Positions 1-64,000 of a stretch of 64,000 bases of DNA are shown here, piece by piece. Position numbers and translations under genes: made by a program. Location of the stretch: assembly GCA_003249105.1 (NCBI GenBank), contig QBLT01000001.1:1-64000 (forward strand). The letters are read 5' to 3'. This stretch comes from Leptolyngbya sp. GTDB taxonomy: Bacteria > Cyanobacteriota > Cyanobacteriia > Phormidesmidales > Phormidesmidaceae. Within the stretch, counting starts at the first letter, position 1; each line of letters opens with the position of its first letter. The notes below the pieces were generated by a model. The model had not been told where the DNA came from. It made no database searches and worked only from the letters and a program-made list of their open reading frames with translations.

Positions 1-30
1 GCCTTAGACGGGTTTACCTACCCGATTGAG

Positions 31-514
31 GTGCAGTCGCAGCTCAGAGCCGCCACTACCCAAAATGCCAATGCTCGTCAGGACGATCGCCAACCCGTCG
101 ATCTTGATGCCTATATGGGCAAAATCAATCTCCTATTGGCCTCGAATGACCCGATCGACTTGATCATTGCGATCGCCGCTGTCACCGGAAGGCGGCACAC
201 GGAGGTCGTCAGTCTCGGGCAGCTCCAACCCCAGGTGGGTGACATGGCTCAGTTGATTCCCCAGGGCCATCCCTACCTGCTGCACTTTACCGGGCAGCAG
301 AAGGCCGCGAAGCCTGCCTATGACTTGCTGACGTTAGTGCCCGTATAGATCCGGAGCGCGGTGGCGACTGGACTGTGCTGAGGCGGAGCACCGCCTGCGC
401 GCCATCAGAGCCAGTCATGACTTCGATGACTATTGGCAGTTCCACAAACTCCAGGAATTCAAACGCAATCATCTCGCCCGATTCCAGAAGCCGGAACGGT
501 TCTTGAACGGCTAA
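31..514 (+). pseudogene. Truncated/frameshifted protelomerase (telomere resolvase)-like fragment
   Basis: ORF 31-348 contains 'AIAAVTGRRHTEVV...HPYLLHFTGQQKA...AYDLLTLVP', resembling the catalytic core of protelomerases (xTGRRxxEV ... FxGQxK ... Y-I/L-TL). A protein-like C-terminal continuation (AEAEHRLRAIRASHDFDDYWQFHKLQEFKRNHLARFQKPERFLNG, stop at 512-514) lies in a different frame. Confidence 0.4.
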
Positions 515-1206
515 ACCGGAAAGGGGTATTTAATTACTTCAAAAGAGCCACACCCAAATGAGAAAGCGGGGCAGCTATCAAAAATAGGCCTGCGATCGCC
601 TCTCAGGCCCCCCTTGGTAGCCCCCAGTGGCCCCTGTATTGAGTCCATTGGGGCGGCGTGGTGTGGCTCTATAGGCATCGTGGTGTGGTGGATGTGGGAC
701 AGGGCGGGTCGGCAAAGCGAAATCTCGCTAGGGAAAACCCAGCGATGGGGTGGGTGGTGGGTGGTCATCGATGGTGGCGCTACAGCGGTATCTCTGGTGG
801 TGTCGGCGGAGGAGAGGGTGGATGCAATCGCCCACATGGGCCGCAAAATCTATCTCTTCAGCACCCTCTCCGTGGATTACCCCGAGGGCATCCGGTTGGG
901 CATTTCGGGTCGAGATATCCAAGCTGAAACGCTGTCTGGAAAATCCTTATCATCACCCGCCCCCCCACCGCCAGAGCGAGCCAGGCAGTCAATCGTCGCC
1001 GCATGGGCCGAGGCATGAGAGCGGCTAAGACAATGTGAACACTTAATTAAGGCTGATTCGGCTTTAGGGTTTTAGCAGTGTAATTGCAGTGTAATTAAGG
1101 AGCCAACGAGGAATTTTCCGTACTGGCTTGGGTTACTGCCCCCTGTGGGAATGCTTCTAAGAGAGCCCTAGGGTTAGATCACTCCTGGGTTATTGCTGAC
1201 TCTCCC

Positions 1207-4200
1207 TTGCTCAAATGCCAAAAGAACTTCCCCATGCTGCCATCTGTCTTTGATACCTGCGTTCCTAGAGATGAGATTCGCTCTGGTGACCTCTCTCTCG
1301 ACTTATTCGCAGCGAAACTCCGACCTGTGGTGGAGGGGAAGGCTCCCCAAATTTACCAGCAGCCTGCGGTTTTTCTGGCCAACACCTTTCCGACCGATGG
1401 CCTGAAAACCCTGATTACCGAGGTCTTTGGGCGGCTGACCGGGCAATTGATCGGCTCCCCAGTCATTCGGCTAGAGACCAGCTTTGGAGGCGGCAAAACC
1501 CACGACGAGATTGCCCTATGGCACATGGCCAAGCAGGGGCGGCAGATCGATGGGCTGAACCGCTTTGTGGACGATATTTCGCTAATTCCAGATCGCCCCA
1601 TTCAGGTGGCGGCGGTGGATGGACGGGATTTGGACCCGGAAGCGGGAGTGTACCACTCAGAAACGGGCATTACCACCTACACTCTGTGGGGCGAAATCGC
1701 CTATCAGATCGGCGGCATTGAGGGCTATCAACTGCTGAGGGGGGCAGACGAAAATCGCATTAGCCCCGGCACCTCGGTGATTGATCGTCTGATTGGCAAA
1801 GAACCGACGCTGATTATTCTGGATGAGATTGCTCGTCACCTACGGGCGGCTAAGGCCAAAACGGTGGGGCAGAGCACCCTGGCCGAGCAGGTGGTGGCCT
1901 TTTTGTTCTCGCTGATGGATCAGGCGGCTTCCTGCAACAACTTAGTGTTTGTCTACTCCCTAGCCTCAGAATCCGACACCTTTGCTAAGGAAACGGCGGA
2001 GATTCAGCAGGAGCTGATTCGGGCCTCGGCACGGCAGGAGCGGGTGCTCAGCCCCAGCACTGACATCGAGGTCTACAACATTGTGCGGCAGCGGCTGTTT
2101 GCCAGCATTAGTGCTGAGGCGGCGGAGAAAGCCGCTGAGGAGTACCTACAGGCCTTTCGGGCGAGCCGGGTGAACCTACCCGATGGCTGTAAAGATGCCA
2201 CCTACGCCAGGGCGATCGCTAACAGCTATCCCTTCCACCCTGAGCTGTTTAACCTACTGACCAAAAAGATTGCCTCTATCCCCGAGTTTCAGCGCACGCG
2301 GGGAGCCCTGCGGCTGTTTGCCCGGCTAGTGCGCTACCTGTGGCAGCACCCAGACAGTCGCATGCCGATGATTCATCCTCACCACCTACCGGTGGGGCTA
2401 GAAGATGAAATTACCAACGATCTGACCTCACGACTACAGCGGCCCCTGATGCGCCTGCCGATCGGGGCAGACATCTACAACCCCAATGGCCGCGAGGCTC
2501 ACGCCCAGCTGCAAGACCAGGAATGGATCAGTGCGGGTAAGCCGCCATTTTCCACCTGGCTGGGCCGCACCATTTTTCTGCACTCCCTTACCCAGGGAAT
2601 CTCATCGGGCATTCGCCGCACCGAGTTGAATCTTTCGCTGCTGACTCCAGGGGTAGACATTAGCTTTGTGGATCGCGCTCTGGAACGGCTGAGCGGTGTG
2701 GCCTGGTATATGGATGTAGACCCGATCACATCCGTGGCCCGGTTCAAGGAAGAACCCTCCATCAACAAGATCATTGCCGAGGAGAAAGAGCAGGTCGGCA
2801 TCACCGAGGCGAAAGAAGAACTCCGCACCCGGCGCGATACTATCTTTGCCACCAAGTTTTTTCAGTTGGTAACAGGCCCTGATGGTGCCCACGATGTGGA
2901 CGATGATCCCAGTACCATTGCCCTGTGCATCATCGACTTTAACGAGGCGAAGATCGGCAGCTCCACCGATGGCCCGCCCGCGCTGATTGAGCAAATTTTC
3001 AACAACACGGGCGAGTCGGGCAAGTTTCGCACCTTCCGCAATCGGCTGCTGTTTTTGCTGGCCAATGACCAGGAGCTAGACCGGGCGATCGACATTACCC
3101 GCGAGTTTAAGGCGGTGCGGGCGATTCTGCGCAGCCAAAACCGCATGGATGACCTCTCCCAGAGCCAGCAGGATCAGATCAAACAAAAGGAAGGAGATCT
3201 AGATCTAGGGGTGCGGATTGCCTTGACCAATGCCTACCGCCACCTGTTTTACCCGGCTAATGACCCGGTGAAAGCACCCAAGGGGTTGATGCACTACCCT
3301 TTGCCCGCCCAGGATGCCAGCACTGTGAAGGGCAACCGCAACCAGCAGGATGTGGTGCTCAAGGCGCTGAAGGACTGCGGCAAGGTGCGGGGCGAAGATG
3401 CGGCCCCCTACGCCCCGGCCTACCTGCTGCAAAAGGTGTGGCCCACCGGGCTTGACCACTGGACAACCCGCCAACTGCGGGAGCAGTTTGCCAAGGACCT
3501 AGCTCTGAACATGCTGCTAGATGCGGAGGTGTCCAAGCTGCGGGATACGATCCGTAAGGGCTTAACCGAAGGCCAGTGGGATCTTAAGGTGGGAGAGCAG
3601 CTCTACATCAAAACCGACGGGGCTTCGGTGGGGACGCCTACCACGATCGAATTTTCTGAGCGGGCGGAGCTTTACCGACGGGGGCTACTGAAGCCGCCTG
3701 AGCCAAAGGTGGTGGAGCTGAGTGCCCAGCTGTTGGCCGGGGGCGGCGCTGAGCGAACGGTGCAGGTACGCTGGCGGGCCAAGGAGGCGTTGAAGGTCAG
3801 CCTGTACCAGGATGGCAGCTTGGTGGGCGACCAGTTTTTGCCTTCGGATGAGTACCAGGGGCAGATTGCCAAGACGACCCAGTTTAAGGTGGTGGCTGAC
3901 TACGGCACGGGGGAAATGGGCGAGGCGGTGGAGACGGTGGTGCTGTACCCAGCGGGGGGCACCAAGTCAACCAATGGAGGTGAAGGAGGTGGAGGGTATG
4001 CTGGAACTCTGCCGTTATTGGAGAAGCCCACTGAAAAGGACTTTGAGGGTAGTCCTAACAAGATATTTAACGACCTGGCGGATTGGCTGAGGGATTATCA
4101 GCCGCAGGCGATCGCAGCCCTAGACTTCTCGGTGAGCGATGTGACGGACTACCGCAAGCTGGGCACGACTCTGCCCCTGTTGGCCCGCTACCAGTTTGAT

Positions 4201-4464
4201 ATTGAGCAGTTTGTCACAGTGCAAACGGGGCAGCAGTTTGTGCGGCTAGAGTACCAGGGAGATGTGCGGGGGTTCCAGAGCTTCTTTAGCACGCTGAATG
4301 GCATGCTGAACCTGCCTGAGACTCAGGCTAGCCTGACGCTGACCGTGAGGCTCAAGCTAGATGCCCCCATGGCTCCAGAGGGGTCGGAGATCCAGGGGCT
4401 TCAGCAGGCACTGACCCGTAACCCAGTCGATAGGATGAATCTGAGAGTCAGAGTAGAATACTAG
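1207..4464 (+). CDS. DUF499-type AAA+ ATPase of an anti-phage (BREX/DISARM-related) locus
   Basis: 1085 aa. Walker A 'ETSFGGGKTH', Walker B 'PTLIILDEIARHLRAAKA'; typical DUF499 N-terminus (FDTCVPRDEIRSGDLSLDLFAAKL). Start may be the internal Met of MLPSVFDTC. Confidence 0.88.
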   Translation: MLKCQKNFPMLPSVFDTCVPRDEIRSGDLSLDLFAAKLRPVVEGKAPQIYQQPAVFLANTFPTDGLKTLITEVFGRLTGQLIGSPVIRLETSFGGGKTHDEIALWHMAKQGRQIDGLNRFVDDISLIPDRPIQVAAVDGRDLDPEAGVYHSETGITTYTLWGEIAYQIGGIEGYQLLRGADENRISPGTSVIDRLIGKEPTLIILDEIARHLRAAKAKTVGQSTLAEQVVAFLFSLMDQAASCNNLVFVYSLASESDTFAKETAEIQQELIRASARQERVLSPSTDIEVYNIVRQRLFASISAEAAEKAAEEYLQAFRASRVNLPDGCKDATYARAIANSYPFHPELFNLLTKKIASIPEFQRTRGALRLFARLVRYLWQHPDSRMPMIHPHHLPVGLEDEITNDLTSRLQRPLMRLPIGADIYNPNGREAHAQLQDQEWISAGKPPFSTWLGRTIFLHSLTQGISSGIRRTELNLSLLTPGVDISFVDRALERLSGVAWYMDVDPITSVARFKEEPSINKIIAEEKEQVGITEAKEELRTRRDTIFATKFFQLVTGPDGAHDVDDDPSTIALCIIDFNEAKIGSSTDGPPALIEQIFNNTGESGKFRTFRNRLLFLLANDQELDRAIDITREFKAVRAILRSQNRMDDLSQSQQDQIKQKEGDLDLGVRIALTNAYRHLFYPANDPVKAPKGLMHYPLPAQDASTVKGNRNQQDVVLKALKDCGKVRGEDAAPYAPAYLLQKVWPTGLDHWTTRQLREQFAKDLALNMLLDAEVSKLRDTIRKGLTEGQWDLKVGEQLYIKTDGASVGTPTTIEFSERAELYRRGLLKPPEPKVVELSAQLLAGGGAERTVQVRWRAKEALKVSLYQDGSLVGDQFLPSDEYQGQIAKTTQFKVVADYGTGEMGEAVETVVLYPAGGTKSTNGGEGGGGYAGTLPLLEKPTEKDFEGSPNKIFNDLADWLRDYQPQAIAALDFSVSDVTDYRKLGTTLPLLARYQFDIEQFVTVQTGQQFVRLEYQGDVRGFQSFFSTLNGMLNLPETQASLTLTVRLKLDAPMAPEGSEIQGLQQALTRNPVDRMNLRVRVEY

Positions 4465-4504
4465 ACCTGACGTCTTCTTCCCTGTTTGTGGGGCTCACGA
4501 CACC

Positions 4505-4933
4505 ATGCAAGAGTTCCAGCTTCGAGTTGTCCCCTTGAGCAACAATGACTTTGCCCTGGAGCTGTACCAGTGTGCCTACAAAAAGGCGGGGGAAAAGAAG
4601 CGCCCGGCGGCCAAGCGGGTGGGGCGGTTGAAGGGAAAGCCCCTAGTGCAGGCCCGGCAGGCGATTTACCAGGCGCTGAAGGCGAATAACTATGACCCTA
4701 AGACGCTGAGCTACAAGCGGCAGGCTCCCTATGTGCTGACTGAGGCGTCGGGGGTGAATTTGGCGCTGCTGTTTCAGGCGTTGCAGCCATTGTCGAAGCC
4801 GGAGCGGATCGCCAATGTAACGGAGGGCATTGCGGCGATGAGTAACGAGGAGGCGCATTACTGGTTTGGCAAGGTGAGTAATGGCAAGAAGCGCCCAGCC
4901 CTAAAAGCTATGCGAGTTTTACTAGGGGATTAG
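4505..4933 (+). CDS. Small protein encoded directly after the DUF499 ATPase (possibly DUF7680-like)
   Basis: 142 aa, short gap after DUF499, same strand and composition; family name is a guess from context. Confidence 0.55.
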   Translation: MQEFQLRVVPLSNNDFALELYQCAYKKAGEKKRPAAKRVGRLKGKPLVQARQAIYQALKANNYDPKTLSYKRQAPYVLTEASGVNLALLFQALQPLSKPERIANVTEGIAAMSNEEAHYWFGKVSNGKKRPALKAMRVLLGD

Positions 4934-4954
4934 TACCGAGATAGAATGTTCTAG

Positions 4955-4988
4955 CTATACTTAGTACATCCGAATTAACTAAGTATAG
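4955..4988. promoter_or_regulatory. 11-bp perfect inverted repeat upstream of the short-Ago operon
   Basis: CTATACTTAGT-acatccgaatta-ACTAAGTATAG, with outer AGAAT/ATTCT; ends 13 bp before the GTG start at 5002. Confidence 0.6.
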
Positions 4989-5001
4989 TATTCTCGTAGC
5001 C

Positions 5002-6357
5002 GTGCCTAAGAAAATAGGAAAGCGCGACATCACCGGGCAAAAAGGAATTAATGTCATTGAGGAAGTCGTTCTTGAAATGGATTTCCTCTGGTATCCATCG
5101 GGAAGTGTAGAAGCTGGAATTGATGGATATATTGAAATTCGGGATGGTGAAACTGAAGAAGTCTCAAATTTAATTATTCAGGTTCAGAGTAAGGCAACCA
5201 CAAAGCCAAAATCTCTTGGCGAGGACGATTCTAAACTTGAATATCGATGTGATCAGCGTGATTTAGAGTACTGGTTGCAGGGCAATGCTCCTGTTATCTT
5301 AGTGATCGTCAAAGTCGAGACACGAGAGGCCTACTGGACTTCGATAAAAGATTATTTCCAAGATCCAGAAAAACGGCGATCCAGAAAAGTTATTTTTAAT
5401 AAAGTTAAAGATCGTTTTGATGCCAGCGCCAGGGATGCTTTGATTAATCTTGCGATTCCTCGGAATTCTGGCATTTACCTTGCACCTAGGCCAAAAAAAG
5501 AGAAGCTGTATTCTAACCTCCTAAAAGTATCTGGTTTTGGAAGAAGACTTTACATCGGCTACGCCTCTACCGAAGATCAATCCAAAGCTCACTCTAAACT
5601 GCTCAAAATAGGTCAAAGTCTAGGCCAGGAATGGCTTTTGGTGGACAATTTAATCCTAAGCTTTCATGACTTGCGTCAGCATCCTTGGTCAACAATTTGT
5701 GATTTGGGTACTGTCGAAGAGCATGATGTAGAAGAGTGGGCACAGTCTCATATATCAGAACACCAACGTCAGTTCGTCTGGCTGCTGAACAAAGCATTAC
5801 GGGAAAAAGTCAAAAATGAATTACTATTCGACCAGAAAAAGAAATGCTATTATTTCAAGCCTACGCATGACTTGACGACACGTAAATATAATTACCACAG
5901 TCTTTTAAAGAAAGCGAGTCGAGATGTTTTCTTGTCTTATGATAAGAAAACATCTAAAGAGATAGCCTATTATCGACATTCTGCCTTTGAGGGCCAGTTT
6001 CTTAAAATTGAGTCTGACTGGTTTCTTGAGATTAAACCAACTTACTTTTTCACACGAGATGGTTTTACCAGAGATAAATATGATTGGGATCATTTATCTG
6101 GAATTAAGCGTATTGAAAAAAACGCAGCAGTTTTTGGTCAGCTGATAATGTGGGCTGAATACTTGATCACCCCAGTCCAAGGCAACTTATTCTTTTCTCC
6201 TTACCCATTTCTTGAATTTGATAAGCTAGAGGAATTCGAGGTTGATGTTGGTATCGATGACTCAACTTGGGTGCGCAATGAAGAGTCTGATGTTGCTGAC
6301 CTAATAGAAGACTCTGTTAACGAACTACCACTCTTTAAACTAAGTCATGAAAATTGA
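5002..6357 (+). CDS. DREN-APAZ-like effector: N-terminal DUF4365 nuclease domain, C-terminal APAZ-like region (SPARDA partner)
   Basis: N-terminus 'KRDITGQKGINVIEEVVLEM...GIDGYIEIRDG...NLIIQVQSKATTKP' is a DUF4365-type PD-(D/E)xK pattern. 451 aa, overlapping the downstream short Ago gene by 11 nt. GTG start. Confidence 0.8.
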   Translation: MPKKIGKRDITGQKGINVIEEVVLEMDFLWYPSGSVEAGIDGYIEIRDGETEEVSNLIIQVQSKATTKPKSLGEDDSKLEYRCDQRDLEYWLQGNAPVILVIVKVETREAYWTSIKDYFQDPEKRRSRKVIFNKVKDRFDASARDALINLAIPRNSGIYLAPRPKKEKLYSNLLKVSGFGRRLYIGYASTEDQSKAHSKLLKIGQSLGQEWLLVDNLILSFHDLRQHPWSTICDLGTVEEHDVEEWAQSHISEHQRQFVWLLNKALREKVKNELLFDQKKKCYYFKPTHDLTTRKYNYHSLLKKASRDVFLSYDKKTSKEIAYYRHSAFEGQFLKIESDWFLEIKPTYFFTRDGFTRDKYDWDHLSGIKRIEKNAAVFGQLIMWAEYLITPVQGNLFFSPYPFLEFDKLEEFEVDVGIDDSTWVRNEESDVADLIEDSVNELPLFKLSHEN

Positions 6358-7807
6358 TTTTTTATCTGAGCCCGAATTGGAGTTTGGGAATGGAGGTCGG
6401 CACATCGACATTCGATTTGGCATGATGCACCATAAACCTCTTGATTATGGTCTTTCATCTGCTCCAAAGGATATTAAACTAGGTATAGTCGGTTCCTCGG
6501 AGACAGTTGAGGGTCTACAGGCTTGGCTAGAAAGATGTAAGCAAGGAATCGAGGCAAAACGAAGTAATCAGCCTTATCTATTCCCAGATTTTCCAGGTTA
6601 TGGTGAAACAGATACTTTGCCTACGGACATAAGTTCGGATTCCAGGAGAAATGCAACCATTTCAAATAGAGAACTGGAAAAACTGGTTCAACAAGAAGAT
6701 CGAAATACTCTTGTTCGTGAAACCGTCAATCTTCTAATACAAGAATTAAAGTATATAGATGAGAAAACAGGCCCAGATGTTTTAGTTTGCGCTCTACCTG
6801 CAAATCTATTGGAAAAGATGGAATTGCAGGATGAGGGTGAGGGAAATAGCTCAAAGCCATCCAAACAAGCTAAGAGAACGGAAGTTGATTTGGATTTTCA
6901 TGATTTGTTTAAGGCTAAGGCGATGAGTTTGCGTAAGCCGACTCAAATTATTTGGCCTGATACCTTCAACCTTGGGAAAATTTCACAAGAAAGAAAGAGT
7001 AGGAAAAAAACTAGAACTCTTCAGGATGAAGCGACTCGTGCTTGGAATTTTTACACTGCTCTTTACTATAAAACTTTAGGAACTCCTTGGCGATTGATTC
7101 GAGACCCAAGAGAGCTCACAACTTGCTACATTGGCATTAGCTTCTATAAATCTCTTGATCGATCAACGTTACAGACCAGTACAGCTCAGATCTTTAATGA
7201 ACGCGGTGAAGGTGTCATCCTTCGTGGAGGGCAGGCTGATATTACCAAAGATGATCGTCAACCTTATCTTCACGCGGCAGACGCAGCAGACTTACTCTCC
7301 AACGCTTTATCATTGTATCGTCGAGAACATCGCACCCTACCTGCAAGAGTTGTTTTACATAAGACCTCTCGATATCTTCCAGAAGAATTTGATGGATTTC
7401 AGGATGCACTCGACAAACATGGAATTGACACAGCGGAGTTTATTAGCTTTGATGATCGCTCTGGCACCCGTCTATTTCGATATGGAAAATATCCTCCTTT
7501 ACGTGGAACGTTATTGAGTCTAGATGACCACACTTGTATTCTCTACACGCGCGGCAGTATTGATTTTTTCTCCACTTATCCGGGGATGTATATTCCACGT
7601 CCTCTCAAGTTTCGTTGTGAGAGCACTGAGGAGACTCCCAGAGCCTTGGCGCAGGAGATTTTAGCCTTAACCAAGATGAACTGGAACAATACACAGTTTG
7701 ATCGAGGTGAGCCAATCACTATTCGAGCAGCAAGGCAAGTTGGACGTATCTTAAAATATGTTGACAAGAATGATATTGTAGAGTCTCATTATCGCTTTTA
7801 CATGTAA
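6347..7807 (+). CDS. Short prokaryotic Argonaute (MID-PIWI), catalytically inactive PIWI
   Basis: 486 aa; PIWI-like 'TPWRLIRDPRELTTCYIGISFYKS...ERGEGVILRGGQ...HAADAADLLSNALSLYRREHRTLPARVVLHKTSRYLPEEFDGF...GTLLSLDDHTCILYTRGS' and C-terminal 'YVDKNDIVESHYRFYM'. First catalytic Asp is replaced (YIGIS rather than IGID). Confidence 0.88.
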   Translation: MKIDFLSEPELEFGNGGRHIDIRFGMMHHKPLDYGLSSAPKDIKLGIVGSSETVEGLQAWLERCKQGIEAKRSNQPYLFPDFPGYGETDTLPTDISSDSRRNATISNRELEKLVQQEDRNTLVRETVNLLIQELKYIDEKTGPDVLVCALPANLLEKMELQDEGEGNSSKPSKQAKRTEVDLDFHDLFKAKAMSLRKPTQIIWPDTFNLGKISQERKSRKKTRTLQDEATRAWNFYTALYYKTLGTPWRLIRDPRELTTCYIGISFYKSLDRSTLQTSTAQIFNERGEGVILRGGQADITKDDRQPYLHAADAADLLSNALSLYRREHRTLPARVVLHKTSRYLPEEFDGFQDALDKHGIDTAEFISFDDRSGTRLFRYGKYPPLRGTLLSLDDHTCILYTRGSIDFFSTYPGMYIPRPLKFRCESTEETPRALAQEILALTKMNWNNTQFDRGEPITIRAARQVGRILKYVDKNDIVESHYRFYM

Positions 7808-7887
7808 AAACTTAATTTTCCTACATTTTTAGAAGTCAGTCGTGTTGAACTGGAAATGTTTTAAATATCAGAGTTTTATGACAACTA

Positions 7888-8928
7888 TTAGCTAAGCCAG
7901 CCTTGGGTTTTGAGGTGGCTCCAAGCCATTGCGAGATGCTGGCGCTTAAAGAGGTTCTTCTTACGATCGCTCCATTCCTGCACCCGCTCAATAGCCACCT
8001 CGCAATCTGCTGCCGCTTGAGGGTCTTCCTGGGCCACCCAGTGCAGGGTCGCCAGCATTTCCATGCCGTAGGGGGTTTCAAACCCTTCAATTAATTGACT
8101 GACTCGCTCTAAATAGGGGTCAGCATTTTGACCTTCAGCCAAGAAACTTTGGGCCGCCTCATGCCCTGCGGGCAAGACCTGAATTTGGGCGCGATCGCTC
8201 CCATCACCGTACCCACGAATGTAGTGGCCTTCCATGCCTTGCAGGGCGTGGCCTAGATTGTGGGCATAGGGGCCATAGTGAAAGCGCTGGTAGGTCAGGG
8301 TTTGCAGCGTGGGTTCTCCAGCCATTTTGAGAAAGTACGCCAGCTTTTGAATTTCGATACGGCTGGCGCTATACCCTGGTAGCCCGTAGAGTTCTAAAAT
8401 CCGAATTAGGGAGGCTCTAAATGCCGTCATCGGCGGCATTGAGGTGGCGATCGCCATTGCTTCAACCGACGGTGCCCCAGCAGGTTCAAATACAATCACC
8501 TCAACATTGGGCAGTGGCTTAAAGGCTTCTAAAATCAGTGGTTTGACCTCGGCCCAGTCTAATCCCCCGTTGCCACAGCCCAGAGGGGGAATGGCAATCG
8601 ATCGAATCCCCAGTCTTTGAACTTCTTCTACTAAAGCGGCTAGCCCGGCCTTGATATCGTCAAGCTGGGAGGATTGCCGCCAGTGGCGTTTGGTAGGGAA
8701 GTTGATGATATACCGGGGATTTAGCAGCGAGTCGGTGGCGACGGTAAACATGCGCCCAGGCTCGACCTCGTTGTTTTTGCACGCTTTTTGATATTGCTTA
8801 AAGTTTTCGGGAAACGCCCGCTTAAATTGCAGCGCTACTCCTTTGCCCATGACACCCACGCAGTTGACGGTGTTCACCAGGGCTTCTGTTTTTTCGTCTA
8901 GGAGGTTGCCACGCTTTAGCTTGAGCAT
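7888..8928 (-). CDS. darG: DarG-like macrodomain antitoxin (DNA ADP-ribosyl glycohydrolase)
   Basis: N-terminal macrodomain 'LKRGNLLDEKTEALVNTVNCVGVMGKGVALQFKRAFP...SIAIPPLGCGNGGLDW' plus DarG-type C-terminal region; immediately downstream of darT. Confidence 0.88.
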   Translation of the reverse strand: MLKLKRGNLLDEKTEALVNTVNCVGVMGKGVALQFKRAFPENFKQYQKACKNNEVEPGRMFTVATDSLLNPRYIINFPTKRHWRQSSQLDDIKAGLAALVEEVQRLGIRSIAIPPLGCGNGGLDWAEVKPLILEAFKPLPNVEVIVFEPAGAPSVEAMAIATSMPPMTAFRASLIRILELYGLPGYSASRIEIQKLAYFLKMAGEPTLQTLTYQRFHYGPYAHNLGHALQGMEGHYIRGYGDGSDRAQIQVLPAGHEAAQSFLAEGQNADPYLERVSQLIEGFETPYGMEMLATLHWVAQEDPQAAADCEVAIERVQEWSDRKKNLFKRQHLAMAWSHLKTQGWLS

Positions 8929-9012
8929 TGTGTCGTCATATCATTAGTTCAATTGTACTGAATAGAGGAGTTGGGTTCAAGATCCGTTAGGGGTGGTCGA
9001 GCCGCCTGCATT

Positions 9013-9645
9013 TTACGTGTAATACCACTGGGGGCGCAGGCGGGCTGTCATCGTTTGCCCAAATTGTCGCAAAACTTGGTTCACCTCGGCAGCGATCGCC
9101 TCATCCATCACCCCAATGCCACGAATCAAGGGCCAGGGCACTGCTTGGTGTACCAAAAACTCGGCCTGGCGGCGGCGCTTGCGATCGCCATCCTCATCGG
9201 TATCCCGCCAGTACTTGGTTTGCATGATGTCCCAGTCGATGGCGGTGTCGATTTCGTTGAGGTCGTCATAGAAGCTGGTATAGCCCATGACGGCATGGCC
9301 ATCGCTGAAGACAAACCCTAGATCTGCCTCTGCGATCGCTTCGGCGGTGGTCACCAGGTGCAAGATAGACTGCTGACCGCTGGTGTAGCCAGTGACATTG
9401 CCAATGTGGATTGCCCCGAGCATGGGCGAACGCGGGGCAAAGTAGAAGGGCACGTAGTCGTGCAGCACGCCGCCAGGGCCACAGGGCAAGGTTTTGGAGT
9501 AGCGTCGATCCTGAATGTGCTCGTAGGCAATGGAAGTATAGTCGGCCTCGCTGGCTTGCAGCCTGTTTTTGGCTAGCAGAGTACCGGCCTGCACAATGGT
9601 GGCCAGGTTGCTGATGGGGGTAATGTGGTAAAGCCAAACGGGCAT
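9013..9645 (-). CDS. darT: DarT-like ssDNA thymidine ADP-ribosyltransferase toxin (DUF4433)
   Basis: 210 aa 'LYHITPISNLATIVQAGTLLAKNRL...LHDYVPFYFAPRSPMLGAIHIGNV' is the DarT signature; paired with darG. Confidence 0.88.
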   Translation of the reverse strand: MPVWLYHITPISNLATIVQAGTLLAKNRLQASEADYTSIAYEHIQDRRYSKTLPCGPGGVLHDYVPFYFAPRSPMLGAIHIGNVTGYTSGQQSILHLVTTAEAIAEADLGFVFSDGHAVMGYTSFYDDLNEIDTAIDWDIMQTKYWRDTDEDGDRKRRRQAEFLVHQAVPWPLIRGIGVMDEAIAAEVNQVLRQFGQTMTARLRPQWYYT

Positions 9646-9780
9646 TCTACGCAGGGCGGCGGTAAGTGCTCCTTAGCGTAGCAATGGGTGGGGCCGGGCG
9701 ATCGGGCTGAGGCCAGGGCTATTAAGCAATACCGGCTAAGTCCGGGCAGTTTTTTTTCGCTTCGTACAATGGGATGAGCC

Positions 9781-12603
9781 ATGGAGCCTAGCATGACCGA
9801 ACCCAAGCCCACTCGCCCTGCCGTGTTCATTGAGAAGATTTTTCCGGTGACGCTGCTGAATAAGCAGGTGTATTACGAGCATGGGGGCAACCCGTTTAAG
9901 GGGCTGCATCGGTGGTATTCGCGCAAGCCGCTGTCGTTTAGTCGGGCGAGTGTGTTGGGCTCGCTGCTGCCGGATACGGTGACGATGGAGGAGTTTGAGT
10001 ATCTGCTGGGGCTAAACCGGCGGGTGGCGGGGCACCCAGACAGCACGACGAAGTTATATAAGACGCCGCCGAGCCCGGAGCGGATTAAGCAGGTGCATGA
10101 CCTGTGTGAGCAGACTTGGGGCACGCGCACGCCGACGGTGCTGGATGCGTTTGCGGGGGGTGGCAGCATACCGTTTGAGGCGGTGCGGTATGGGCTGAAT
10201 GTGCTGGCGAGTGACCTGAACCCGGTGGCGGTGGTGACGATGAAGGCGGCGATGGAGTATCCGCTAAAGTTTGGGCCAGATTTGCAGCATGAGATTGATA
10301 AGTGGGTGAAGTGGGTTGGCGATGAGGCAGAGAAGCGGTTAGCGGAGTTTTTTCCATCGCAGGAGGGGGAGACGGTTCAGAACTATTTGTGGGCGCATAC
10401 GGTGGTGTGCCCGAGTTGTGAGTCGGTGGTGCCGTTGAGCCCGAATTGGTGGCTGTATAAGCGACCGGAAAAGCAGAATTTGCACAAATGGTGTGCGGTA
10501 AAGCCAATTCCGAATTTGGCAGAAAAGCGGGTAGATTTTGAATTAGTGAAGGGGTCAAAAGGCAAAGGATCTACTATTCAAACGGGACAAGATGCATACG
10601 ACCCAAATTCTACAGTCACACTGAAAGAAGGAGAGGGAAAATGCCCTAATTGTGATGAATTAATTGATGAAAAAGTCATTTATTCACAAGCGAAGTCAGA
10701 AGGATTTGGATTTCAGCTATATGCGATTTACATCCGAGACAAAAAAGGAGACATAAATTTCAGACTCCCTCTTGCCAGGGATCTTGAGGCATTTGGAAAG
10801 GCTTCTGAAGATTTAGATTCTCTTCGCCTTGATCCTGTTTTCTCATCGTCCATCCCAAGCTCTAAAGTTTTTGCAGGTGACAAAACAGATGAATTGCTAA
10901 ATAGAGGAATTGATTATTGGGACAAAATCTTTAATCCTCGTCAACTTTTAACAGTCTCAACTTATCATTTCCTGATTCAAGATATAAAAGAAAAAATAAT
11001 AAAAAATTATCAAAGCGATCATGCGAGTGCAATTCTTATATACTTGGCATTTATTTTGGATCAGTGCATTGATAAAAATTGTCGCCTCACTAATTATGAT
11101 TCAAGCAGAGCCAACGTAGCAAGAGCGACAGCTCAGCATGCCTTTGGTTTTATGTGGAACTATCCAGAAGTGTCTGGAGCAGGAAGATTATGGAAATCAT
11201 GTGCCAAGAAGGTTTTTGGCAACTTTCAAAGTCTTTGCTCCTACTTGGGAAGAACAAGTAACCAGTTGCTTCCATCCGACAAAACAATGCCTGGAAATCT
11301 GGTTTTTAGCTGCTCTCCTGCTAGTAACTTGTTTTCTATTTCTGATTTATCAGTGGATGTGGTTGTGACGGATCCTCCATATTATAAAACCATTCAATAT
11401 GCTGAGCTGTCTGATTTCTTCTATGTTTGGCAAAAAGGTATATTAAGTGATATCTATCCTGACTTTTTCTGGATGGAGTTGACTGATAAAAATCAGGAAG
11501 CGGTTACTAATATTTCCCGTTTTCGAAATATGGACGGGAATCCAGAAGAACTTGCCAACCGCGACTACGAGGCCAAAATGGCTCTCGCCTTTGCCGAATA
11601 CTTCCGCGTCCTTCGCGACGATGGGGTGCTGGCCGTCCAATTCAACCACAAAGAAACCGGTGCCTGGGACGTGCTGGCCAAATCCCTCATCGACGCAGGC
11701 TTTGAAATCACCGCCAGTTGGGCCGTCAGCACCGAGAACCCGCAAAACCTGCATCAGGCTCAGAAAAACTCCGTCTCCAGCACCGTGCTCCTCGTCTGCC
11801 GCAAGCGCGACCCCAACGCCGGTTCTGCCTGGTGGGATGACCTGCGCCCCGAACTCGCCAACCTCGTCGAGCAACGCGCCCCCGAATTTGAAGCCAACGA
11901 CATCGGCGGCATCGACCTCTACCTTAGCGCCTTTGGCCCCGCACTCAACGTCTTTAGCCGCGCCTGGCCCGTGCTCGACAGCTCCGGCGTCGAAATGCGG
12001 CCCGAAGTCGCCTTTGGGGAAGCTCGTAAGGCGATCGCCAACTACCGCTTCCGCAAACTGCTCGAAGCCGACACTGCCGGGTTCGACCCCCTCACCCAGT
12101 GGTACATCCTCGCCTGGGATGCCTTCCGCGCCCGCGAGTTCCCCTTCGATGAAGCGCGGCAGCTCGCCCTCGCCGTCGGCGGCTTCAACGTCAGCGACCT
12201 GGCCAAAACTCACAAACTGATCGACTCCGCCAGCGGCACCTGCAAACTGCTCACCCCCCAACAGCGCCTCAAAAAACGCGCCTTCTCCACCAACCCCGAC
12301 GAGTTTACTGCGATCGCCCTAGTCGATGGCCTCCACGCCATCATCGCCCTCTACCTCGAAGAGCAAAGCATCGACCCCGTCCGCCGCTTCCTCAAAACCA
12401 CCGGCCTGCTCAGCAACGACCTCTTCATGCGGGCCTGGGAAGTCGCCCTCAAGGCGATTCCCCACATCGGCGATGAACGCAAACGCATGGTGGAAGAGAA
12501 GGCACTGGCCGACCTGTGGCTAGCAATGGATGAGATTCAGGCCAAGGTGCTCTACGTGCAGCCAGAGCTAGCGTTTGAAGAAGGGCAAATGGGGCTGTTT
12601 TAG
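9781..12603 (+). CDS. DUF1156 domain DNA methyltransferase (anti-phage locus)
   Basis: 940 aa; N-terminal 'HRWYSRKPLSFSRASVLGSLLP', SAM motif 'VLDAFAGGGSIPFEAVRYGL', zinc-ribbon cysteines (CPSC, CPNC), catalytic 'VVTDPPYYKTIQYAELSDFFYVW'. Confidence 0.88.
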   Translation: MEPSMTEPKPTRPAVFIEKIFPVTLLNKQVYYEHGGNPFKGLHRWYSRKPLSFSRASVLGSLLPDTVTMEEFEYLLGLNRRVAGHPDSTTKLYKTPPSPERIKQVHDLCEQTWGTRTPTVLDAFAGGGSIPFEAVRYGLNVLASDLNPVAVVTMKAAMEYPLKFGPDLQHEIDKWVKWVGDEAEKRLAEFFPSQEGETVQNYLWAHTVVCPSCESVVPLSPNWWLYKRPEKQNLHKWCAVKPIPNLAEKRVDFELVKGSKGKGSTIQTGQDAYDPNSTVTLKEGEGKCPNCDELIDEKVIYSQAKSEGFGFQLYAIYIRDKKGDINFRLPLARDLEAFGKASEDLDSLRLDPVFSSSIPSSKVFAGDKTDELLNRGIDYWDKIFNPRQLLTVSTYHFLIQDIKEKIIKNYQSDHASAILIYLAFILDQCIDKNCRLTNYDSSRANVARATAQHAFGFMWNYPEVSGAGRLWKSCAKKVFGNFQSLCSYLGRTSNQLLPSDKTMPGNLVFSCSPASNLFSISDLSVDVVVTDPPYYKTIQYAELSDFFYVWQKGILSDIYPDFFWMELTDKNQEAVTNISRFRNMDGNPEELANRDYEAKMALAFAEYFRVLRDDGVLAVQFNHKETGAWDVLAKSLIDAGFEITASWAVSTENPQNLHQAQKNSVSSTVLLVCRKRDPNAGSAWWDDLRPELANLVEQRAPEFEANDIGGIDLYLSAFGPALNVFSRAWPVLDSSGVEMRPEVAFGEARKAIANYRFRKLLEADTAGFDPLTQWYILAWDAFRAREFPFDEARQLALAVGGFNVSDLAKTHKLIDSASGTCKLLTPQQRLKKRAFSTNPDEFTAIALVDGLHAIIALYLEEQSIDPVRRFLKTTGLLSNDLFMRAWEVALKAIPHIGDERKRMVEEKALADLWLAMDEIQAKVLYVQPELAFEEGQMGLF

Positions 12604-12686
12604 ATAGTTTTATCTTCGCCGTTAAATCCCAGACATTCTCTGCTTTGTCCAATCTGGAAATTTATTGAATTACAAAAAGAGGAAAA

Positions 12687-13805
12687 ATGGAGCCTACCGG
12701 AAGGGGTAAAAATGATTACCCCGTCTACAACCATAAAGAACGTCCAGGTATAGGAAGAGATGCACTAAGTAATTTTCAATATAACTGCTTCTGGGTTTCT
12801 CTAGAAGAACAGAATAGTGAATACTTGCCTTTTACGTTCAATGATTTCATTAATCAATTCAATCGCTATCATCAAGACACATGTAGTAATTGCGTAAGAA
12901 ACGGAAAGATCTTTACTTTTGATGATGTAGATAGAGCAGCCGTTGATCTTAAGTTTTCTCAAAAGGGAGTTTGGCATGAAAGCGAGCAAGAGGTCGAACA
13001 AGAAATTCAGGAGACTAGAGCCAATTACTATTATTGTCCTCTGATTTCTGAAATTCTATCAAATTCCGAACTAGAAGCTTTACAGAAAAGTGCTTCGCGT
13101 TCAAAGGATACTCTCCCTTCTGTAGAACCTATAACATCAATACTGGGAATTTCTGATGATGGTCGCTATTCCAATGCGTGGGATGACGAATATATCTTCA
13201 AGATTTTGAGCAATAAAAGCCCTATAAGCTTCGGATCTGTCTGCTCAATTTATCAGCAAATTACATCTGAAAAATTTATGCCGCAGAATGCAGAAAAAAC
13301 GTTTTTTAAGCTATACATGCTTTCTGCATTGGAAAAATTGAACGAATTTTCAATATCCCCAGAAGGTCTTTATTTAGAGGATAAGGACTTTCAATATGAT
13401 GATAGTAAGTTCTTTGATTTCTTGTTTCCCATACCTCAGACCTGGGTTTATGTTATTCCAAAGCCGCCTCCAGGCACTAACTGGAAAGAATTTGAAGGTA
13501 ATAGCTCACAAGCGATACCCCAAAGAGTTGACTTTATGCTTACCTATGAAGGTGAGCGCCATATAATTGAGATGGACGGAAGCACTCACTATAGTAGCGA
13601 AGCAGCATATCGAAAAACATTGAGTGACACGCGCTGGTTAAGAAGATGTGGGTTCAAAGTTCATAGATTTGCAAACCGAGAAATTACGGAATTGGACTCA
13701 CTCCACTCAGGCCCAAACCTCAAAGGGTTTAAGGATCTTCTATATTCAGAAGGACTTGATTTTGACAAGCTAGTATTAGTTAAAACGAAACTACGTAATA
13801 TCTAA
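12687..13805 (+). CDS. Unknown protein with C-terminal DUF559/Vsr-like PD-(D/E)xK nuclease domain
   Basis: C-terminus 'PQRVDFMLTYEGERHIIEMDGSTHYSSEAAYRKTLSDTRWLRRCGFKVHRFANREI'; N-terminal ~250 aa not recognised. Confidence 0.65.
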   Translation: MEPTGRGKNDYPVYNHKERPGIGRDALSNFQYNCFWVSLEEQNSEYLPFTFNDFINQFNRYHQDTCSNCVRNGKIFTFDDVDRAAVDLKFSQKGVWHESEQEVEQEIQETRANYYYCPLISEILSNSELEALQKSASRSKDTLPSVEPITSILGISDDGRYSNAWDDEYIFKILSNKSPISFGSVCSIYQQITSEKFMPQNAEKTFFKLYMLSALEKLNEFSISPEGLYLEDKDFQYDDSKFFDFLFPIPQTWVYVIPKPPPGTNWKEFEGNSSQAIPQRVDFMLTYEGERHIIEMDGSTHYSSEAAYRKTLSDTRWLRRCGFKVHRFANREITELDSLHSGPNLKGFKDLLYSEGLDFDKLVLVKTKLRNI

Positions 13806-13854
13806 ATCAACCAGCAAGGATTTGCGCTCAGACTATCCCTAATAACTGGCAATA

Positions 13855-16800
13855 ATGCAAGTTCTAATCAGCTATCCCTGGAAGATCAGCTACGCCAGCG
13901 ACACCAGCAACCCCGTCGCCGACTTCTACATCCCCGCCCTCGAACGCGCCACCCAGTACGATCGCAAATCCGGCTTCTTCAACAGCGCCATCCTCAGCCA
14001 GGTCGCCGGGGGACTGGGGGCCTTTCTCCAAAACGAGGGCCGCATCCGCCTGATCATGAGCTGCCACCTCAGCAAAACCGACCTTCAGGCCATCCAGCAG
14101 GGCTACACCCTCCGCGATGCCGTCGCCGCCCGCCTTGATGCCAACCTCACTCCACCCACCAACTTTGCCCAGCTCAAACGCCTCGAAATCCTTAGCTGGC
14201 TGATTCAGAGCGATCGCCTCGACATCCGTATCGCTATCCCCCTGCGCCACGATGGCCAACCCCTCGACCCCGACGAGGCCATCAACACCCACTACATCTA
14301 TCACGAGAAAGTCTGCCTCTTCACCGACGCCGACGGCAACCAGATCGCCACCACCGGTTCCAACAACGAGTCCAGCGGCGGCTGGAACTTCAACATCGAA
14401 TCGTTTCATGTCTTCTGCTCCTGGGAGGGCGATCGCGACCTGGCCCGCGTGCAGGAAGAAACGCTGCGGTTCGAGCAGCACTGGCATAACCAAATCCCCA
14501 GCGTCCGTGTGTTTGAAGTGCCCGACGCCGTTAAACGCAAGCTGATCCGCTACGCCCCACCCCAAAAGCCCCTCTGGAATACCGACGACGAATTCAACCA
14601 GCGCCCTCTCACCCGGCAGGAGCGTGAGCAGCTGGAAATACCTGACCCAGAGCCTGTTAAGGAAGAAGAGCCAGAGGCCCAGATCGATAAGGCCACCCTG
14701 GCGAGGGAACGGGAGATGTTTCGGGCGATCGCCAACATCCACCAAGACCCCGGCTGCCTCAGCGCCTGCCTCAGCTCCATCCCCATCCAGCCCTGGCCCC
14801 ACCAGATCAAAATCCTCAAACGGGCCGCCGCCGATTTTCCCCGCAGCTTTTTGATTGCCGATGAAGTAGGCCTGGGCAAAACCATCGAAACCGGGCTGAT
14901 CCTCCGCTACCTGCTGGTGTCCCAAAAGGTCAAGCGCGTCCTGGTGCTAGCCCCCGCCAGCGTTCAACCCCAGTGGCACGAAGAACTGCGCGAAAAGTTC
15001 AACCTCCACTTCTGGAGCTACACCCAGGGCGAGTTTAAAGATCCCTACGGCCAAACCACCCAGCCCACCGGCAACCCCTGGAATACTCAAACCCTGATCC
15101 TGGCCTCTAGCCACCTGGTGCGCCGTAAAGAGCGCATGCAAGAACTGCTCGATGCCGAACCCTGGGATCTGGTGGTGCTGGACGAGGCCCACCACGCCCG
15201 TCGCAAATCGCCCCAGGCCCGCAAAGACACCCCCAACCGCCTGCTGCAACTGCTGGAGCAGCTGCGCGACAAAACCAAGGCGCTGATTTTGCTCTCGGCC
15301 ACACCGATGCAAATTGACCCCATTGAGGTGTTCGACCTACTGCATGTGCTGGGGCTGGAGGGCCACTGGGCCTATGGCGATACCTTCTGCGACTACTTTG
15401 CGTCTCTGGACAGTAAGCCCGATCGCCACCTGCTGAACTTCTGGCAAACGATGTCTGCCGACTACTTTGCCCATGGCGGCCAGCCCTGTCCCCGGCTCCA
15501 GCAGCACCTCAGTCAGCAAGACCGCATGCTGGCCAGCCGAGTGGAAGATGCTTGGCGGGGGCGGCTGAAAATAACCATCAACGATCGCCTCTTCCTGCAA
15601 GATGAGGCCTTTCTCGCCGCCTCCCTGCAATTCCTCTCGACCAATACCCCCCTCAAAGACATGATGTTCCGCCACACGCGGGACACCCTGCGGGAGTACT
15701 ACCGCCTCGGCCTGCTAGAAAAAGACGTGCCCCGCCGCGAAGTGTGCGATAACGCCATCACCCTAGAACCCACCCGCGAAGCCGACCTCTACCGTCAGGT
15801 GAGCGACTACGTGCGCCACTTCTACCGCCTGGCCCAGAAAGAGCAGCGCAAAGCTCTGGGCTTCTTGATGACCCTGTACCGCAAGCGGTTGACCAGCTCC
15901 TTCTATGCCATTCAGCAATCCCTCCAGCGACGGCTCGACTCGCTAATTACCCAGCAGGGCAGCAGCCTCACCGCCGATGACCTCGCAGATCTAGACGATG
16001 CCGACGACGCGGTGATCGAGGGACTAGAGGGGTACATGGAGCCTGTAGACCCCAGAGAGATTGAGCACCTAGAAGCCCTGCTGCGACAGTTTGAGAACAC
16101 CGGAGAAGACACCAAGCTGGCCCACTTCATCGCCACCCTGCGGCAGGAGCTGGTGAACCGGGAAAGTGCGATCGCCTTCACCCAGTACACCGACACCATG
16201 GACTTCCTGCGGGAGCAGCTGCGAGGACTCTACGGCAGCCAGGTGGCCTGTTACTCCGGGCGCGGTGGCGAACTGTGGCGCGATGGCCAGTGGGCGATCG
16301 TGCCCAAGGAGCTGATCAAAACCCGGTTTCGCGATGGCGAGATCAAGATTCTGCTCTGTACCGAATCTGCCAGTGAGGGCCTCAACCTGCAAACCTGCGG
16401 GGTGCTGTTTAACTACGACCTACCCTGGAACCCCATGCGGGTAGAACAGCGCATTGGCCGCATCGACCGCATTGGCCAGCGTTACCCTACGGTCACCATC
16501 CACAACTTCTACTACGACGGCACGGTGGAAGCGAAGGTTTATCGGAAGTTGCGCGATCGCATTGGGGCCTTTGAATCTGTGGTCGGCAACCTCCAGCCCA
16601 TCCTGGCCCAGGTGCCCACCTTCATTGAGCGAGCCACCATGAGCGTCGATGCCGAGGAAGAAGACGTGCTGCTCTCTGAGTTTGATTCTGTCCTATCGGC
16701 TCCGCCCCAGCGGCCAGCCCTCGATGACATGGTAAAACGCGATGTGGAAACTGACCTCCAAGAAATTCGGCGACCGCTGCCTCCTACCGCCATTACTCCA

Positions 16801-17010
16801 GAGGTCGTGGAGGCAACGTTCACCCAGTCGAACCTTCTTAAAGCTAAAGGCATTCACTTTACCCAGGCCGATCAAGGCGTGTGGCAACTGGATTACCAGG
16901 GACAAACCTACCGGGTAACTTTCCAGCCAAAGGTCTTTGAAGAAACACCCTCTCTACAGCTATTGCTCTGGGGAGACCCCCTATTTGAAGAAATACTGAA
17001 AGTTGGGTAA
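13855..17010 (+). CDS. Phospholipase D-like + SNF2-family helicase, anti-phage locus protein
   Basis: 1051 aa; PLD-like N-terminus with 'YHEKVCLFTDADGNQIATTGSNNES'; SNF2 motifs 'LIADEVGLGKTIETGL', 'VVLDEAHHAR', 'RVEQRIGRIDRIGQ'. Confidence 0.88.
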   Translation: MQVLISYPWKISYASDTSNPVADFYIPALERATQYDRKSGFFNSAILSQVAGGLGAFLQNEGRIRLIMSCHLSKTDLQAIQQGYTLRDAVAARLDANLTPPTNFAQLKRLEILSWLIQSDRLDIRIAIPLRHDGQPLDPDEAINTHYIYHEKVCLFTDADGNQIATTGSNNESSGGWNFNIESFHVFCSWEGDRDLARVQEETLRFEQHWHNQIPSVRVFEVPDAVKRKLIRYAPPQKPLWNTDDEFNQRPLTRQEREQLEIPDPEPVKEEEPEAQIDKATLAREREMFRAIANIHQDPGCLSACLSSIPIQPWPHQIKILKRAAADFPRSFLIADEVGLGKTIETGLILRYLLVSQKVKRVLVLAPASVQPQWHEELREKFNLHFWSYTQGEFKDPYGQTTQPTGNPWNTQTLILASSHLVRRKERMQELLDAEPWDLVVLDEAHHARRKSPQARKDTPNRLLQLLEQLRDKTKALILLSATPMQIDPIEVFDLLHVLGLEGHWAYGDTFCDYFASLDSKPDRHLLNFWQTMSADYFAHGGQPCPRLQQHLSQQDRMLASRVEDAWRGRLKITINDRLFLQDEAFLAASLQFLSTNTPLKDMMFRHTRDTLREYYRLGLLEKDVPRREVCDNAITLEPTREADLYRQVSDYVRHFYRLAQKEQRKALGFLMTLYRKRLTSSFYAIQQSLQRRLDSLITQQGSSLTADDLADLDDADDAVIEGLEGYMEPVDPREIEHLEALLRQFENTGEDTKLAHFIATLRQELVNRESAIAFTQYTDTMDFLREQLRGLYGSQVACYSGRGGELWRDGQWAIVPKELIKTRFRDGEIKILLCTESASEGLNLQTCGVLFNYDLPWNPMRVEQRIGRIDRIGQRYPTVTIHNFYYDGTVEAKVYRKLRDRIGAFESVVGNLQPILAQVPTFIERATMSVDAEEEDVLLSEFDSVLSAPPQRPALDDMVKRDVETDLQEIRRPLPPTAITPEVVEATFTQSNLLKAKGIHFTQADQGVWQLDYQGQTYRVTFQPKVFEETPSLQLLLWGDPLFEEILKVG

Positions 17011-17204
17011 GAGCTGCCACAGAAAGCCCCAGAGACCCGCTGGAGGTCTCAGTTGCACCTCAAACCCGTTCCTCTTATGGTTGCGGTAGTTTGGTGGAGT
17101 GATGGGGTCTCTGGGAACAAGGAGAGCCCGCACATAAATAGCCTCATGGATGAGCACAGCAGCATCGATGGTGGGCTGGTCGAGGGCTATGTAGAATAGA
17201 ACAC

Positions 17205-19040
17205 CTAAGCCTCAACCTGCTGAAACTGAGGTGATACATGGTGAGGTTGTTCTAGGAGTGCAGCAGCGGTGCGAAAATCTTTTAGTACGCTTTCAGACGG
17301 GCGACTGAACACAATGTCGGCCCCTTTAGCCTTCAGAACTGTCCGACCTTCTTGGGTCGCAATCAAAACCCCCTGGCTGGTCAAAACCACTGAGTTCCGT
17401 CTGCCCTGAACGGCAAATCCGCCAGCTTCATCTGGCTGACCAGCGCGCGACAAAATTAGTGAGCTCAGATTCAGCAATTCAACTGTCTCAGGACTATTGC
17501 TTTTAGCACCTCCAGCCCCCCGCCCTGTCGTTACGGATGGCCGTTGTTCTGCGGCATGAGTTGCCGCTGAAACTTCTAGCCCGGCATCCGCAAGAATTGC
17601 ATGTGGATCGCTTGGTTCTGACCGATTGAATAGGATCTTTTCTTCTTTGTAGGAAAAGATCATTCGATCATCTCTTGAAACACTTAATTTACCAGCTTTG
17701 TCTAGCTCTATTCCATACTTAGAGCCTGCATAAGAGAGAACAGAGCTATCGATTCCAACTTCACCTTTTTCGTGGAGAACTCGACTGGCGGCAAGCAGCA
17801 AATTATTTTTCACATTTACCGACTCTTCTATTGAGCGAGTTACGTTCCTTTCGAGATTCTTTTGGCCTGTCACAGGCTTGATTGTGCTAGGCGCTTTTTC
17901 GTCAAAGAGTGTGGGTGCCAGTTTTCGCAGTCGGGACCAGGGAAACTCATCGCCTCGGCACTCGCAGGATGGTCGAGCCGTATCTAGGGAAGCGCCATCC
18001 ATGATTCTATGAATGTGATCCTCATCAGCCCCGTGGGCCAGTCCCCCCTGGATCGTCAGCGCTTCAGCACTCTGCCCGCTCAGGGGGATACCATTCTCTC
18101 TGGCCCAGTTCTCCCAGCCAAATGCCTCTCGGGCCAATGACACGATCGCATAGGAGCGATCGCTATGCCCACCCCCACCGCCTGATAGAACGTCTCTAGC
18201 GCGGTCTGAGATCAGATCTGACAGGTCTACCGTCGAACTCCCTGGCAGCGTCTTTTTACGTCGTGGCCGAGCCTTGATAGGAATAGCCTCGCCAAGGGGA
18301 ATACCATGCTCAGAGTTTTTTGTTGCAGTCTGAGCCCCTGATTTAAATATCCCGATCGCTGAGAGGTCTGCGACGGCCACTGGAGCTGACACGAGATGCC
18401 TAGCCCGGTAGGCATTACCTGTGGGGCCAATGGTGGGAGCCAGTACACAAACCCTGCCGACCCCAAGCACCTCACCCACATGCAGACCACCGGGCTCTAG
18501 GGCAAAGTTGGTAAAGTCTTTAGGGTGTTCCAGTTGCACCATAAAATGCCACCCGCCCCGATGGGTCTGCTCTGCGTAGGTCTGCTTCAGGTGAGGATGG
18601 GTCTCAGCCCACGCTAAAACGGCGGCATCACAAGCGTCTTGAGAGCCAAAATTTTTAACATCGAAGTCAATGAACACGGTGCGCTCATTGCCCAGCGTGG
18701 CAATTCCATTCTGGGGGTTAGAAAACCAGGCTTCCAGCTCACTGGGCTCAGGCATTCTCGACTGAAAGTCCCGATGATTGACAGTGTGCGGATGGCCGTC
18801 GGCATCCAGGTAGCTAGGATTCTTACCGGTAAATCTAGAGACTGGGCAGAGCTTCCCATCAACTTCAACCAAGGGGATATGGCAATAAATCCCCTTGCTC
18901 GGGCGGTCAGGATTTACCTTGGGATACTGGTAAGCATCCTGCTCCGGTGCAATGGGGAGCGGCGGTAGGTTATTGTTCAACAACCAATTCGCAACATCCT
19001 GCACGGATGGCTGCTTTGGCCATGGCGATAATTCGTTCAT
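17205..19040 (-). CDS. PrimPol-type bifunctional DNA primase/polymerase (plasmid primase)
   Basis: 611 aa; 'NGIATLGNERTVFIDFDVKNF', 'EQTHRGGWHFMVQL', 'GLHVGEVLGVGRVCVLAPTIGPTGNAYRAR'. Confidence 0.75.
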   Translation of the reverse strand: MNELSPWPKQPSVQDVANWLLNNNLPPLPIAPEQDAYQYPKVNPDRPSKGIYCHIPLVEVDGKLCPVSRFTGKNPSYLDADGHPHTVNHRDFQSRMPEPSELEAWFSNPQNGIATLGNERTVFIDFDVKNFGSQDACDAAVLAWAETHPHLKQTYAEQTHRGGWHFMVQLEHPKDFTNFALEPGGLHVGEVLGVGRVCVLAPTIGPTGNAYRARHLVSAPVAVADLSAIGIFKSGAQTATKNSEHGIPLGEAIPIKARPRRKKTLPGSSTVDLSDLISDRARDVLSGGGGGHSDRSYAIVSLAREAFGWENWARENGIPLSGQSAEALTIQGGLAHGADEDHIHRIMDGASLDTARPSCECRGDEFPWSRLRKLAPTLFDEKAPSTIKPVTGQKNLERNVTRSIEESVNVKNNLLLAASRVLHEKGEVGIDSSVLSYAGSKYGIELDKAGKLSVSRDDRMIFSYKEEKILFNRSEPSDPHAILADAGLEVSAATHAAEQRPSVTTGRGAGGAKSNSPETVELLNLSSLILSRAGQPDEAGGFAVQGRRNSVVLTSQGVLIATQEGRTVLKAKGADIVFSRPSESVLKDFRTAAALLEQPHHVSPQFQQVEA

Positions 19041-19051
19041 CGGTATGGACG

Positions 19052-22000
19052 CTACCTATCATGAACAGACGCTAGATTGTTTTGCTGGTTCTGAGTTTGT
19101 GCCGCCACGAACTGCCGAACCTTAGATACCTGGACACCGAACTTGTGGGCATCTTCAGCAGTCAATCCGTTACCGTGTAACGCCCTACTTCCCTTGGCTT
19201 TAAAGATTTCGCCTCGCTCTGTCGCTGAAACGGCGATCTCATCTCCCTGACTGAGAAGGGTATAGGTCTTGCCAGCAAAGACTTTTGAGCCATCGGGCTG
19301 ATCTTGGCCTAACTGAGATAACAGGTATTTAGACTGGGCCAAAACATTAGCGATCTGCTGAAGATGGGCCTTTTGGTCGTGCTGGCGCGTCATTCTATCT
19401 ACGTCGCCGTACGCCCCCTCATGCCCCGATTTGATCGCCTGGCCGATCTGCTCAATGCGACCCAGGTGCGACGGCGATCGCCCCAAGGCCCGCGCCTGGG
19501 AATACCATTCACGCAAATCTTTAAGCAGAGCTTGGCTTTGTACCGGCTCTGCTAGGGCAGCCGGTGACGCCTCAGACGGAGCATCGACGGAGGATTGCTC
19601 AGCGATAGGAATCGTAGGGGGCGAATCTACTCCACCGGGATCGGCCTGCCGCTCGGATGGCGTAGCACTTTGAATCGCGGGGTTGACCCCTGCATCCAGC
19701 GAGGTATAGAACTCCGCCATCAGTTGACCAACAGCACCCCTGATAGTCACGGGGTCGCCGTACTCATCGCCTAAGGCTTTGGTGGCGATGGTATTGGCCG
19801 CTCGCTCCATCCATTGAGCCCCAACCTCTGTACCACTCTCACGCACTACGGCCTTGGCATTTTGCATGGAGGCGTTGACCATGCCGAGCTCATCCTGGGA
19901 AAGCTGTAGTTCCCAAATCCGCTCCCCAGCCTCAAAGGTGAGTACAGCGCCACCACGTTCGAGCGCCTCAAGCCCAGGAGACCCCGTTGGCACCTCTACC
20001 GCCGGGGGAGTGGCAGATCCAGCAGCATCGTGAAACCGCTCTAGTTCGGCCTCGTAGACGCGCACGCCCCCATTCGCCTCAAAGCCGAGCTGCGGATGCA
20101 ACTCGGCCACAACCACGGTAATGCCCTCCTGAGTGAGGGTCGGAATAATCTGCTCTTGCAGGTCAGCGGTATTGACGCTTAAACCCTCGCAGTCGGGGTC
20201 AAGGCCCCACTGCATCGGTTGAGTGGGTCGCCCTACGCCATAGGCCGCGATCTGCGCATCCTCGGCATAAGACTCATAGGCCTGATCCACCCGAATAAAA
20301 GCAATATCCTCTGGGTAGTCGGCCTTGAGTTCAGCAAAACGCTTCAGGTGGGGATGGTGTGGTCCAGGGCCAAGATCGGGAAGCAATACCTCATCTACAT
20401 CGGTGGACGGGGCGGGCTGTGGCGACGGGCTGCTGACAGACGCATCCTGAGAGGATTGAGGGTACAAGGGTTGCACCACCAGCCCCAGCTCGTCGTAAAT
20501 ATCTTGGGCAGGCCGCATATTCGTGGTTCCTGCGGCCCCTACCAGGGTCGTATCCGGATTAACCTGCGGGTCGTGGGGTGATGCCAGGTCAGACTCTGAA
20601 GTGGCCTGCGTCACCCGTAATTCATCTGCCCAGGGCGACGATTGGCCCAGCCCATCTCGCTGAGCGATTTCGATGATGTAGTCTGCGGCTGGCCGCGCAA
20701 ATTCAGGGTGGAGGGTTTCCCCATCCTCGCTCGGGGCATTGATAATCTCCATTAGGCGATCCCGCAGGGCATCGACGCTGGGGGCACCGTCAATCGCTTC
20801 CCGCAGCTCCCAGACCTCTGCCGGGCTGAACTCAATTACCCCAGTGGTGCCCCCTAGCGCCGGGTCGTGGAATTTGAAGGTTGTCCAGTCGTCACCGATA
20901 AAGCCCAGCTGCTCACCGCTGGAAGATAGATCGACCAGTGGGGCGACCTCAGGCGGGGATATCGAGGCCCCTGCCAAGGCATCTCTCACCGCATCTTGCT
21001 GATAGGCATAGGGATCATTGTGGCCCTCCAACCATAAGAATCCCCGCTCACCGTCCTGATAGAGCATTTCGGGCGAGTCAGAAGCCAGTGCCTCAAATTC
21101 AGCCCGATCAAACGCATGAAACAGATCTGGACGCTGTTGGAATAGCGCCTCTATAGGACTCAAAGGCTCCAGAGATGGCCCATCAACATTGGCGATCGCA
21201 TCCTGGCCCAGCTGCGTCAGGTAAGCCTTTGAAATAGCACTACCAAATCCCTGCTCTAGCAAGTTTTGGGCAAATATCATGCCAAAGGCGCGATCGGAGG
21301 CACGCAGTTCGCCGCCATTAAACCCTTGCACCGCAGTCTCGACAAACTCTAGATGACCCTCAGGTTGAATGGTCAGCTTCATCTCAGTATCAACCCACAT
21401 ATCCCCGTTGCCGGTAGCGTAGTGGGTCAGATACAAATCACTGCCACCCACTCCATTGGGGTGCGATTCAACCACCAAATCCATGTAGGGTTCATTGGGC
21501 ACTCTGATGTGAAAATCATTGTCCCCATCGACCATAACCGCCTGCTGGAGCCCGCCCTGCTGGAGTAGCCGAGCAACGTTTTGGGCGATCGGGGTCGTTT
21601 GCCGCGACGGTGCCAGCACCTGGGGGCCACCCTCGTGGGACATCTCGCGCAGCCGCTGTCGGCCCGCCTGTTGCACAGCCTCATCCTGATGTTCCTGGGC
21701 CTGGGCGGTGATTGCCCCATCGAATGCCTCTACGACAACCTGGCGCATGGCCCCGGCAATACGTTCCTCCAGCTCAGGGCTGTCGGCGGCGAACTGTCCT
21801 AAGAAGGCAGAGTCCTCGTTGTCCATGGCAGCCTTGGCCATTTCCAGATCTAGGCCAGACTCCAGGTGATCGCTCAGACAACGGTAGGTGCGTCCTATCG
21901 CCTCAATCGCCCTATCTTGAGATATCTCGCCGCCCAGAGTCTCTACGGCCCGCTGCATCAAGACATCAGGGGTCGCACCGCTAGATGAGTCACCGAGATA

Positions 22001-25000
22001 CTCATGGAAGGCGATCGCCTCTGGGTGCAGGGGTTGCCCGTCAATCTGTAGCACCCCACCTCTGACCAGGGTTTCAAAGGTCAGCGCGGGCGGCGGTGGC
22101 TCGTAGAGGTCGAATTCAGCCTTGAGGTCGGCCAGGTTGCTGCCGGAGTACAGGCGATCAGAAAGGTTGTTCATGACGGCAAAGCGGCTGGGGGCCGACT
22201 CACCTTCTGGTTCAGGAATTAAGCCAGGGTTGCGCTCTAGCTCGGCACGTAAAACGGGGTGAATAGCTCGGCTCTGAGCGGCAGCTTCAATGCTAGTGTC
22301 TTTCGGCAACCAAGATGTAGCAGTCTCCCATCCGGATCGTTCGCCACCGGTTGCAGCCGCAGCCTCATCCAAGTGGGAGGTTGCTTTGATGCCATAGCGA
22401 TTTGTGATGTGGGCGAGTACTTTATCCTGCGCATCAACATCCTCGATCACGAGGCGCATCACCTTTTGCTCAACAGTGCGTCCTGGCTTATCGCCTTCCA
22501 CTCGACGGGTTGCCGAGACAAATTCACCGTCAGCCAGGTCAAGCAATTCCCGGTTTTGATAAAACTTTTTCCCCTCTGCACTCGCGGGAGCCGTCAAAAG
22601 AAGAGCACCACGCAATGAGAATTCACAGTCCAGCACGCCACCTCGATCGGTGAACGTGGCAGATCGAGCGGTAGCGTCAAGGAACTCCTTCAAGTGGTCA
22701 GGGCGTTGAATGGAGATAGGGCGGTTATCAATTTCTCCAGCGTCGATTCCTTTCGACAGCAGGTAGGCCGGGTGATAATCGCCCTGGTTGTCCTGCATTA
22801 GGGCAAATCGGCCCATCAGCTCTGACTTGAGCACCTGGCCAACGACCAACATGCGATGCTCACGGGAGGACGACTGCTTTTCGTCGAAGACGCTATAGGT
22901 CGGCACTTCGGTGTATTGCTGCAACACTTGGCCCGGCTGAGCCCTGAACACGAAGGAATCTTCTTGGGGTTTGAGGGCAACAGCACGGCCAATTTCGCTA
23001 AATTTGACCGACAGTTCTTTGGCCTCATCAGCCAAGGCAATCTTGAAACGCCATGACCCAGGGTTGATGGGGTTAGCGGCATTTTGCTGGCGAGCCACTC
23101 CAACAATCACCCCTGGTATCGCCCGGTTGTTATCCAGGGATGCCAACTGCACTGGAGCACCAAGGGGAAACTCCCTCAGCTTCCCAAGCACTCCATTTTG
23201 CTGGGCCGACAGAATCGCGACGCCCTGGTCGCGGTCTTTCTCAGCGCCAGAAACCTTTACCTTGGCTTTGGCTACCCGCTCACTTTGTTTTTTGGAATTT
23301 TCTTCAGTTTTCTTTAGTTGTTTTCGGAGTTCAGCCCGCTGCCCCTCAAATTGAGCCTCAAGCTCAGCCTCTCGCTCCGGTGACGCGTCAGCTGACTGCT
23401 GAAGGTCTTCTAGGGCAGCGGTGAAGAGAGGCGCAACGTGTTCCAGTTCCGTCGTCAGCTCATCGCGCCGATCTTTCAATTCATCGAGGCGTTCATTCGC
23501 ATCGCTCAGCCGCTTCTGAGCATTGGACACAACCTCAGTAAATTGCTCCGTCTTGGTCGTCCGGAAGGCGTCTCCCTCTGACTGAACCTGGGCGACGAGT
23601 TCTTGAGAACGCTGATGACCCAACTGGCGCATGGGGCCATCAACGCTCAAATCCAAACCGTCCAAACTCTCTGGCCTAGGCTGGTCTAGGGCATCACAAA
23701 CTGACTGCGCCACCTGCAATGTGGTGTAGGGCTTTCCTCCGGTCTTAGCATCGACCTCTAGCGCATAGACAGGCTGCCGGAACGGGTTACCCCCATCACC
23801 GCCCTGGAGCATCTTGCGACGCAAGGGGATCGCATCGATGTCAATTTTTTGGGCATCTAAGTCCCACTGCCCCATGGCTTCTAGTCGATCTTTGATGCCG
23901 TTGTACTCAGAGATCAACAGGTCATAGACCTCACCCTGAAGGGCCAGGGATGGATGGGGGGCCTCGGGGGTCGGCGGCTGATCACTGGATAGAATAGCCA
24001 CCCGCCCGGTCAGCTTGCGCACATCGCCAAAGCTAACATCCCCATCTTTATCGGGGGGGCTACAGGGATAGTCGAGGGTTTGGTTGACCTCGGGCATTGC
24101 TGCCATGGCGTTGGCCGCCGCCTGGTCGCCATACTTATTCAAAAAGTCGGGCACATCGGCCCCCGAAAACTGGCTTTCGCCTGTGCCTGCGGTGTTGGAC
24201 TTGAGCCCCCGCATTTTGTTCATCAAAACGGCCATCGCCCTGGCCTCGGTGGGCAGCCCTTCCCCATAGACGAGCTTGAACATGGGCAGGCCAAACTCAC
24301 CGGCCTGCTGCCCCCACTGGGGATTACCCTCAGGGTCGGTGCCGGTGGCCGGGTGTACCTCCGGGTCGAGCTGCCCGCTGCGGTGAGTGCGCCCGATTGA
24401 CTGCTCACACTGGTTCACATCGGGGTGAGCCTGAAGAATCAGCATCGAGCGGCGTCTGAGGTCTGTGGCCCCATTAATCGCAGCATGGAGTGAGTAGCCG
24501 GTGGTCAGGTTGGTGATCACCGCATCGACGGTGCCATTCTGGAACCCGGCGATCGTCGCGACCTTGGCGGCAGCCCCGGCCTTGCGGGTCTGGTAAGTTG
24601 ACACAAATTGCCCGTCTTCGGTCGGTTGGTACTCCAGCCGCTGGCTCCGTCCGGTCATTTCTACTGCGTTGTAGCCCGCCTGCCGAATGCGGGCCTCCAT
24701 GTAGGCAATGGGGTCAGCGGGTAGCCCCGTCCAGTCGCTGGACTCGATCGCCGTCAGCACCTGGTTATAGATCTCGACCCCCCGCTCACCCAGTTCGTCG
24801 TCCGTGAGGTAGTGGGGCAGGATGACTTTACCGCCGCCCTCATCCTCGTGGGCACCGACAATCCGAATCGTTCGAGCGGCGTCGAGGTATCGCTTGAAGT
24901 ATTCTCCCGCCGTAATGTCAAAGGCATCGCCCGGCTTGAGGATAGACCGCTGATCGTCGGGAAAGAGGGCATTACGGGTTTCGATGCTTCCATTGGTCAG

Positions 25001-27916
25001 CTTCACCAGGTCTTTGAGCACCGACTCCCCGGTGCGCTGAAGCATAATCACGGGCTTGCGCCCGGCCTCTAGCTCTGCGATCGCCAGATCTGCGGTAGCT
25101 TCAGCCTTGAGGGCGATCGCACAGATAGCCCCCAGGTTATGCACCACCGAGGTAAAGGTCGTTGACTCAACTCCGGCATAGCCTACGTGATTGTCATGGC
25201 GAAATAAGGCTTCGCCAGTTTCGGCCATCCGTTCGTCAAGCTCTTCGAGCAGCCCCTGCTTGTACTCATCAAAGCGGTTGATGGCTGCCATCAGCTGAAT
25301 GTTGGCCTCCGCTCGATCGAGGCTAACGGCCACCGGGGCTGGGCTGAAGTCAACGCCGGAGTAGTCTTTTTGAAAGCGAATGCACCCGCCAGCCTCTGAC
25401 CAGAGCCCAAAGGCCATTTGCTGCATGGCGGCACCGCCTGACTGGAGGTGTCCGGCAAAGGTCTTTTGGTCCTCTGCGGCATCTTTGAAATCAGTGGTGT
25501 GGTAGAACAGCCGGGCGGCCACCACCGGCTCTTTGATCGCCGTTGCGGAGCTGGCGACAAACCCGCCCACTCGCTGGGTGAGATCTTGAAAAAACTCGGT
25601 CACCGGGGCGATAAACTTGCCAGCAGCCATCTTCTTGGCCCTGGCCGCTTCCTCATAGCTGCTGATTTCAAATTCTCCAGCGGGACCACCGGCCTTGTGG
25701 GACTCGTCGGCAATCAAAAACAGGTTGGGAGCCAGCGCCTCAAACAATGCCCGTCGATCTTTGCTGGCTAGGCCCTGGAGCTGCCCGTAGGTACTCATCA
25801 GCAGGTTGTGGTCGCCAATGGTGCCTAGCTCGGTAAACCGGCGGACATTAACCCCATTTTTTTTAGGGGTTTCAATCCGCCCAATCAGTTCGCCCTGGCT
25901 GTCTTCGACCCGCACACTGAGGCCATTGTCAGTAATGAAGGGGCGAAACTGGTTGCCGGTGTCTGGCCCATCCCGGTAGACCAGGTCTTTGTAGAGGGTG
26001 GGGTCAGCGGTCACTACCGCAGGCGTTAACCCCTGGTTTTGGGCGTAGCGACAGAGGCCCGCCACGATCCGGGTTTTGCCAATGCCCGTATCGTGGCCGA
26101 CAACCGTGGCCTGCTGCTTGTACTCGTGGTTGTAGATGGCCAGAGCCAGAGTGTCGATCTGCTCTGCCGCATAGTGGCTATAGAGGGAGTCGAGATCGGG
26201 CTCCTGCAAGCGGTCTTGGACGTAGGCATCGACCCCCAGCCCCGTGGTCGCCTCAATGCGGTCGAACACGTTGCCGTAGGCGGTGATGGCTGAGGCGGGG
26301 GCCAATACTCCCAGGGAGTAGCCCTGCGATCGCGGCCTATAGGGCAGGGTGACGGCATCATCCTGAGGTTGCTGGAGGATATCCTCCTCGGTATTGGCTT
26401 GAGCTACCATCGGGAGTCCTCCATCAGCAGGGCTTGCAGGTTGTTCAGCCAGTCGATTAGGTTCCAGCTGTCGGTGATCATCTCCAGGGTGTCGGTCGCC
26501 ATCGCCTGGGGCAGTACTGGAAACTCGTCCACCCCTTGGGGAAACAGCAATTCCCGCAGGGGGGCGTAATCCAAATTCAGCAGGCGGGCCAGCGGGCTCA
26601 CGGTCCCCGGCATCCAGTGGGCCTCCGGTAGCACTGAGTTGATCAGTTGATTGGCTAGGGCGATCGCCTGGCTGAGGGCCATCCCCTCCGCCTGCCTGTC
26701 CAGGAGGAATTGGGACAGTTTCACTTCCAGCAACCAGAGCAGGCGGGCGCGGTAATCCTCCAGGGTCATCAACGGCGAGTTGGGGGGTACCGGCACTGTC
26801 GTCCACCAGGTTCCTGCCTCTGCCTGGGCCATGGCTGGCCACCGGGTCGGCGTCCAAACTTGAACCGGCTCGTCGGGGTGCTCCAGGGCGTAGCTCACCG
26901 GGAGGGGAGAGTTCCAGATACTTTGCGTCATAGGTTCTAGCGGCATGGATTACTACCTCTCGGAGATCGTCGTATCGGTCATAGATGCGGGGGGCTTGGG
27001 CTCCAGGGAGTCTCAGGTCGGTGGAGCCTTGGCCCGCGATGGAGATAAAGTCGATGGGGAACCCGGCTCCCTGCCGTCGGAACATCGAGCCGTTCAGGGT
27101 GAAGTGATCGTCAACCTTCCAGCCGCTCTGCTGGTAGAGGAAGGAGTAGAAACTGCGGTCGGCCTGCCCCCGGTAGGCCGATTGGCGGGCGCTGGCATTG
27201 CCCATGTGCCCACCGATGATGAGTAACGCCCTGCCCTCTGGGGAAAGCCCCTGTAAGGCCTGGAGTGCGATTGCATGGTCGATCTTCTGGGTGCTGACGG
27301 GGCCATGCTGCCAGCGCTGAGGTGGGCCGGTACCGTTCTCGCGCAGCAGGCCAAAGGGGGGATTGCTGACTAGTACGTCATAGGGGCGATCCGGGCGGTA
27401 CTGGGTGGCGTCGTGTTCGGTGACCGTAAACCCTTGCGATCTCAGCTGAGCGGCGCGGGGAGGATGGAGCTCGTTGGCGATCGCCTGAGCCGGGTCGGCC
27501 AGCAGCAGCAGAGAGCCATTGCCTGCCGTGGGTTCGTAGACGGTCACTGAGGGATGCACCTGGGCGATCAGCCCTGCCACAAAGGCCATGGGCAACGGGG
27601 TAGAGTAGGCCTGCCGGGCCATGCTGTCAGAGGTTCTAACCAGCAGGTTGGGCTGAGCCTCATAGAGCGACAGCAGGTCGTCGAAGGCCAGCAGGTGATC
27701 GCCATCGGATTGCGCCACTATCTGCCGGGCTACCTTCACCAGACCTGACTCAATCGCCTCATCTACCTCCTTGGCCAGCATGGTCGAGGGCTCGACGGGC
27801 ACCCCCAGAACATTCGCCGCGAACGCCCTGGCCTCGACGATGTTTTTGAAGGCATGGCCCGCCCTAAAGTGTTCGCCGTAGGCGTGGGTCAGCTCAATTT
27901 GATCGTTGACATCCAT
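19052..27916 (-). CDS. Giant DarB-like protein: N-terminal N6-DNA methyltransferase fused to strawberry-notch-like helicase
   Basis: 2954-aa ORF; MTase motifs 'VYEPTAGNGSLLLLADP' and 'YDVLVSNPPFGLL'; helicase 'HDTGIGKTRIVAGLCRYAQ', 'LIADESHKAGG', 'NQCEQSIGRTHRSGQ'. A possible separate start for the helicase part is ATG 26410. Confidence 0.8.
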   Translation of the reverse strand: MDVNDQIELTHAYGEHFRAGHAFKNIVEARAFAANVLGVPVEPSTMLAKEVDEAIESGLVKVARQIVAQSDGDHLLAFDDLLSLYEAQPNLLVRTSDSMARQAYSTPLPMAFVAGLIAQVHPSVTVYEPTAGNGSLLLLADPAQAIANELHPPRAAQLRSQGFTVTEHDATQYRPDRPYDVLVSNPPFGLLRENGTGPPQRWQHGPVSTQKIDHAIALQALQGLSPEGRALLIIGGHMGNASARQSAYRGQADRSFYSFLYQQSGWKVDDHFTLNGSMFRRQGAGFPIDFISIAGQGSTDLRLPGAQAPRIYDRYDDLREVVIHAARTYDAKYLELSPPGELRPGAPRRAGSSLDADPVASHGPGRGRNLVDDSAGTPQLAVDDPGGLPRPPALVAGSETVPIPPGQAGGGDGPQPGDRPSQSTDQLSATGGPLDAGDREPAGPPAEFGLRPPAGIAVSPRGGRVSSTAPGDGDRHPGDDHRQLEPNRLAEQPASPADGGLPMVAQANTEEDILQQPQDDAVTLPYRPRSQGYSLGVLAPASAITAYGNVFDRIEATTGLGVDAYVQDRLQEPDLDSLYSHYAAEQIDTLALAIYNHEYKQQATVVGHDTGIGKTRIVAGLCRYAQNQGLTPAVVTADPTLYKDLVYRDGPDTGNQFRPFITDNGLSVRVEDSQGELIGRIETPKKNGVNVRRFTELGTIGDHNLLMSTYGQLQGLASKDRRALFEALAPNLFLIADESHKAGGPAGEFEISSYEEAARAKKMAAGKFIAPVTEFFQDLTQRVGGFVASSATAIKEPVVAARLFYHTTDFKDAAEDQKTFAGHLQSGGAAMQQMAFGLWSEAGGCIRFQKDYSGVDFSPAPVAVSLDRAEANIQLMAAINRFDEYKQGLLEELDERMAETGEALFRHDNHVGYAGVESTTFTSVVHNLGAICAIALKAEATADLAIAELEAGRKPVIMLQRTGESVLKDLVKLTNGSIETRNALFPDDQRSILKPGDAFDITAGEYFKRYLDAARTIRIVGAHEDEGGGKVILPHYLTDDELGERGVEIYNQVLTAIESSDWTGLPADPIAYMEARIRQAGYNAVEMTGRSQRLEYQPTEDGQFVSTYQTRKAGAAAKVATIAGFQNGTVDAVITNLTTGYSLHAAINGATDLRRRSMLILQAHPDVNQCEQSIGRTHRSGQLDPEVHPATGTDPEGNPQWGQQAGEFGLPMFKLVYGEGLPTEARAMAVLMNKMRGLKSNTAGTGESQFSGADVPDFLNKYGDQAAANAMAAMPEVNQTLDYPCSPPDKDGDVSFGDVRKLTGRVAILSSDQPPTPEAPHPSLALQGEVYDLLISEYNGIKDRLEAMGQWDLDAQKIDIDAIPLRRKMLQGGDGGNPFRQPVYALEVDAKTGGKPYTTLQVAQSVCDALDQPRPESLDGLDLSVDGPMRQLGHQRSQELVAQVQSEGDAFRTTKTEQFTEVVSNAQKRLSDANERLDELKDRRDELTTELEHVAPLFTAALEDLQQSADASPEREAELEAQFEGQRAELRKQLKKTEENSKKQSERVAKAKVKVSGAEKDRDQGVAILSAQQNGVLGKLREFPLGAPVQLASLDNNRAIPGVIVGVARQQNAANPINPGSWRFKIALADEAKELSVKFSEIGRAVALKPQEDSFVFRAQPGQVLQQYTEVPTYSVFDEKQSSSREHRMLVVGQVLKSELMGRFALMQDNQGDYHPAYLLSKGIDAGEIDNRPISIQRPDHLKEFLDATARSATFTDRGGVLDCEFSLRGALLLTAPASAEGKKFYQNRELLDLADGEFVSATRRVEGDKPGRTVEQKVMRLVIEDVDAQDKVLAHITNRYGIKATSHLDEAAAATGGERSGWETATSWLPKDTSIEAAAQSRAIHPVLRAELERNPGLIPEPEGESAPSRFAVMNNLSDRLYSGSNLADLKAEFDLYEPPPPALTFETLVRGGVLQIDGQPLHPEAIAFHEYLGDSSSGATPDVLMQRAVETLGGEISQDRAIEAIGRTYRCLSDHLESGLDLEMAKAAMDNEDSAFLGQFAADSPELEERIAGAMRQVVVEAFDGAITAQAQEHQDEAVQQAGRQRLREMSHEGGPQVLAPSRQTTPIAQNVARLLQQGGLQQAVMVDGDNDFHIRVPNEPYMDLVVESHPNGVGGSDLYLTHYATGNGDMWVDTEMKLTIQPEGHLEFVETAVQGFNGGELRASDRAFGMIFAQNLLEQGFGSAISKAYLTQLGQDAIANVDGPSLEPLSPIEALFQQRPDLFHAFDRAEFEALASDSPEMLYQDGERGFLWLEGHNDPYAYQQDAVRDALAGASISPPEVAPLVDLSSSGEQLGFIGDDWTTFKFHDPALGGTTGVIEFSPAEVWELREAIDGAPSVDALRDRLMEIINAPSEDGETLHPEFARPAADYIIEIAQRDGLGQSSPWADELRVTQATSESDLASPHDPQVNPDTTLVGAAGTTNMRPAQDIYDELGLVVQPLYPQSSQDASVSSPSPQPAPSTDVDEVLLPDLGPGPHHPHLKRFAELKADYPEDIAFIRVDQAYESYAEDAQIAAYGVGRPTQPMQWGLDPDCEGLSVNTADLQEQIIPTLTQEGITVVVAELHPQLGFEANGGVRVYEAELERFHDAAGSATPPAVEVPTGSPGLEALERGGAVLTFEAGERIWELQLSQDELGMVNASMQNAKAVVRESGTEVGAQWMERAANTIATKALGDEYGDPVTIRGAVGQLMAEFYTSLDAGVNPAIQSATPSERQADPGGVDSPPTIPIAEQSSVDAPSEASPAALAEPVQSQALLKDLREWYSQARALGRSPSHLGRIEQIGQAIKSGHEGAYGDVDRMTRQHDQKAHLQQIANVLAQSKYLLSQLGQDQPDGSKVFAGKTYTLLSQGDEIAVSATERGEIFKAKGSRALHGNGLTAEDAHKFGVQVSKVRQFVAAQTQNQQNNLASVHDR
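26404..26946 (-). CDS. 180-aa ORF in an alternate frame inside the giant ORF
   Basis: Protein-like, Trp/Leu-rich sequence (MTQSIWNSPLPVSYALEHPDEPVQVWTPTRW...LMEDSRW). Its stop overlaps a candidate helicase start as ATGGTAG (26410-26404). The host frame here is G/P/R/D-rich. Confidence 0.6.
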   Translation of the reverse strand: MPLEPMTQSIWNSPLPVSYALEHPDEPVQVWTPTRWPAMAQAEAGTWWTTVPVPPNSPLMTLEDYRARLLWLLEVKLSQFLLDRQAEGMALSQAIALANQLINSVLPEAHWMPGTVSPLARLLNLDYAPLRELLFPQGVDEFPVLPQAMATDTLEMITDSWNLIDWLNNLQALLMEDSRW

Positions 27917-27918
27917 CG

Positions 27919-28209
27919 CTAGAGATCGGCAAAAGGTGGGCCAAACACAGAATCTAGAAACGAAGTCATCAGCACGTCGCTGACTGGGGGATAGAAGACC
28001 GGCTCTGCATCGGGTCGGTCATACCCCAATGCCGCCGCCTGATCCCAGAACGAGTCATCAGCCGGAAACGGTGTTACCGATTCCGGTTTGCTCCCTGGCT
28101 CAGAGTCGTTATCCGGTAAGGTGGGCCAAACAGAGTAGAGAATATCCAGCCACTCAGCTGTGAGCTGAGTAGGTTGACCAGGGCTACCGAACGGGTCTGT
28201 TTGGCTCAT
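27919..28209 (-). CDS. Small hypothetical plasmid protein
   Basis: 96-aa ORF, tightly packed between neighbours (overlaps the upstream ORF end). Confidence 0.5.
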   Translation of the reverse strand: MSQTDPFGSPGQPTQLTAEWLDILYSVWPTLPDNDSEPGSKPESVTPFPADDSFWDQAAALGYDRPDAEPVFYPPVSDVLMTSFLDSVFGPPFADL

Positions 28210-28847
28210 TTCGTGTCCTCACTAACGGCATCAGGTACGCCTGACGCAGGCTGATTCTCAATCATGGCGTTGGCGATCGCTACCACATCGCGCATTCGAC
28301 CAGAGCGAATACCAACGAAGTACCGAATACCTTGTTCCTCCCAAAAGATTTTGGCCGCGTTGCAGTTAGCCCCACAGACCCAGGGGATAAAGGTGCCGGT
28401 GATTCCCCCGCTCAGCGTGACCGTGGCGATGGGTTCTTCACTGCGCATCATGGGTTGATAGGTGGGGTCGAGGTAGAAGGAGTATTCCTCATCCACTGTG
28501 GGTGTGTCTGCGGTTAAGCGAATGGCCCCCAATACGCCAAAGTTGCAGTATCCAGCTCCGTAGCACTGGTCGATCGCATCGAGGTTGATGTCGTAGCCGC
28601 CCCGGTCAGCTCTGGCGATCGAGGGGTAAAAGGGCTCATCCTGGCCAGGGGCAGGTTCCCTCAGCACCACTTCGGGGATAGATGTCGGCAGCAGCACCGG
28701 GATGCTCGATGCTGCCTCAACCTCTGCCGCCACCGTCTGAAAGACCGGGGGCACTACCTCAGCCCCTAGGGTGCGATCGCTCTGTGCCCGCGCCGAACAT
28801 CCCGCCAGCAGGGCGCACAGGAGCAAAATCAAAAGCTGTGTCTTCAT
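28206..28847 (-). CDS. Putative lipoprotein, T4SS-associated
   Basis: Start MKTQLLILLLCALLAGCSARAQ at 28847 has a lipobox LAGC; start overlaps the stop of the preceding gene (ATGA). Confidence 0.65.
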   Translation of the reverse strand: MKTQLLILLLCALLAGCSARAQSDRTLGAEVVPPVFQTVAAEVEAASSIPVLLPTSIPEVVLREPAPGQDEPFYPSIARADRGGYDINLDAIDQCYGAGYCNFGVLGAIRLTADTPTVDEEYSFYLDPTYQPMMRSEEPIATVTLSGGITGTFIPWVCGANCNAAKIFWEEQGIRYFVGIRSGRMRDVVAIANAMIENQPASGVPDAVSEDTK

Positions 28848-29287
28848 TGCCCACCCCCATCGGCAACGTACTGCTGCCAAAGCATTTGGGCATCGGCGAT
28901 CGCCAGGCCGCAGAGGTCAACCAGGTCGTTGGCCCGGTAGGCACCACCCGTACCGCAAAAGGTTTCCCAGCCACCGGGGGCTCGGCGCAGCAGGGTCATG
29001 CCGCCGCCTTCGCCATACCAGTAGTCGGCAATGCCATAGTCGCCGGTCTGGGAAAGGGTACCAATCTCGGCTTCCACCTCGGGGGGGCGCTGGTCGTCGA
29101 GCAGCGCCTGCACGGCGGCGCGGGGAGTGCGACCCGAGAAGGTGATCTCACGGCTGTCTTGAGCCGTGACCGGCAGAACAAAAATGATGGTGTGCAGCAC
29201 CAGGGCCAAACACAGGCCAAAGACCGCCCAAGCAGAGGGTTTGCTCTCAAAGACGCTGAGCGCTTTTCGTAGAAATCGATCAAACAT
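28844..29287 (-). CDS. Small secreted/membrane protein
   Basis: 147 aa with N-terminal hydrophobic segment 'AVFGLCLALVLHTIIFVLPVTAQ'. Confidence 0.6.
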   Translation of the reverse strand: MFDRFLRKALSVFESKPSAWAVFGLCLALVLHTIIFVLPVTAQDSREITFSGRTPRAAVQALLDDQRPPEVEAEIGTLSQTGDYGIADYWYGEGGGMTLLRRAPGGWETFCGTGGAYRANDLVDLCGLAIADAQMLWQQYVADGGGQ

Positions 29288-29300
29288 ATTGCCGGCCTCA

Positions 29301-31733
29301 CTAATTGGTTACTCGATAGATCGCCCGTCGCCCACCTCCGTAGGAAGGCGAGAAATAGCCATCGGACACCCAGGTAAACGAGGCTTCGCCCCTGGCAGCC
29401 TTGGATGAACTGTTGGACACCACCTGGGTACAGCCCGCATTCATACAGACGCCGATGTGCTGTCGTCCGCCCCCCATATCAATCACATTCAGGTCGCCGG
29501 GCTGGGCTTCGTTGGCGTTGACGCTAATGCCGCGTCCGCCCTTGATGGCACTTTCGACGCCGCGCACCGCCAGGTTGCCGTAGGGAGGGCCACCGCCCAG
29601 GGTCTGAATGCCTGCTTTGTGCAGTACGTAGTTGACCATGCCCGCGCAGCCCAATCGGCCCTGGTTGGTGCCCGGTATGCGAGAGGCGCTAAAGTTTTCA
29701 GCCTGAACGGCCCTGACCCCAGCCATGATCTTGGCGTTGAGGTCGCCGCCACCGCCTGCCTGGGTTTCAAGGGTCGAGCACGATTGCAGCGCCTCGTAGA
29801 AGCGCTGGGACTGCTGGGCGGTGTAGTCCATCTTGTCGGCATCGTTGACGATGCGGCGGGCATTGCGGAAGTCGGCCTTGCCGTTGCCAATGTAGGTGCC
29901 GAGGCCCACCCCGGTGAACAGACCATCGCGCATGCCAATGACGGTAATTTTGGCGGCAGTGTCGGGGTCGTTGGCCAGGTCAGGATTGTTGACCAAGTCG
30001 ATGCCTAACACCTGGCCCATCTTGCGGTAGTTGGCCTCCCAGGTGAGCTGCACATAGCCCCTGCCGTAGTAGCAACCGCTGCCATAGGTGCCGCAGCCCA
30101 CCCCCTGCTCACTGATCGGGCTCCAACGCCCCTCTAGCTCGGTGGAAACGGTACCGAGGATGTAGGCCAGCTGAGCTTTATCGGTCACCCCAGCCTCGTT
30201 AGCGGCGGCGATGATGCGGGGGATGTGCTCTCTGGCCCCGGCGGCTTCGCTGGAATGGCGCAGGGCACCAATCAAGCTATCCAGGCAGGGCTCATCCATC
30301 TGCACGGGAGAGCCGCCGGAGCCATAGTAGGAACCACCCAGGTCTTGGCTGACGTAGCGCTGAAGCTCGGGCGGGACGTCTAGGCCACCCGAAGCGCCGC
30401 CGCTGCCGTCCAGGGGGCCGGTCAGAACAAAGCCCTTTTCCGTCGTGCTCCAGATGGGGATAGGCCCAATAAAGTAGGGGGTACAGCCCAGGGGCGCAAA
30501 GAATGAATTACTGCAAAAGCGGGTGTATAACGAAAATCGCCCCGTCCCCTCTGACTCGGTGGTGTCAGACAGTACGACTTTGAACACGGCCCCAAAGGGC
30601 ACTCGCCCAGTGGGTTCCATACCGCCATTGACAGCGGCGAGAATGCCGCTGCCGCCGCGCACCATCTGCTGGCCCGGCCCAGTGCCCCCGGCGATCCATT
30701 GGGCACCGTGCATCTTACCTGGCCCCGCCAGCTCCAGGTGGGCGCAGCCCCGTGCTTGGGCACATTGCACTTCCCACCCTTCCACGTCGGAGCCGGTGAT
30801 TGAGAATTGGGTGGGCGTTTGGGTGTGTTCTTGGTCGCCATAGGTGACGTCGTGGGTGCCGCCAAACCCGTTGACTATCCCCGACAGCAGGCCGGGGAAG
30901 GCTCCCAAGGGGACTTGGTCAAGCCCTGGGATGTCGCTAATCGCCAGGTCTTGCCAGCCGTCGAGGTCTGCGATCTCAACTTGATCCAGCCCTGGGATGT
31001 CACCCACAGTAAATGTCTCTAGCTGGTCGAGGGCTGGCCCGGTAAATTGAATCTCTCCCAGGTTGGCACCGCCTAGGAGGTGATCTGGGGAGGAAATCAA
31101 GTCGGTGATGGGGGTGACGCCGAACTGGTTGAGGGCCTGTTGGATAAATTGCTCTGGGTTGATAGCCCCGGCAGGCAAGTCTCCGGTTTGCTCGGCTAGC
31201 GCCAGGAGCTCGGGGCGCACGGCGGCGTTGAAGGCGCTCTGCAGGGCGGGCACATCTTGCAGGGCCAGGTCTTGCACACCGGCCAGGTTGGCTAAGCTGC
31301 CGAGGGTCTGTCGCTGCAATAGGGTGTGAAACTGGGATAGGGAAATAGCGTTGGTGTCTACGCCAGAGGCTTGGGCAATCTCGGCCAGGGTGAGGGCCTG
31401 GGGCAGGAAGCTGCTGCCCAGGTCGCCGAGGCGAAAGATGTCGGTGAAGGCTGCGCCGGGCTGCCAGCTGCGGGCGGTATCGAACCCGGTTTGGCTCGAT
31501 AGCTCGGGGGGGAGGCCAGCGATTTGCCCTGGGGTGGTGGCGAGGCCCAGGTCGCGAAAGGTGGTGGTGAGAAAGTTTTGGTAGGTGACAGGGGCGGCGG
31601 ATTGGGCAATCGCGGGGTTGAGCTGAGCAATGGCTAGCAGGCCAACGAGGGCGAGGGCAGCCAGCAGAGCCAGCAGCAGCGATCTGAGGGTCGCTGCTTT
31701 TTGGGTAGCGGCCAGGCTGATTTTTGCAAGCAT
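29301..31733 (-). CDS. Conjugation-associated murein hydrolase: T4SS N-terminal domain + GH19/lysozyme-like domain + CHAP/NlpC-like domain
   Basis: 'AYILGTVSTELEGRWSPISEQGVGCGTYGSGCYYGRGYVQLTWEANYRKMGQVLG' (GH19-like) and 'NQGRLGCAGMVNYVLHKAGI...GDLNVIDMGGGRQHIGVCM' (CHAP/NlpC-like). Confidence 0.78.
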   Translation of the reverse strand: MLAKISLAATQKAATLRSLLLALLAALALVGLLAIAQLNPAIAQSAAPVTYQNFLTTTFRDLGLATTPGQIAGLPPELSSQTGFDTARSWQPGAAFTDIFRLGDLGSSFLPQALTLAEIAQASGVDTNAISLSQFHTLLQRQTLGSLANLAGVQDLALQDVPALQSAFNAAVRPELLALAEQTGDLPAGAINPEQFIQQALNQFGVTPITDLISSPDHLLGGANLGEIQFTGPALDQLETFTVGDIPGLDQVEIADLDGWQDLAISDIPGLDQVPLGAFPGLLSGIVNGFGGTHDVTYGDQEHTQTPTQFSITGSDVEGWEVQCAQARGCAHLELAGPGKMHGAQWIAGGTGPGQQMVRGGSGILAAVNGGMEPTGRVPFGAVFKVVLSDTTESEGTGRFSLYTRFCSNSFFAPLGCTPYFIGPIPIWSTTEKGFVLTGPLDGSGGASGGLDVPPELQRYVSQDLGGSYYGSGGSPVQMDEPCLDSLIGALRHSSEAAGAREHIPRIIAAANEAGVTDKAQLAYILGTVSTELEGRWSPISEQGVGCGTYGSGCYYGRGYVQLTWEANYRKMGQVLGIDLVNNPDLANDPDTAAKITVIGMRDGLFTGVGLGTYIGNGKADFRNARRIVNDADKMDYTAQQSQRFYEALQSCSTLETQAGGGGDLNAKIMAGVRAVQAENFSASRIPGTNQGRLGCAGMVNYVLHKAGIQTLGGGPPYGNLAVRGVESAIKGGRGISVNANEAQPGDLNVIDMGGGRQHIGVCMNAGCTQVVSNSSSKAARGEASFTWVSDGYFSPSYGGGRRAIYRVTN

Positions 31734-32061
31734 TCAGGTTACGCGGAGCGCTGATGCCTGAACGGTAGTGGAGCAATATGGCTGCTATATTGCGTGCGAC
31801 ATGCAGGGGATGAAGAACTGATAATTTTTAGCTAAAAATCACGAGATGGTTTTCCCATACGCAGGCATGATGGCGAAGCAAGCATGGAGAACTCTTGCTC
31901 ATCCCTCTCGAAGCTGCACTAACGTTGCACATTACCCGCTGCAGATAAACTCTGCATCATGCCCGATCGACTCTCGGCGGTCGGTGTGAATGGGCGTTAT
32001 TATGTCGCTGTTAATAAGTATTGAAGCAGATTTTAATTGACCATAATGGCTCTCGGAAAAC

Positions 32062-32796
32062 CTACTTATTTTTACTTAGTAGTTTTTTTAAGTTTGAAAT
32101 TAGGGCAACATCCGTCTGGTCAGGCCTAATGTGCCATACTTCAGACAACTGGAGCGTAGCTTTTTGAACATCCCAGGGCATTATACTTTTGCGATTTAAC
32201 TTTGCGAACGGACCATCTGTTTCAGTAAGCACTCTATCTTTAGGCATTTCCCTAATTAAGGACTTCCCTTTTTCTGTGGCAAGCATTGCTGGACCTACCG
32301 AAAACCAACATCCCATAGAAATAGCGCGCTTAAGTTGTGTTTTTGTTCCAGTAAACCAGTGCAAGATTGGAGTACCTGCATCTTCGTAATTAGCTAGGCA
32401 GTCAAGCACTGAATCAACAGCACCTCGACTGTGAATAGACATGATACGACCACCAGATTTTTCTACCGTACTTAGAATATGATTAAAAACTTTAGTTTGA
32501 ACCTCCTTGTATTTGGCGTATTTCTTACTACCATCTAATCCTATTTCTCCAACATATTTTGTTTGTGATATTAGTTCATCAAATAGCTCAACCTCATGAT
32601 ATCGTTCGTGAGCTAACTGAGGATGCAGCCCTAAAGATGTTTTGATACGCTCACAGTCTTGTACTAATGTTTTAGTGCCATGCCATGCTTTTGGGGTAGT
32701 TGTCACCGAAAGAATATAAAAATTTTGCAATTTACACTGTAGAACAACTTTTTGAGGATCTTTGTATAAGTCGAGATGGCAGTGCATGTCGATCAT
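32062..32796 (-). CDS. qatD: QatD, TatD-like DNase
   Basis: 'MIDMHCHLDLYKDP', 'TSLGLHPQLAHE', 'VGEIGLDGS', 'MSIHSRGA', 'LTETDGPF'; 3' end of the qat operon. Confidence 0.85.
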   Translation of the reverse strand: MIDMHCHLDLYKDPQKVVLQCKLQNFYILSVTTTPKAWHGTKTLVQDCERIKTSLGLHPQLAHERYHEVELFDELISQTKYVGEIGLDGSKKYAKYKEVQTKVFNHILSTVEKSGGRIMSIHSRGAVDSVLDCLANYEDAGTPILHWFTGTKTQLKRAISMGCWFSVGPAMLATEKGKSLIREMPKDRVLTETDGPFAKLNRKSIMPWDVQKATLQLSEVWHIRPDQTDVALISNLKKLLSKNK

Positions 32797-34121
32797 TAAA
32801 TGATTCCCTTGCTGTACAAAAACTGTTCTACTTCTCTTATTCCACGCACGAAAACTTCTTTGTATTTATCTCGTATTTCCGCATCATAAGAAAGCGAACC
32901 ATTATCCGATATCCAATCAAAAATATTTGCGCTTGACAACTTTTGAATTGCAATTATTAGAGCAAATAGGTCATCACGGCTTCCAGGATCTCGCATAGTT
33001 ATAGCTAGATCCTGATGCTCATATGAGATTAACTCAGGAATGCCTGAAGTCATAAGTGCGGCCCGTCTAATAATACATGGAACACACTTACCGCATTGCT
33101 GGCGTTTACGTTTCCATTTACTGCAAGATACGGTGCTAGATACGATTCCCTTCAAGATATTTTGATTCTTACATTCTCTTAACATTTCACCTTTTGTTTT
33201 AAATTGATAAGGATTAAAAATAGTCACTTTAATTCCTACGGCGTCAAATATTGACTGCATCAAATCAAAGAAATATGGATGCGTGGTTCGAGTACTCAAA
33301 GAACCTATGCGTCTTGCTGTCAAGGGTGGATTGAGCGAAATAAATCCATTTTCTGGGATAAAAAAATTAACACTGTCCAAATCACTGGCTCGAGATAAAG
33401 CAGATGCTCCAACAACACCAAAAGCCAGAAAATTTAGGCTTCGTGTACGCATAGTTATATCTGTTTTACCATTAATTGATAGTGGGTTAGCGTTCACCGA
33501 GAAACGAGAGAATCTTCCGATTAGTTTTCGAATAATCTTGTCTTGGTAAGATTTATCTCCTTTATAAGCATGGCTTACTAAAAGTGGAATATGACCATCT
33601 TCTATGAAGTTAATTACCCCAATTGCACTATCAAGACCACCAGAAAATAAACTAATACAGTTTCTTTCACGCAGAGGAGTCAAGCGGTATCTTTGACGGC
33701 GAGTATATGGATTTGGCGGTGCATATCCGCCAGCTTTGATCTCAAGATTCCATAAGTCACCACTTAGGAAGTGTAGCGCTTTTTCAAGTGTTTCCTTCTG
33801 ACTTTGCCAAACCGTAGGTTGATGCAAAGAAACTTGCAGCTTGATATCTCTTGTCCAACCATCAGCAGATGTCTTTCTTTGAACAAAGGTGTCTGCTGCA
33901 GTAACTGCTAATGCAATAGTCATAAAATCAAATTCAGCAGAGGAAATACGAATTCCTAGCCTTTTGACTGGATCAAGTAAAGAATTGCCAATAGCCGCCA
34001 TATTTCCTTGCTGCCTTCCATCCAGTCCATAAATCTGTACTGGAATTACATCGTCTGACCATTGTGGAAGAGCGCTCAGTTTATGATCTACAGCTACCGT
34101 TATCATAAGTATGACTCCCAT
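32796..34121 (-). CDS. qatC: QatC, QueC-like
   Basis: 'NCISLFSGGLDSAIGVINFIEDG' PP-loop; Cys-rich 'CSKWKRKRQQCGKCVPCIIRRAAL'; adjacent to qatD and qatB. Confidence 0.88.
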   Translation of the reverse strand: MGVILMITVAVDHKLSALPQWSDDVIPVQIYGLDGRQQGNMAAIGNSLLDPVKRLGIRISSAEFDFMTIALAVTAADTFVQRKTSADGWTRDIKLQVSLHQPTVWQSQKETLEKALHFLSGDLWNLEIKAGGYAPPNPYTRRQRYRLTPLRERNCISLFSGGLDSAIGVINFIEDGHIPLLVSHAYKGDKSYQDKIIRKLIGRFSRFSVNANPLSINGKTDITMRTRSLNFLAFGVVGASALSRASDLDSVNFFIPENGFISLNPPLTARRIGSLSTRTTHPYFFDLMQSIFDAVGIKVTIFNPYQFKTKGEMLRECKNQNILKGIVSSTVSCSKWKRKRQQCGKCVPCIIRRAALMTSGIPELISYEHQDLAITMRDPGSRDDLFALIIAIQKLSSANIFDWISDNGSLSYDAEIRDKYKEVFVRGIREVEQFLYSKGII

Positions 34122-34858
34122 TCTGACCAGACAGCGCTTATAACTGAACGTTGTAGGTTAATTATCTGACTGTTAGTAAGTGTTCTCATATTTTCCGAAA
34201 ATAAGGGAGCCATATATAGGTCAACCTCTACTTTAATTAGCTCCATTAACGAGTTTTCTGCTGCAATAGACTGGCTTGGTGTTTCTGCCTTAATCCATGC
34301 TTTACCGGCATCTTGAACCACCTGAAGGAAGATACTTTCTGCCATATAAGCAATCATCGTATTAACAATGATTTCATCAGTAATTGAAGTAGGATCAAAA
34401 ATACTTACCCCATCTAGAGCCTCTACAAGAGCGTGTTTCAGTGCAATTCTAATTTTGTCAGAATCACCGCCTATAGGAGTGAGGGATTGAGTAATGGTAT
34501 CAATTGCCTGTTCGCATGGCATTCCTGTGAGAGAACCCACATCAAGTACTAAGTCTCCTGCCCCAGTTCCTCTACCACTGGCCAGCGCGCTATATAGTGC
34601 AGCACCTGCTTTTGTTGTGTTGCCTAACCGTCTAGTTGCGGTATCACTACCTCCAGTACCTTTCCTGGCGTAGTGTCCCAGGGCAGACTTTAGAGCAGAC
34701 TGGTTGCTAGTCCTAACAAATTCACCAAATGATCGTCGGAAGGGTTGAAAGCGTGATGACGGTGAACTCGGTAAAGGGACTTGTGGCTGATCATCTGCCC
34801 AAGGCGGAACAAGAGGAGATCCACCTCCAGGTCCAGGACTTGACTGTGATGTCCCCAC
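34103..34858 (-). CDS. qatB: QatB
   Basis: Characteristic N-terminus 'MGTSQSSPGPGGGSPLVPPWADD...RRSFGEFVRTSNQSALKSALGHYARKGTGG'; between qatA and qatC. Confidence 0.85.
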   Translation of the reverse strand: MGTSQSSPGPGGGSPLVPPWADDQPQVPLPSSPSSRFQPFRRSFGEFVRTSNQSALKSALGHYARKGTGGSDTATRRLGNTTKAGAALYSALASGRGTGAGDLVLDVGSLTGMPCEQAIDTITQSLTPIGGDSDKIRIALKHALVEALDGVSIFDPTSITDEIIVNTMIAYMAESIFLQVVQDAGKAWIKAETPSQSIAAENSLMELIKVEVDLYMAPLFSENMRTLTNSQIINLQRSVISAVWSEWESYL

Positions 34859-34860
34859 AA

Positions 34861-36696
34861 TTATGATTCCTTATACCACTCTTGACTTTTTAACAGAGCT
34901 TTCAGCCAGGGCTGTTGTTCACCGAGCCCCCGAATATATCGACGTAGTAAACTTGCCGCATCTGCGGAAGACTGGGCTAATAGACACCCTCCTTCAAAGC
35001 CTTCAGGCTTTTTATTCCAATCAGACACTTGTCTGAAATGATTGATAAGTTCCTCCATGACAGGAACTTGCTCTTCTACCAATAAAGAAGATAAAACTTT
35101 TTGCGCTCCAGGAGAAGATAAAGTTTTTGTCTGTGAAAGCACCTGTAAAGCTGTACGAGCGTTAGGAGATAATCCTACTATATAAATGCCCATGGGCAGA
35201 GTTTCCCTAGATAAGTAAACTGCCGCTCTCAAATCTATATCTTGTAATTCAGGCTTCAGTTTACTCCACATCATGATAAAGTCGGAATTTTTCGTCCAAC
35301 TCTCTGGACAGTTCGAAGGAAGCTGTTCTCCTTTCAAGTTTTCAAGATCTCTAAGTATTTTTGGTTTTCCTAATTCACTGTCAATGAATCGGTAAAGCTC
35401 TGATGTTGCGTCTGCGCCAGCACAGCGCTCAAATATCACTAATTTAGTAATCAAGCTTTCATCCAAAGGAATTCCTCGCCGCTTTGCAACATTAGTTCGC
35501 ATCTTAACTACGTTGAGCAAACGTTTAACAATACGAGGATTACCTTTAATACTTGGAGAAGTAGCTAAAATAGGAGCGATCCGATCAGTCAGGCTAAATG
35601 CTTCGATCAATCCCTCATTTTCCTTTGCATTAATTAGCTCTAATAGCTTGCTTGTCTCAATTAGATTTTCTCTCCAAGATTGCTGTAATGATCGCTCCAA
35701 TTCAAGTCGAAGTTTTCCTAAATCAACTTCATTAATACCATTTTGAAGAGCGAGCAACATAAATAGATATGCTCTAATCTCACGGACTCCTGCTTTAGGA
35801 ACCCGAATAGGGATCTGAATAAGCTTATCAATATAGTCAATCTGGTGGCGATCGCTTGTACCCTTGAAATAATCTGCGACTGCACCCCTGATCATGTCTT
35901 CATCAGCCGCTATGATAAATGCGGTATTTGGAAGAAACAGAAATAAACGTATAGCCTCCAGTGTATGAATGGCGTTAGATGGCAAACACCTATCGAGGTT
36001 GTCAATAATAACAACTAGTGGACGCTTAAGCTCAGCCAACACCTCACTATACTCTTTCCGAAAAGCAGCAATCTGTTGAGGTGGTGTAATCTTGGGAGTA
36101 CCTTTTAAGAGTTCTGTTACAGCATCTTTTCCATCTTGGGCTTCTTTTGCTAAATCTTGGTAATCCTCCTGAGTAATTTGAGATTCTCCAGATGCTGCCT
36201 CAAGAAGCTTTTGACTTGAACTGATTCCTCTTGCAAGTAAACCTCCTGTGGGTACTCCATTTAGCAAAGCAAAGCCTTCGGCAGCCCAGCCTAAAGCACG
36301 AAATACATTAATGCGGCCTAGCAGTCCTTTCGTCTTCTTTAGTAAATTTTCATTACCCTTAGCTGCTTCATTTAACTCTGTAGCAATAATCTCAAGAATT
36401 GATATACGTGCATCATCATAACCTTGATACAACCAGGCATCAAAATTTACAGTTATATATTTTTCGTCTTTTCCATCCGAGTCCTTTAATTCTTTTAGAT
36501 CTTTCTCAACAAGCTTGAGGAGAGAAGACTTTCCCGCTCCCCAATTACCAAAAATACCTATCGATATTGGGAGCATTCCTGGTGAAGTCAATATATCAAC
36601 TGTCATCTTAGAAACTTCTCCAAAATTCAAATAATCAATTTCTGATTCTCTATCCGCCCACATAAAATCTTCCTGAATTAATAAATTTAAAAGCAA
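34861..36696 (-). CDS. qatA: QatA, KAP-family P-loop ATPase
   Basis: 'ISIGIFGNWGAGKSSLLKLVEKDLKEL', 'KRPLVVIIDNLDRCLPSNAIHTLEAIRLFLFLPNTAFIIAADEDMI'. Confidence 0.88.
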   Translation of the reverse strand: MLLNLLIQEDFMWADRESEIDYLNFGEVSKMTVDILTSPGMLPISIGIFGNWGAGKSSLLKLVEKDLKELKDSDGKDEKYITVNFDAWLYQGYDDARISILEIIATELNEAAKGNENLLKKTKGLLGRINVFRALGWAAEGFALLNGVPTGGLLARGISSSQKLLEAASGESQITQEDYQDLAKEAQDGKDAVTELLKGTPKITPPQQIAAFRKEYSEVLAELKRPLVVIIDNLDRCLPSNAIHTLEAIRLFLFLPNTAFIIAADEDMIRGAVADYFKGTSDRHQIDYIDKLIQIPIRVPKAGVREIRAYLFMLLALQNGINEVDLGKLRLELERSLQQSWRENLIETSKLLELINAKENEGLIEAFSLTDRIAPILATSPSIKGNPRIVKRLLNVVKMRTNVAKRRGIPLDESLITKLVIFERCAGADATSELYRFIDSELGKPKILRDLENLKGEQLPSNCPESWTKNSDFIMMWSKLKPELQDIDLRAAVYLSRETLPMGIYIVGLSPNARTALQVLSQTKTLSSPGAQKVLSSLLVEEQVPVMEELINHFRQVSDWNKKPEGFEGGCLLAQSSADAASLLRRYIRGLGEQQPWLKALLKSQEWYKES

Positions 36697-36802
36697 GCTA
36701 AGTCATATAACTATGGCTTAGCTTGCTTTCTCTCTGTACTCTGCATGACATCCCGATCAAGGTGACTAGCCAGATCCTGAGTTGAATACCATCTCCTGAG
36801 AG

Positions 36803-37012
36803 GGAGTTATGATGAAAGCTGTAAGTATAACTTCTCGTTCTAGAGTGTTGTGCCGATCTTGATCAGGCTATCTCCCCAATATGGCGGATTATGCCGATTA
36901 CCGTCTCGATAACTACCCCGTATCGGGGTGCTATACCGATCTTGCTACGCACAAAAGACCTTTTGTGGGGTGTTATGCAGATGACTTCAGCAATTCTTTA
37001 TCGTGGTACCAC
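36803..37012. repeat. Array of ~41-42-bp units, conserved G(G/T)NNTTATGCCGAT-like motif alternating with short hairpins
   Basis: Motif cores at 36807 (ttatg), 36848 (ttgtg), 36889 (ttatg), 36931 (ctata), 36973 (ttatg): spacing 41,41,42,42. Hairpins include ACCCCG-tat-CGGGGT, CACAAAAG-ac-CTTTTGTG and TATcGTGGT/ACCACaATA. Confidence 0.7.
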
Positions 37013-37021
37013 AATAGCTAG

Positions 37022-38017
37022 CTAATCCAGCTCAATCCCCCCCGTGGGCGGCGCAACCGCAGGCGAGATCGCACTCACTCCTTGCCGCACCGCAATCTGC
37101 TCAATCACCCGCAGCCGTTCATAATCTTGCCCCGTCAAATCATTCTGCGTCGTCACACCCGCTGCATCCGCCGCAAAGATCTGCCCCCGGCCATCCTTCG
37201 CCCGCAGCGAGGTTGAGCGATCTGCACCCCGCTCAACCTCATAGTCAGCCCCAATTAACTTAGCCGGGCCACCCCCTGGGTCAAAACAGGTATCCATCAC
37301 CCGAGACAACAAACTCGCCACCCCAATCTGCTGCCCACCCACCGCATCAGCAGGGCCGCCATCCGCCTCTCCTCCCGCCGAAGCCAAACCAGCTTTAGCT
37401 AAAGCTGGTTTAGACTCCACCACATCTGCATCCATCACCGAGGCATCGTGCTCCTGCCGAAAGGTGGCCGAAGCAAACATCTGATCACCATCTCGGTAAA
37501 ACTCCAGCTTGCCGTCCTGAAATACCGAAACCGCTGGTGCATCGGCAGGCAGTTCGCGATCTTTCACCGCCATTTTCAGCCCGTCAATAAACCCAGGATT
37601 TGCCTGCTCGTGCTGCATCATGTCTACAACCATAGTGCCCTCGGTGGTCAACAGCACCGAGTCACCCACCTGAATCTGCACTACCCCTTGCACTCTGGGA
37701 GAGCGGCCAGGGGTAGTGACTAGATCGGTCGGGGGGTGTGGCCCCAGGCCATCAGGCACCTTTCCCGGCTCAGTATGAATCGGCCCTGCTGGTAGCCCCA
37801 GACGATCTGGGGTACCTTCTAGCGCGAGCCCAGGCACTAGCGGCGATGGCTCAGCCCCCTTCTTCACTGGCGAGGATGGGGAATCATGAACCACCACCTG
37901 TCGCCCTTGAATCAAGGCAATAGCCGCCAAGATTCCACTCATCACGTCACGGATAGAGTGCTCGGCCTTATCGCCGTCGTGCCCACGCACCCCCGTCGTT
38001 TCTTCCAGTCCAGCCAT
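37022..38017 (-). CDS. Hypothetical plasmid protein
   Basis: 331 aa at the head of the conjugation cluster; C-terminal module resembles that of the giant helicase (see findings). Confidence 0.65.
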   Translation of the reverse strand: MAGLEETTGVRGHDGDKAEHSIRDVMSGILAAIALIQGRQVVVHDSPSSPVKKGAEPSPLVPGLALEGTPDRLGLPAGPIHTEPGKVPDGLGPHPPTDLVTTPGRSPRVQGVVQIQVGDSVLLTTEGTMVVDMMQHEQANPGFIDGLKMAVKDRELPADAPAVSVFQDGKLEFYRDGDQMFASATFRQEHDASVMDADVVESKPALAKAGLASAGGEADGGPADAVGGQQIGVASLLSRVMDTCFDPGGGPAKLIGADYEVERGADRSTSLRAKDGRGQIFAADAAGVTTQNDLTGQDYERLRVIEQIAVRQGVSAISPAVAPPTGGIELD

Positions 38018-38018
38018 A

Positions 38019-38231
38019 TCAAACGTCCTCCCATGGGTCTGGGATAGTGGTCTCGGAGGCAGGCTCAGGCTCTTTGGCCTGTGGCACTGGGGTATCTGAG
38101 GAGGCCTGAGCAGCAGCTGTATCCGTCATCACGGGCATCGGGGCTCGGCCCGTGATGATGTCGGCAAGCCAGTTCACCGTCTTCACCATTTCGGGGTCAA
38201 TGCCATTGGGGGGATAGCTGGGGTCTGCCAT
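38019..38231 (-). CDS. Small hypothetical protein
   Basis: 70 aa, tightly packed with flanking genes. Confidence 0.5.
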   Translation of the reverse strand: MADPSYPPNGIDPEMVKTVNWLADIITGRAPMPVMTDTAAAQASSDTPVPQAKEPEPASETTIPDPWEDV

Positions 38232-40108
38232 TAGAATGCCTCCGTAAATTCCATCAATGCCGCTGCGTTGATCACCCGTGCTCCAGCCTTCGGTGTCGGC
38301 AAAATGGAGGGCACCCCACCGTTAAACCGACCCCCTGACGCTTCAGCGCCCTCACCATCGACCGGCAGCGGCAACAGCTCCGCTGCGATCGCCATCCGAA
38401 TCGCTATCTCCTGCCGGGCGCGATCGCTATCTCCCAGCGATTGCGGGGTACGGGCCTCCAGTTTTGCCTTCACCTTAGGCCAGGTCTTGACGCTCCAGTC
38501 GTCATCGAGCACGTCGGCCTTGGGCACCTTGATCGAAGAAATTAAGGGAATCGATGTCTCATCCTTGCGGCAGAAGCCGGGGCTAATCAGCACACACCGC
38601 CCCACCGGCAGCCGGTTAAACTGGGCAGGCTCAACAATGGGGCGTTTCTGCAAATGGTCGCTGGTCGAGTGTGAGGCTCCACCTTTGCCGCCGCTGCTGC
38701 GCGACTTTTGCTTGATCGTCACTTCCTCTTCGCCCAGATAATCCGAGAACATCCGGGCACTATCGGGATCTTGCGGATTAAACAATACCTTGGTGGCGCA
38801 ACCGCCCAAAATCGCCCTGGCCTGCTCTCGCTTATAGGCATCCTCTAGCTGGGTAATGTTCTGAAAGCCAATTACCGTACACAGGCCGTCAGAACGGTTT
38901 TCGTTGAGCCACTGGGTCAAATAGGGCAGGTAAAGGGTCGGCAGCTCATCAATGGCCAGCAGCAGCGGATCGCTCCGTTTCTTCGTGACATTCATCGTCA
39001 CCATCATGTGCAGCACTGTGGCCACCAGGGGCGCAACGGCTTCACGCCTGCGCCGATCTAGACCCAGAATCACCAGTTGCTTACCGGATAGCTCAATTGG
39101 CAGCGTGGTCTGACCGCAAAAGGTTGAGATCAGCTCGGGGGCCATGAACCGAGAAAACACCTTGCTGGCAGTACCGATCACCCCTGCCACCGTTTTTTCA
39201 GAATCCTTTAGCTGCAAGAGCTGAGAAAAGGCGTAATACACCCAGTGGGAAATGTGCCAGCCCTGGGGCAGATGACCCAGTTCTCCCAGACGCTTGCCTT
39301 CCATAATCCGGGCGGGCAGGGCATCGAGACCCAGCACGGCGCTGGCCGTCATCAAGTCAGGGTTGGGCATGCCCTTGGCCAGCATGAGAATGGCCTGGGT
39401 CAGCTGGTCTCCGGCGTCGGCAAAAAACTTATCCTCGGAGCTGTTGCTAGAGCGGGCAAAGTTGCGGTTCATCACCGACGCGATCTGCCGGGCCATCAGG
39501 GCATCGTCGGCATCGGCCATAAAGTCGAGGATGTTGCAGACCTCAGACTCGGGGTAGCCCGGCGCAAAAATGCGCACGTCATAGCCTCGGCGGGCCGCAT
39601 AGGCCACCAGACACTCGGCCTGCCCCGGATATTTGAAGTCGTAGACCAAGGCGGGCATACCCTCATCCAGCGCCGCGCGAATCAACGGGTTAATCGCCGA
39701 ATAGGTTTTACCTGAACCGGGGCCACCCGCGATCGCTACCCCTCGCTGCACATCGGGCAGGTAGAGGGCCTTGGCATTGCGGGGCTTGCCCTGTTTGTTG
39801 CGCCGCAAGGAGCCAATGTAGAGGGCCACGGAGTTATGCTTCTTGGCCTTGAGCTGGGCGATCGCCCGTTTTCTCGCCCGTGCCTTTTCCGCGCCACCGC
39901 TGACGCTGCCCCTGGCAATCTTGCCGCTGGTTCCTCGGCCCTTCATGATCTGCATGACCATGAACACCAGCGCGATCGCCCCCAGAATGATGCCGTTGCT
40001 GCCCATCAACGGTTTGAGCGCCGGGGCAATCGAATGCTCCACCGACTCTAGGGCCGTTGATCGGGCTGGGGGAGACTGTGCCAATAGAGCTTGTTCGGTG
40101 GCAAACAT
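38231..40108 (-). CDS. VirD4/TraG-family type IV coupling protein
   Basis: 'GVAIAGGPGSGKTYSAINPLIRAALDEGMPALVYDFKYPGQAECL', 'PLLLAIDELPTLYLPYLTQWLNENRSDGLCTVIGFQNITQLEDAYKREQARAILGGCATKVLF'. Confidence 0.9.
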   Translation of the reverse strand: MFATEQALLAQSPPARSTALESVEHSIAPALKPLMGSNGIILGAIALVFMVMQIMKGRGTSGKIARGSVSGGAEKARARKRAIAQLKAKKHNSVALYIGSLRRNKQGKPRNAKALYLPDVQRGVAIAGGPGSGKTYSAINPLIRAALDEGMPALVYDFKYPGQAECLVAYAARRGYDVRIFAPGYPESEVCNILDFMADADDALMARQIASVMNRNFARSSNSSEDKFFADAGDQLTQAILMLAKGMPNPDLMTASAVLGLDALPARIMEGKRLGELGHLPQGWHISHWVYYAFSQLLQLKDSEKTVAGVIGTASKVFSRFMAPELISTFCGQTTLPIELSGKQLVILGLDRRRREAVAPLVATVLHMMVTMNVTKKRSDPLLLAIDELPTLYLPYLTQWLNENRSDGLCTVIGFQNITQLEDAYKREQARAILGGCATKVLFNPQDPDSARMFSDYLGEEEVTIKQKSRSSGGKGGASHSTSDHLQKRPIVEPAQFNRLPVGRCVLISPGFCRKDETSIPLISSIKVPKADVLDDDWSVKTWPKVKAKLEARTPQSLGDSDRARQEIAIRMAIAAELLPLPVDGEGAEASGGRFNGGVPSILPTPKAGARVINAAALMEFTEAF

Positions 40109-40118
40109 ACTGGGCTAC

Positions 40119-41618
40119 CTAGGCCTTCTTCCGGCTCTTGGGGTTAGGTCGAGATCGAGTCGATGAATGTTTCTGGGACTGGTTCTGAACGGGCGGCAGA
40201 TCGCGGGTTACCTGAGCCAACAGAGTGAACAATTGGGCCGGGTTGCCCTTCCACAGCCACCAAACCAGCGCGAGGGCGAGGGTTGATGAAAACGCCACCA
40301 GCCCAACTGGCCCTGGATTGTCAGTCAGGGCTTCGATCGCTTGGCTCACCCGGCTCGACTCATCTGGGGCTAGAGCTGGGGTCTCTGGGGTGGGGCTGTA
40401 GGGAATAGCGCCAAAAGCCTGCTGCCCCAAAAAGACGGCATCCCCCGGCTTGACCACCATGAAAGGAATCGGGCCAATGCCGTAGGGCGAACAGTCCGCC
40501 GCCGTGCCCTCCCCCGACTGCCGACAGGTTCTAAAGTAGGCCACCAGCTGGATCTCGTCGCGAGACACCCGGTGCGGCACCACCTTGAACGACGGGTTAT
40601 AGATGGCGGCACCCAGGCGCTCTAACCCCTGATTGACGGTAGTGAGGTCGCCCGTTCCCATGCCGCCCACCTGGCGCTGCCCGACCCGCCAGTGCAGCGA
40701 TCGCGCCTGCCCTGGGACTGACTCTGGGGCCGAAAAGACTACTTCGAGGGCACCCTTGTCGGCCTCCTGCACGGTGGCGATCGCAATCTCACCCTGCACG
40801 CCGATTTTGCCCGGCAGCGTCCACAGGCTAAGGTTTTCAAGCAGCGGTACCTCTGTGAGTTTGGCCGACTCCCATTGGCTAAAGTTCTGGATCGGAGCGA
40901 TCTCAATCCCCGGCAGCTCACCAATGGTGTAGTTGGCCAGGTCAAGATAGGACAAGCTAATTTCACCGTACTTGGGGTGCTGCTTGATCAACTCGCCCAG
41001 GGTGGTGCCACCGGTAGCGACAAACGTGGGGTCAACAATGGCAATCAGGTCTTTGACCAACCGAGAGTCGGCCACCTTGAGCGACAAGAGTGCCGGAGCA
41101 GCTCTAACCAAGGACGAAAGCGTTTGATAGTTCAGCAGCCCAAACTTGTCCAAGGGGATGGCTCTGATTCCTCCATCTCTGCCCTTGCTGGCATACACCC
41201 CCAGCTGATCGGCGATCGCAGCCATAGTCAGCAGGTGGACGTCAAAGCCACCCTGCAAATCGCCCACCGTCAGCACGTCAGCGATCGCATCGCCCCGCTG
41301 CCACGACACCGACCCCCAGGTTCCCGCCTCCGCCAGCACGGGCAGATCAGAGAAGGTAATCAGCCGCCAGTCAGGTATAGCCGCCTGGCGATCGCCAATC
41401 CGCAGCACCCCCAACGGCAGACTAAAATTAGCGGTAGTCAAGCCCGAGTGGGAGGGTTGCTCTGTTGCAGTCCCAGGGTGAGCTTCGGGCTGGGCCAGCG
41501 TCTCCGCCTCCTGAGCAGAGGCTGGGTCGAGGGGGGATGCAATAGCACCAGCACTAGACACTACCCCCAGCACCACCAGGAGAATCAACGCCGGGAGCGA
41601 GGCTACCCGCCCCATCAT
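40119..41618 (-). CDS. T4SS-associated secreted/membrane-anchored protein
   Basis: 499 aa; signal peptide, C-terminal TM (GLVAFSSTLALALVWWLW); shares a '(Y)xIGPIPx' domain with the murein hydrolase at 29301-31733. Confidence 0.6.
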   Translation of the reverse strand: MMGRVASLPALILLVVLGVVSSAGAIASPLDPASAQEAETLAQPEAHPGTATEQPSHSGLTTANFSLPLGVLRIGDRQAAIPDWRLITFSDLPVLAEAGTWGSVSWQRGDAIADVLTVGDLQGGFDVHLLTMAAIADQLGVYASKGRDGGIRAIPLDKFGLLNYQTLSSLVRAAPALLSLKVADSRLVKDLIAIVDPTFVATGGTTLGELIKQHPKYGEISLSYLDLANYTIGELPGIEIAPIQNFSQWESAKLTEVPLLENLSLWTLPGKIGVQGEIAIATVQEADKGALEVVFSAPESVPGQARSLHWRVGQRQVGGMGTGDLTTVNQGLERLGAAIYNPSFKVVPHRVSRDEIQLVAYFRTCRQSGEGTAADCSPYGIGPIPFMVVKPGDAVFLGQQAFGAIPYSPTPETPALAPDESSRVSQAIEALTDNPGPVGLVAFSSTLALALVWWLWKGNPAQLFTLLAQVTRDLPPVQNQSQKHSSTRSRPNPKSRKKA

Positions 41619-42421
41619 TCGTCACCCCCAACCGCCTCAGCCGGGTCGAGCGGTGCTGCATCCGCATCCTCAGGGGCACCACCTGGCCTCGGGACAGTTT
41701 GGCGCTGCTGCTCCAGCCCCCGCCTCGCGACCGCCTGCACTACCTCCAGGCTTATACCAGTCTGAGCCGACGCCTCTGCCACCGGCACACCGTTAGCGAT
41801 CAACGCCAAAAATGCCCTCAGACTTTGGTGCATGGGGCCATTGGTGGCGATCGTACCGGCTTCAATCAGGGCTGCAATCCCGTGGGAGAACGTTAGGGGA
41901 GTAGCACCCTGGCCAGGGCTGGCCGAAGCTTGAATCATGGCCCTGGGGCCAGATGGTGCCGGGGCAGAAACCACCGCGATCGTCGAGTAATCGGCTGGCC
42001 CAGACCCATAGGCGATCGGAAACTGGAAAAGGTGAGCTGTACCGGAGTCATCCCGCGCCACCACAGAGAGTAGAGTAGCCGGGGTAGAGGGCAATCCCTG
42101 GAACGAAACACCGCTGATACGCCGGAGGTGTACCACCTGAGCGCCACCGGCATCAAGGGGCGAGTCAAAGTCGATGGTCAGCTTAGAGGGGTCATCTAAC
42201 CAGGCTCGATAGATGCGCAGCCCGAGGCGAGAAAAGTCGAGGTTGGCCCCAGACCCCGGCCAGACCGTGATCGGTACCGTACCCGCCTGAGCCGCTTCTA
42301 ACCGCACCTCCTGCCGCAGCGGGCGACCCTGGGCCAAGCCAGGTGCCCCCAGTACCGCCCACCAAAGGGGCACGGCGCACGCCGTCAGCGCTATACATAG
42401 CAGTCTGTTGCGGTCTTTCAT
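41615..42421 (-). CDS. Putative VirB9/TraK-like T4SS protein
   Basis: Signal peptide followed by a beta-rich domain; encoded next to the VirB10-like gene. Positional inference. Confidence 0.45.
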   Translation of the reverse strand: MKDRNRLLCIALTACAVPLWWAVLGAPGLAQGRPLRQEVRLEAAQAGTVPITVWPGSGANLDFSRLGLRIYRAWLDDPSKLTIDFDSPLDAGGAQVVHLRRISGVSFQGLPSTPATLLSVVARDDSGTAHLFQFPIAYGSGPADYSTIAVVSAPAPSGPRAMIQASASPGQGATPLTFSHGIAALIEAGTIATNGPMHQSLRAFLALIANGVPVAEASAQTGISLEVVQAVARRGLEQQRQTVPRPGGAPEDADAAPLDPAEAVGGDE

Positions 42422-42430
42422 CGTGTAGTC

Positions 42431-44110
42431 CTACGGCTCAAAGACAAATTCGTTCAGGGCAAAGACAGACACCTCCGCAGTGTCGTGAAACCAGATCCGG
42501 TTGCGGGAGTCGTAGTCGTCAATGCGCTGAGTCACCCGCTGCTGCTCGATCGGTAAAACGGCCTGAGCTGCGCCTGATAGAAGACCGGCAATGATGTTGA
42601 CCGGGGCATATTCGGTAGCGACAGCGCTGGCTCCCTCACCGATAATCGTCTGCTGGCTAAGGGGGCGATTGAGCAGCTCGCCCACATGGCCGAGCGCCCC
42701 CAGGGCAGCTAGCTGCATCTGTGCCGCCCTGACCTCGCCACCGTTGCGCATCTCCTGGGCAACCAGAGGATTACCGTTGCCGCCCGTAATCAGCAGGTGA
42801 TTCAGGGGCACTGGCGTTACCTTGCTCACCCCATCTTGGACCGTGACCACATCGGTCACCGACAGCTCCACCATCCCCGAGCCTGCCAGCACAGACACCT
42901 CGGCTACTAGCACCGTGCCAGCGTCCAGAGCCACGGTACCGTTATCAGCTAGAAGTGGCTGACTGAGGGCGATCGCCGTTCGCTGACTCTGCTGTTCCCG
43001 GCTCAGATCTTCGGCCCAGTAAATTGGGGCGACCAGCGTGGCCGCCGCCGTTGTCCCTGGAGCCACTCGCTTCAGAGTCCGCCCCAGGATTGCAGCCTCC
43101 TCTATCTGCAACAACGCAGGGGTAGCATCGCTGACAAGCTGCGCGATAGGCTCAGCCGCTGCGGGCTGCTGTGGCAAGGCAGAACTCGCCGGGGGTAACG
43201 ACTCTATTGGCGTAGGTTGCTGTGGGCCTGGAGTAAAGGCGGGTTCCATCCCCATGCCAGTGCCATAGCTGCCCATCGCCGCCAATGAGGCCCAAAGAAC
43301 CTCCGGGGCAGGCGGAGGAGGCCTATTCACTACGTTTTGTCGCGGCGGCGATGCACTGGGTCTGGGCGCTGGCTCCACCTGACGTGGCGTTGCAGGGGCA
43401 TAGGTCGGTGCAGTGCGAGTCACCGGCCCAGTCGGCTGCACGGCCTGGGGAGAGACAGCAACGGTAGGCTGAGCGCCTTCAGCCTGCACGGCCTGGGCGC
43501 GAGCCATCTGATTGCGCAACGCTAGCAACTCGGCGGCTGATGGATCATTCCCTTCGCCATTGGTTCGAGCCTCGTGGAGCTGCAATGCCTGGGTTTGATT
43601 CCCCAGGGCATTGCGCGTCTTGAGTTGCCCAATCTCCTGCCGCTGCCGCTCTAGGGCCAACTGAGTCGGGTCTGCAGGCGGCTCTGGGGCTTGCTCTGGC
43701 CTCGCCGTGGGGGTTAAATCTCGCTTTCCGGCACTTTGAAAACCCGATAAGACACCACCCACCACCACCATGCATAGCCCCCCAATCAGGGCAACAGAAC
43801 CCGCCTTCACCAGAGGGTTAGCCCAGATCGGGGTACGGGTCTTTCCGTCTGCATGGACACGACCGGCCAGCACATCGCGGTCAACCAACTCCTCTTCATC
43901 ATCCCCTTCCCCATCGGGGTCGGTCGCCACACCATCCAGCGACTCATCACCCAATGCCCCAGAATTAGAAGGGGCGTTCTCTGGGTCAATGCCAACCAAC
44001 AGAGATAGCTCATAGAGTTCATCGCGATCGAGATCGCCTTCATCGAGCAGCAAATCTACAGTGTTCGGAGCGATCGCCGCCCCATTTCCATTTTCAGTTC
44101 CAGTCGTCAT
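42431..44110 (-). CDS. VirB10/TrbI/TraB-like T4SS protein
   Basis: Single N-terminal TM (GSVALIGGLCMVVVGGVL), Pro-rich linker, C-terminal domain 'APIYWAEDLSREQQSQRTAIALSQPLLADNGTVALDAGTVLVAEV'. Confidence 0.65.
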   Translation of the reverse strand: MTTGTENGNGAAIAPNTVDLLLDEGDLDRDELYELSLLVGIDPENAPSNSGALGDESLDGVATDPDGEGDDEEELVDRDVLAGRVHADGKTRTPIWANPLVKAGSVALIGGLCMVVVGGVLSGFQSAGKRDLTPTARPEQAPEPPADPTQLALERQRQEIGQLKTRNALGNQTQALQLHEARTNGEGNDPSAAELLALRNQMARAQAVQAEGAQPTVAVSPQAVQPTGPVTRTAPTYAPATPRQVEPAPRPSASPPRQNVVNRPPPPAPEVLWASLAAMGSYGTGMGMEPAFTPGPQQPTPIESLPPASSALPQQPAAAEPIAQLVSDATPALLQIEEAAILGRTLKRVAPGTTAAATLVAPIYWAEDLSREQQSQRTAIALSQPLLADNGTVALDAGTVLVAEVSVLAGSGMVELSVTDVVTVQDGVSKVTPVPLNHLLITGGNGNPLVAQEMRNGGEVRAAQMQLAALGALGHVGELLNRPLSQQTIIGEGASAVATEYAPVNIIAGLLSGAAQAVLPIEQQRVTQRIDDYDSRNRIWFHDTAEVSVFALNEFVFEP

Positions 44111-44850
44111 CTCGCCGCCTCCGTCATCTCAGTAATGTCAGTAATTTGCAGTCCTGCCGAACGCACTTGGTAGACGGCCCGCTGCACCGCCGTCGCTTCA
44201 GCCTCCATCGGGTCAGAAGGCGGCTCAACGGCCTGAATACGAATCACCTTGTTGACCGGAATCGCAATCCCACCAGGATTTTTCACGTCGAAAATAATCA
44301 GATTCGCGACCATGGTTACATCCCAAAAACCAGGCGCAATTAGCAGAGGTTCAGACAGGGACTCAATATTGAAAACACTTTGCGCTTGCCCCTGAAACAC
44401 CGATCTCGGGGTCAAGGCACCGACCTGCTCCAAAAATGAACCCCGAAAGTCTTCAGAAAGACTAAAACTCGCTTGCCACGCTTTTGTGGTGACGGTATTG
44501 CTTCCTGCCTTGACGCCTGAATCAGTCGTTGTTTGGATTGTTCCAGTCGCATCCTGAGCTTGACTGACTCCATTCCAGGTAAATACCATCGTCATTGCCT
44601 GCCTCGTGAACAGGCGAATCGACTCCGGTGTTCTATCTAGGTTGTCGATCGGCTTCACCGTAAACGAGTTGCCGTCAATGGTTTGAACCAGTGTCGGGAC
44701 AGGCTTTCTAGCGATTTGACTGGTCGCCATCCCCAGCACTGCCGTCAGCAACAGATTGAGGCCACCCAGCACTAGCGCTAGCAACACAAAGAGGGGGAGC
44801 AGGTTTTCAGTTGCGAGTAAACCTTGTCTTTTCGGGTTGATTAATGTCAT
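44107..44850 (-). CDS. VirB8/TraE-like T4SS inner membrane protein
   Basis: 247 aa, one N-terminal TM and a periplasmic domain; located between VirB10-like and VirB6-like genes. Confidence 0.45.
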   Translation of the reverse strand: MTLINPKRQGLLATENLLPLFVLLALVLGGLNLLLTAVLGMATSQIARKPVPTLVQTIDGNSFTVKPIDNLDRTPESIRLFTRQAMTMVFTWNGVSQAQDATGTIQTTTDSGVKAGSNTVTTKAWQASFSLSEDFRGSFLEQVGALTPRSVFQGQAQSVFNIESLSEPLLIAPGFWDVTMVANLIIFDVKNPGGIAIPVNKVIRIQAVEPPSDPMEAEATAVQRAVYQVRSAGLQITDITEMTEAAR

Positions 44851-44900
44851 CTCATTTACCTACAGGGTCTACGGCCAAATAAATTTCAACGAGGGAGAAA

Positions 44901-46061
44901 TCAGCGCCCCCTTTGCGGCAGTCTTGGATAGGCCAATTGAGAGGAATGGTTCGTACTCACGTGGGTAGTCGATAGCGCCATCCGACTGAGCAGTATGGTT
45001 GCAGCGCCCGTTGACCCGGCCAGCATGATATTGAAAATTGCCAATCCGCCCCCACTGGCCAACCCCAGCGCCAGCGCCGGGGCCAGCAGGGCAATTAAGA
45101 CCAGGAACCCATTGGTATCAAAGGTGTTGGCATTCATAATCACGACGGCACACATGCCGACAATGATGTTGTAGGCCATCTGAGCAAAACCCAGACTCAA
45201 GAATCCGGTTATCCAGGCAAAGATGGGTTTGCCGCCAAAGGGCAACAGACTGGCTGCCACAGCGAACGGCCCCATCAGCGCCGTGAGCAACAGCGAAATT
45301 TGAATCAAATTCACAAACGCCCACTGAAAGGCCATCAAAAAAGCATGGATAACTACACGAGACTGAGAGCCGATTAGGCCACCAAATGCACCCGGCAGAA
45401 TATCGCCTACATTGCCGTCAGTGTTATAGGCGTCGATCGCCCCTCGCACCATCTGCAAGGTCATGTCAATTTGAGGAAAAACGCTACCAGCAACGCCCGT
45501 AGCCGTTACTAGCCAATGCTGCTTAAAATCGCCCACCGTCGCCTCGATCTGCGCATAGGCCATTTCCAGACACTGGATCTGGGCCTCCCCCAGTAGGGAC
45601 TGACATTGCTGCACCTGGGCATCCACCTCGGCGACCACAACACCCTTGGCGATCGCCCCCCGGATCGCTTCTTCCAGGGTGACGTTCAACATCGAGACTT
45701 GCAGCACCTGCTCATTCGTTCTGTTGATGACATCTCGAACAGAGCGCGTAGAAATGCCCAAAAGGCTACCTTGATTACTCAGTAGAGCAACCACAATCAG
45801 CGGCCACACCAGCATTCTCAGCGGTTCCCGGTAATCATCCTCATGCACGGCCATATAGGCAAATCGCATCATGAACAAGACCAACGCCCCAACGGCAAAG
45901 ATCAGCGCCAGTCCGGTGATTTGGGTGTAGAGTTCCGAGGTAAACAGCTGCGTCCAATAAAGGCTATAGATATCGCCAATATCACGGCTCATCTCAAAGC
46001 CCTGGCGAAGCAGCTCGCCAGCACCTTGCACTCCTAAAATCTGCGTCGAATTTACGGTCAT
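44901..46061 (-). CDS. VirB6/TrbL-like polytopic membrane protein
   Basis: 386 aa with several TM segments (e.g. LALIFAVGALVLFMMRF; LLTALMGPFAVAASLLPF; FLVLIALLAPALALGLASGGGLAIF). Confidence 0.65.
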   Translation of the reverse strand: MTVNSTQILGVQGAGELLRQGFEMSRDIGDIYSLYWTQLFTSELYTQITGLALIFAVGALVLFMMRFAYMAVHEDDYREPLRMLVWPLIVVALLSNQGSLLGISTRSVRDVINRTNEQVLQVSMLNVTLEEAIRGAIAKGVVVAEVDAQVQQCQSLLGEAQIQCLEMAYAQIEATVGDFKQHWLVTATGVAGSVFPQIDMTLQMVRGAIDAYNTDGNVGDILPGAFGGLIGSQSRVVIHAFLMAFQWAFVNLIQISLLLTALMGPFAVAASLLPFGGKPIFAWITGFLSLGFAQMAYNIIVGMCAVVIMNANTFDTNGFLVLIALLAPALALGLASGGGLAIFNIMLAGSTGAATILLSRMALSTTHVSTNHSSQLAYPRLPQRGR

Positions 46062-46119
46062 CTGCCGTCACCAAGAAGAACACTCAACCCAAATCGGTCA
46101 CACCGTTTCCGCTTCGTTG

Positions 46120-47469
46120 TTACTGAAAGAGCACTAGGCCCGCCGAGCTGTTGATCACCTCAGCAGCCTGGGCCATACCCTGGCGAGATTGCGCCCGGTT
46201 GAGAGCAGATAGCTCTCGGGCAGCCTCAATTTGCACCAGGGAGTCAGCAGCCAGTTGCTGCCGCATCTGAATACTTTGACCGTACTGAGCCACGTCGATG
46301 GCCGACGATTGCGCCAGGGCCGCAATGTGGCTTTTCATAATGTCCTGCGTCACATCAAGCGCCTGAGCTTCTTCAGCGAGGACAACGATTTCCTGCAAGG
46401 TGTCGTCTGTGGCCTTGACCTCAGCCACAATCCCCGCCTGGCCCTCCTCACTGAGGAGGGAGTTAGCAAAACCTGCGGCAGCCGCACGGGAGACTTCTTT
46501 ACTCGCCGTGTCAGCCAGCGCGATCGGGTTCATGTTGAACCGGTCTACCCGCTGCGAGGCAGCACCAGGCGAGCCATTTTCTGCCCCAGAGACGATCGCA
46601 GTGGTGAGCGCGAGTTGTGAGGCCAGCACGTCGGGAATGCCCAAACTGCCGGTAATGAATTCAGGCGGTGTCCCAAAACCACCTCGAATATTGTCCAGAA
46701 AGCGCCCCGCCGCCGTAGCAACGGTTGGAGAACGAGCCGCAACCCCCTGGGCCAGGGTCTGCGTTCTGATGTTGACCTCAGCGCGATGCCCAGCGCCTGC
46801 GCCATCACCAAACAGACCGCCGGGACCAAGCACAGCCCCGCCGCCAAAGCCACCACCGCCATTGAGAATGTCTCCGAGGGGGTTGTTAGACCCACCACCA
46901 CCCGTCAAGATGCCGCCCAGGCCACCGCCGTTGGGGGTGCCGCCCCAGCCGCCGTTGAGGATGCCACCCAGTCCACCGCCATTGAGAATGCCGCCTAGGC
47001 CGCCACTGTTGAGGATGCTACCCAGGTCACCATTGAGAATGCTGCCTAAACCCCCACCGTTGAGAATGCTGCCCAGGTCACCATTGAGAATGCTGCCTAA
47101 ACCCCCACCGTTGAGAATGCTGCCCAGGTCACCATTGAGAATGCTGCTTAAACCACCACCGTTGAGAATGCTGCCCAGGTCACCATTGAGAATACTGCCT
47201 AGACCACCGCCGTTGAGGATGCTGTCCAGGTCGCCGTTGAGAATACTGCCCGTACCACTCCCCCAGCCCCCATTGGCAAGCGCCCCCACGTCAAGTCCAG
47301 GGATAGAGCCTGGAGTAGAGGTCGGGGCGAATGTCGCAGTCGGGTCAGCAGTAATGGAAGTCGGATTTATGGCCTGAGCCTGTACTGGCTCCCCATGGGC
47401 CATAGCCATAGCCAATGCGCCAACGAGCGTTAATGAGCGCAATCCAGTTTTTGATAGTCGTCGATTCAT
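46120..47469 (-). CDS. Secreted T4SS protein with GLGSILNGDLGSILNGG repeats and helical C-terminus (VirB5-like by position)
   Basis: Signal peptide; tandem repeats of ~17 aa; helical C-terminal half; between VirB6- and VirB4-like genes. Confidence 0.6.
   Translation of the reverse strand: MNRRLSKTGLRSLTLVGALAMAMAHGEPVQAQAINPTSITADPTATFAPTSTPGSIPGLDVGALANGGWGSGTGSILNGDLDSILNGGGLGSILNGDLGSILNGGGLSSILNGDLGSILNGGGLGSILNGDLGSILNGGGLGSILNGDLGSILNSGGLGGILNGGGLGGILNGGWGGTPNGGGLGGILTGGGGSNNPLGDILNGGGGFGGGAVLGPGGLFGDGAGAGHRAEVNIRTQTLAQGVAARSPTVATAAGRFLDNIRGGFGTPPEFITGSLGIPDVLASQLALTTAIVSGAENGSPGAASQRVDRFNMNPIALADTASKEVSRAAAAGFANSLLSEEGQAGIVAEVKATDDTLQEIVVLAEEAQALDVTQDIMKSHIAALAQSSAIDVAQYGQSIQMRQQLAADSLVQIEAARELSALNRAQSRQGMAQAAEVINSSAGLVLFQ
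46970..47250. repeat. Intragenic ~51-bp tandem repeat
   Basis: Repeated 'ccattgagaatgctgcctaaacccccaccgttgagaatgctgcccaggtca' units with few substitutions. Confidence 0.85.
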
Positions 47470-47484
47470 AGATACGCCTCATGA

Positions 47485-50352
47485 CTAATTAACTGAACTT
47501 AAGGGTCGAGATGGAAGCTCCACTGATGGGTAAACATGGGTTAATTCGCGTTGCGCCAAAGCTTTTTCTTGCTCAACCAGATCGGCTATTCCGCCGCCAT
47601 TACGAATGGCATTGACGTAACATTCAGCAAATCTGGCCATCGCCTTAAATTTGCCTTCATGTCGGAGACGACTGAGCATCAAATCCCTCAGTTCTTGTTC
47701 GTCCGGGTTGTTAGCAACTGCTGCAATTTGAACTGCGCCAGGGTAAAAACGACAGTAGAGATATTGCCCATCTATGTCGAGCAGCCAATTTGAATAAAGC
47801 TCCGTCCTTTTCGGGAAAAATGCCTCCGTCGCATTCCTTGAGATCACCTCTCTGGGGTAGCCCAGCAATGTCTCAAAGGAGTCCACCGCCACGGCCTGGA
47901 TACGGCCAATCATCTTGGTGCTCATGTTCTGCATGACCTTGGCCCCAGACACTGACTTCATGATGGTGTCTGGATCTTGGGCCGACAGCATGACGCGAAT
48001 GCCAGCCTTGGCACCGTTCGCACATAACCGGCCAATCAGTTGAGAAATCGTTTTGTATTCAAAGAGGATCGGTGACTCATCAATAAAGAAAATTGACTTT
48101 GGGCTGCCCAGGGCGCGGCGAAGGGCAGCAGAATAGGCAGATAGAGAAAGAATCGCGGCCTCATTTTCGTTGCTCAAGTTTCTCAGAGCAAAGACCAGTA
48201 GTTGTGCATCAGTCCGGAAGGAGCTAGCTCGACCGATCGCCTTGCCAATCCGCGATTTAAGCCAATAATTCAGCTGAAGCTTGATATGGCTGGCAGCATT
48301 GGCAATTTCATCACTCCCGCTTTCCTCAAGCTCCAGCTTCTCGAAGGAGCAGAACTCGATAAAATCTTCAAGGGTGGGCATCCGTTTCCAGGCCTCACTG
48401 CCGAATCCATCCGATTCAGCCGCTCTGTATCGACTCAAGATTTCGGCATCGACAAAGAATTTACTCAAGGCTCTGCCGATCAAGCTCCTCACCGTTTGCT
48501 CAAGCAGCTGTTGGTTCTCGGTGGAGGGCAACACCATCGTGACCAGGGCAGACTCCAGGAACGAAACATAGTCCTGCATTCGTTCATCGCGATCTTCGAG
48601 GCTCAGACCGGTGAGCGTTGGCAGCTCCAGCAGGTTGTTGGACTCTCGCCCAATATCGAAATAGGCGGCATGGTCGCCCAGGAATTTAGCGTAGTCAGTA
48701 AAGGTGGAGGTGCCATCCGGTTTGGGATAGTCCAGGCATACGATGGGGTAACCCTTCGCCAGAAACATGGACAGCATCCCTGACACACATACCGATTTAC
48801 CTGATCGGGTGGTGCCAAAAACAGCAATGTTGCGATGCTCACCAATGAAATCGATCTTGACCGGGCTCCCACCCTCGTCTGCAATCAGTTCAAAGCCCTG
48901 CCTACTGACCTGGCGAGTCATGGTGAACGGAATCAGTCCGGGAGCCTCGCTGCTGAGGTAGGTCTGTGTCCGGTTGTACGGGGACATCAGCAGCTTCTCC
49001 CAGGCCAGCGTTGGATGACACTGTAGCCACTGCTGCCACGCCACCTCGGGTTCTCTGACCACCTTCGCAGGCAGTAGAAAGCACTCGGCCATGTGCCGAC
49101 AGGCTTCCGTCAGCCTGGCCCGGCTGGAGCGATGAATCACCATCACCGTGGCAATTTTGACGGGGATCGCGCCTTCGATAATTTGTGCCGTCGCCTCCAC
49201 TGACTTTTGCACCTTAAGGGCAGCCCCCACGTCAATGGAGTTGGAGCTTGCCGCCGCTGTGGCAGCATTGTTCGACTGTTTAATCAGCCGCTGCATTTGA
49301 GTTTTGACAATAGCCTGATTTGCAGGGGAAACCTGGCAGAAAATCTCGGTGTCCACCACCTGATGGCGGCACAGCACGTCCCAGAGATACCTCAACTGGG
49401 CGCGCATGTTGGAGAATCCCGCAGGCTTGGCCACAAAAGGCATGACGGCAACGTATTTGCCCCGCACCTTAACCCAGGCGCGATCCGCATCGGGGACGGT
49501 CATCTCACCGCCCTCACCCTGGATCAACAGCGATTTTGGATCGTATTCGTTGGTGACAGCTTCCGTGATCGTCTGCCCATCGAACGTAAGAGGGTTGGGG
49601 ACCTCGGGGGGCTGATTCGTATTGAAAATATCCCAGGTCTTTCCCCAAAGATCGTCAGCAGACATGGGGGTAATTTCAAGCCCCATCTTGATGGCCAGCA
49701 GAGACTCCCAACGCATGTAGCCCTCTTCAAAGGCAGCGCTAAACATTTCCTCGAACCGCCTCAAGATGACGTTTTTACCCTTACCCTTAAACCCTTCCCA
49801 GAATGAAACCAGCGAGGCCAGAGCTCTCTCAATTGGGTCAGCCTCGGCCCCAGCGCGATCATCCCCCGCAATGGTATAGGTGCAGTAAATGGTCATGGTT
49901 TTGACCTTGCGCACCCCTTGACTGGCCAGGTCTTGGGCACGTTTCTTTTCGCTGAGCAAAATGAGCTTGATCTCAGCTGATGGGGCCGACGCAATGAGCT
50001 CATCGAGCTCAGTCTGGCGATCGCGATCGGTAGCAAAGCTGCTGAGCTGAACCGTCATCGTGCCATTGCGAGGCAGTTCCTTGAGTCCAGACTCTAGTCG
50101 TTCGACAGTAGGGAAAATTTGCTCAGACCGCAACGTGTCGTGAAGGCCGCGACAGGTAAATCCAAACACCAGGCGATAGCTATTTTTGTGAGATAAAAGA
50201 GCTGCTCCTACACTCCGGCCTTTCATCTTGAACTTGACAAAGGTTCTGAGGCTGCAAAAATCTTCAAATGCCTTGAGCGTCGTCTTTGTCGATCCACCCT
50301 TTGATGACTTAAGAGACTTTATATTGCGTTTTCCGAGCTTTCCACTTGCCAT
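47485..50352 (-). CDS. VirB4/TraC-family T4SS ATPase
   Basis: 955 aa; 'RNIAVFGTTRSGKSVCVSGMLSMFLAKGYPIVCLDYPKPDG', 'KSIFFIDESPILFEYKTISQLIGRLCANGAKAGIRVMLSAQDP'. Confidence 0.88.
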   Translation of the reverse strand: MASGKLGKRNIKSLKSSKGGSTKTTLKAFEDFCSLRTFVKFKMKGRSVGAALLSHKNSYRLVFGFTCRGLHDTLRSEQIFPTVERLESGLKELPRNGTMTVQLSSFATDRDRQTELDELIASAPSAEIKLILLSEKKRAQDLASQGVRKVKTMTIYCTYTIAGDDRAGAEADPIERALASLVSFWEGFKGKGKNVILRRFEEMFSAAFEEGYMRWESLLAIKMGLEITPMSADDLWGKTWDIFNTNQPPEVPNPLTFDGQTITEAVTNEYDPKSLLIQGEGGEMTVPDADRAWVKVRGKYVAVMPFVAKPAGFSNMRAQLRYLWDVLCRHQVVDTEIFCQVSPANQAIVKTQMQRLIKQSNNAATAAASSNSIDVGAALKVQKSVEATAQIIEGAIPVKIATVMVIHRSSRARLTEACRHMAECFLLPAKVVREPEVAWQQWLQCHPTLAWEKLLMSPYNRTQTYLSSEAPGLIPFTMTRQVSRQGFELIADEGGSPVKIDFIGEHRNIAVFGTTRSGKSVCVSGMLSMFLAKGYPIVCLDYPKPDGTSTFTDYAKFLGDHAAYFDIGRESNNLLELPTLTGLSLEDRDERMQDYVSFLESALVTMVLPSTENQQLLEQTVRSLIGRALSKFFVDAEILSRYRAAESDGFGSEAWKRMPTLEDFIEFCSFEKLELEESGSDEIANAASHIKLQLNYWLKSRIGKAIGRASSFRTDAQLLVFALRNLSNENEAAILSLSAYSAALRRALGSPKSIFFIDESPILFEYKTISQLIGRLCANGAKAGIRVMLSAQDPDTIMKSVSGAKVMQNMSTKMIGRIQAVAVDSFETLLGYPREVISRNATEAFFPKRTELYSNWLLDIDGQYLYCRFYPGAVQIAAVANNPDEQELRDLMLSRLRHEGKFKAMARFAECYVNAIRNGGGIADLVEQEKALAQRELTHVYPSVELPSRPLSSVN

Positions 50353-50385
50353 GCGCTTGACTCTCTGATTGTGCCAAAACGTTTC

Positions 50386-50781
50386 TCAGAAATAATTTAC
50401 CCTTGGCCGATTTCTGGAATTTTTGGGTGTTTTTCTTCGCTTTGCTCGTTTTTGAATCTTCTTGCGCGGATTGAGGTCAGGGTACGGCGCGAGTGGCGTG
50501 AAATAAGCAAGATGGCCGTAGCACCAGCTAGGAGGTGAATGAAACTTGGAGAGGAAACGGGATGCATCAGACCCCGTCAGCACCCACCAGGTCGCCACCC
50601 CCCAGCCGATGCACAAAATAGTCGGTATCCATCCAGCCCCAAAAATTCGATTGACAATAACGATGTTGAACAGGGCAATCACACACCAGGGAATCAACTG
50701 GTCTGCCGGAATCGGCCCAAACCCTGGCTTCATATTGATCGCCCCGTTTACCGGGACAAAATCGTCGGGGTGTCCCAACAT
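50386..50781 (-). CDS. VirB3/TraL-like small membrane protein
   Basis: 131 aa with two adjacent TM segments, basic C-terminus, directly upstream of virB4-like. Confidence 0.5.
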   Translation of the reverse strand: MLGHPDDFVPVNGAINMKPGFGPIPADQLIPWCVIALFNIVIVNRIFGAGWIPTILCIGWGVATWWVLTGSDASRFLSKFHSPPSWCYGHLAYFTPLAPYPDLNPRKKIQKRAKRRKTPKNSRNRPRVNYF

Positions 50782-50920
50782 GGAGGATTAGTCTCTGCTG
50801 AAGAATAGAGTTGTATAACCGTTTGCCCTTACATCCCAATGACCATCGCTCTAGCCACAGCCATTGGGATGGGAGTCGCGTCATACCAGGCATCGCTTGT
50901 ATCGAGCTAACCACCACGGG

Positions 50921-51586
50921 CTAGGCTCCACCAATTACCAGGGTCGCCAGCACATCCCCAATGACCACCGCCATAACGATAATCATGGGAGCGCGGGCCA
51001 GCTGCTGCCAATCGTCATCATTTCTGGCCGATTGAATAACGCGCACCAGAGAAACCGCGATATAGAGCAAAAACAGCGCTCGAATTACCCCAAACACCAG
51101 GGGAACAACATCCCCAGCATCAGGGAAAGTGGTATTAAAGAAATCTTCAGCTACCTGGAAGAACTGCGCAAACAACGGGTTCGTTTGGCTCATCCAGAGG
51201 CTGGAACCAAAGAGGAGGCCCAGCACCAGCCGAAAGACACGGGGGGAGCCAATCTTCTTCAAGATGCGACTAGCGATAACATCCTTTTTCGCGGCCCGAC
51301 GCAGAATCATCGCCACAGCCATGCACAGGCCAGAGCCGATCGCCATAGTGGGGGATAACTGGAGCAGTCGGAGTCCGGCAAAACCGCCAACCGCAAGCCA
51401 GGGCAGCACCTTAAAAACGGTACAGAGGAATCGATTTTCGGATAGAGCCTTAAACAAATTGCCTTGGCTAACCGATAGCGCACGGGCAATGCCTCGATCT
51501 CTCATGCCTTTGACAACCTTGGCTGAGAAGCGAGAAACCGCTGTCCGTTCTTCAATACTCAAAGGTTTGAGCGTAGTTGTGTTCAT
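50921..51586 (-). CDS. VirB2-like pilin precursor with long N-terminal extension (candidate)
   Basis: Start MNTTTLKPLSIEERTAV at 51586; possible signal peptidase site near 'NPLFA|QFFQ'; two TMs in the last ~90 aa; next to virB3-like and virB4-like genes. Confidence 0.45.
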   Translation of the reverse strand: MNTTTLKPLSIEERTAVSRFSAKVVKGMRDRGIARALSVSQGNLFKALSENRFLCTVFKVLPWLAVGGFAGLRLLQLSPTMAIGSGLCMAVAMILRRAAKKDVIASRILKKIGSPRVFRLVLGLLFGSSLWMSQTNPLFAQFFQVAEDFFNTTFPDAGDVVPLVFGVIRALFLLYIAVSLVRVIQSARNDDDWQQLARAPMIIVMAVVIGDVLATLVIGGA

Positions 51587-51863
51587 AGCGGAACCACAGG
51601 GAAAAGGGATAGGTGGATCAAACTGGAGGTTCAACCCTGGAGCAACCCTATCAACCGAATTTCGCCCCCATGTCGCAAGCGCCCTTTTTCTGACTAAGTT
51701 TGTCTGCGAGTCATCTGACCACACACGCGAGATGAAGAAATGTTAAAAAATATTTCGAAATACTCCTATTAGCGGCGACTCCCAAAGAAACCTAAAGGCT
51801 TCGGGCTATACCCAATAAAGCTTGGAAAGATTACCGAAAGTAGTAACTTAGAGGCTTGATGTC

Positions 51864-52775
51864 GTGAGAGCACTTATGGTCTGCAACGAGCCTGAACATC
51901 TAGCCACCTTGGCGAAATGCCTGGATGAAGCAGGTCACGAGGTCAACATCTGTAGCTGCGAGGCGTCGCTAACTGTCATCGGCCAGGACAAGCCAGACCT
52001 GATCTTTGTCGCCATTTGGAATATCCTGTCGCTGCCCAGCTTTTTCCTGCAATTTCAACGGTTGTATGCACCGCTGAATAATGGCTACAGCCCGGTTATC
52101 ATCGCCATCACTAATCACGAGTCGCTAGATGTTGGGCACCTCTACAACATGGGGTTTGACCTTGTTGCCGAGATGCCCGTCAGAGAGCCGGTGCTGATGG
52201 CCCAAGTGGCCGCCATCGATCGCAGAATGGGCTTATCTCGCAGGACAGTGACCTCAGATCACCTGCTTGTCAACCTGCACACCCACGATGTCTTTGTTAA
52301 AACCCAGCAGGGAAGACTGCTGGCCCACCTGAGCATCGGGCAAGTCCAGTTCATCTTGCTCAAGTATTTTATGCAGTACCCAAAACGAATCTGGACGCGA
52401 CCAGAGCTGCTAGAGCGCTTGGGCGAAGAAGTGGAATCCACCAGGATCATGGACACCTTTGACCTTCGCTTGATTGATGGCAACGTTTACCGCCTACGAA
52501 GAGCCATAAAAACTGCGCTTGACGGCCTTGTCGAGCCCTGGCAAGTAGGTCAGGGGTTTCGAGAAGCCTTTTTGCACACCGAGAGGTCGGGAGGCTATTT
52601 CTTTTGTGATGCGATCGTGCTGCACCAAGACATAACCCCAGTCATCAAGAGCACGGCCCCAATGCAATATTTGCCCTGTGCCACCTGTGGCCGCACCACC
52701 CCGGAAGGCTGCACCCAGTGCCTGGCGGGACAAATCCTCACCAGGCCAGCGCTTCTCCCTAAAGGCCAAGGCTAA
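51864..52775 (+). CDS. Atypical response-regulator-like protein: degenerate receiver + winged helix + C-terminal zinc-ribbon
   Basis: 'MRALMVCNEPEHLATLAKCLDEAGHEV...KPDLIFVAIWN' (phosphoacceptor Asp missing), wHTH 'RIWTRPELLERLGEEV...DGNVYRLRRAI', C-terminal 'CATCGRTTPEGCTQC'. Confidence 0.7.
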   Translation: MRALMVCNEPEHLATLAKCLDEAGHEVNICSCEASLTVIGQDKPDLIFVAIWNILSLPSFFLQFQRLYAPLNNGYSPVIIAITNHESLDVGHLYNMGFDLVAEMPVREPVLMAQVAAIDRRMGLSRRTVTSDHLLVNLHTHDVFVKTQQGRLLAHLSIGQVQFILLKYFMQYPKRIWTRPELLERLGEEVESTRIMDTFDLRLIDGNVYRLRRAIKTALDGLVEPWQVGQGFREAFLHTERSGGYFFCDAIVLHQDITPVIKSTAPMQYLPCATCGRTTPEGCTQCLAGQILTRPALLPKGQG

Positions 52776-53310
52776 AGGCCGATGGCCGAGCTATGAAGGC
52801 AACTTTGCCCTGAATGCGCTCCGCAGGTACCGGGCCAAGATGGCGAGAGTCATAGGAATGCTCCCGGTTATCGCCCATCAAAAAATAGTGCCCAAAAGGA
52901 ACTTTAACTAAAGCTAGATTATCGTCATGCCTAACGGTATAGGGTTCTGAGAGTACCTGACCGTTGACATAGACATCACCATTGAGGATTTGTACCTCAT
53001 CTCCCGGCAGCCCCACAACTCGTTTGACGAAGCGAACTTTTTCTTTATTGAAGAGACCACCTCTAAAGCCAGAGTCAAAGGCTACGATATCGCCCCGCTC
53101 TGGATCTTTGGTGAAATACTGCATGTTGTTCACCAGGACGCGATCGCCCTCCCGCAAGGCAGGCTCCATCGACCCGCTAGGAATGTGGCTAATAGGGGCA
53201 AGTAACCGGAGGGCCAACAGCAGCGGAACACCAATGCTGCCGATCACGGCCACATCCGCTAGTGACGCTCGAATTATTTTCGCCTCACCAGGGCTAATCA
53301 ATTGCACCAT
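52759..53310 (-). CDS. Signal peptidase I (LepB/TraF-like)
   Basis: 'ISHIPSGSMEPALREGDRVLVN', 'RGDIVAF...KEKVRFVKRVVGLPGDEV', 'LMGDNREHSYDSRHLGPVP'. Confidence 0.9.
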   Translation of the reverse strand: MVQLISPGEAKIIRASLADVAVIGSIGVPLLLALRLLAPISHIPSGSMEPALREGDRVLVNNMQYFTKDPERGDIVAFDSGFRGGLFNKEKVRFVKRVVGLPGDEVQILNGDVYVNGQVLSEPYTVRHDDNLALVKVPFGHYFLMGDNREHSYDSRHLGPVPAERIQGKVAFIARPSAFSLGL

Positions 53311-53319
53311 TGTTTACTC

Positions 53320-53643
53320 CTAAAATAGCGCTATGAAGTCAGCAACTTTCGCAGAGAGCGACCCTGAAAGCAGCTCAATGTTGGCCAGTAATTTCATCTG
53401 AGACACATTCAATGGGCGACCAGAAAACCGGTCGCAAATGTCTTCTAAATCTCGCGTCACCTCAACCAAATCAGTCAGCAGATTTGGCTTTCGGCAAGGC
53501 GACCAGGAGTCATCGGCATCGTCTAGCAGTTCACTAAGCAAAGGGCCAAACAAGTCGATGGCGGCAGCATCCCGCCCTAGCGGCCCATTCTGCATCGAAC
53601 CGTCATCCCCTGTTCCAATCTCCATACCTGCCTTCCATTGCAC
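53320..53643 (-). CDS. Small hypothetical protein
   Basis: 107-aa ORF close to the signal peptidase gene. Confidence 0.45.
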   Translation of the reverse strand: MQWKAGMEIGTGDDGSMQNGPLGRDAAAIDLFGPLLSELLDDADDSWSPCRKPNLLTDLVEVTRDLEDICDRFSGRPLNVSQMKLLANIELLSGSLSAKVADFIALF

Positions 53644-54021
53644 TAAGTCGGACTATAAATTCCGAATATCGCCGACATGTCGTGACCATATTGCCGCAGG
53701 CATCAAGATACGATTCTTAAGATAGTTCAGTAAGTTGCCAAGTTTAGTATTGGGGATAGTGTCAGCAGATCGAAAATGTACAGTGCATGAGCCAACCTAC
53801 ATCAACACTCCGGAAAGTTTTTCAGGGTGGGGTTGGAGAAAAGCTATCCACCGCCAAGAGTGCAAGTGTATGAAACAACAGTCCAGACAGTTTTAGCAAC
53901 GAAGCTACAAGGCTTACAGGGCGGTCACCCCAGTAATCGCCCATTTGCATCAAGGTTAGCTTGCAGGATGACGTTGATTTAAATACCTTGGGCAACGTAG
54001 GCTCTGGCTTACAGGCAATAT

Positions 54022-54432
54022 TCAGGGCGATTTTCTGTCCGGAATGTTGTTCAAAATAACCTCATACTCAAACTGAGCAAAAAAATCTTTCAACGAAAGG
54101 CTATTCCCTGCGGCCAATTTCTTTATTCCGGCCCACCCGTCATCAGTGACCCATGCCGCATGGCGAATCAGATCGTGACTGGAAGGTGACGCAGCACGGG
54201 TTACAGGCAATGTGAGAATGAAGTGGGCGCGACCGAGCAACTCAACCAACTCGGAGCGACTCACTGAAAACTGAATAGCTAGGGCATCAATCCGAGCGAT
54301 CGCCTCTGAGGTTGCCAGAATGTGCCTCAACTTCTTTTTCGCCCCGTAGCGGGGTGATGGAGAAGTCAAATTCAGCAGGCTTCTATCGCTCACAAGTAAA
54401 CCATTCGCCCCCGCCAGATCACTATACAGCAC
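54022..54432 (-). CDS. Putative ribbon-helix-helix regulator
   Basis: 'RHILATSEAIARIDALAIQFSVSRSELVELLGR' resembles an RHH/CopG DNA-binding motif. Confidence 0.45.
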   Translation of the reverse strand: MLYSDLAGANGLLVSDRSLLNLTSPSPRYGAKKKLRHILATSEAIARIDALAIQFSVSRSELVELLGRAHFILTLPVTRAASPSSHDLIRHAAWVTDDGWAGIKKLAAGNSLSLKDFFAQFEYEVILNNIPDRKSP

Positions 54433-54541
54433 AACACCAATACCAAGGCAGAGAAGACTGATATATTCATTATTACATTGGTATTGACTATTCTATAGCA
54501 ATGTAATATATTCGGATGGTAGACCTAAGTAGGTGGCATGG

Positions 54542-54709
54542 ATGGATGCAAAGATCAGGCGCGTCAAGCGGTCGGCTAAGTGCATCCAGCGCCTCGTCGG
54601 GGACATCTCGGAATCGCCAGCGGTGATTGAGAATCCTGACCTCAACGTTGTACTGGAAAGGATTTCGCGCCACATTGAGGAAATTCAATCTTCAATTGAG
54701 GCTGGATAG
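54542..54709 (+). CDS. 55-aa small ORF (below ORF track cutoff)
   Basis: MDAKIRRVKRSAKCIQRLVGDISESPAVIENPDLNVVLERISRHIEEIQSSIEAG; protein-like helical composition. Confidence 0.45.
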   Translation: MDAKIRRVKRSAKCIQRLVGDISESPAVIENPDLNVVLERISRHIEEIQSSIEAG

Positions 54710-54745
54710 AGGAACACGTGAAGCCTTCAGTACAGGAACACGGCT

Positions 54746-55018
54746 ATGGACGCCTACGAAGATACCCAATGGGATAAAGATTACCGTCGCGCCTATACGT
54801 ATGCCCTGGCCCAGATCGGACTAGCTATGCACGCCGACGCAGCAGGACGCCTCTACGCCGACGCCGTGGCTTGCCTTAGGGGCCAGAGGCAGTTGAAGGA
54901 GGTCGATGGTTGCTGGGAATGGGTGGCAGGGCCATTTTGCTCAGCTGATAGCTTCACGACCCAGGCCGATACGATTGCAGGTTTTGAGGAAGCTATTTTC
55001 GAACTAGTGGAATGGTAG
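54746..55018 (+). CDS. Small hypothetical protein
   Basis: 90 aa, protein-like composition, same direction as parAB. Confidence 0.5.
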   Translation: MDAYEDTQWDKDYRRAYTYALAQIGLAMHADAAGRLYADAVACLRGQRQLKEVDGCWEWVAGPFCSADSFTTQADTIAGFEEAIFELVEW

Positions 55019-55029
55019 GCATAGCAAGG

Positions 55030-55262
55030 ATGACGACAAAGCGTGATCGCATTGACACCCTCATGAAAAATCACCTCTGGCTAGAGGTGCGTTACTACCC
55101 TAAGGGCACCTACGGGGCTATAAATCAGCGGCGAGGGAATTCAGAAGCCTCACCAAGCCCTACCGCACCCGCGCCAGTTTCACCAGCCCAGACCGTGCTC
55201 TGGCCCACGCCAAGCAGCTTATGGTCGCACTGCCCCAGGAGAATGACGGAGTGCCGTTTTGA
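55030..55262 (+). pseudogene. Frameshifted small ORF
   Basis: MTTKRDRIDTLMKNHLWLEVRYYPKGTYGAINQRRG continues after a -1 shift near 55137 as EFRSLTKPYRTRASFTSPDRALAHAKQLMVALPQENDGVPF*. Confidence 0.4.
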
Positions 55263-55367
55263 GTCAGCACCGCAGCCATGAGATCGCCCCGAGTCAGCAA
55301 GGGTAACGCCGCCGCTTAAAAAACCGGATTTTTAGATGTATTCTTGCACTTACACTGAGGTCTTGAG

Positions 55368-56201
55368 ATGACACAAGTACGATTAGCTATCATGTCCTGC
55401 GCCGGAGGGACAGGTAAATCGACAGTGGCCACTAACCTGGCGTATTCGCTTGCCTGTCTGGGGCAGAGCGTCTGCCTCATTGACTGCGACAGCAACGGCA
55501 CAGCCGCGCTTTTTACCGGCCTGGAGAACCCCAGTGCTATTGGGGAAACTCTAGTTGCAGCACTTCAGTCAGGGTTTAAGGGGCCATGGCCCCTTAAACC
55601 TGTATGGAGGGACTACGGAATTGAAAAAGTTGATGCTGTTCTGGGTGGCCACTTTCTCAACGAGGGTGCCAGGCAGATTCTGAAGGAGCCCCGCGCCGCA
55701 TACCTCTTGGCCGATGCGATCGAAGACGCGCCACTCCCCCATGATGTGGTTATTTTTGATTGCCCAGGAACCATAGAGCAGTTTCACCAAATGGTTCTCC
55801 CAGCCTGCAACCAAATCTTGATCGTGCTCAAGCCGGACACAAAGGACATAAACGCTGGGTTTGGCTTAATCCAGTGGATTGCGGAATTTAGCAGGGATTT
55901 GCGCCTGAAGCCTAAGCCCAAGATACTTGGAGTCCAACCAAACGCTTTTGATAAAGATGCAGCTATGCATCGTGAATGCTTGGCTGATGGGCCAGGCATT
56001 GAGGATTCCTTGCCGGTGGTGCTGCGATCACTGCCAGAGCCCATCCATGTCTTCCCCGCGATCCAGCAAACTAGGTACTTAACCAACGCCGGAGCGGTAG
56101 GATTACCCCTGCGCCTGTATCGCAGCGATCGCACCACTTGGAAGATCGCGGGGCTTTTTGAGGCTTTGGCTAAAGCTGTAATGGAGGCTGATCATGGCTA
56201 A
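55368..56201 (+). CDS. parA: ParA-family partition ATPase
   Basis: Deviant Walker A 'SCAGGTGKSTVATNLAYSLACLGQSVCLIDCDSNGTAA', 'DVVIFDCPGTIEQFHQMVLPACNQILIVLKPD'; overlaps parB. Confidence 0.88.
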   Translation: MTQVRLAIMSCAGGTGKSTVATNLAYSLACLGQSVCLIDCDSNGTAALFTGLENPSAIGETLVAALQSGFKGPWPLKPVWRDYGIEKVDAVLGGHFLNEGARQILKEPRAAYLLADAIEDAPLPHDVVIFDCPGTIEQFHQMVLPACNQILIVLKPDTKDINAGFGLIQWIAEFSRDLRLKPKPKILGVQPNAFDKDAAMHRECLADGPGIEDSLPVVLRSLPEPIHVFPAIQQTRYLTNAGAVGLPLRLYRSDRTTWKIAGLFEALAKAVMEADHG

Positions 56202-57432
56202 GGGTGTCAAGCGCTCCTTCACGAATTTAGCTCAAGGGGCTAATACAGCCCAGGCTGTATCGCTTCTAGGGGAGAAGGATGAGGAAATTGAAGCTCTCAA
56301 AGAAAGGATTAAAGAGCTTGAGGTAGGGGTTGCTGGAGGGACAACCGATTGGGTTTGGATTGATGTAAACCTAATTGAGCCAATGGCGATTTCGATCACT
56401 GATAATTCAGGCAAGGTGGTCGAAGTTTTTGGGCAGCCTCGAAAATTTTTCGACCTAGAGGGCATGGCTCAAAGCCTCAGAATAGAGGGGCAGCAAGACC
56501 CTGTAGTACTACGCACAGTGGGAGAAGGTCGCTACCAGTTGCTGGATGGCGAAACGCGGTGGAGATCCATCAAGGATGTGCTAGGCCAGGCGAAGATCAA
56601 GGCCAGGTTTCATGAGTGTAGCGACGAGGAAGCCCTAGCGTACACGCTAGTGGGCGATGCACTGAAGAATCGTTTCAATGCCCTGGAGCAAGGGGAATCG
56701 ATCGTCAACTTGCTCAGGTCAAAACTAAAAAAAACTGAGCAGGAAGTTGTCTCGATCCTTTACAGGATTCAGAATCAGCTGGTTTCAAAGGGAAACGACA
56801 AAGAATCGATCGAGTGGATCTATGAAAACGTAGATGGTTCTGAGGTTGTTCTGCGATTACTATCCTCGCTAAATATCACGATAGCAACGATGGTAAATGC
56901 TAGGTTACCCTTGATGTTACTCCCGGAAAAACTCAAAGATTCAATCAATAATCGAACGCTAACACCAAGCAACGCACTGACACTTAGAAATGCCCCCGAA
57001 TCGATCTGGTCTAAAGCGATTGAGGGTCAAAATGGCACAATGCCAAAGCGCAAGATGAAAGCGCTTATCAACAAACTGGCGCTGGAGATGGCCGATTCAT
57101 CGCCGACCTTGGCGGTGAATAGCAGTGCAGAAATTGACGCTGACAATACTGAAATTGATTCAAGTTCAGGCTCTGGGGAGATTACAAGTGAAGCGAACTT
57201 ACAAAAATCGGTCAAAGTAGCTGCTGCTGAATCACTTGAAAAAAATGCAAATGCAACGACTGTTCTAAAAACGCTTCTGAAACAGCTCAGGACTCTTCGT
57301 ATCGACGATAGTATTGAAAATGACGACAAAGGATTGGAACTTTTGGAAAGAGTTTCAGCCTCGATTCAGGCGCTTTCGGAATACTACCAAGATAAGGGAA
57401 AAGAAGGGAAGGGTAAGCAACAAAAGCAATAA
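56194..57432 (+). CDS. parB: ParB-family partition protein
   Basis: 'LRIEGQQDPVVLRTVGEGRYQLLDGETRWRSIKDVLGQAKIKA'; directly downstream of parA. Confidence 0.85.
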   Translation: MAKGVKRSFTNLAQGANTAQAVSLLGEKDEEIEALKERIKELEVGVAGGTTDWVWIDVNLIEPMAISITDNSGKVVEVFGQPRKFFDLEGMAQSLRIEGQQDPVVLRTVGEGRYQLLDGETRWRSIKDVLGQAKIKARFHECSDEEALAYTLVGDALKNRFNALEQGESIVNLLRSKLKKTEQEVVSILYRIQNQLVSKGNDKESIEWIYENVDGSEVVLRLLSSLNITIATMVNARLPLMLLPEKLKDSINNRTLTPSNALTLRNAPESIWSKAIEGQNGTMPKRKMKALINKLALEMADSSPTLAVNSSAEIDADNTEIDSSSGSGEITSEANLQKSVKVAAAESLEKNANATTVLKTLLKQLRTLRIDDSIENDDKGLELLERVSASIQALSEYYQDKGKEGKGKQQKQ

Positions 57433-57434
57433 AA

Positions 57435-57448
57435 ATATAGCGCTATAT
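57435..57448. promoter_or_regulatory. 14-bp perfect palindrome just after parB (parS candidate)
   Basis: ATATAGCGCTATAT. Confidence 0.35.
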
Positions 57449-57509
57449 GAAGCCACAAGCCTGGGCCGGTCGTTTCTGTGGGCGATAGCGACACGATAAG
57501 GATTAACTA

Positions 57510-57545
57510 CCAGGCGATCAAGGTGCTGGTGTTGACGTGCGATCG
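57510..57545 (+). repeat. Short remnant of helicase 3' end (copy 1)
   Basis: ccaggcgatcaaggtgctggtgttgac versus helicase ccagggcgatcgaggtgctggtgttgac (~60895-60921). Confidence 0.55.
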
Positions 57546-57600
57546 CAATCCTGCCCCATAATCAGGCAACCTAACCCCAGGCATAGATGCACCCTAAAAG

Positions 57601-57641
57601 CTCCCTACCGTGGCTACCAGGCTCGGTGAGGGTCTTTTTTT
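57601..57641 (+). terminator. Candidate intrinsic terminator for parAB
   Basis: CTCCCTACCG...CGGTGAGGG stem (one bulge) followed by tcttttttt. Confidence 0.5.
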
Positions 57642-57644
57642 GCG

Positions 57645-57675
57645 GCAATAAAAAGCCCGCTGGTTTCCCAGCGGG
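57645..57675 (-). terminator. Candidate intrinsic terminator for the NucS-like gene
   Basis: CCCGCTGG-tttc-CCAGCGGG stem; on the minus strand followed by CTTTTTATTG. Confidence 0.7.
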
Positions 57676-57977
57676 GGTGTGGGTGTACTTTGCTTTGAGC
57701 AAAGACCTGGGCTGACCGGCTGGGCGATCGTCAGTGAAAAATGAGAGCATCCCTCCCTATCTAACAGATTAACCCACTGCTAATGGGGGGGTTGCTCTTT
57801 TGCGTGGGGGGCTGTCTGGAACTCACACAGCCCCCACCCCGCCAAACTAGCACAGCTACCGAGGGGTGGGCTAGGGTGCGATCGCAGCTCGCCCAGGCCA
57901 GAGATTTACGGATGAGGTCAAAGGAGGCTCTGTAGGCTCAGCAGCAGACTTGGGTGCTTTTTTAGCCTTCTCGCCTT

Positions 57978-59063
57978 TCAAAGCTTCCCTAACCACTTCT
58001 GTAGAGCTATGGATACCAAAGTCTCCAGGTACTCAGAACAGCCTTCAATCCCGAGTGATAAACGAGCATAACCCTCTACCGAAACTGGGATATGGGAGCG
58101 GTGACTGAGATTATTCAACAGCGCCTGCCTTGGCCATCTGCTTTTCGGAATAGCGTCCCATTCTTCTTTCAGGCGCATTTTGCCGAGCCCTTGAGATACG
58201 TGCCCAACGTGAGTCAGGTTACCGTCGTTCAACCACAGTCTTAGCCGACCGACCATCTCTGTCCTGCGGGACCCGACCCAGTAAGTAGGAAGGGTTAACC
58301 AGAGAAAGAGTACAGGCCGCTGCTGGCTCTGGTTAAAGCAGATCTCCGCACACAGCTTAGTCTTGCCGGTGCCGTACTGAATGCTTTTGGCCTCGGCAAC
58401 CTCCTGAATCCTCGAGTCAAAGTTCAAAATCTGCTGTCTAGTTCTTAGGAAAGCCTGCTGCTCCATTGCTGAGCAGGCCCCCAGCCACTTAATCAAAAGC
58501 TCTGGTACATTGGCCAAATCCTCAGACTGACGGCTCAAATGGCTCTCCTGATACGGCAGAACAGCTCGAACCGGTGGGCAACCATCATTTTCAAATTTCA
58601 GTTCGAGGTAAAACTGATCGTCTTGAACTACCCCCACCTGAATGAACTCGAAGGATAACCGGCTGTGTTGCCGATCGATGTGGTTGTGGCGGTGAAAGGA
58701 GGGTGCGATCGCAATTAGGCGAACTGGCTTCTCGTAGTCAATGACATCCGAGAAAGGGCGTTCCTCCAGCAGGTTGGCATAGTAGCGGGTAAGTTGCTGA
58801 ACGACATAGCGATCTTCTATGTTCTTCAGCTCCAGAATCACAAGGCGGCGATCTGCCGTCAAAGCCAAAATGTCGCAAACCTCACCCATGACGGCATACT
58901 GCCGCTGGAACGGGCGCAGGTGCAGGAGATCTTGCAAGGCGCTCCATACAAAGTCTTCGAGCGATTTCTCACTGGCAAACTCCCATCCTTGAGCTACTTT
59001 CCTAAGCGACACGCTGCCTAACGGGCTAACCACAGATTGTTCTTCCATACTCAGAACGTCCAA
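57978..59063 (-). CDS. NucS/DUF91-like PD-(D/E)xK nuclease domain protein
   Basis: 'SEKSLEDFVWSALQDLLHLRPFQRQYAVMGEVCDILALTADRRLVILELKNIEDRYVVQQLTRYYANLLEE'. Confidence 0.65.
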   Translation of the reverse strand: MDVLSMEEQSVVSPLGSVSLRKVAQGWEFASEKSLEDFVWSALQDLLHLRPFQRQYAVMGEVCDILALTADRRLVILELKNIEDRYVVQQLTRYYANLLEERPFSDVIDYEKPVRLIAIAPSFHRHNHIDRQHSRLSFEFIQVGVVQDDQFYLELKFENDGCPPVRAVLPYQESHLSRQSEDLANVPELLIKWLGACSAMEQQAFLRTRQQILNFDSRIQEVAEAKSIQYGTGKTKLCAEICFNQSQQRPVLFLWLTLPTYWVGSRRTEMVGRLRLWLNDGNLTHVGHVSQGLGKMRLKEEWDAIPKSRWPRQALLNNLSHRSHIPVSVEGYARLSLGIEGCSEYLETLVSIALQKWLGKL

Positions 59064-59086
59064 TCTAGCAATGAGTTACAGCCTTA

Positions 59087-61450
59087 TTGGGCACAATGGG
59101 GAAACTCAAAACCCTTGGCACAATGGCCACTCTCATCCCCTCCTACAGCAGCTGCACCTCTCGCATGACCGGGGGAGAGCGCCGCCTGGCCCAGCGGCTC
59201 GAAGCCAAGCTCGATGATGACTACCTGCTCTGGTATGACGTACCCGTAGGCCCTAAAGCCCTGCATCCTGATTTCATCCTCCTGCACCCCGCGCGCGGCC
59301 TCTTCGTGCTGGAGGTCAAAGACTGGAAGCTAGACACCATCAAATCTGTGAACCCTGATGAGTTTGCGATCGCAACCCCACCCCAGGGCTTGATCAAACA
59401 GGTCAAAAATCCCCTCCACCAGGCGCGAGATTACGTCCTAGCCATGTGCTCACTACTGGAGCAAGACCCAGAGCTAGTGCAGACCGCAGGCCGCTACCAG
59501 GGCAAGCTGCGCTGCCCCTACGCCTATGGTGTGGTGATGCCCAACATCACCCGCCGCATGTTCGACGCTGAGCCGGTGCTGGGCCAGGTGATTCATGCCA
59601 ACCTGGTCATCTGCAAAGACGAAATGACCGAGGCCGTAGACCCAGGGGTCTTTCAAGAGCGGCTATGGGCCATGAGCCACTACAACTTTGGCACCACGCT
59701 AACCAACGAGCAGATCGATCGCGTTCGCTGGCACCTATACCCAGAGATGCGCATCTCCGCCAAACAACTCTCTTTCTTCGATGATGAGCCCGCCGACACC
59801 CTACAGACCGCTATCCCGCAGGTGCTCAAGGTCATGGACCTACAGCAGGAGCAGCTGGCCCGCAGCCTGGGCGAGGGCCACCGGGTTATTCACGGGGTGG
59901 CTGGCTCTGGCAAAACCTTGATTTTGGCCTACCGCTGTCAGCATCTAGCAGAGGCCATGCAGACCGTTTTGGTGCTGTGCTTTAACGTAGCGCTGGCTTC
60001 AAGACTGCGATCGCTCATGAGAGAGAAGGGTCTAGAGCATCTGGTCACCGTCCGCCATTTCCATGGCTGGTGTACCGATGTGCTGAAGCAGCACCAGCTA
60101 CCGCGCCCCGATTATCGGCAATACAAAGGCGCTGAGTACATCCAACGGCTAGAGGCTGCGGTGGTGGCCGCCGTCGAGGCTGGGAAGATTCCCACCGGCT
60201 ATTACGGGGCGGTGATGGTCGATGAGGGCCACGACTTTGCCCCTGAGTGGCTAAAGCTAGTCGCCCAGATGGTGAACCCCTCCACCGATTCCCTGCTGGT
60301 GCTCTACGACGATGCTCAAAATCTCTACGGCAAACGGGCTAAGCAGGAATTTAGTTTTAAAAGCATTGGCATTAAGGCCCAGGGCAGAACTACAATCCTC
60401 AAGCTCAACTACCGCAACACCGCCCAAGTGCTGATGCTGGCCTACGAGTTCGCTAAAGAGGTCATGCTACCCACCAGCCCTGATGAGGACATGCCGCCCC
60501 TGGTGCAGCCTAACAGCGCCGGGCGCGAGGGGCCGGTACCGGAGCTGGTCAAGTGCCGGAGCTATAAGGCCGAGATAGATCACATCATCCAGAGAGCCCA
60601 GCAGCTGCAAGAGCGGGGGATTCCTTGGAATGAGATGGCGATTATCTACCGCGAGAAATGGATGGGAGAGAAAGCATTCCAACAACTCCAGCAGGCCGGG
60701 TTGCCCGTGGACTGGCTCAACCGGAGCAGCAGCAGCCGTAGCTTTGACCCATCGACCCAAAGCATCAAGCTGATGACCATGCACGCGAGCAAGGGGCTAG
60801 AGTTCCCGGTGGTGTTCATTCCTGGGGTGGGCTATCTGCCGAACCGCTATAACGATGTGGCTGATGAGGCCCGGTTGCTCTATGTGGCCATGACCAGGGC
60901 GATCGAGGTGCTGGTGTTGACGGGTGACAAGCGATCGGTGTTTGTAGATCGCTTAGAAATGGCAGGCGCAGCAACAATTAACTTCAAAACCTCTAATCCG
61001 CAAGATACTTCCTTTGTACCTCTAGGCAACCATAAGGAGCCATCGGTGAACAAAACACAAAAAATGCTTGATGAAGCAAATAATCGTAATACTAAAGGAC
61101 AGGAAAACCTAGAAAAGCACCTTAAAAATTTAACTCTTCAGGAAAAAGAACATTACGAAAAGATCATCGCTTACATCAACCGGTATAGGCGTGTTTCTCT
61201 GGCACTGAATAATTTATCAATAGAAGAACTACAGTTCTTGCTTAACGAATGTAACCTTCGCCGATGGGGAAGTGCGGTTAAATGGTTTGAGGACTATTAC
61301 AAGCTCTTGCTAGAAACTAAGTATTATGTCAATGAAGGGGGCTTTTGTGACAACCCCAAATATCATTGCCAGGGACTCGACAAAATCAAAAAGCTACCAC
61401 CAGGAAGCGCTAGGAAAAATCAACGAGAATGGGAAGAACCGTTCTTATGA
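59087..61450 (+). CDS. NERD-domain UvrD/Rep-like superfamily I helicase
   Basis: NERD 'GERRLAQRLEAKLDDDYLLWYDVPVGPKALHPDFILLHPARGLFVLEVKDWKL'; helicase 'VIHGVAGSGKTLILAYRCQHLA', 'VMVDEGHDFAPEWLKL', 'IKLMTMHASKGLEFPVVFIPGV'. Start may be Met at 59123. Confidence 0.85.
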   Translation: MGTMGKLKTLGTMATLIPSYSSCTSRMTGGERRLAQRLEAKLDDDYLLWYDVPVGPKALHPDFILLHPARGLFVLEVKDWKLDTIKSVNPDEFAIATPPQGLIKQVKNPLHQARDYVLAMCSLLEQDPELVQTAGRYQGKLRCPYAYGVVMPNITRRMFDAEPVLGQVIHANLVICKDEMTEAVDPGVFQERLWAMSHYNFGTTLTNEQIDRVRWHLYPEMRISAKQLSFFDDEPADTLQTAIPQVLKVMDLQQEQLARSLGEGHRVIHGVAGSGKTLILAYRCQHLAEAMQTVLVLCFNVALASRLRSLMREKGLEHLVTVRHFHGWCTDVLKQHQLPRPDYRQYKGAEYIQRLEAAVVAAVEAGKIPTGYYGAVMVDEGHDFAPEWLKLVAQMVNPSTDSLLVLYDDAQNLYGKRAKQEFSFKSIGIKAQGRTTILKLNYRNTAQVLMLAYEFAKEVMLPTSPDEDMPPLVQPNSAGREGPVPELVKCRSYKAEIDHIIQRAQQLQERGIPWNEMAIIYREKWMGEKAFQQLQQAGLPVDWLNRSSSSRSFDPSTQSIKLMTMHASKGLEFPVVFIPGVGYLPNRYNDVADEARLLYVAMTRAIEVLVLTGDKRSVFVDRLEMAGAATINFKTSNPQDTSFVPLGNHKEPSVNKTQKMLDEANNRNTKGQENLEKHLKNLTLQEKEHYEKIIAYINRYRRVSLALNNLSIEELQFLLNECNLRRWGSAVKWFEDYYKLLLETKYYVNEGGFCDNPKYHCQGLDKIKKLPPGSARKNQREWEEPFL

Positions 61451-61493
61451 TCGCTCCAATTCTCCACCGCAGTCGGTGAGTGGGTTCGCTGGG

Positions 61494-61790
61494 ACCTCCA
61501 GTAGGCCGGGTTGCCCGTGGACTCACTCAACCAGAGCAGCAGCAGCCGTAACTTTGACCCCTCGACCCAAAGCATCAAGCTGATGACCATACACGCGAGC
61601 AGGGGTCTAGAGTTTCCCGGTGGTGTTTATCCTTGGGGTGGGCTACCTGCCGAACCGCTGCAACGATGTGGCTGATGAGGCCCGCTTGCTCTATGTGGCG
61701 ATGACCAGGGCGATCGAGGTGCTGGTGTTGAGCTGCGCTCTGCGATCATGGTTTGTAGAGCGCTTAGAGAGAGCACTGAGGAATGAGGAT
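61494..61790 (+). pseudogene. Decayed partial duplicate of helicase 3' end (copy 2)
   Basis: Near-identical to ~60684-60958 over about 275 bp with indels/frameshifts; ends with its own in-frame-like tail gcttagagagagcactgaggaatgaggattga. Confidence 0.88.
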
Positions 61791-61855
61791 TGATGTTCTG
61801 GGGGAGATGTCATCAGCGCCATAGACTGGGGTAATCGCAAATCAGCACACACTAA

Positions 61856-62320
61856 ATGAGCCATATCGACCTCTCAAAGCTGAAATGGGTCAAAGTCATC
61901 CATGACCCTAGCGGTTGGGCCTATACCCGCGATCGCATCAAGGAAATGCCCAATGCCATTGATTTCAACTATGTGACAGTCTTTCCCCTAGGCTTTCGCA
62001 CGGATAAAGCTAACCAGATTGAAGCCGCCGTCCAGATTGCCCTGATCCAAAATGGCAAGCTCACGCACATCGTCGAGTTACTAGACTGTGAGGCTTACGA
62101 AGAATGCGGCTGGTATCACCGAATATGTCGAGTCCTGTGGTGGCAACCTGACTTAGAGGACTGGGGCAACCTGCATCCCCAGAGCCAGCGACTGGGCTTT
62201 GACCCAATGCTTATGGACGGAGAGCCCCATCTAATTGAGAACCTTAAGCGCTTTAGTGAGCGCTGGAACGACAACGGCAAGATGGCTGGGTTCAGGGCAT
62301 ATTTGGCGGAGCGGCTGTAG
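61856..62320 (+). CDS. Hypothetical protein between two helicase remnants
   Basis: 154 aa, protein-like composition; no family recognised. Confidence 0.55.
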   Translation: MSHIDLSKLKWVKVIHDPSGWAYTRDRIKEMPNAIDFNYVTVFPLGFRTDKANQIEAAVQIALIQNGKLTHIVELLDCEAYEECGWYHRICRVLWWQPDLEDWGNLHPQSQRLGFDPMLMDGEPHLIENLKRFSERWNDNGKMAGFRAYLAERL

Positions 62321-62430
62321 GTGGCTGATGAGGCCATGACCAGGGCGATTCGAGGTGCTGGTGTTGAGCTGCGATCGCAGGTCGGTGTTTGCTGAGCGCT
62401 TGGAGGGAGCGTTGGGGAAGGTGAATTAAT
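62321..62430 (+). pseudogene. Decayed partial duplicate of helicase 3' end (copy 3)
   Basis: gtggctgatgaggcc[deletion]atgaccagggcgattcgaggtgctggtgttgagctgcgatcgcaggtcggtgtttgctgagcgcttggagggagcg. Confidence 0.8.
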
Positions 62431-62585
62431 CCATAATTACCTTTTGAGAGAAACTCAATGAGCCCATATTCTTTATACAAATGGGTTCTACCAACACGGG
62501 ACTTACAAAAAACGGTACACTTCGAGATTAGCGAGGCTAAACTTATGGGAACTGAACAACACTTGGTTAAAATCATCTGGAAAGT

Positions 62586-63500
62586 ATGAGCACTTCACGT
62601 CTGCGTATGTGGGAAGGCAAAGAGTGGGAAAAATATATTCAACGACTGCTTCAAATGCATTACGGGATTGGGAATTATCAAGAAATCCCAGATAAACATG
62701 GTGGAGATTTTGGCATAGAGGGCTACTCAACGGATGGGTGCGCATACCAGTGTTATGCTGCACAGGAACCTCTCTCAACCAAGCAAAGATATGAACATCA
62801 GAGGAATAAGATAACTACTGATATTGGGAAGTTTATCAATAATAAGACTGAGCTAGTTAAAACCTTTGGCCACACAGTCATTAACAGATGGGTGTTAGTA
62901 GTTCCGCTATCTGAAAGTGCCTCGCTGGTACAGCATGCCTCCACAAAGGCCAAGGAGGTTTTAGATGCCAAACTCTCTTATGTATCGGATGACTTTAAGA
63001 TAATCATTATTACCGACGATAGCTTCAAAAAAGAGATCCAAGAACTAGCATATATTGGAGCTATTGATATTGTTTTACCAGAAATAGAAGTCACACCAGA
63101 AGACTGCAACAATTGGATATCTGAAAATGACGGATTAGTTGGCAGATTAAATGAAAAAGCACTCAAGATTCCCAAGCTAAAGCCAGAAGAAAAAAGGCAA
63201 GACTTCATCAGCTCAATAGTTTCTCACTATCTAAGAGGTCAAAATTCATTAGACAAGTTTAACAAAGACTATCCTGATATATATGCACGACTGAATAACT
63301 GCAAACGCACATATGAGAAGCAACTAGAAACTTTAAGCCTGATCAGCAACAATCCAGCGCCACAGCACCTCACTGAAGCATTAGAAAAATACAGAATAGA
63401 GCTAGAAAATACTATCAATAACCTACCAAATACAACCATTCAAAATCTAGCTTGGGAAGGCATTTCAGATTGGCTAATACGATGCCCACTTGATTTTTAA
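62586..63500 (+). CDS. Restriction-endonuclease-like protein, possible ABC-3C-type component
   Basis: N-terminus 'GKEWEKYIQRLLQMHYGIGNYQEIPDKHGGDFGIEGYSTDGCAYQCYAAQEPLST' (PD-(D/E)xK-like). Confidence 0.5.
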   Translation: MSTSRLRMWEGKEWEKYIQRLLQMHYGIGNYQEIPDKHGGDFGIEGYSTDGCAYQCYAAQEPLSTKQRYEHQRNKITTDIGKFINNKTELVKTFGHTVINRWVLVVPLSESASLVQHASTKAKEVLDAKLSYVSDDFKIIIITDDSFKKEIQELAYIGAIDIVLPEIEVTPEDCNNWISENDGLVGRLNEKALKIPKLKPEEKRQDFISSIVSHYLRGQNSLDKFNKDYPDIYARLNNCKRTYEKQLETLSLISNNPAPQHLTEALEKYRIELENTINNLPNTTIQNLAWEGISDWLIRCPLDF

Positions 63501-63511
63501 GGAGAGCAGAA

Positions 63512-63997
63512 ATGCAAACAGATGAATTGATTGACTTATTTGACATACCGTTCGCTTTCAGGGGTCAGCCTACACCTCTGCAGCCTCAGTTAAGAATCAT
63601 CTGGGGACTCAGCATTCTAGTTCTAATATTAAGCATTTGTTCTCGCAGCAATCGTAGTTCTATTCCTAGACTACATGTTCTTAATTGGGCACTTCGAAGT
63701 AGTCAAAATAGAGAAAGACTCATAAGCTTATTAGAAGATAACTCATCACCTTTAGGAATTTTAGTAAGATATGAGCCAGGTTTTAATAGAGCAATCGAGT
63801 ATGCAATTGCAGAATCTATAGTAGAGCCGATGGGAAGTAGCCAAAACCTACGTATTCAACTCTTAGAAAAAGGCAAACAATTTGCACAAGAGATATCAGA
63901 TCTCTCTGATTGCTTAGAAGAAGAGAAAATATTTTTAAGGGAAAGGGGTGCTGCTGTAAATGAGACATTTGTAAAAAATCTGCTAAGGCATCGCTGA
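63512..63997 (+). CDS. Possible ABC-3C middle component
   Basis: 161 aa; starts 12 nt after the upstream gene; 'IPRLHVLNWALRSSQNRERLISLLEDNSSPLGILVRYEPGFNRAIEYAIAESIV' suggests a wHTH-like region. Tentative. Confidence 0.35.
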   Translation: MQTDELIDLFDIPFAFRGQPTPLQPQLRIIWGLSILVLILSICSRSNRSSIPRLHVLNWALRSSQNRERLISLLEDNSSPLGILVRYEPGFNRAIEYAIAESIVEPMGSSQNLRIQLLEKGKQFAQEISDLSDCLEEEKIFLRERGAAVNETFVKNLLRHR

Positions 63998-64000
63998 AAT

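Follow-up and report, generated by a model that had tools for sequence, protein, structure and literature searches.

The Rz and Rz1 spanin genes of lambdoid phages are an established example of nesting: one complete gene, translated from a start signal of its own, sits in the +1 frame of another on the same strand, and both are functional. The DNA methylase-helicase dyads of polyvalent proteins, whose archetype is DarB of phage P1, are known from phages and conjugative elements and are thought to shield transferred DNA from restriction (Iyer et al. 2017, PMC5512222). According to that report, Strawberry-notch-like helicases are part of these dyads only "in a few instances"; its main text does not contain the word "overlapping" (PMC5512222).

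The locus described here resembles both systems. It lies in a window of 64,000 nucleotides from Leptolyngbya sp. (contig QBLT01000001.1), in which a giant host ORF encodes an adenine methyltransferase whose C terminus continues into an SF2 helicase, as in the dyads of phages and conjugative elements. Like Rz1, the complete gene ORF180 is embedded in the +1 frame of this same-strand ORF and appears to have its own start signal. Unlike in the Rz/Rz1 pair, the host is a two-enzyme fusion and the shared DNA encodes its linker. Moreover, ORF180 is no lysis protein and has no known fold, and it is found repeatedly on plasmids in addition to phages. Overprinted viral genes, the subject of a review (PMC8227390), likewise derive two proteins, one of them of low complexity, from one stretch of DNA, but here the smaller, nested product would be the folded and constrained one, and homologues of it also stand alone. 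P1 DarB differs in that inspection of its alternative frames revealed no recognisable ORF180 homologue, and we found no published nested gene at this methyltransferase-helicase junction among the open-access papers searched.

Sequence comparison of homologous loci, on which all of the evidence is based, makes it very probable that ORF180 is a genuine, old, and fully embedded same-strand overlapping gene and that the host-frame linker is held free of stops by selection. We read the nested product as a putative partner of the helicase.

Organization of the host ORF and ORF180

The host protein comprises, in order, an adenine methyltransferase, a linker of ~180 aa, a Strawberry-notch-type SF2 helicase, DUF6908, and a C-terminal part. 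The methyltransferase is represented by a PF02384-like N6_Mtase match at host aa 175-234, slightly under the curated cutoff, and by phage methyltransferase PHROGs at host aa 97-244 (E 1.8e-8); no match N-terminal of it was reported in the domain libraries used. Helicase matches span host aa 590-1185 in the same frame as the methyltransferase. They include PF13871 (Helicase_C_4, the Strawberry notch C-terminal helicase domain) at host aa 1081-1185 (E 2.8e-8, above the curated cutoff), which, together with the annotation of plasmid homologues as "strawberry notch" proteins, assigns the helicase to this type. PF21849 (DUF6908) matches host aa 2112-2224 (E 1.9e-16). Encoding first an adenine methyltransferase and then a helicase, the host ORF is a methylase-helicase dyad, and the genes for a TraG/TrwB coupling protein (38231-40108) and an FtsK/HerA-type ATPase (47485-50352) give the window the phage or conjugative-element setting of this class. 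The features discussed below are as follows.

19052..27916, minus strand: host ORF (methyltransferase-helicase), 2954 aa
26947..27916, minus strand: methyltransferase part of the host ORF (host aa 1-323), from domain matches
26956..26961, minus strand: Shine-Dalgarno-like GAGAGG, 9 nt 5' of the ORF180 ATG, within methyltransferase codons, from sequence
26950..26955, minus strand: +1-frame stops TAG TAA, one codon 5' of the ORF180 ATG, from sequence
26404..26946, minus strand: ORF180, nested gene of 180 aa in the +1 frame of the host, from ATG 26946 to TAG
26405..26946, minus strand: host-frame linker (about host aa 324-504; ~180 aa), hydrophilic, same DNA as ORF180
26418..26422, minus strand: GGAGG, 7 nt 5' of the host-frame ATG 26410, a possible independent helicase start, from sequence
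19052..26410, minus strand: helicase part; ATG 26410 would also allow it to be read as a gene of its own
21245..21583, minus strand: DUF6908 domain of the host protein, from a domain match

The initial annotation had placed a 180-codon ORF inside the giant ORF and had described an ATGGTAG overlap between its stop and a plausible helicase start. Both are present as claimed, with the host-frame ATG at 26410 and the ORF180 stop TAG at 26406-26404 (minus strand). ORF180 is the longest +1-frame open run in the host gene (181 codons); the next longest has 125, and the +2 frame reaches a maximum of 88.

Both frames are kept open across homologous loci

On its own, ORF180 of the window is only mildly unusual as an open frame. 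The host frame stays open in 0.02% of trials when ORF180 is recoded synonymously, and the +1 frame stays open in 3.9% of trials when the host linker is recoded. That a single recoding leaves it open at a rate of about 4-5% speaks for a compositional artefact, a long shadow frame left open in a GC-rich gene. Such an artefact nevertheless has a close to negligible probability, because many diverged loci agree in position, frame, start signal, and protein pattern, and a confident predicted fold of a phage homologue and stand-alone homologues also argue against it.

The homologous loci all carry ORF180 at the same place and always in the +1 frame relative to the host. Among 40 cyanobacterial loci with the methyltransferase in front, synonymous recoding predicts 319 host-frame stops inside ORF180, and none is observed; for 47 phage contigs the corresponding values are 388 and 0. 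A stricter shuffle still predicts 154 stops in the cyanobacterial set and 71 in the viral set, again versus 0, although all of these counts and the associated P-values are indicative rather than exact because the loci are kin and some phage contigs are near-copies. In contrast, five ORF180 homologues that are no longer joined to a methyltransferase serve as a control and contain 60 stops, where 52-60 are expected. Chance falls far short of explaining why both frames are open in about 90 homologous loci.

These stop counts rule out a chance open frame, a recent loss of a stop, and an assembly error. Three readings had initially been offered, namely a real overlapping gene, genes joined when the methyltransferase lost its stop, and a frameshift product, and only the first is supported. 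Because the stop-free fused frame is common to 40/40 cyanobacterial loci and all scored phage loci and is kept by selection, a recent stop loss does not account for it.

Selection acts on the nested protein

Had ORF180 been a spurious frame, homologues should have kept the host-frame linker and not the 180-aa frame. The opposite was found: 718 of 780 homologue pairs conserve the 180-aa frame more than the linker, and amino-acid constraint is confined to the nested frame. In the closest pair, 12 amino-acid changes have occurred in the ORF180 frame versus 27 expected, and 33 in the host frame versus 25 expected. Changes in the ORF180 frame fall below neutral in 10/10 close-relative pairs, and those in the host-frame linker are at or above neutral in most of the ten. 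This pattern, which already contradicts a compositional artefact, indicates that the amino acids of ORF180 are under purifying selection between close relatives. Those of the linker are not, with only the absence of stops selected. Both frames are evolutionarily maintained, as expected for an embedded same-strand overlapping gene.

A probable internal start of ORF180

A strong Shine-Dalgarno sequence precedes the nested start in 85%/78% of loci, versus 6%/3% of other ATGs. The codon pair AAG-GAG, which forms this signal, is used at 22/25 Lys-Glu sites where 5.4 are expected. In addition, a +1-frame stop lies directly 5' of the ORF180 ATG in 34/50 scored loci (phage/plasmid set), as does TAG TAA in the window, and close 5' of it in most others. 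By these signals, ORF180 appears to possess its own translation start.

ORF180 starts at the end of the methyltransferase region and is +1 to the host in every case, which would also fit a protein tail made by programmed frameshifting out of the methyltransferase. We regard this as highly improbable, because the conserved strong Shine-Dalgarno and the stop just before the ATG argue for an internal start, and because homologues occur as ordinary separate genes.

A further alternative is that three separate genes are present and that the methyltransferase frame merely happens to be free of stops, such that the fused protein is not made or is irrelevant. A host-frame ATG occurs near the helicase in 36/40 cyanobacterial loci, 15 of them with a strong Shine-Dalgarno, and an ATG with a good Shine-Dalgarno starts the helicase in relatives of the window; in Gloeobacter pGMOR1 and P. 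aeruginosa pNY5530-NR1, the annotation lists ORF180 and the helicase as two genes. However, the lack of host-frame stops in the fused loci and their expected number in unfused relatives make this explanation very improbable. Furthermore, a host-frame ATG near the helicase is absent in 44/44 viral loci, which implies that the helicase there is made only through the fused frame.

According to the overlapping-gene reading, a single mRNA would carry both the giant methyltransferase-linker-helicase protein and ORF180, the latter initiated in the +1 frame at a Shine-Dalgarno and ATG of its own that lie within the last part of the methyltransferase region. In the host frame, ribosomes would translate this DNA into a hydrophilic and probably disordered linker, the exact amino acids of which are of little consequence; selection would hold this frame free of stops so that both enzymes remain in a single polypeptide. 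Cyanobacterial elements, the window among them, may have another internal start that yields the helicase alone as well.

Long same-strand nested bacterial genes rarely have comparative support, and ORF180 has about 90 loci together with an internal control (the unfused relatives with stops), a start signal, and a confidently predicted phage-homologue fold. The gene would add an unannotated protein family to the widespread class of anti-restriction-type proteins and would explain why annotation drops the methyltransferase half or the nested gene. Because mainly the readability of the linker is selected here, the locus would also offer a natural system for measuring how much linker sequence matters.

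The ORF180 protein and its possible function

ORF180 proteins are acidic (mean net charge -12 for cyanobacterial and -9.6 for viral members) and share a conserved W-x-P ... FP ... L-x-x-W(L/V) pattern. The cyanobacterial and phage nested proteins are homologous (hhalign probability 98.6, E 8e-16). Structure prediction gave a confident fold for the phage homologue (pLDDT 93.7, pTM 0.88) and a moderate model for the window protein P0002 (pLDDT 68, pTM 0.60). Neither model returned a significant hit in fold searches, and ORF180 has no significant match in Pfam, PHROGs, NCBIfam, PADLOC, PDB, or BFVD; the weak matches were one in NCBIfam (E 0.0027, far below cutoff) and one PHROG with one member (E 0.003). 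P0002 matched nothing in the plasmid collection by tblastn or among the viral contigs, nor did the phage-type nested protein match the phage collection. Diverged relatives in the plasmid collection were reached via the helicase instead.

The genomic neighborhood points to the helicase. In the class Cyanobacteriia, 79/85 ORF180 matches sit 24-139 nt upstream of this helicase, and the adjacency is retained at five loci where no methyltransferase lies in front. ORF180 could be a small acidic partner that binds, loads, or restrains the helicase, with both being synthesized in concert from their shared mRNA. Six ORF180-like genes occur without the helicase, and the partnership is therefore not absolute. 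Dual coding, the internal start signal, and the association with the helicase are supported by sequence comparison; we infer translation of ORF180 in the cell, disorder of the linker, a physical partnership, and a role in anti-restriction or DNA transfer.

The acidity of ORF180 and the link of its host protein class to anti-restriction (PMC5512222) would also suit an independent early-transfer effector, for example an anti-restriction protein of the acidic DNA-mimic type. This function seems rather unlikely given the near-fixed position beside the helicase even where the methyltransferase is missing, and ORF180 resembles no known protein by sequence or fold in the libraries searched.

Distribution and history

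Cyanobacterial plasmids, plasmids of other bacteria, and phages all have examples of the dual-coded arrangement, and annotation at these loci usually drops one of the two overlapping genes. One carrier is the laboratory cyanobacterium Picosynechococcus PCC 7002, on its plasmid pAQ6. The nested gene is absent from some related dyads (Bordetella, Xanthomonas, Achromobacter, Vogesella, and Acinetobacter) and so is not essential to every dyad.

As a tentative history, to which we give somewhat less than even odds, two enzyme genes may have fused straight across an intact third gene, whose shadow frame became a linker selected only to be stop-free, and the junction may then have persisted in cyanobacteria, in plasmids of other bacteria, and in phages. 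In the helicase tree, the unfused loci are nested among the fused ones, where they form the sister group of the window's group (SH-aLRT 95; root uncertain). This placement disfavours the unfused loci as the ancestral state and, given the uncertain root, makes it more likely that they arose by loss of the fusion. In L014, the helicase frame is broken by stops.

The nested ORF180 gene and its host

The 180-codon ORF proposed in the initial annotation (ORF180) is present on the minus strand, in the +1 frame of the methyltransferase-linker-helicase gene that contains it (the host ORF). Also confirmed is the ATGGTAG sequence in which ORF180 overlaps a host-frame ATG (26410), and this ATG stands behind GGAGG.

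27916..19052, minus strand: host ORF, 2954 aa; matches adenine methyltransferase, Strawberry-notch-type helicase, and DUF6908
26946..26404, minus strand: ORF180 (ATG 26946, TAG 26404), inside the host ORF

No family in Pfam, PHROGs, or PADLOC matched ORF180, and NCBIfam returned only a weak match far below its cutoff. A second ORF180 and helicase locus with the same spacing occurs elsewhere in this genome (G000:C368:41343-42565).

Among 195 relatives searched, homologs of ORF180 came from the genus (four other genomes, 74-93% identity), the family (one genome, 45%), and the class (one genome, 29%), and both frames are open in every homolog. When the helicase N-terminus was used as query, 54 of 391 genomes of the class were positive, and 40 further junctions were taken from such genomes. 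Their helicases are mostly only 31-40% identical to that of the window. At nearly all of these junctions the methyltransferase is fused to the helicase via ∼170 hydrophilic residues, and the +1 frame of this linker holds an ORF of ∼140-180 aa with a common pattern in which W-x-P close to the start is followed by FP and, at the end, by L-x-x-W-L. At one locus (L014, G109:C149), a stop breaks the helicase frame shortly past the junction and another frame opens, reflecting a frameshift or an assembly error.

The arrangement extends to phages and other plasmids. Of 80 IMG/VR contigs retrieved with the helicase as query, ∼50 carry the ORF180 family as judged by HMM, in the +1 frame in all cases. 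Most of these ORFs end ∼41 nt before the helicase, and they mostly lie within host ORFs that are open for >1000 codons upstream. Alignment of the cyanobacterial and phage profiles gave a probability of 98.6 (E 8e-16), and for more diverged short nested ORFs, a 69-column alignment to the phage family had a probability of 94.8 (E 5.5e-8). Compared by position and frame, nested +1 ORFs occupy the same place in Bacteroides phage BS-TP4, a Thalassospira plasmid, and two Pseudomonas plasmids.

Among polyvalent proteins, the methylase-helicase dyad, for which DarB of phage P1 is the archetype, has been described in an anti-restriction role (Iyer et al. 2017; PMC5512222), and the word “overlapping” is absent from the main text of that paper. 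Unlike in the window's host ORF, a nested ORF was not found in P1 DarB, nor was one found in the dyads of Bordetella, Xanthomonas, Achromobacter, Vogesella, and Acinetobacter. Annotation of the locus is inconsistent between elements. The fused gene alone is annotated in pAQ6, Chroococcidiopsis, NIES-3755, and P. koreensis. ORF180 and the helicase are annotated and the methyltransferase frame is missing in Gloeobacter pGMOR1 and P. aeruginosa pNY5530-NR1, the plasmid gene table being incomplete by its own description, such that a gene absent there is weak evidence. The nested ORF is listed as a gene at L148:3495-3944 (pGMOR1) and L156:3339-3842 (pNY5530-NR1); in the latter plasmid, an opposite-strand ORF is listed over the fused methyltransferase frame instead.

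Two frames under unequal selection

The number of host-frame stops expected by chance was obtained by recoding ORF180 with synonymous codons or, in a stricter variant, by shuffling only its own synonymous codons. The 40 cyanobacterial loci contain no host-frame stop versus 319 expected (154 by shuffling), and their third frame carries 6-19 stops per locus. Likewise, none is present at 47 viral loci (388 expected; 71 by shuffling), in four fused cyanobacterial plasmids (27 expected), or in four other plasmids and phages (27 expected). The evidence here and below is comparative, from sequence, and because the loci share ancestry, probabilities drawn from it are indicative. Five unfused loci, at which ORF180 is a conventional gene just before the helicase and no methyltransferase occurs among the upstream proteins scanned, serve as an internal control because stops are present without fusion (60 seen, 52-60 expected).

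Codon-position substitution analysis, a check suggested in the initial annotation, was applied to the five genomes of the genus. On either side of the overlap, changes hit the third positions of host codons, as is normal; inside it, most hit ORF180 third positions. Amino acid changes in ORF180 are below neutral placement in 10 of 10 genus pairs (e.g., 12 vs. 27), whereas those in the host frame are near or above it (33 vs. 25 in the same pair), and never produce a stop. Conservation of the linker rather than the 180-aa frame had been named as evidence against the gene; the opposite was found, with ORF180 the more alike in 718 of 780 cyanobacterial pairs. Together, the substitution and similarity data suggest that the wording of the linker is nearly free and that selection acts mainly on its readability.

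Translation start signals

A strong Shine-Dalgarno sequence lies ∼9 nt before the nested ATG, within the last conserved methyltransferase codons. Lys-Glu is encoded there as AAG-GAG at 22 of 25 sites versus 5.4 expected from codon usage (P ∼3e-13, relatedness ignored). A duplex at least as stable as -7 kcal/mol is formed by 85% of cyanobacterial nested starts, a figure somewhat favored by picking the ATG with the best Shine-Dalgarno within a window, and by 78% of phage and plasmid starts, versus 6% and 3%, respectively, of other upstream ATGs. Moreover, a +1-frame stop directly precedes the nested ATG at 34 of the 50 loci scored in the phage and plasmid set, and the window has TAG TAA one codon before it. 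The alternative raised initially, that ORF180 is a frameshift product, is disfavored by these signals, which point to independent internal initiation.

No host-frame ATG occurs near the junction at any of 44 viral loci, and therefore the helicase there is obtainable only via the fused frame. Such an ATG is present at 36 of 40 cyanobacterial loci, 15 of them with a strong Shine-Dalgarno.

Association with the helicase and origin

A profile search of the class located ORF180 in 58 of 390 genomes. At 79 of 85 places, a helicase match follows 24-139 nt downstream of ORF180; the phase is that of the fusion at 75 of these and a different one at four, as many as there are known unfused loci in these genomes. 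ORF180 is absent from the contigs of four helicase matches, at least three of which are at a contig edge. Because ORF180 stays beside the helicase even where no methyltransferase was found, we infer a functional link between the two. Six ORF180-like genes stand alone, two adjoining a Dps-like gene (identified by eye). Four of these (L164, L165, L166, and L167; ∼188-215 aa) have a common extension at the N-terminus and are not near a helicase; the Dps-like gene follows in L164 and L165.

In a quick helicase tree (237 columns, root uncertain, some viral-row states set by eye), the unfused loci cluster together (SH-aLRT 99); the cluster falls among loci that are both fused and nested and is sister to the window's group (SH-aLRT 95). 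By this placement, the fusion was probably lost there. ORF180 could have arisen within an existing linker, or the enzymes could have fused across an existing gene.

ORF180 proteins are acidic. The phage homolog L117 (131 aa) is predicted with high confidence to be mostly helical with short strands (pLDDT 93.7, pTM 0.88). The model for the window's protein is only moderate (pLDDT 67.7, pTM 0.60) because its alignment is shallow and distant, and its element order resembles that of L117. Neither model had a significant match in the PDB, nor did L117 in BFVD.

Other genes in the window

The window probably belongs to a conjugative element, and encodes a TraG/TrwB coupling protein and an FtsK/HerA-type ATPase (37022-50352, minus). 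Genes for a TatD-like DNase, a QueC-like protein, a 251-aa ORF, and a KAP-family NTPase stand in a row (32062-36696, minus) that, we presume, resembles the QatABCD anti-phage system. A DarT ADP-ribosyltransferase (Pfam E 1e-63) adjoins a macro-domain protein as a DarTG-type toxin-antitoxin pair (7888-9645, minus), surrounded by DUF499, DUF4365, DUF1156 methylase, DUF559 nuclease-like, and SNF2 helicase genes (1207-17010, plus) that form a probable defense cassette. Finally, a Prim-Pol domain protein (17205-19040, minus) starts 11 bases downstream of the host ORF end.
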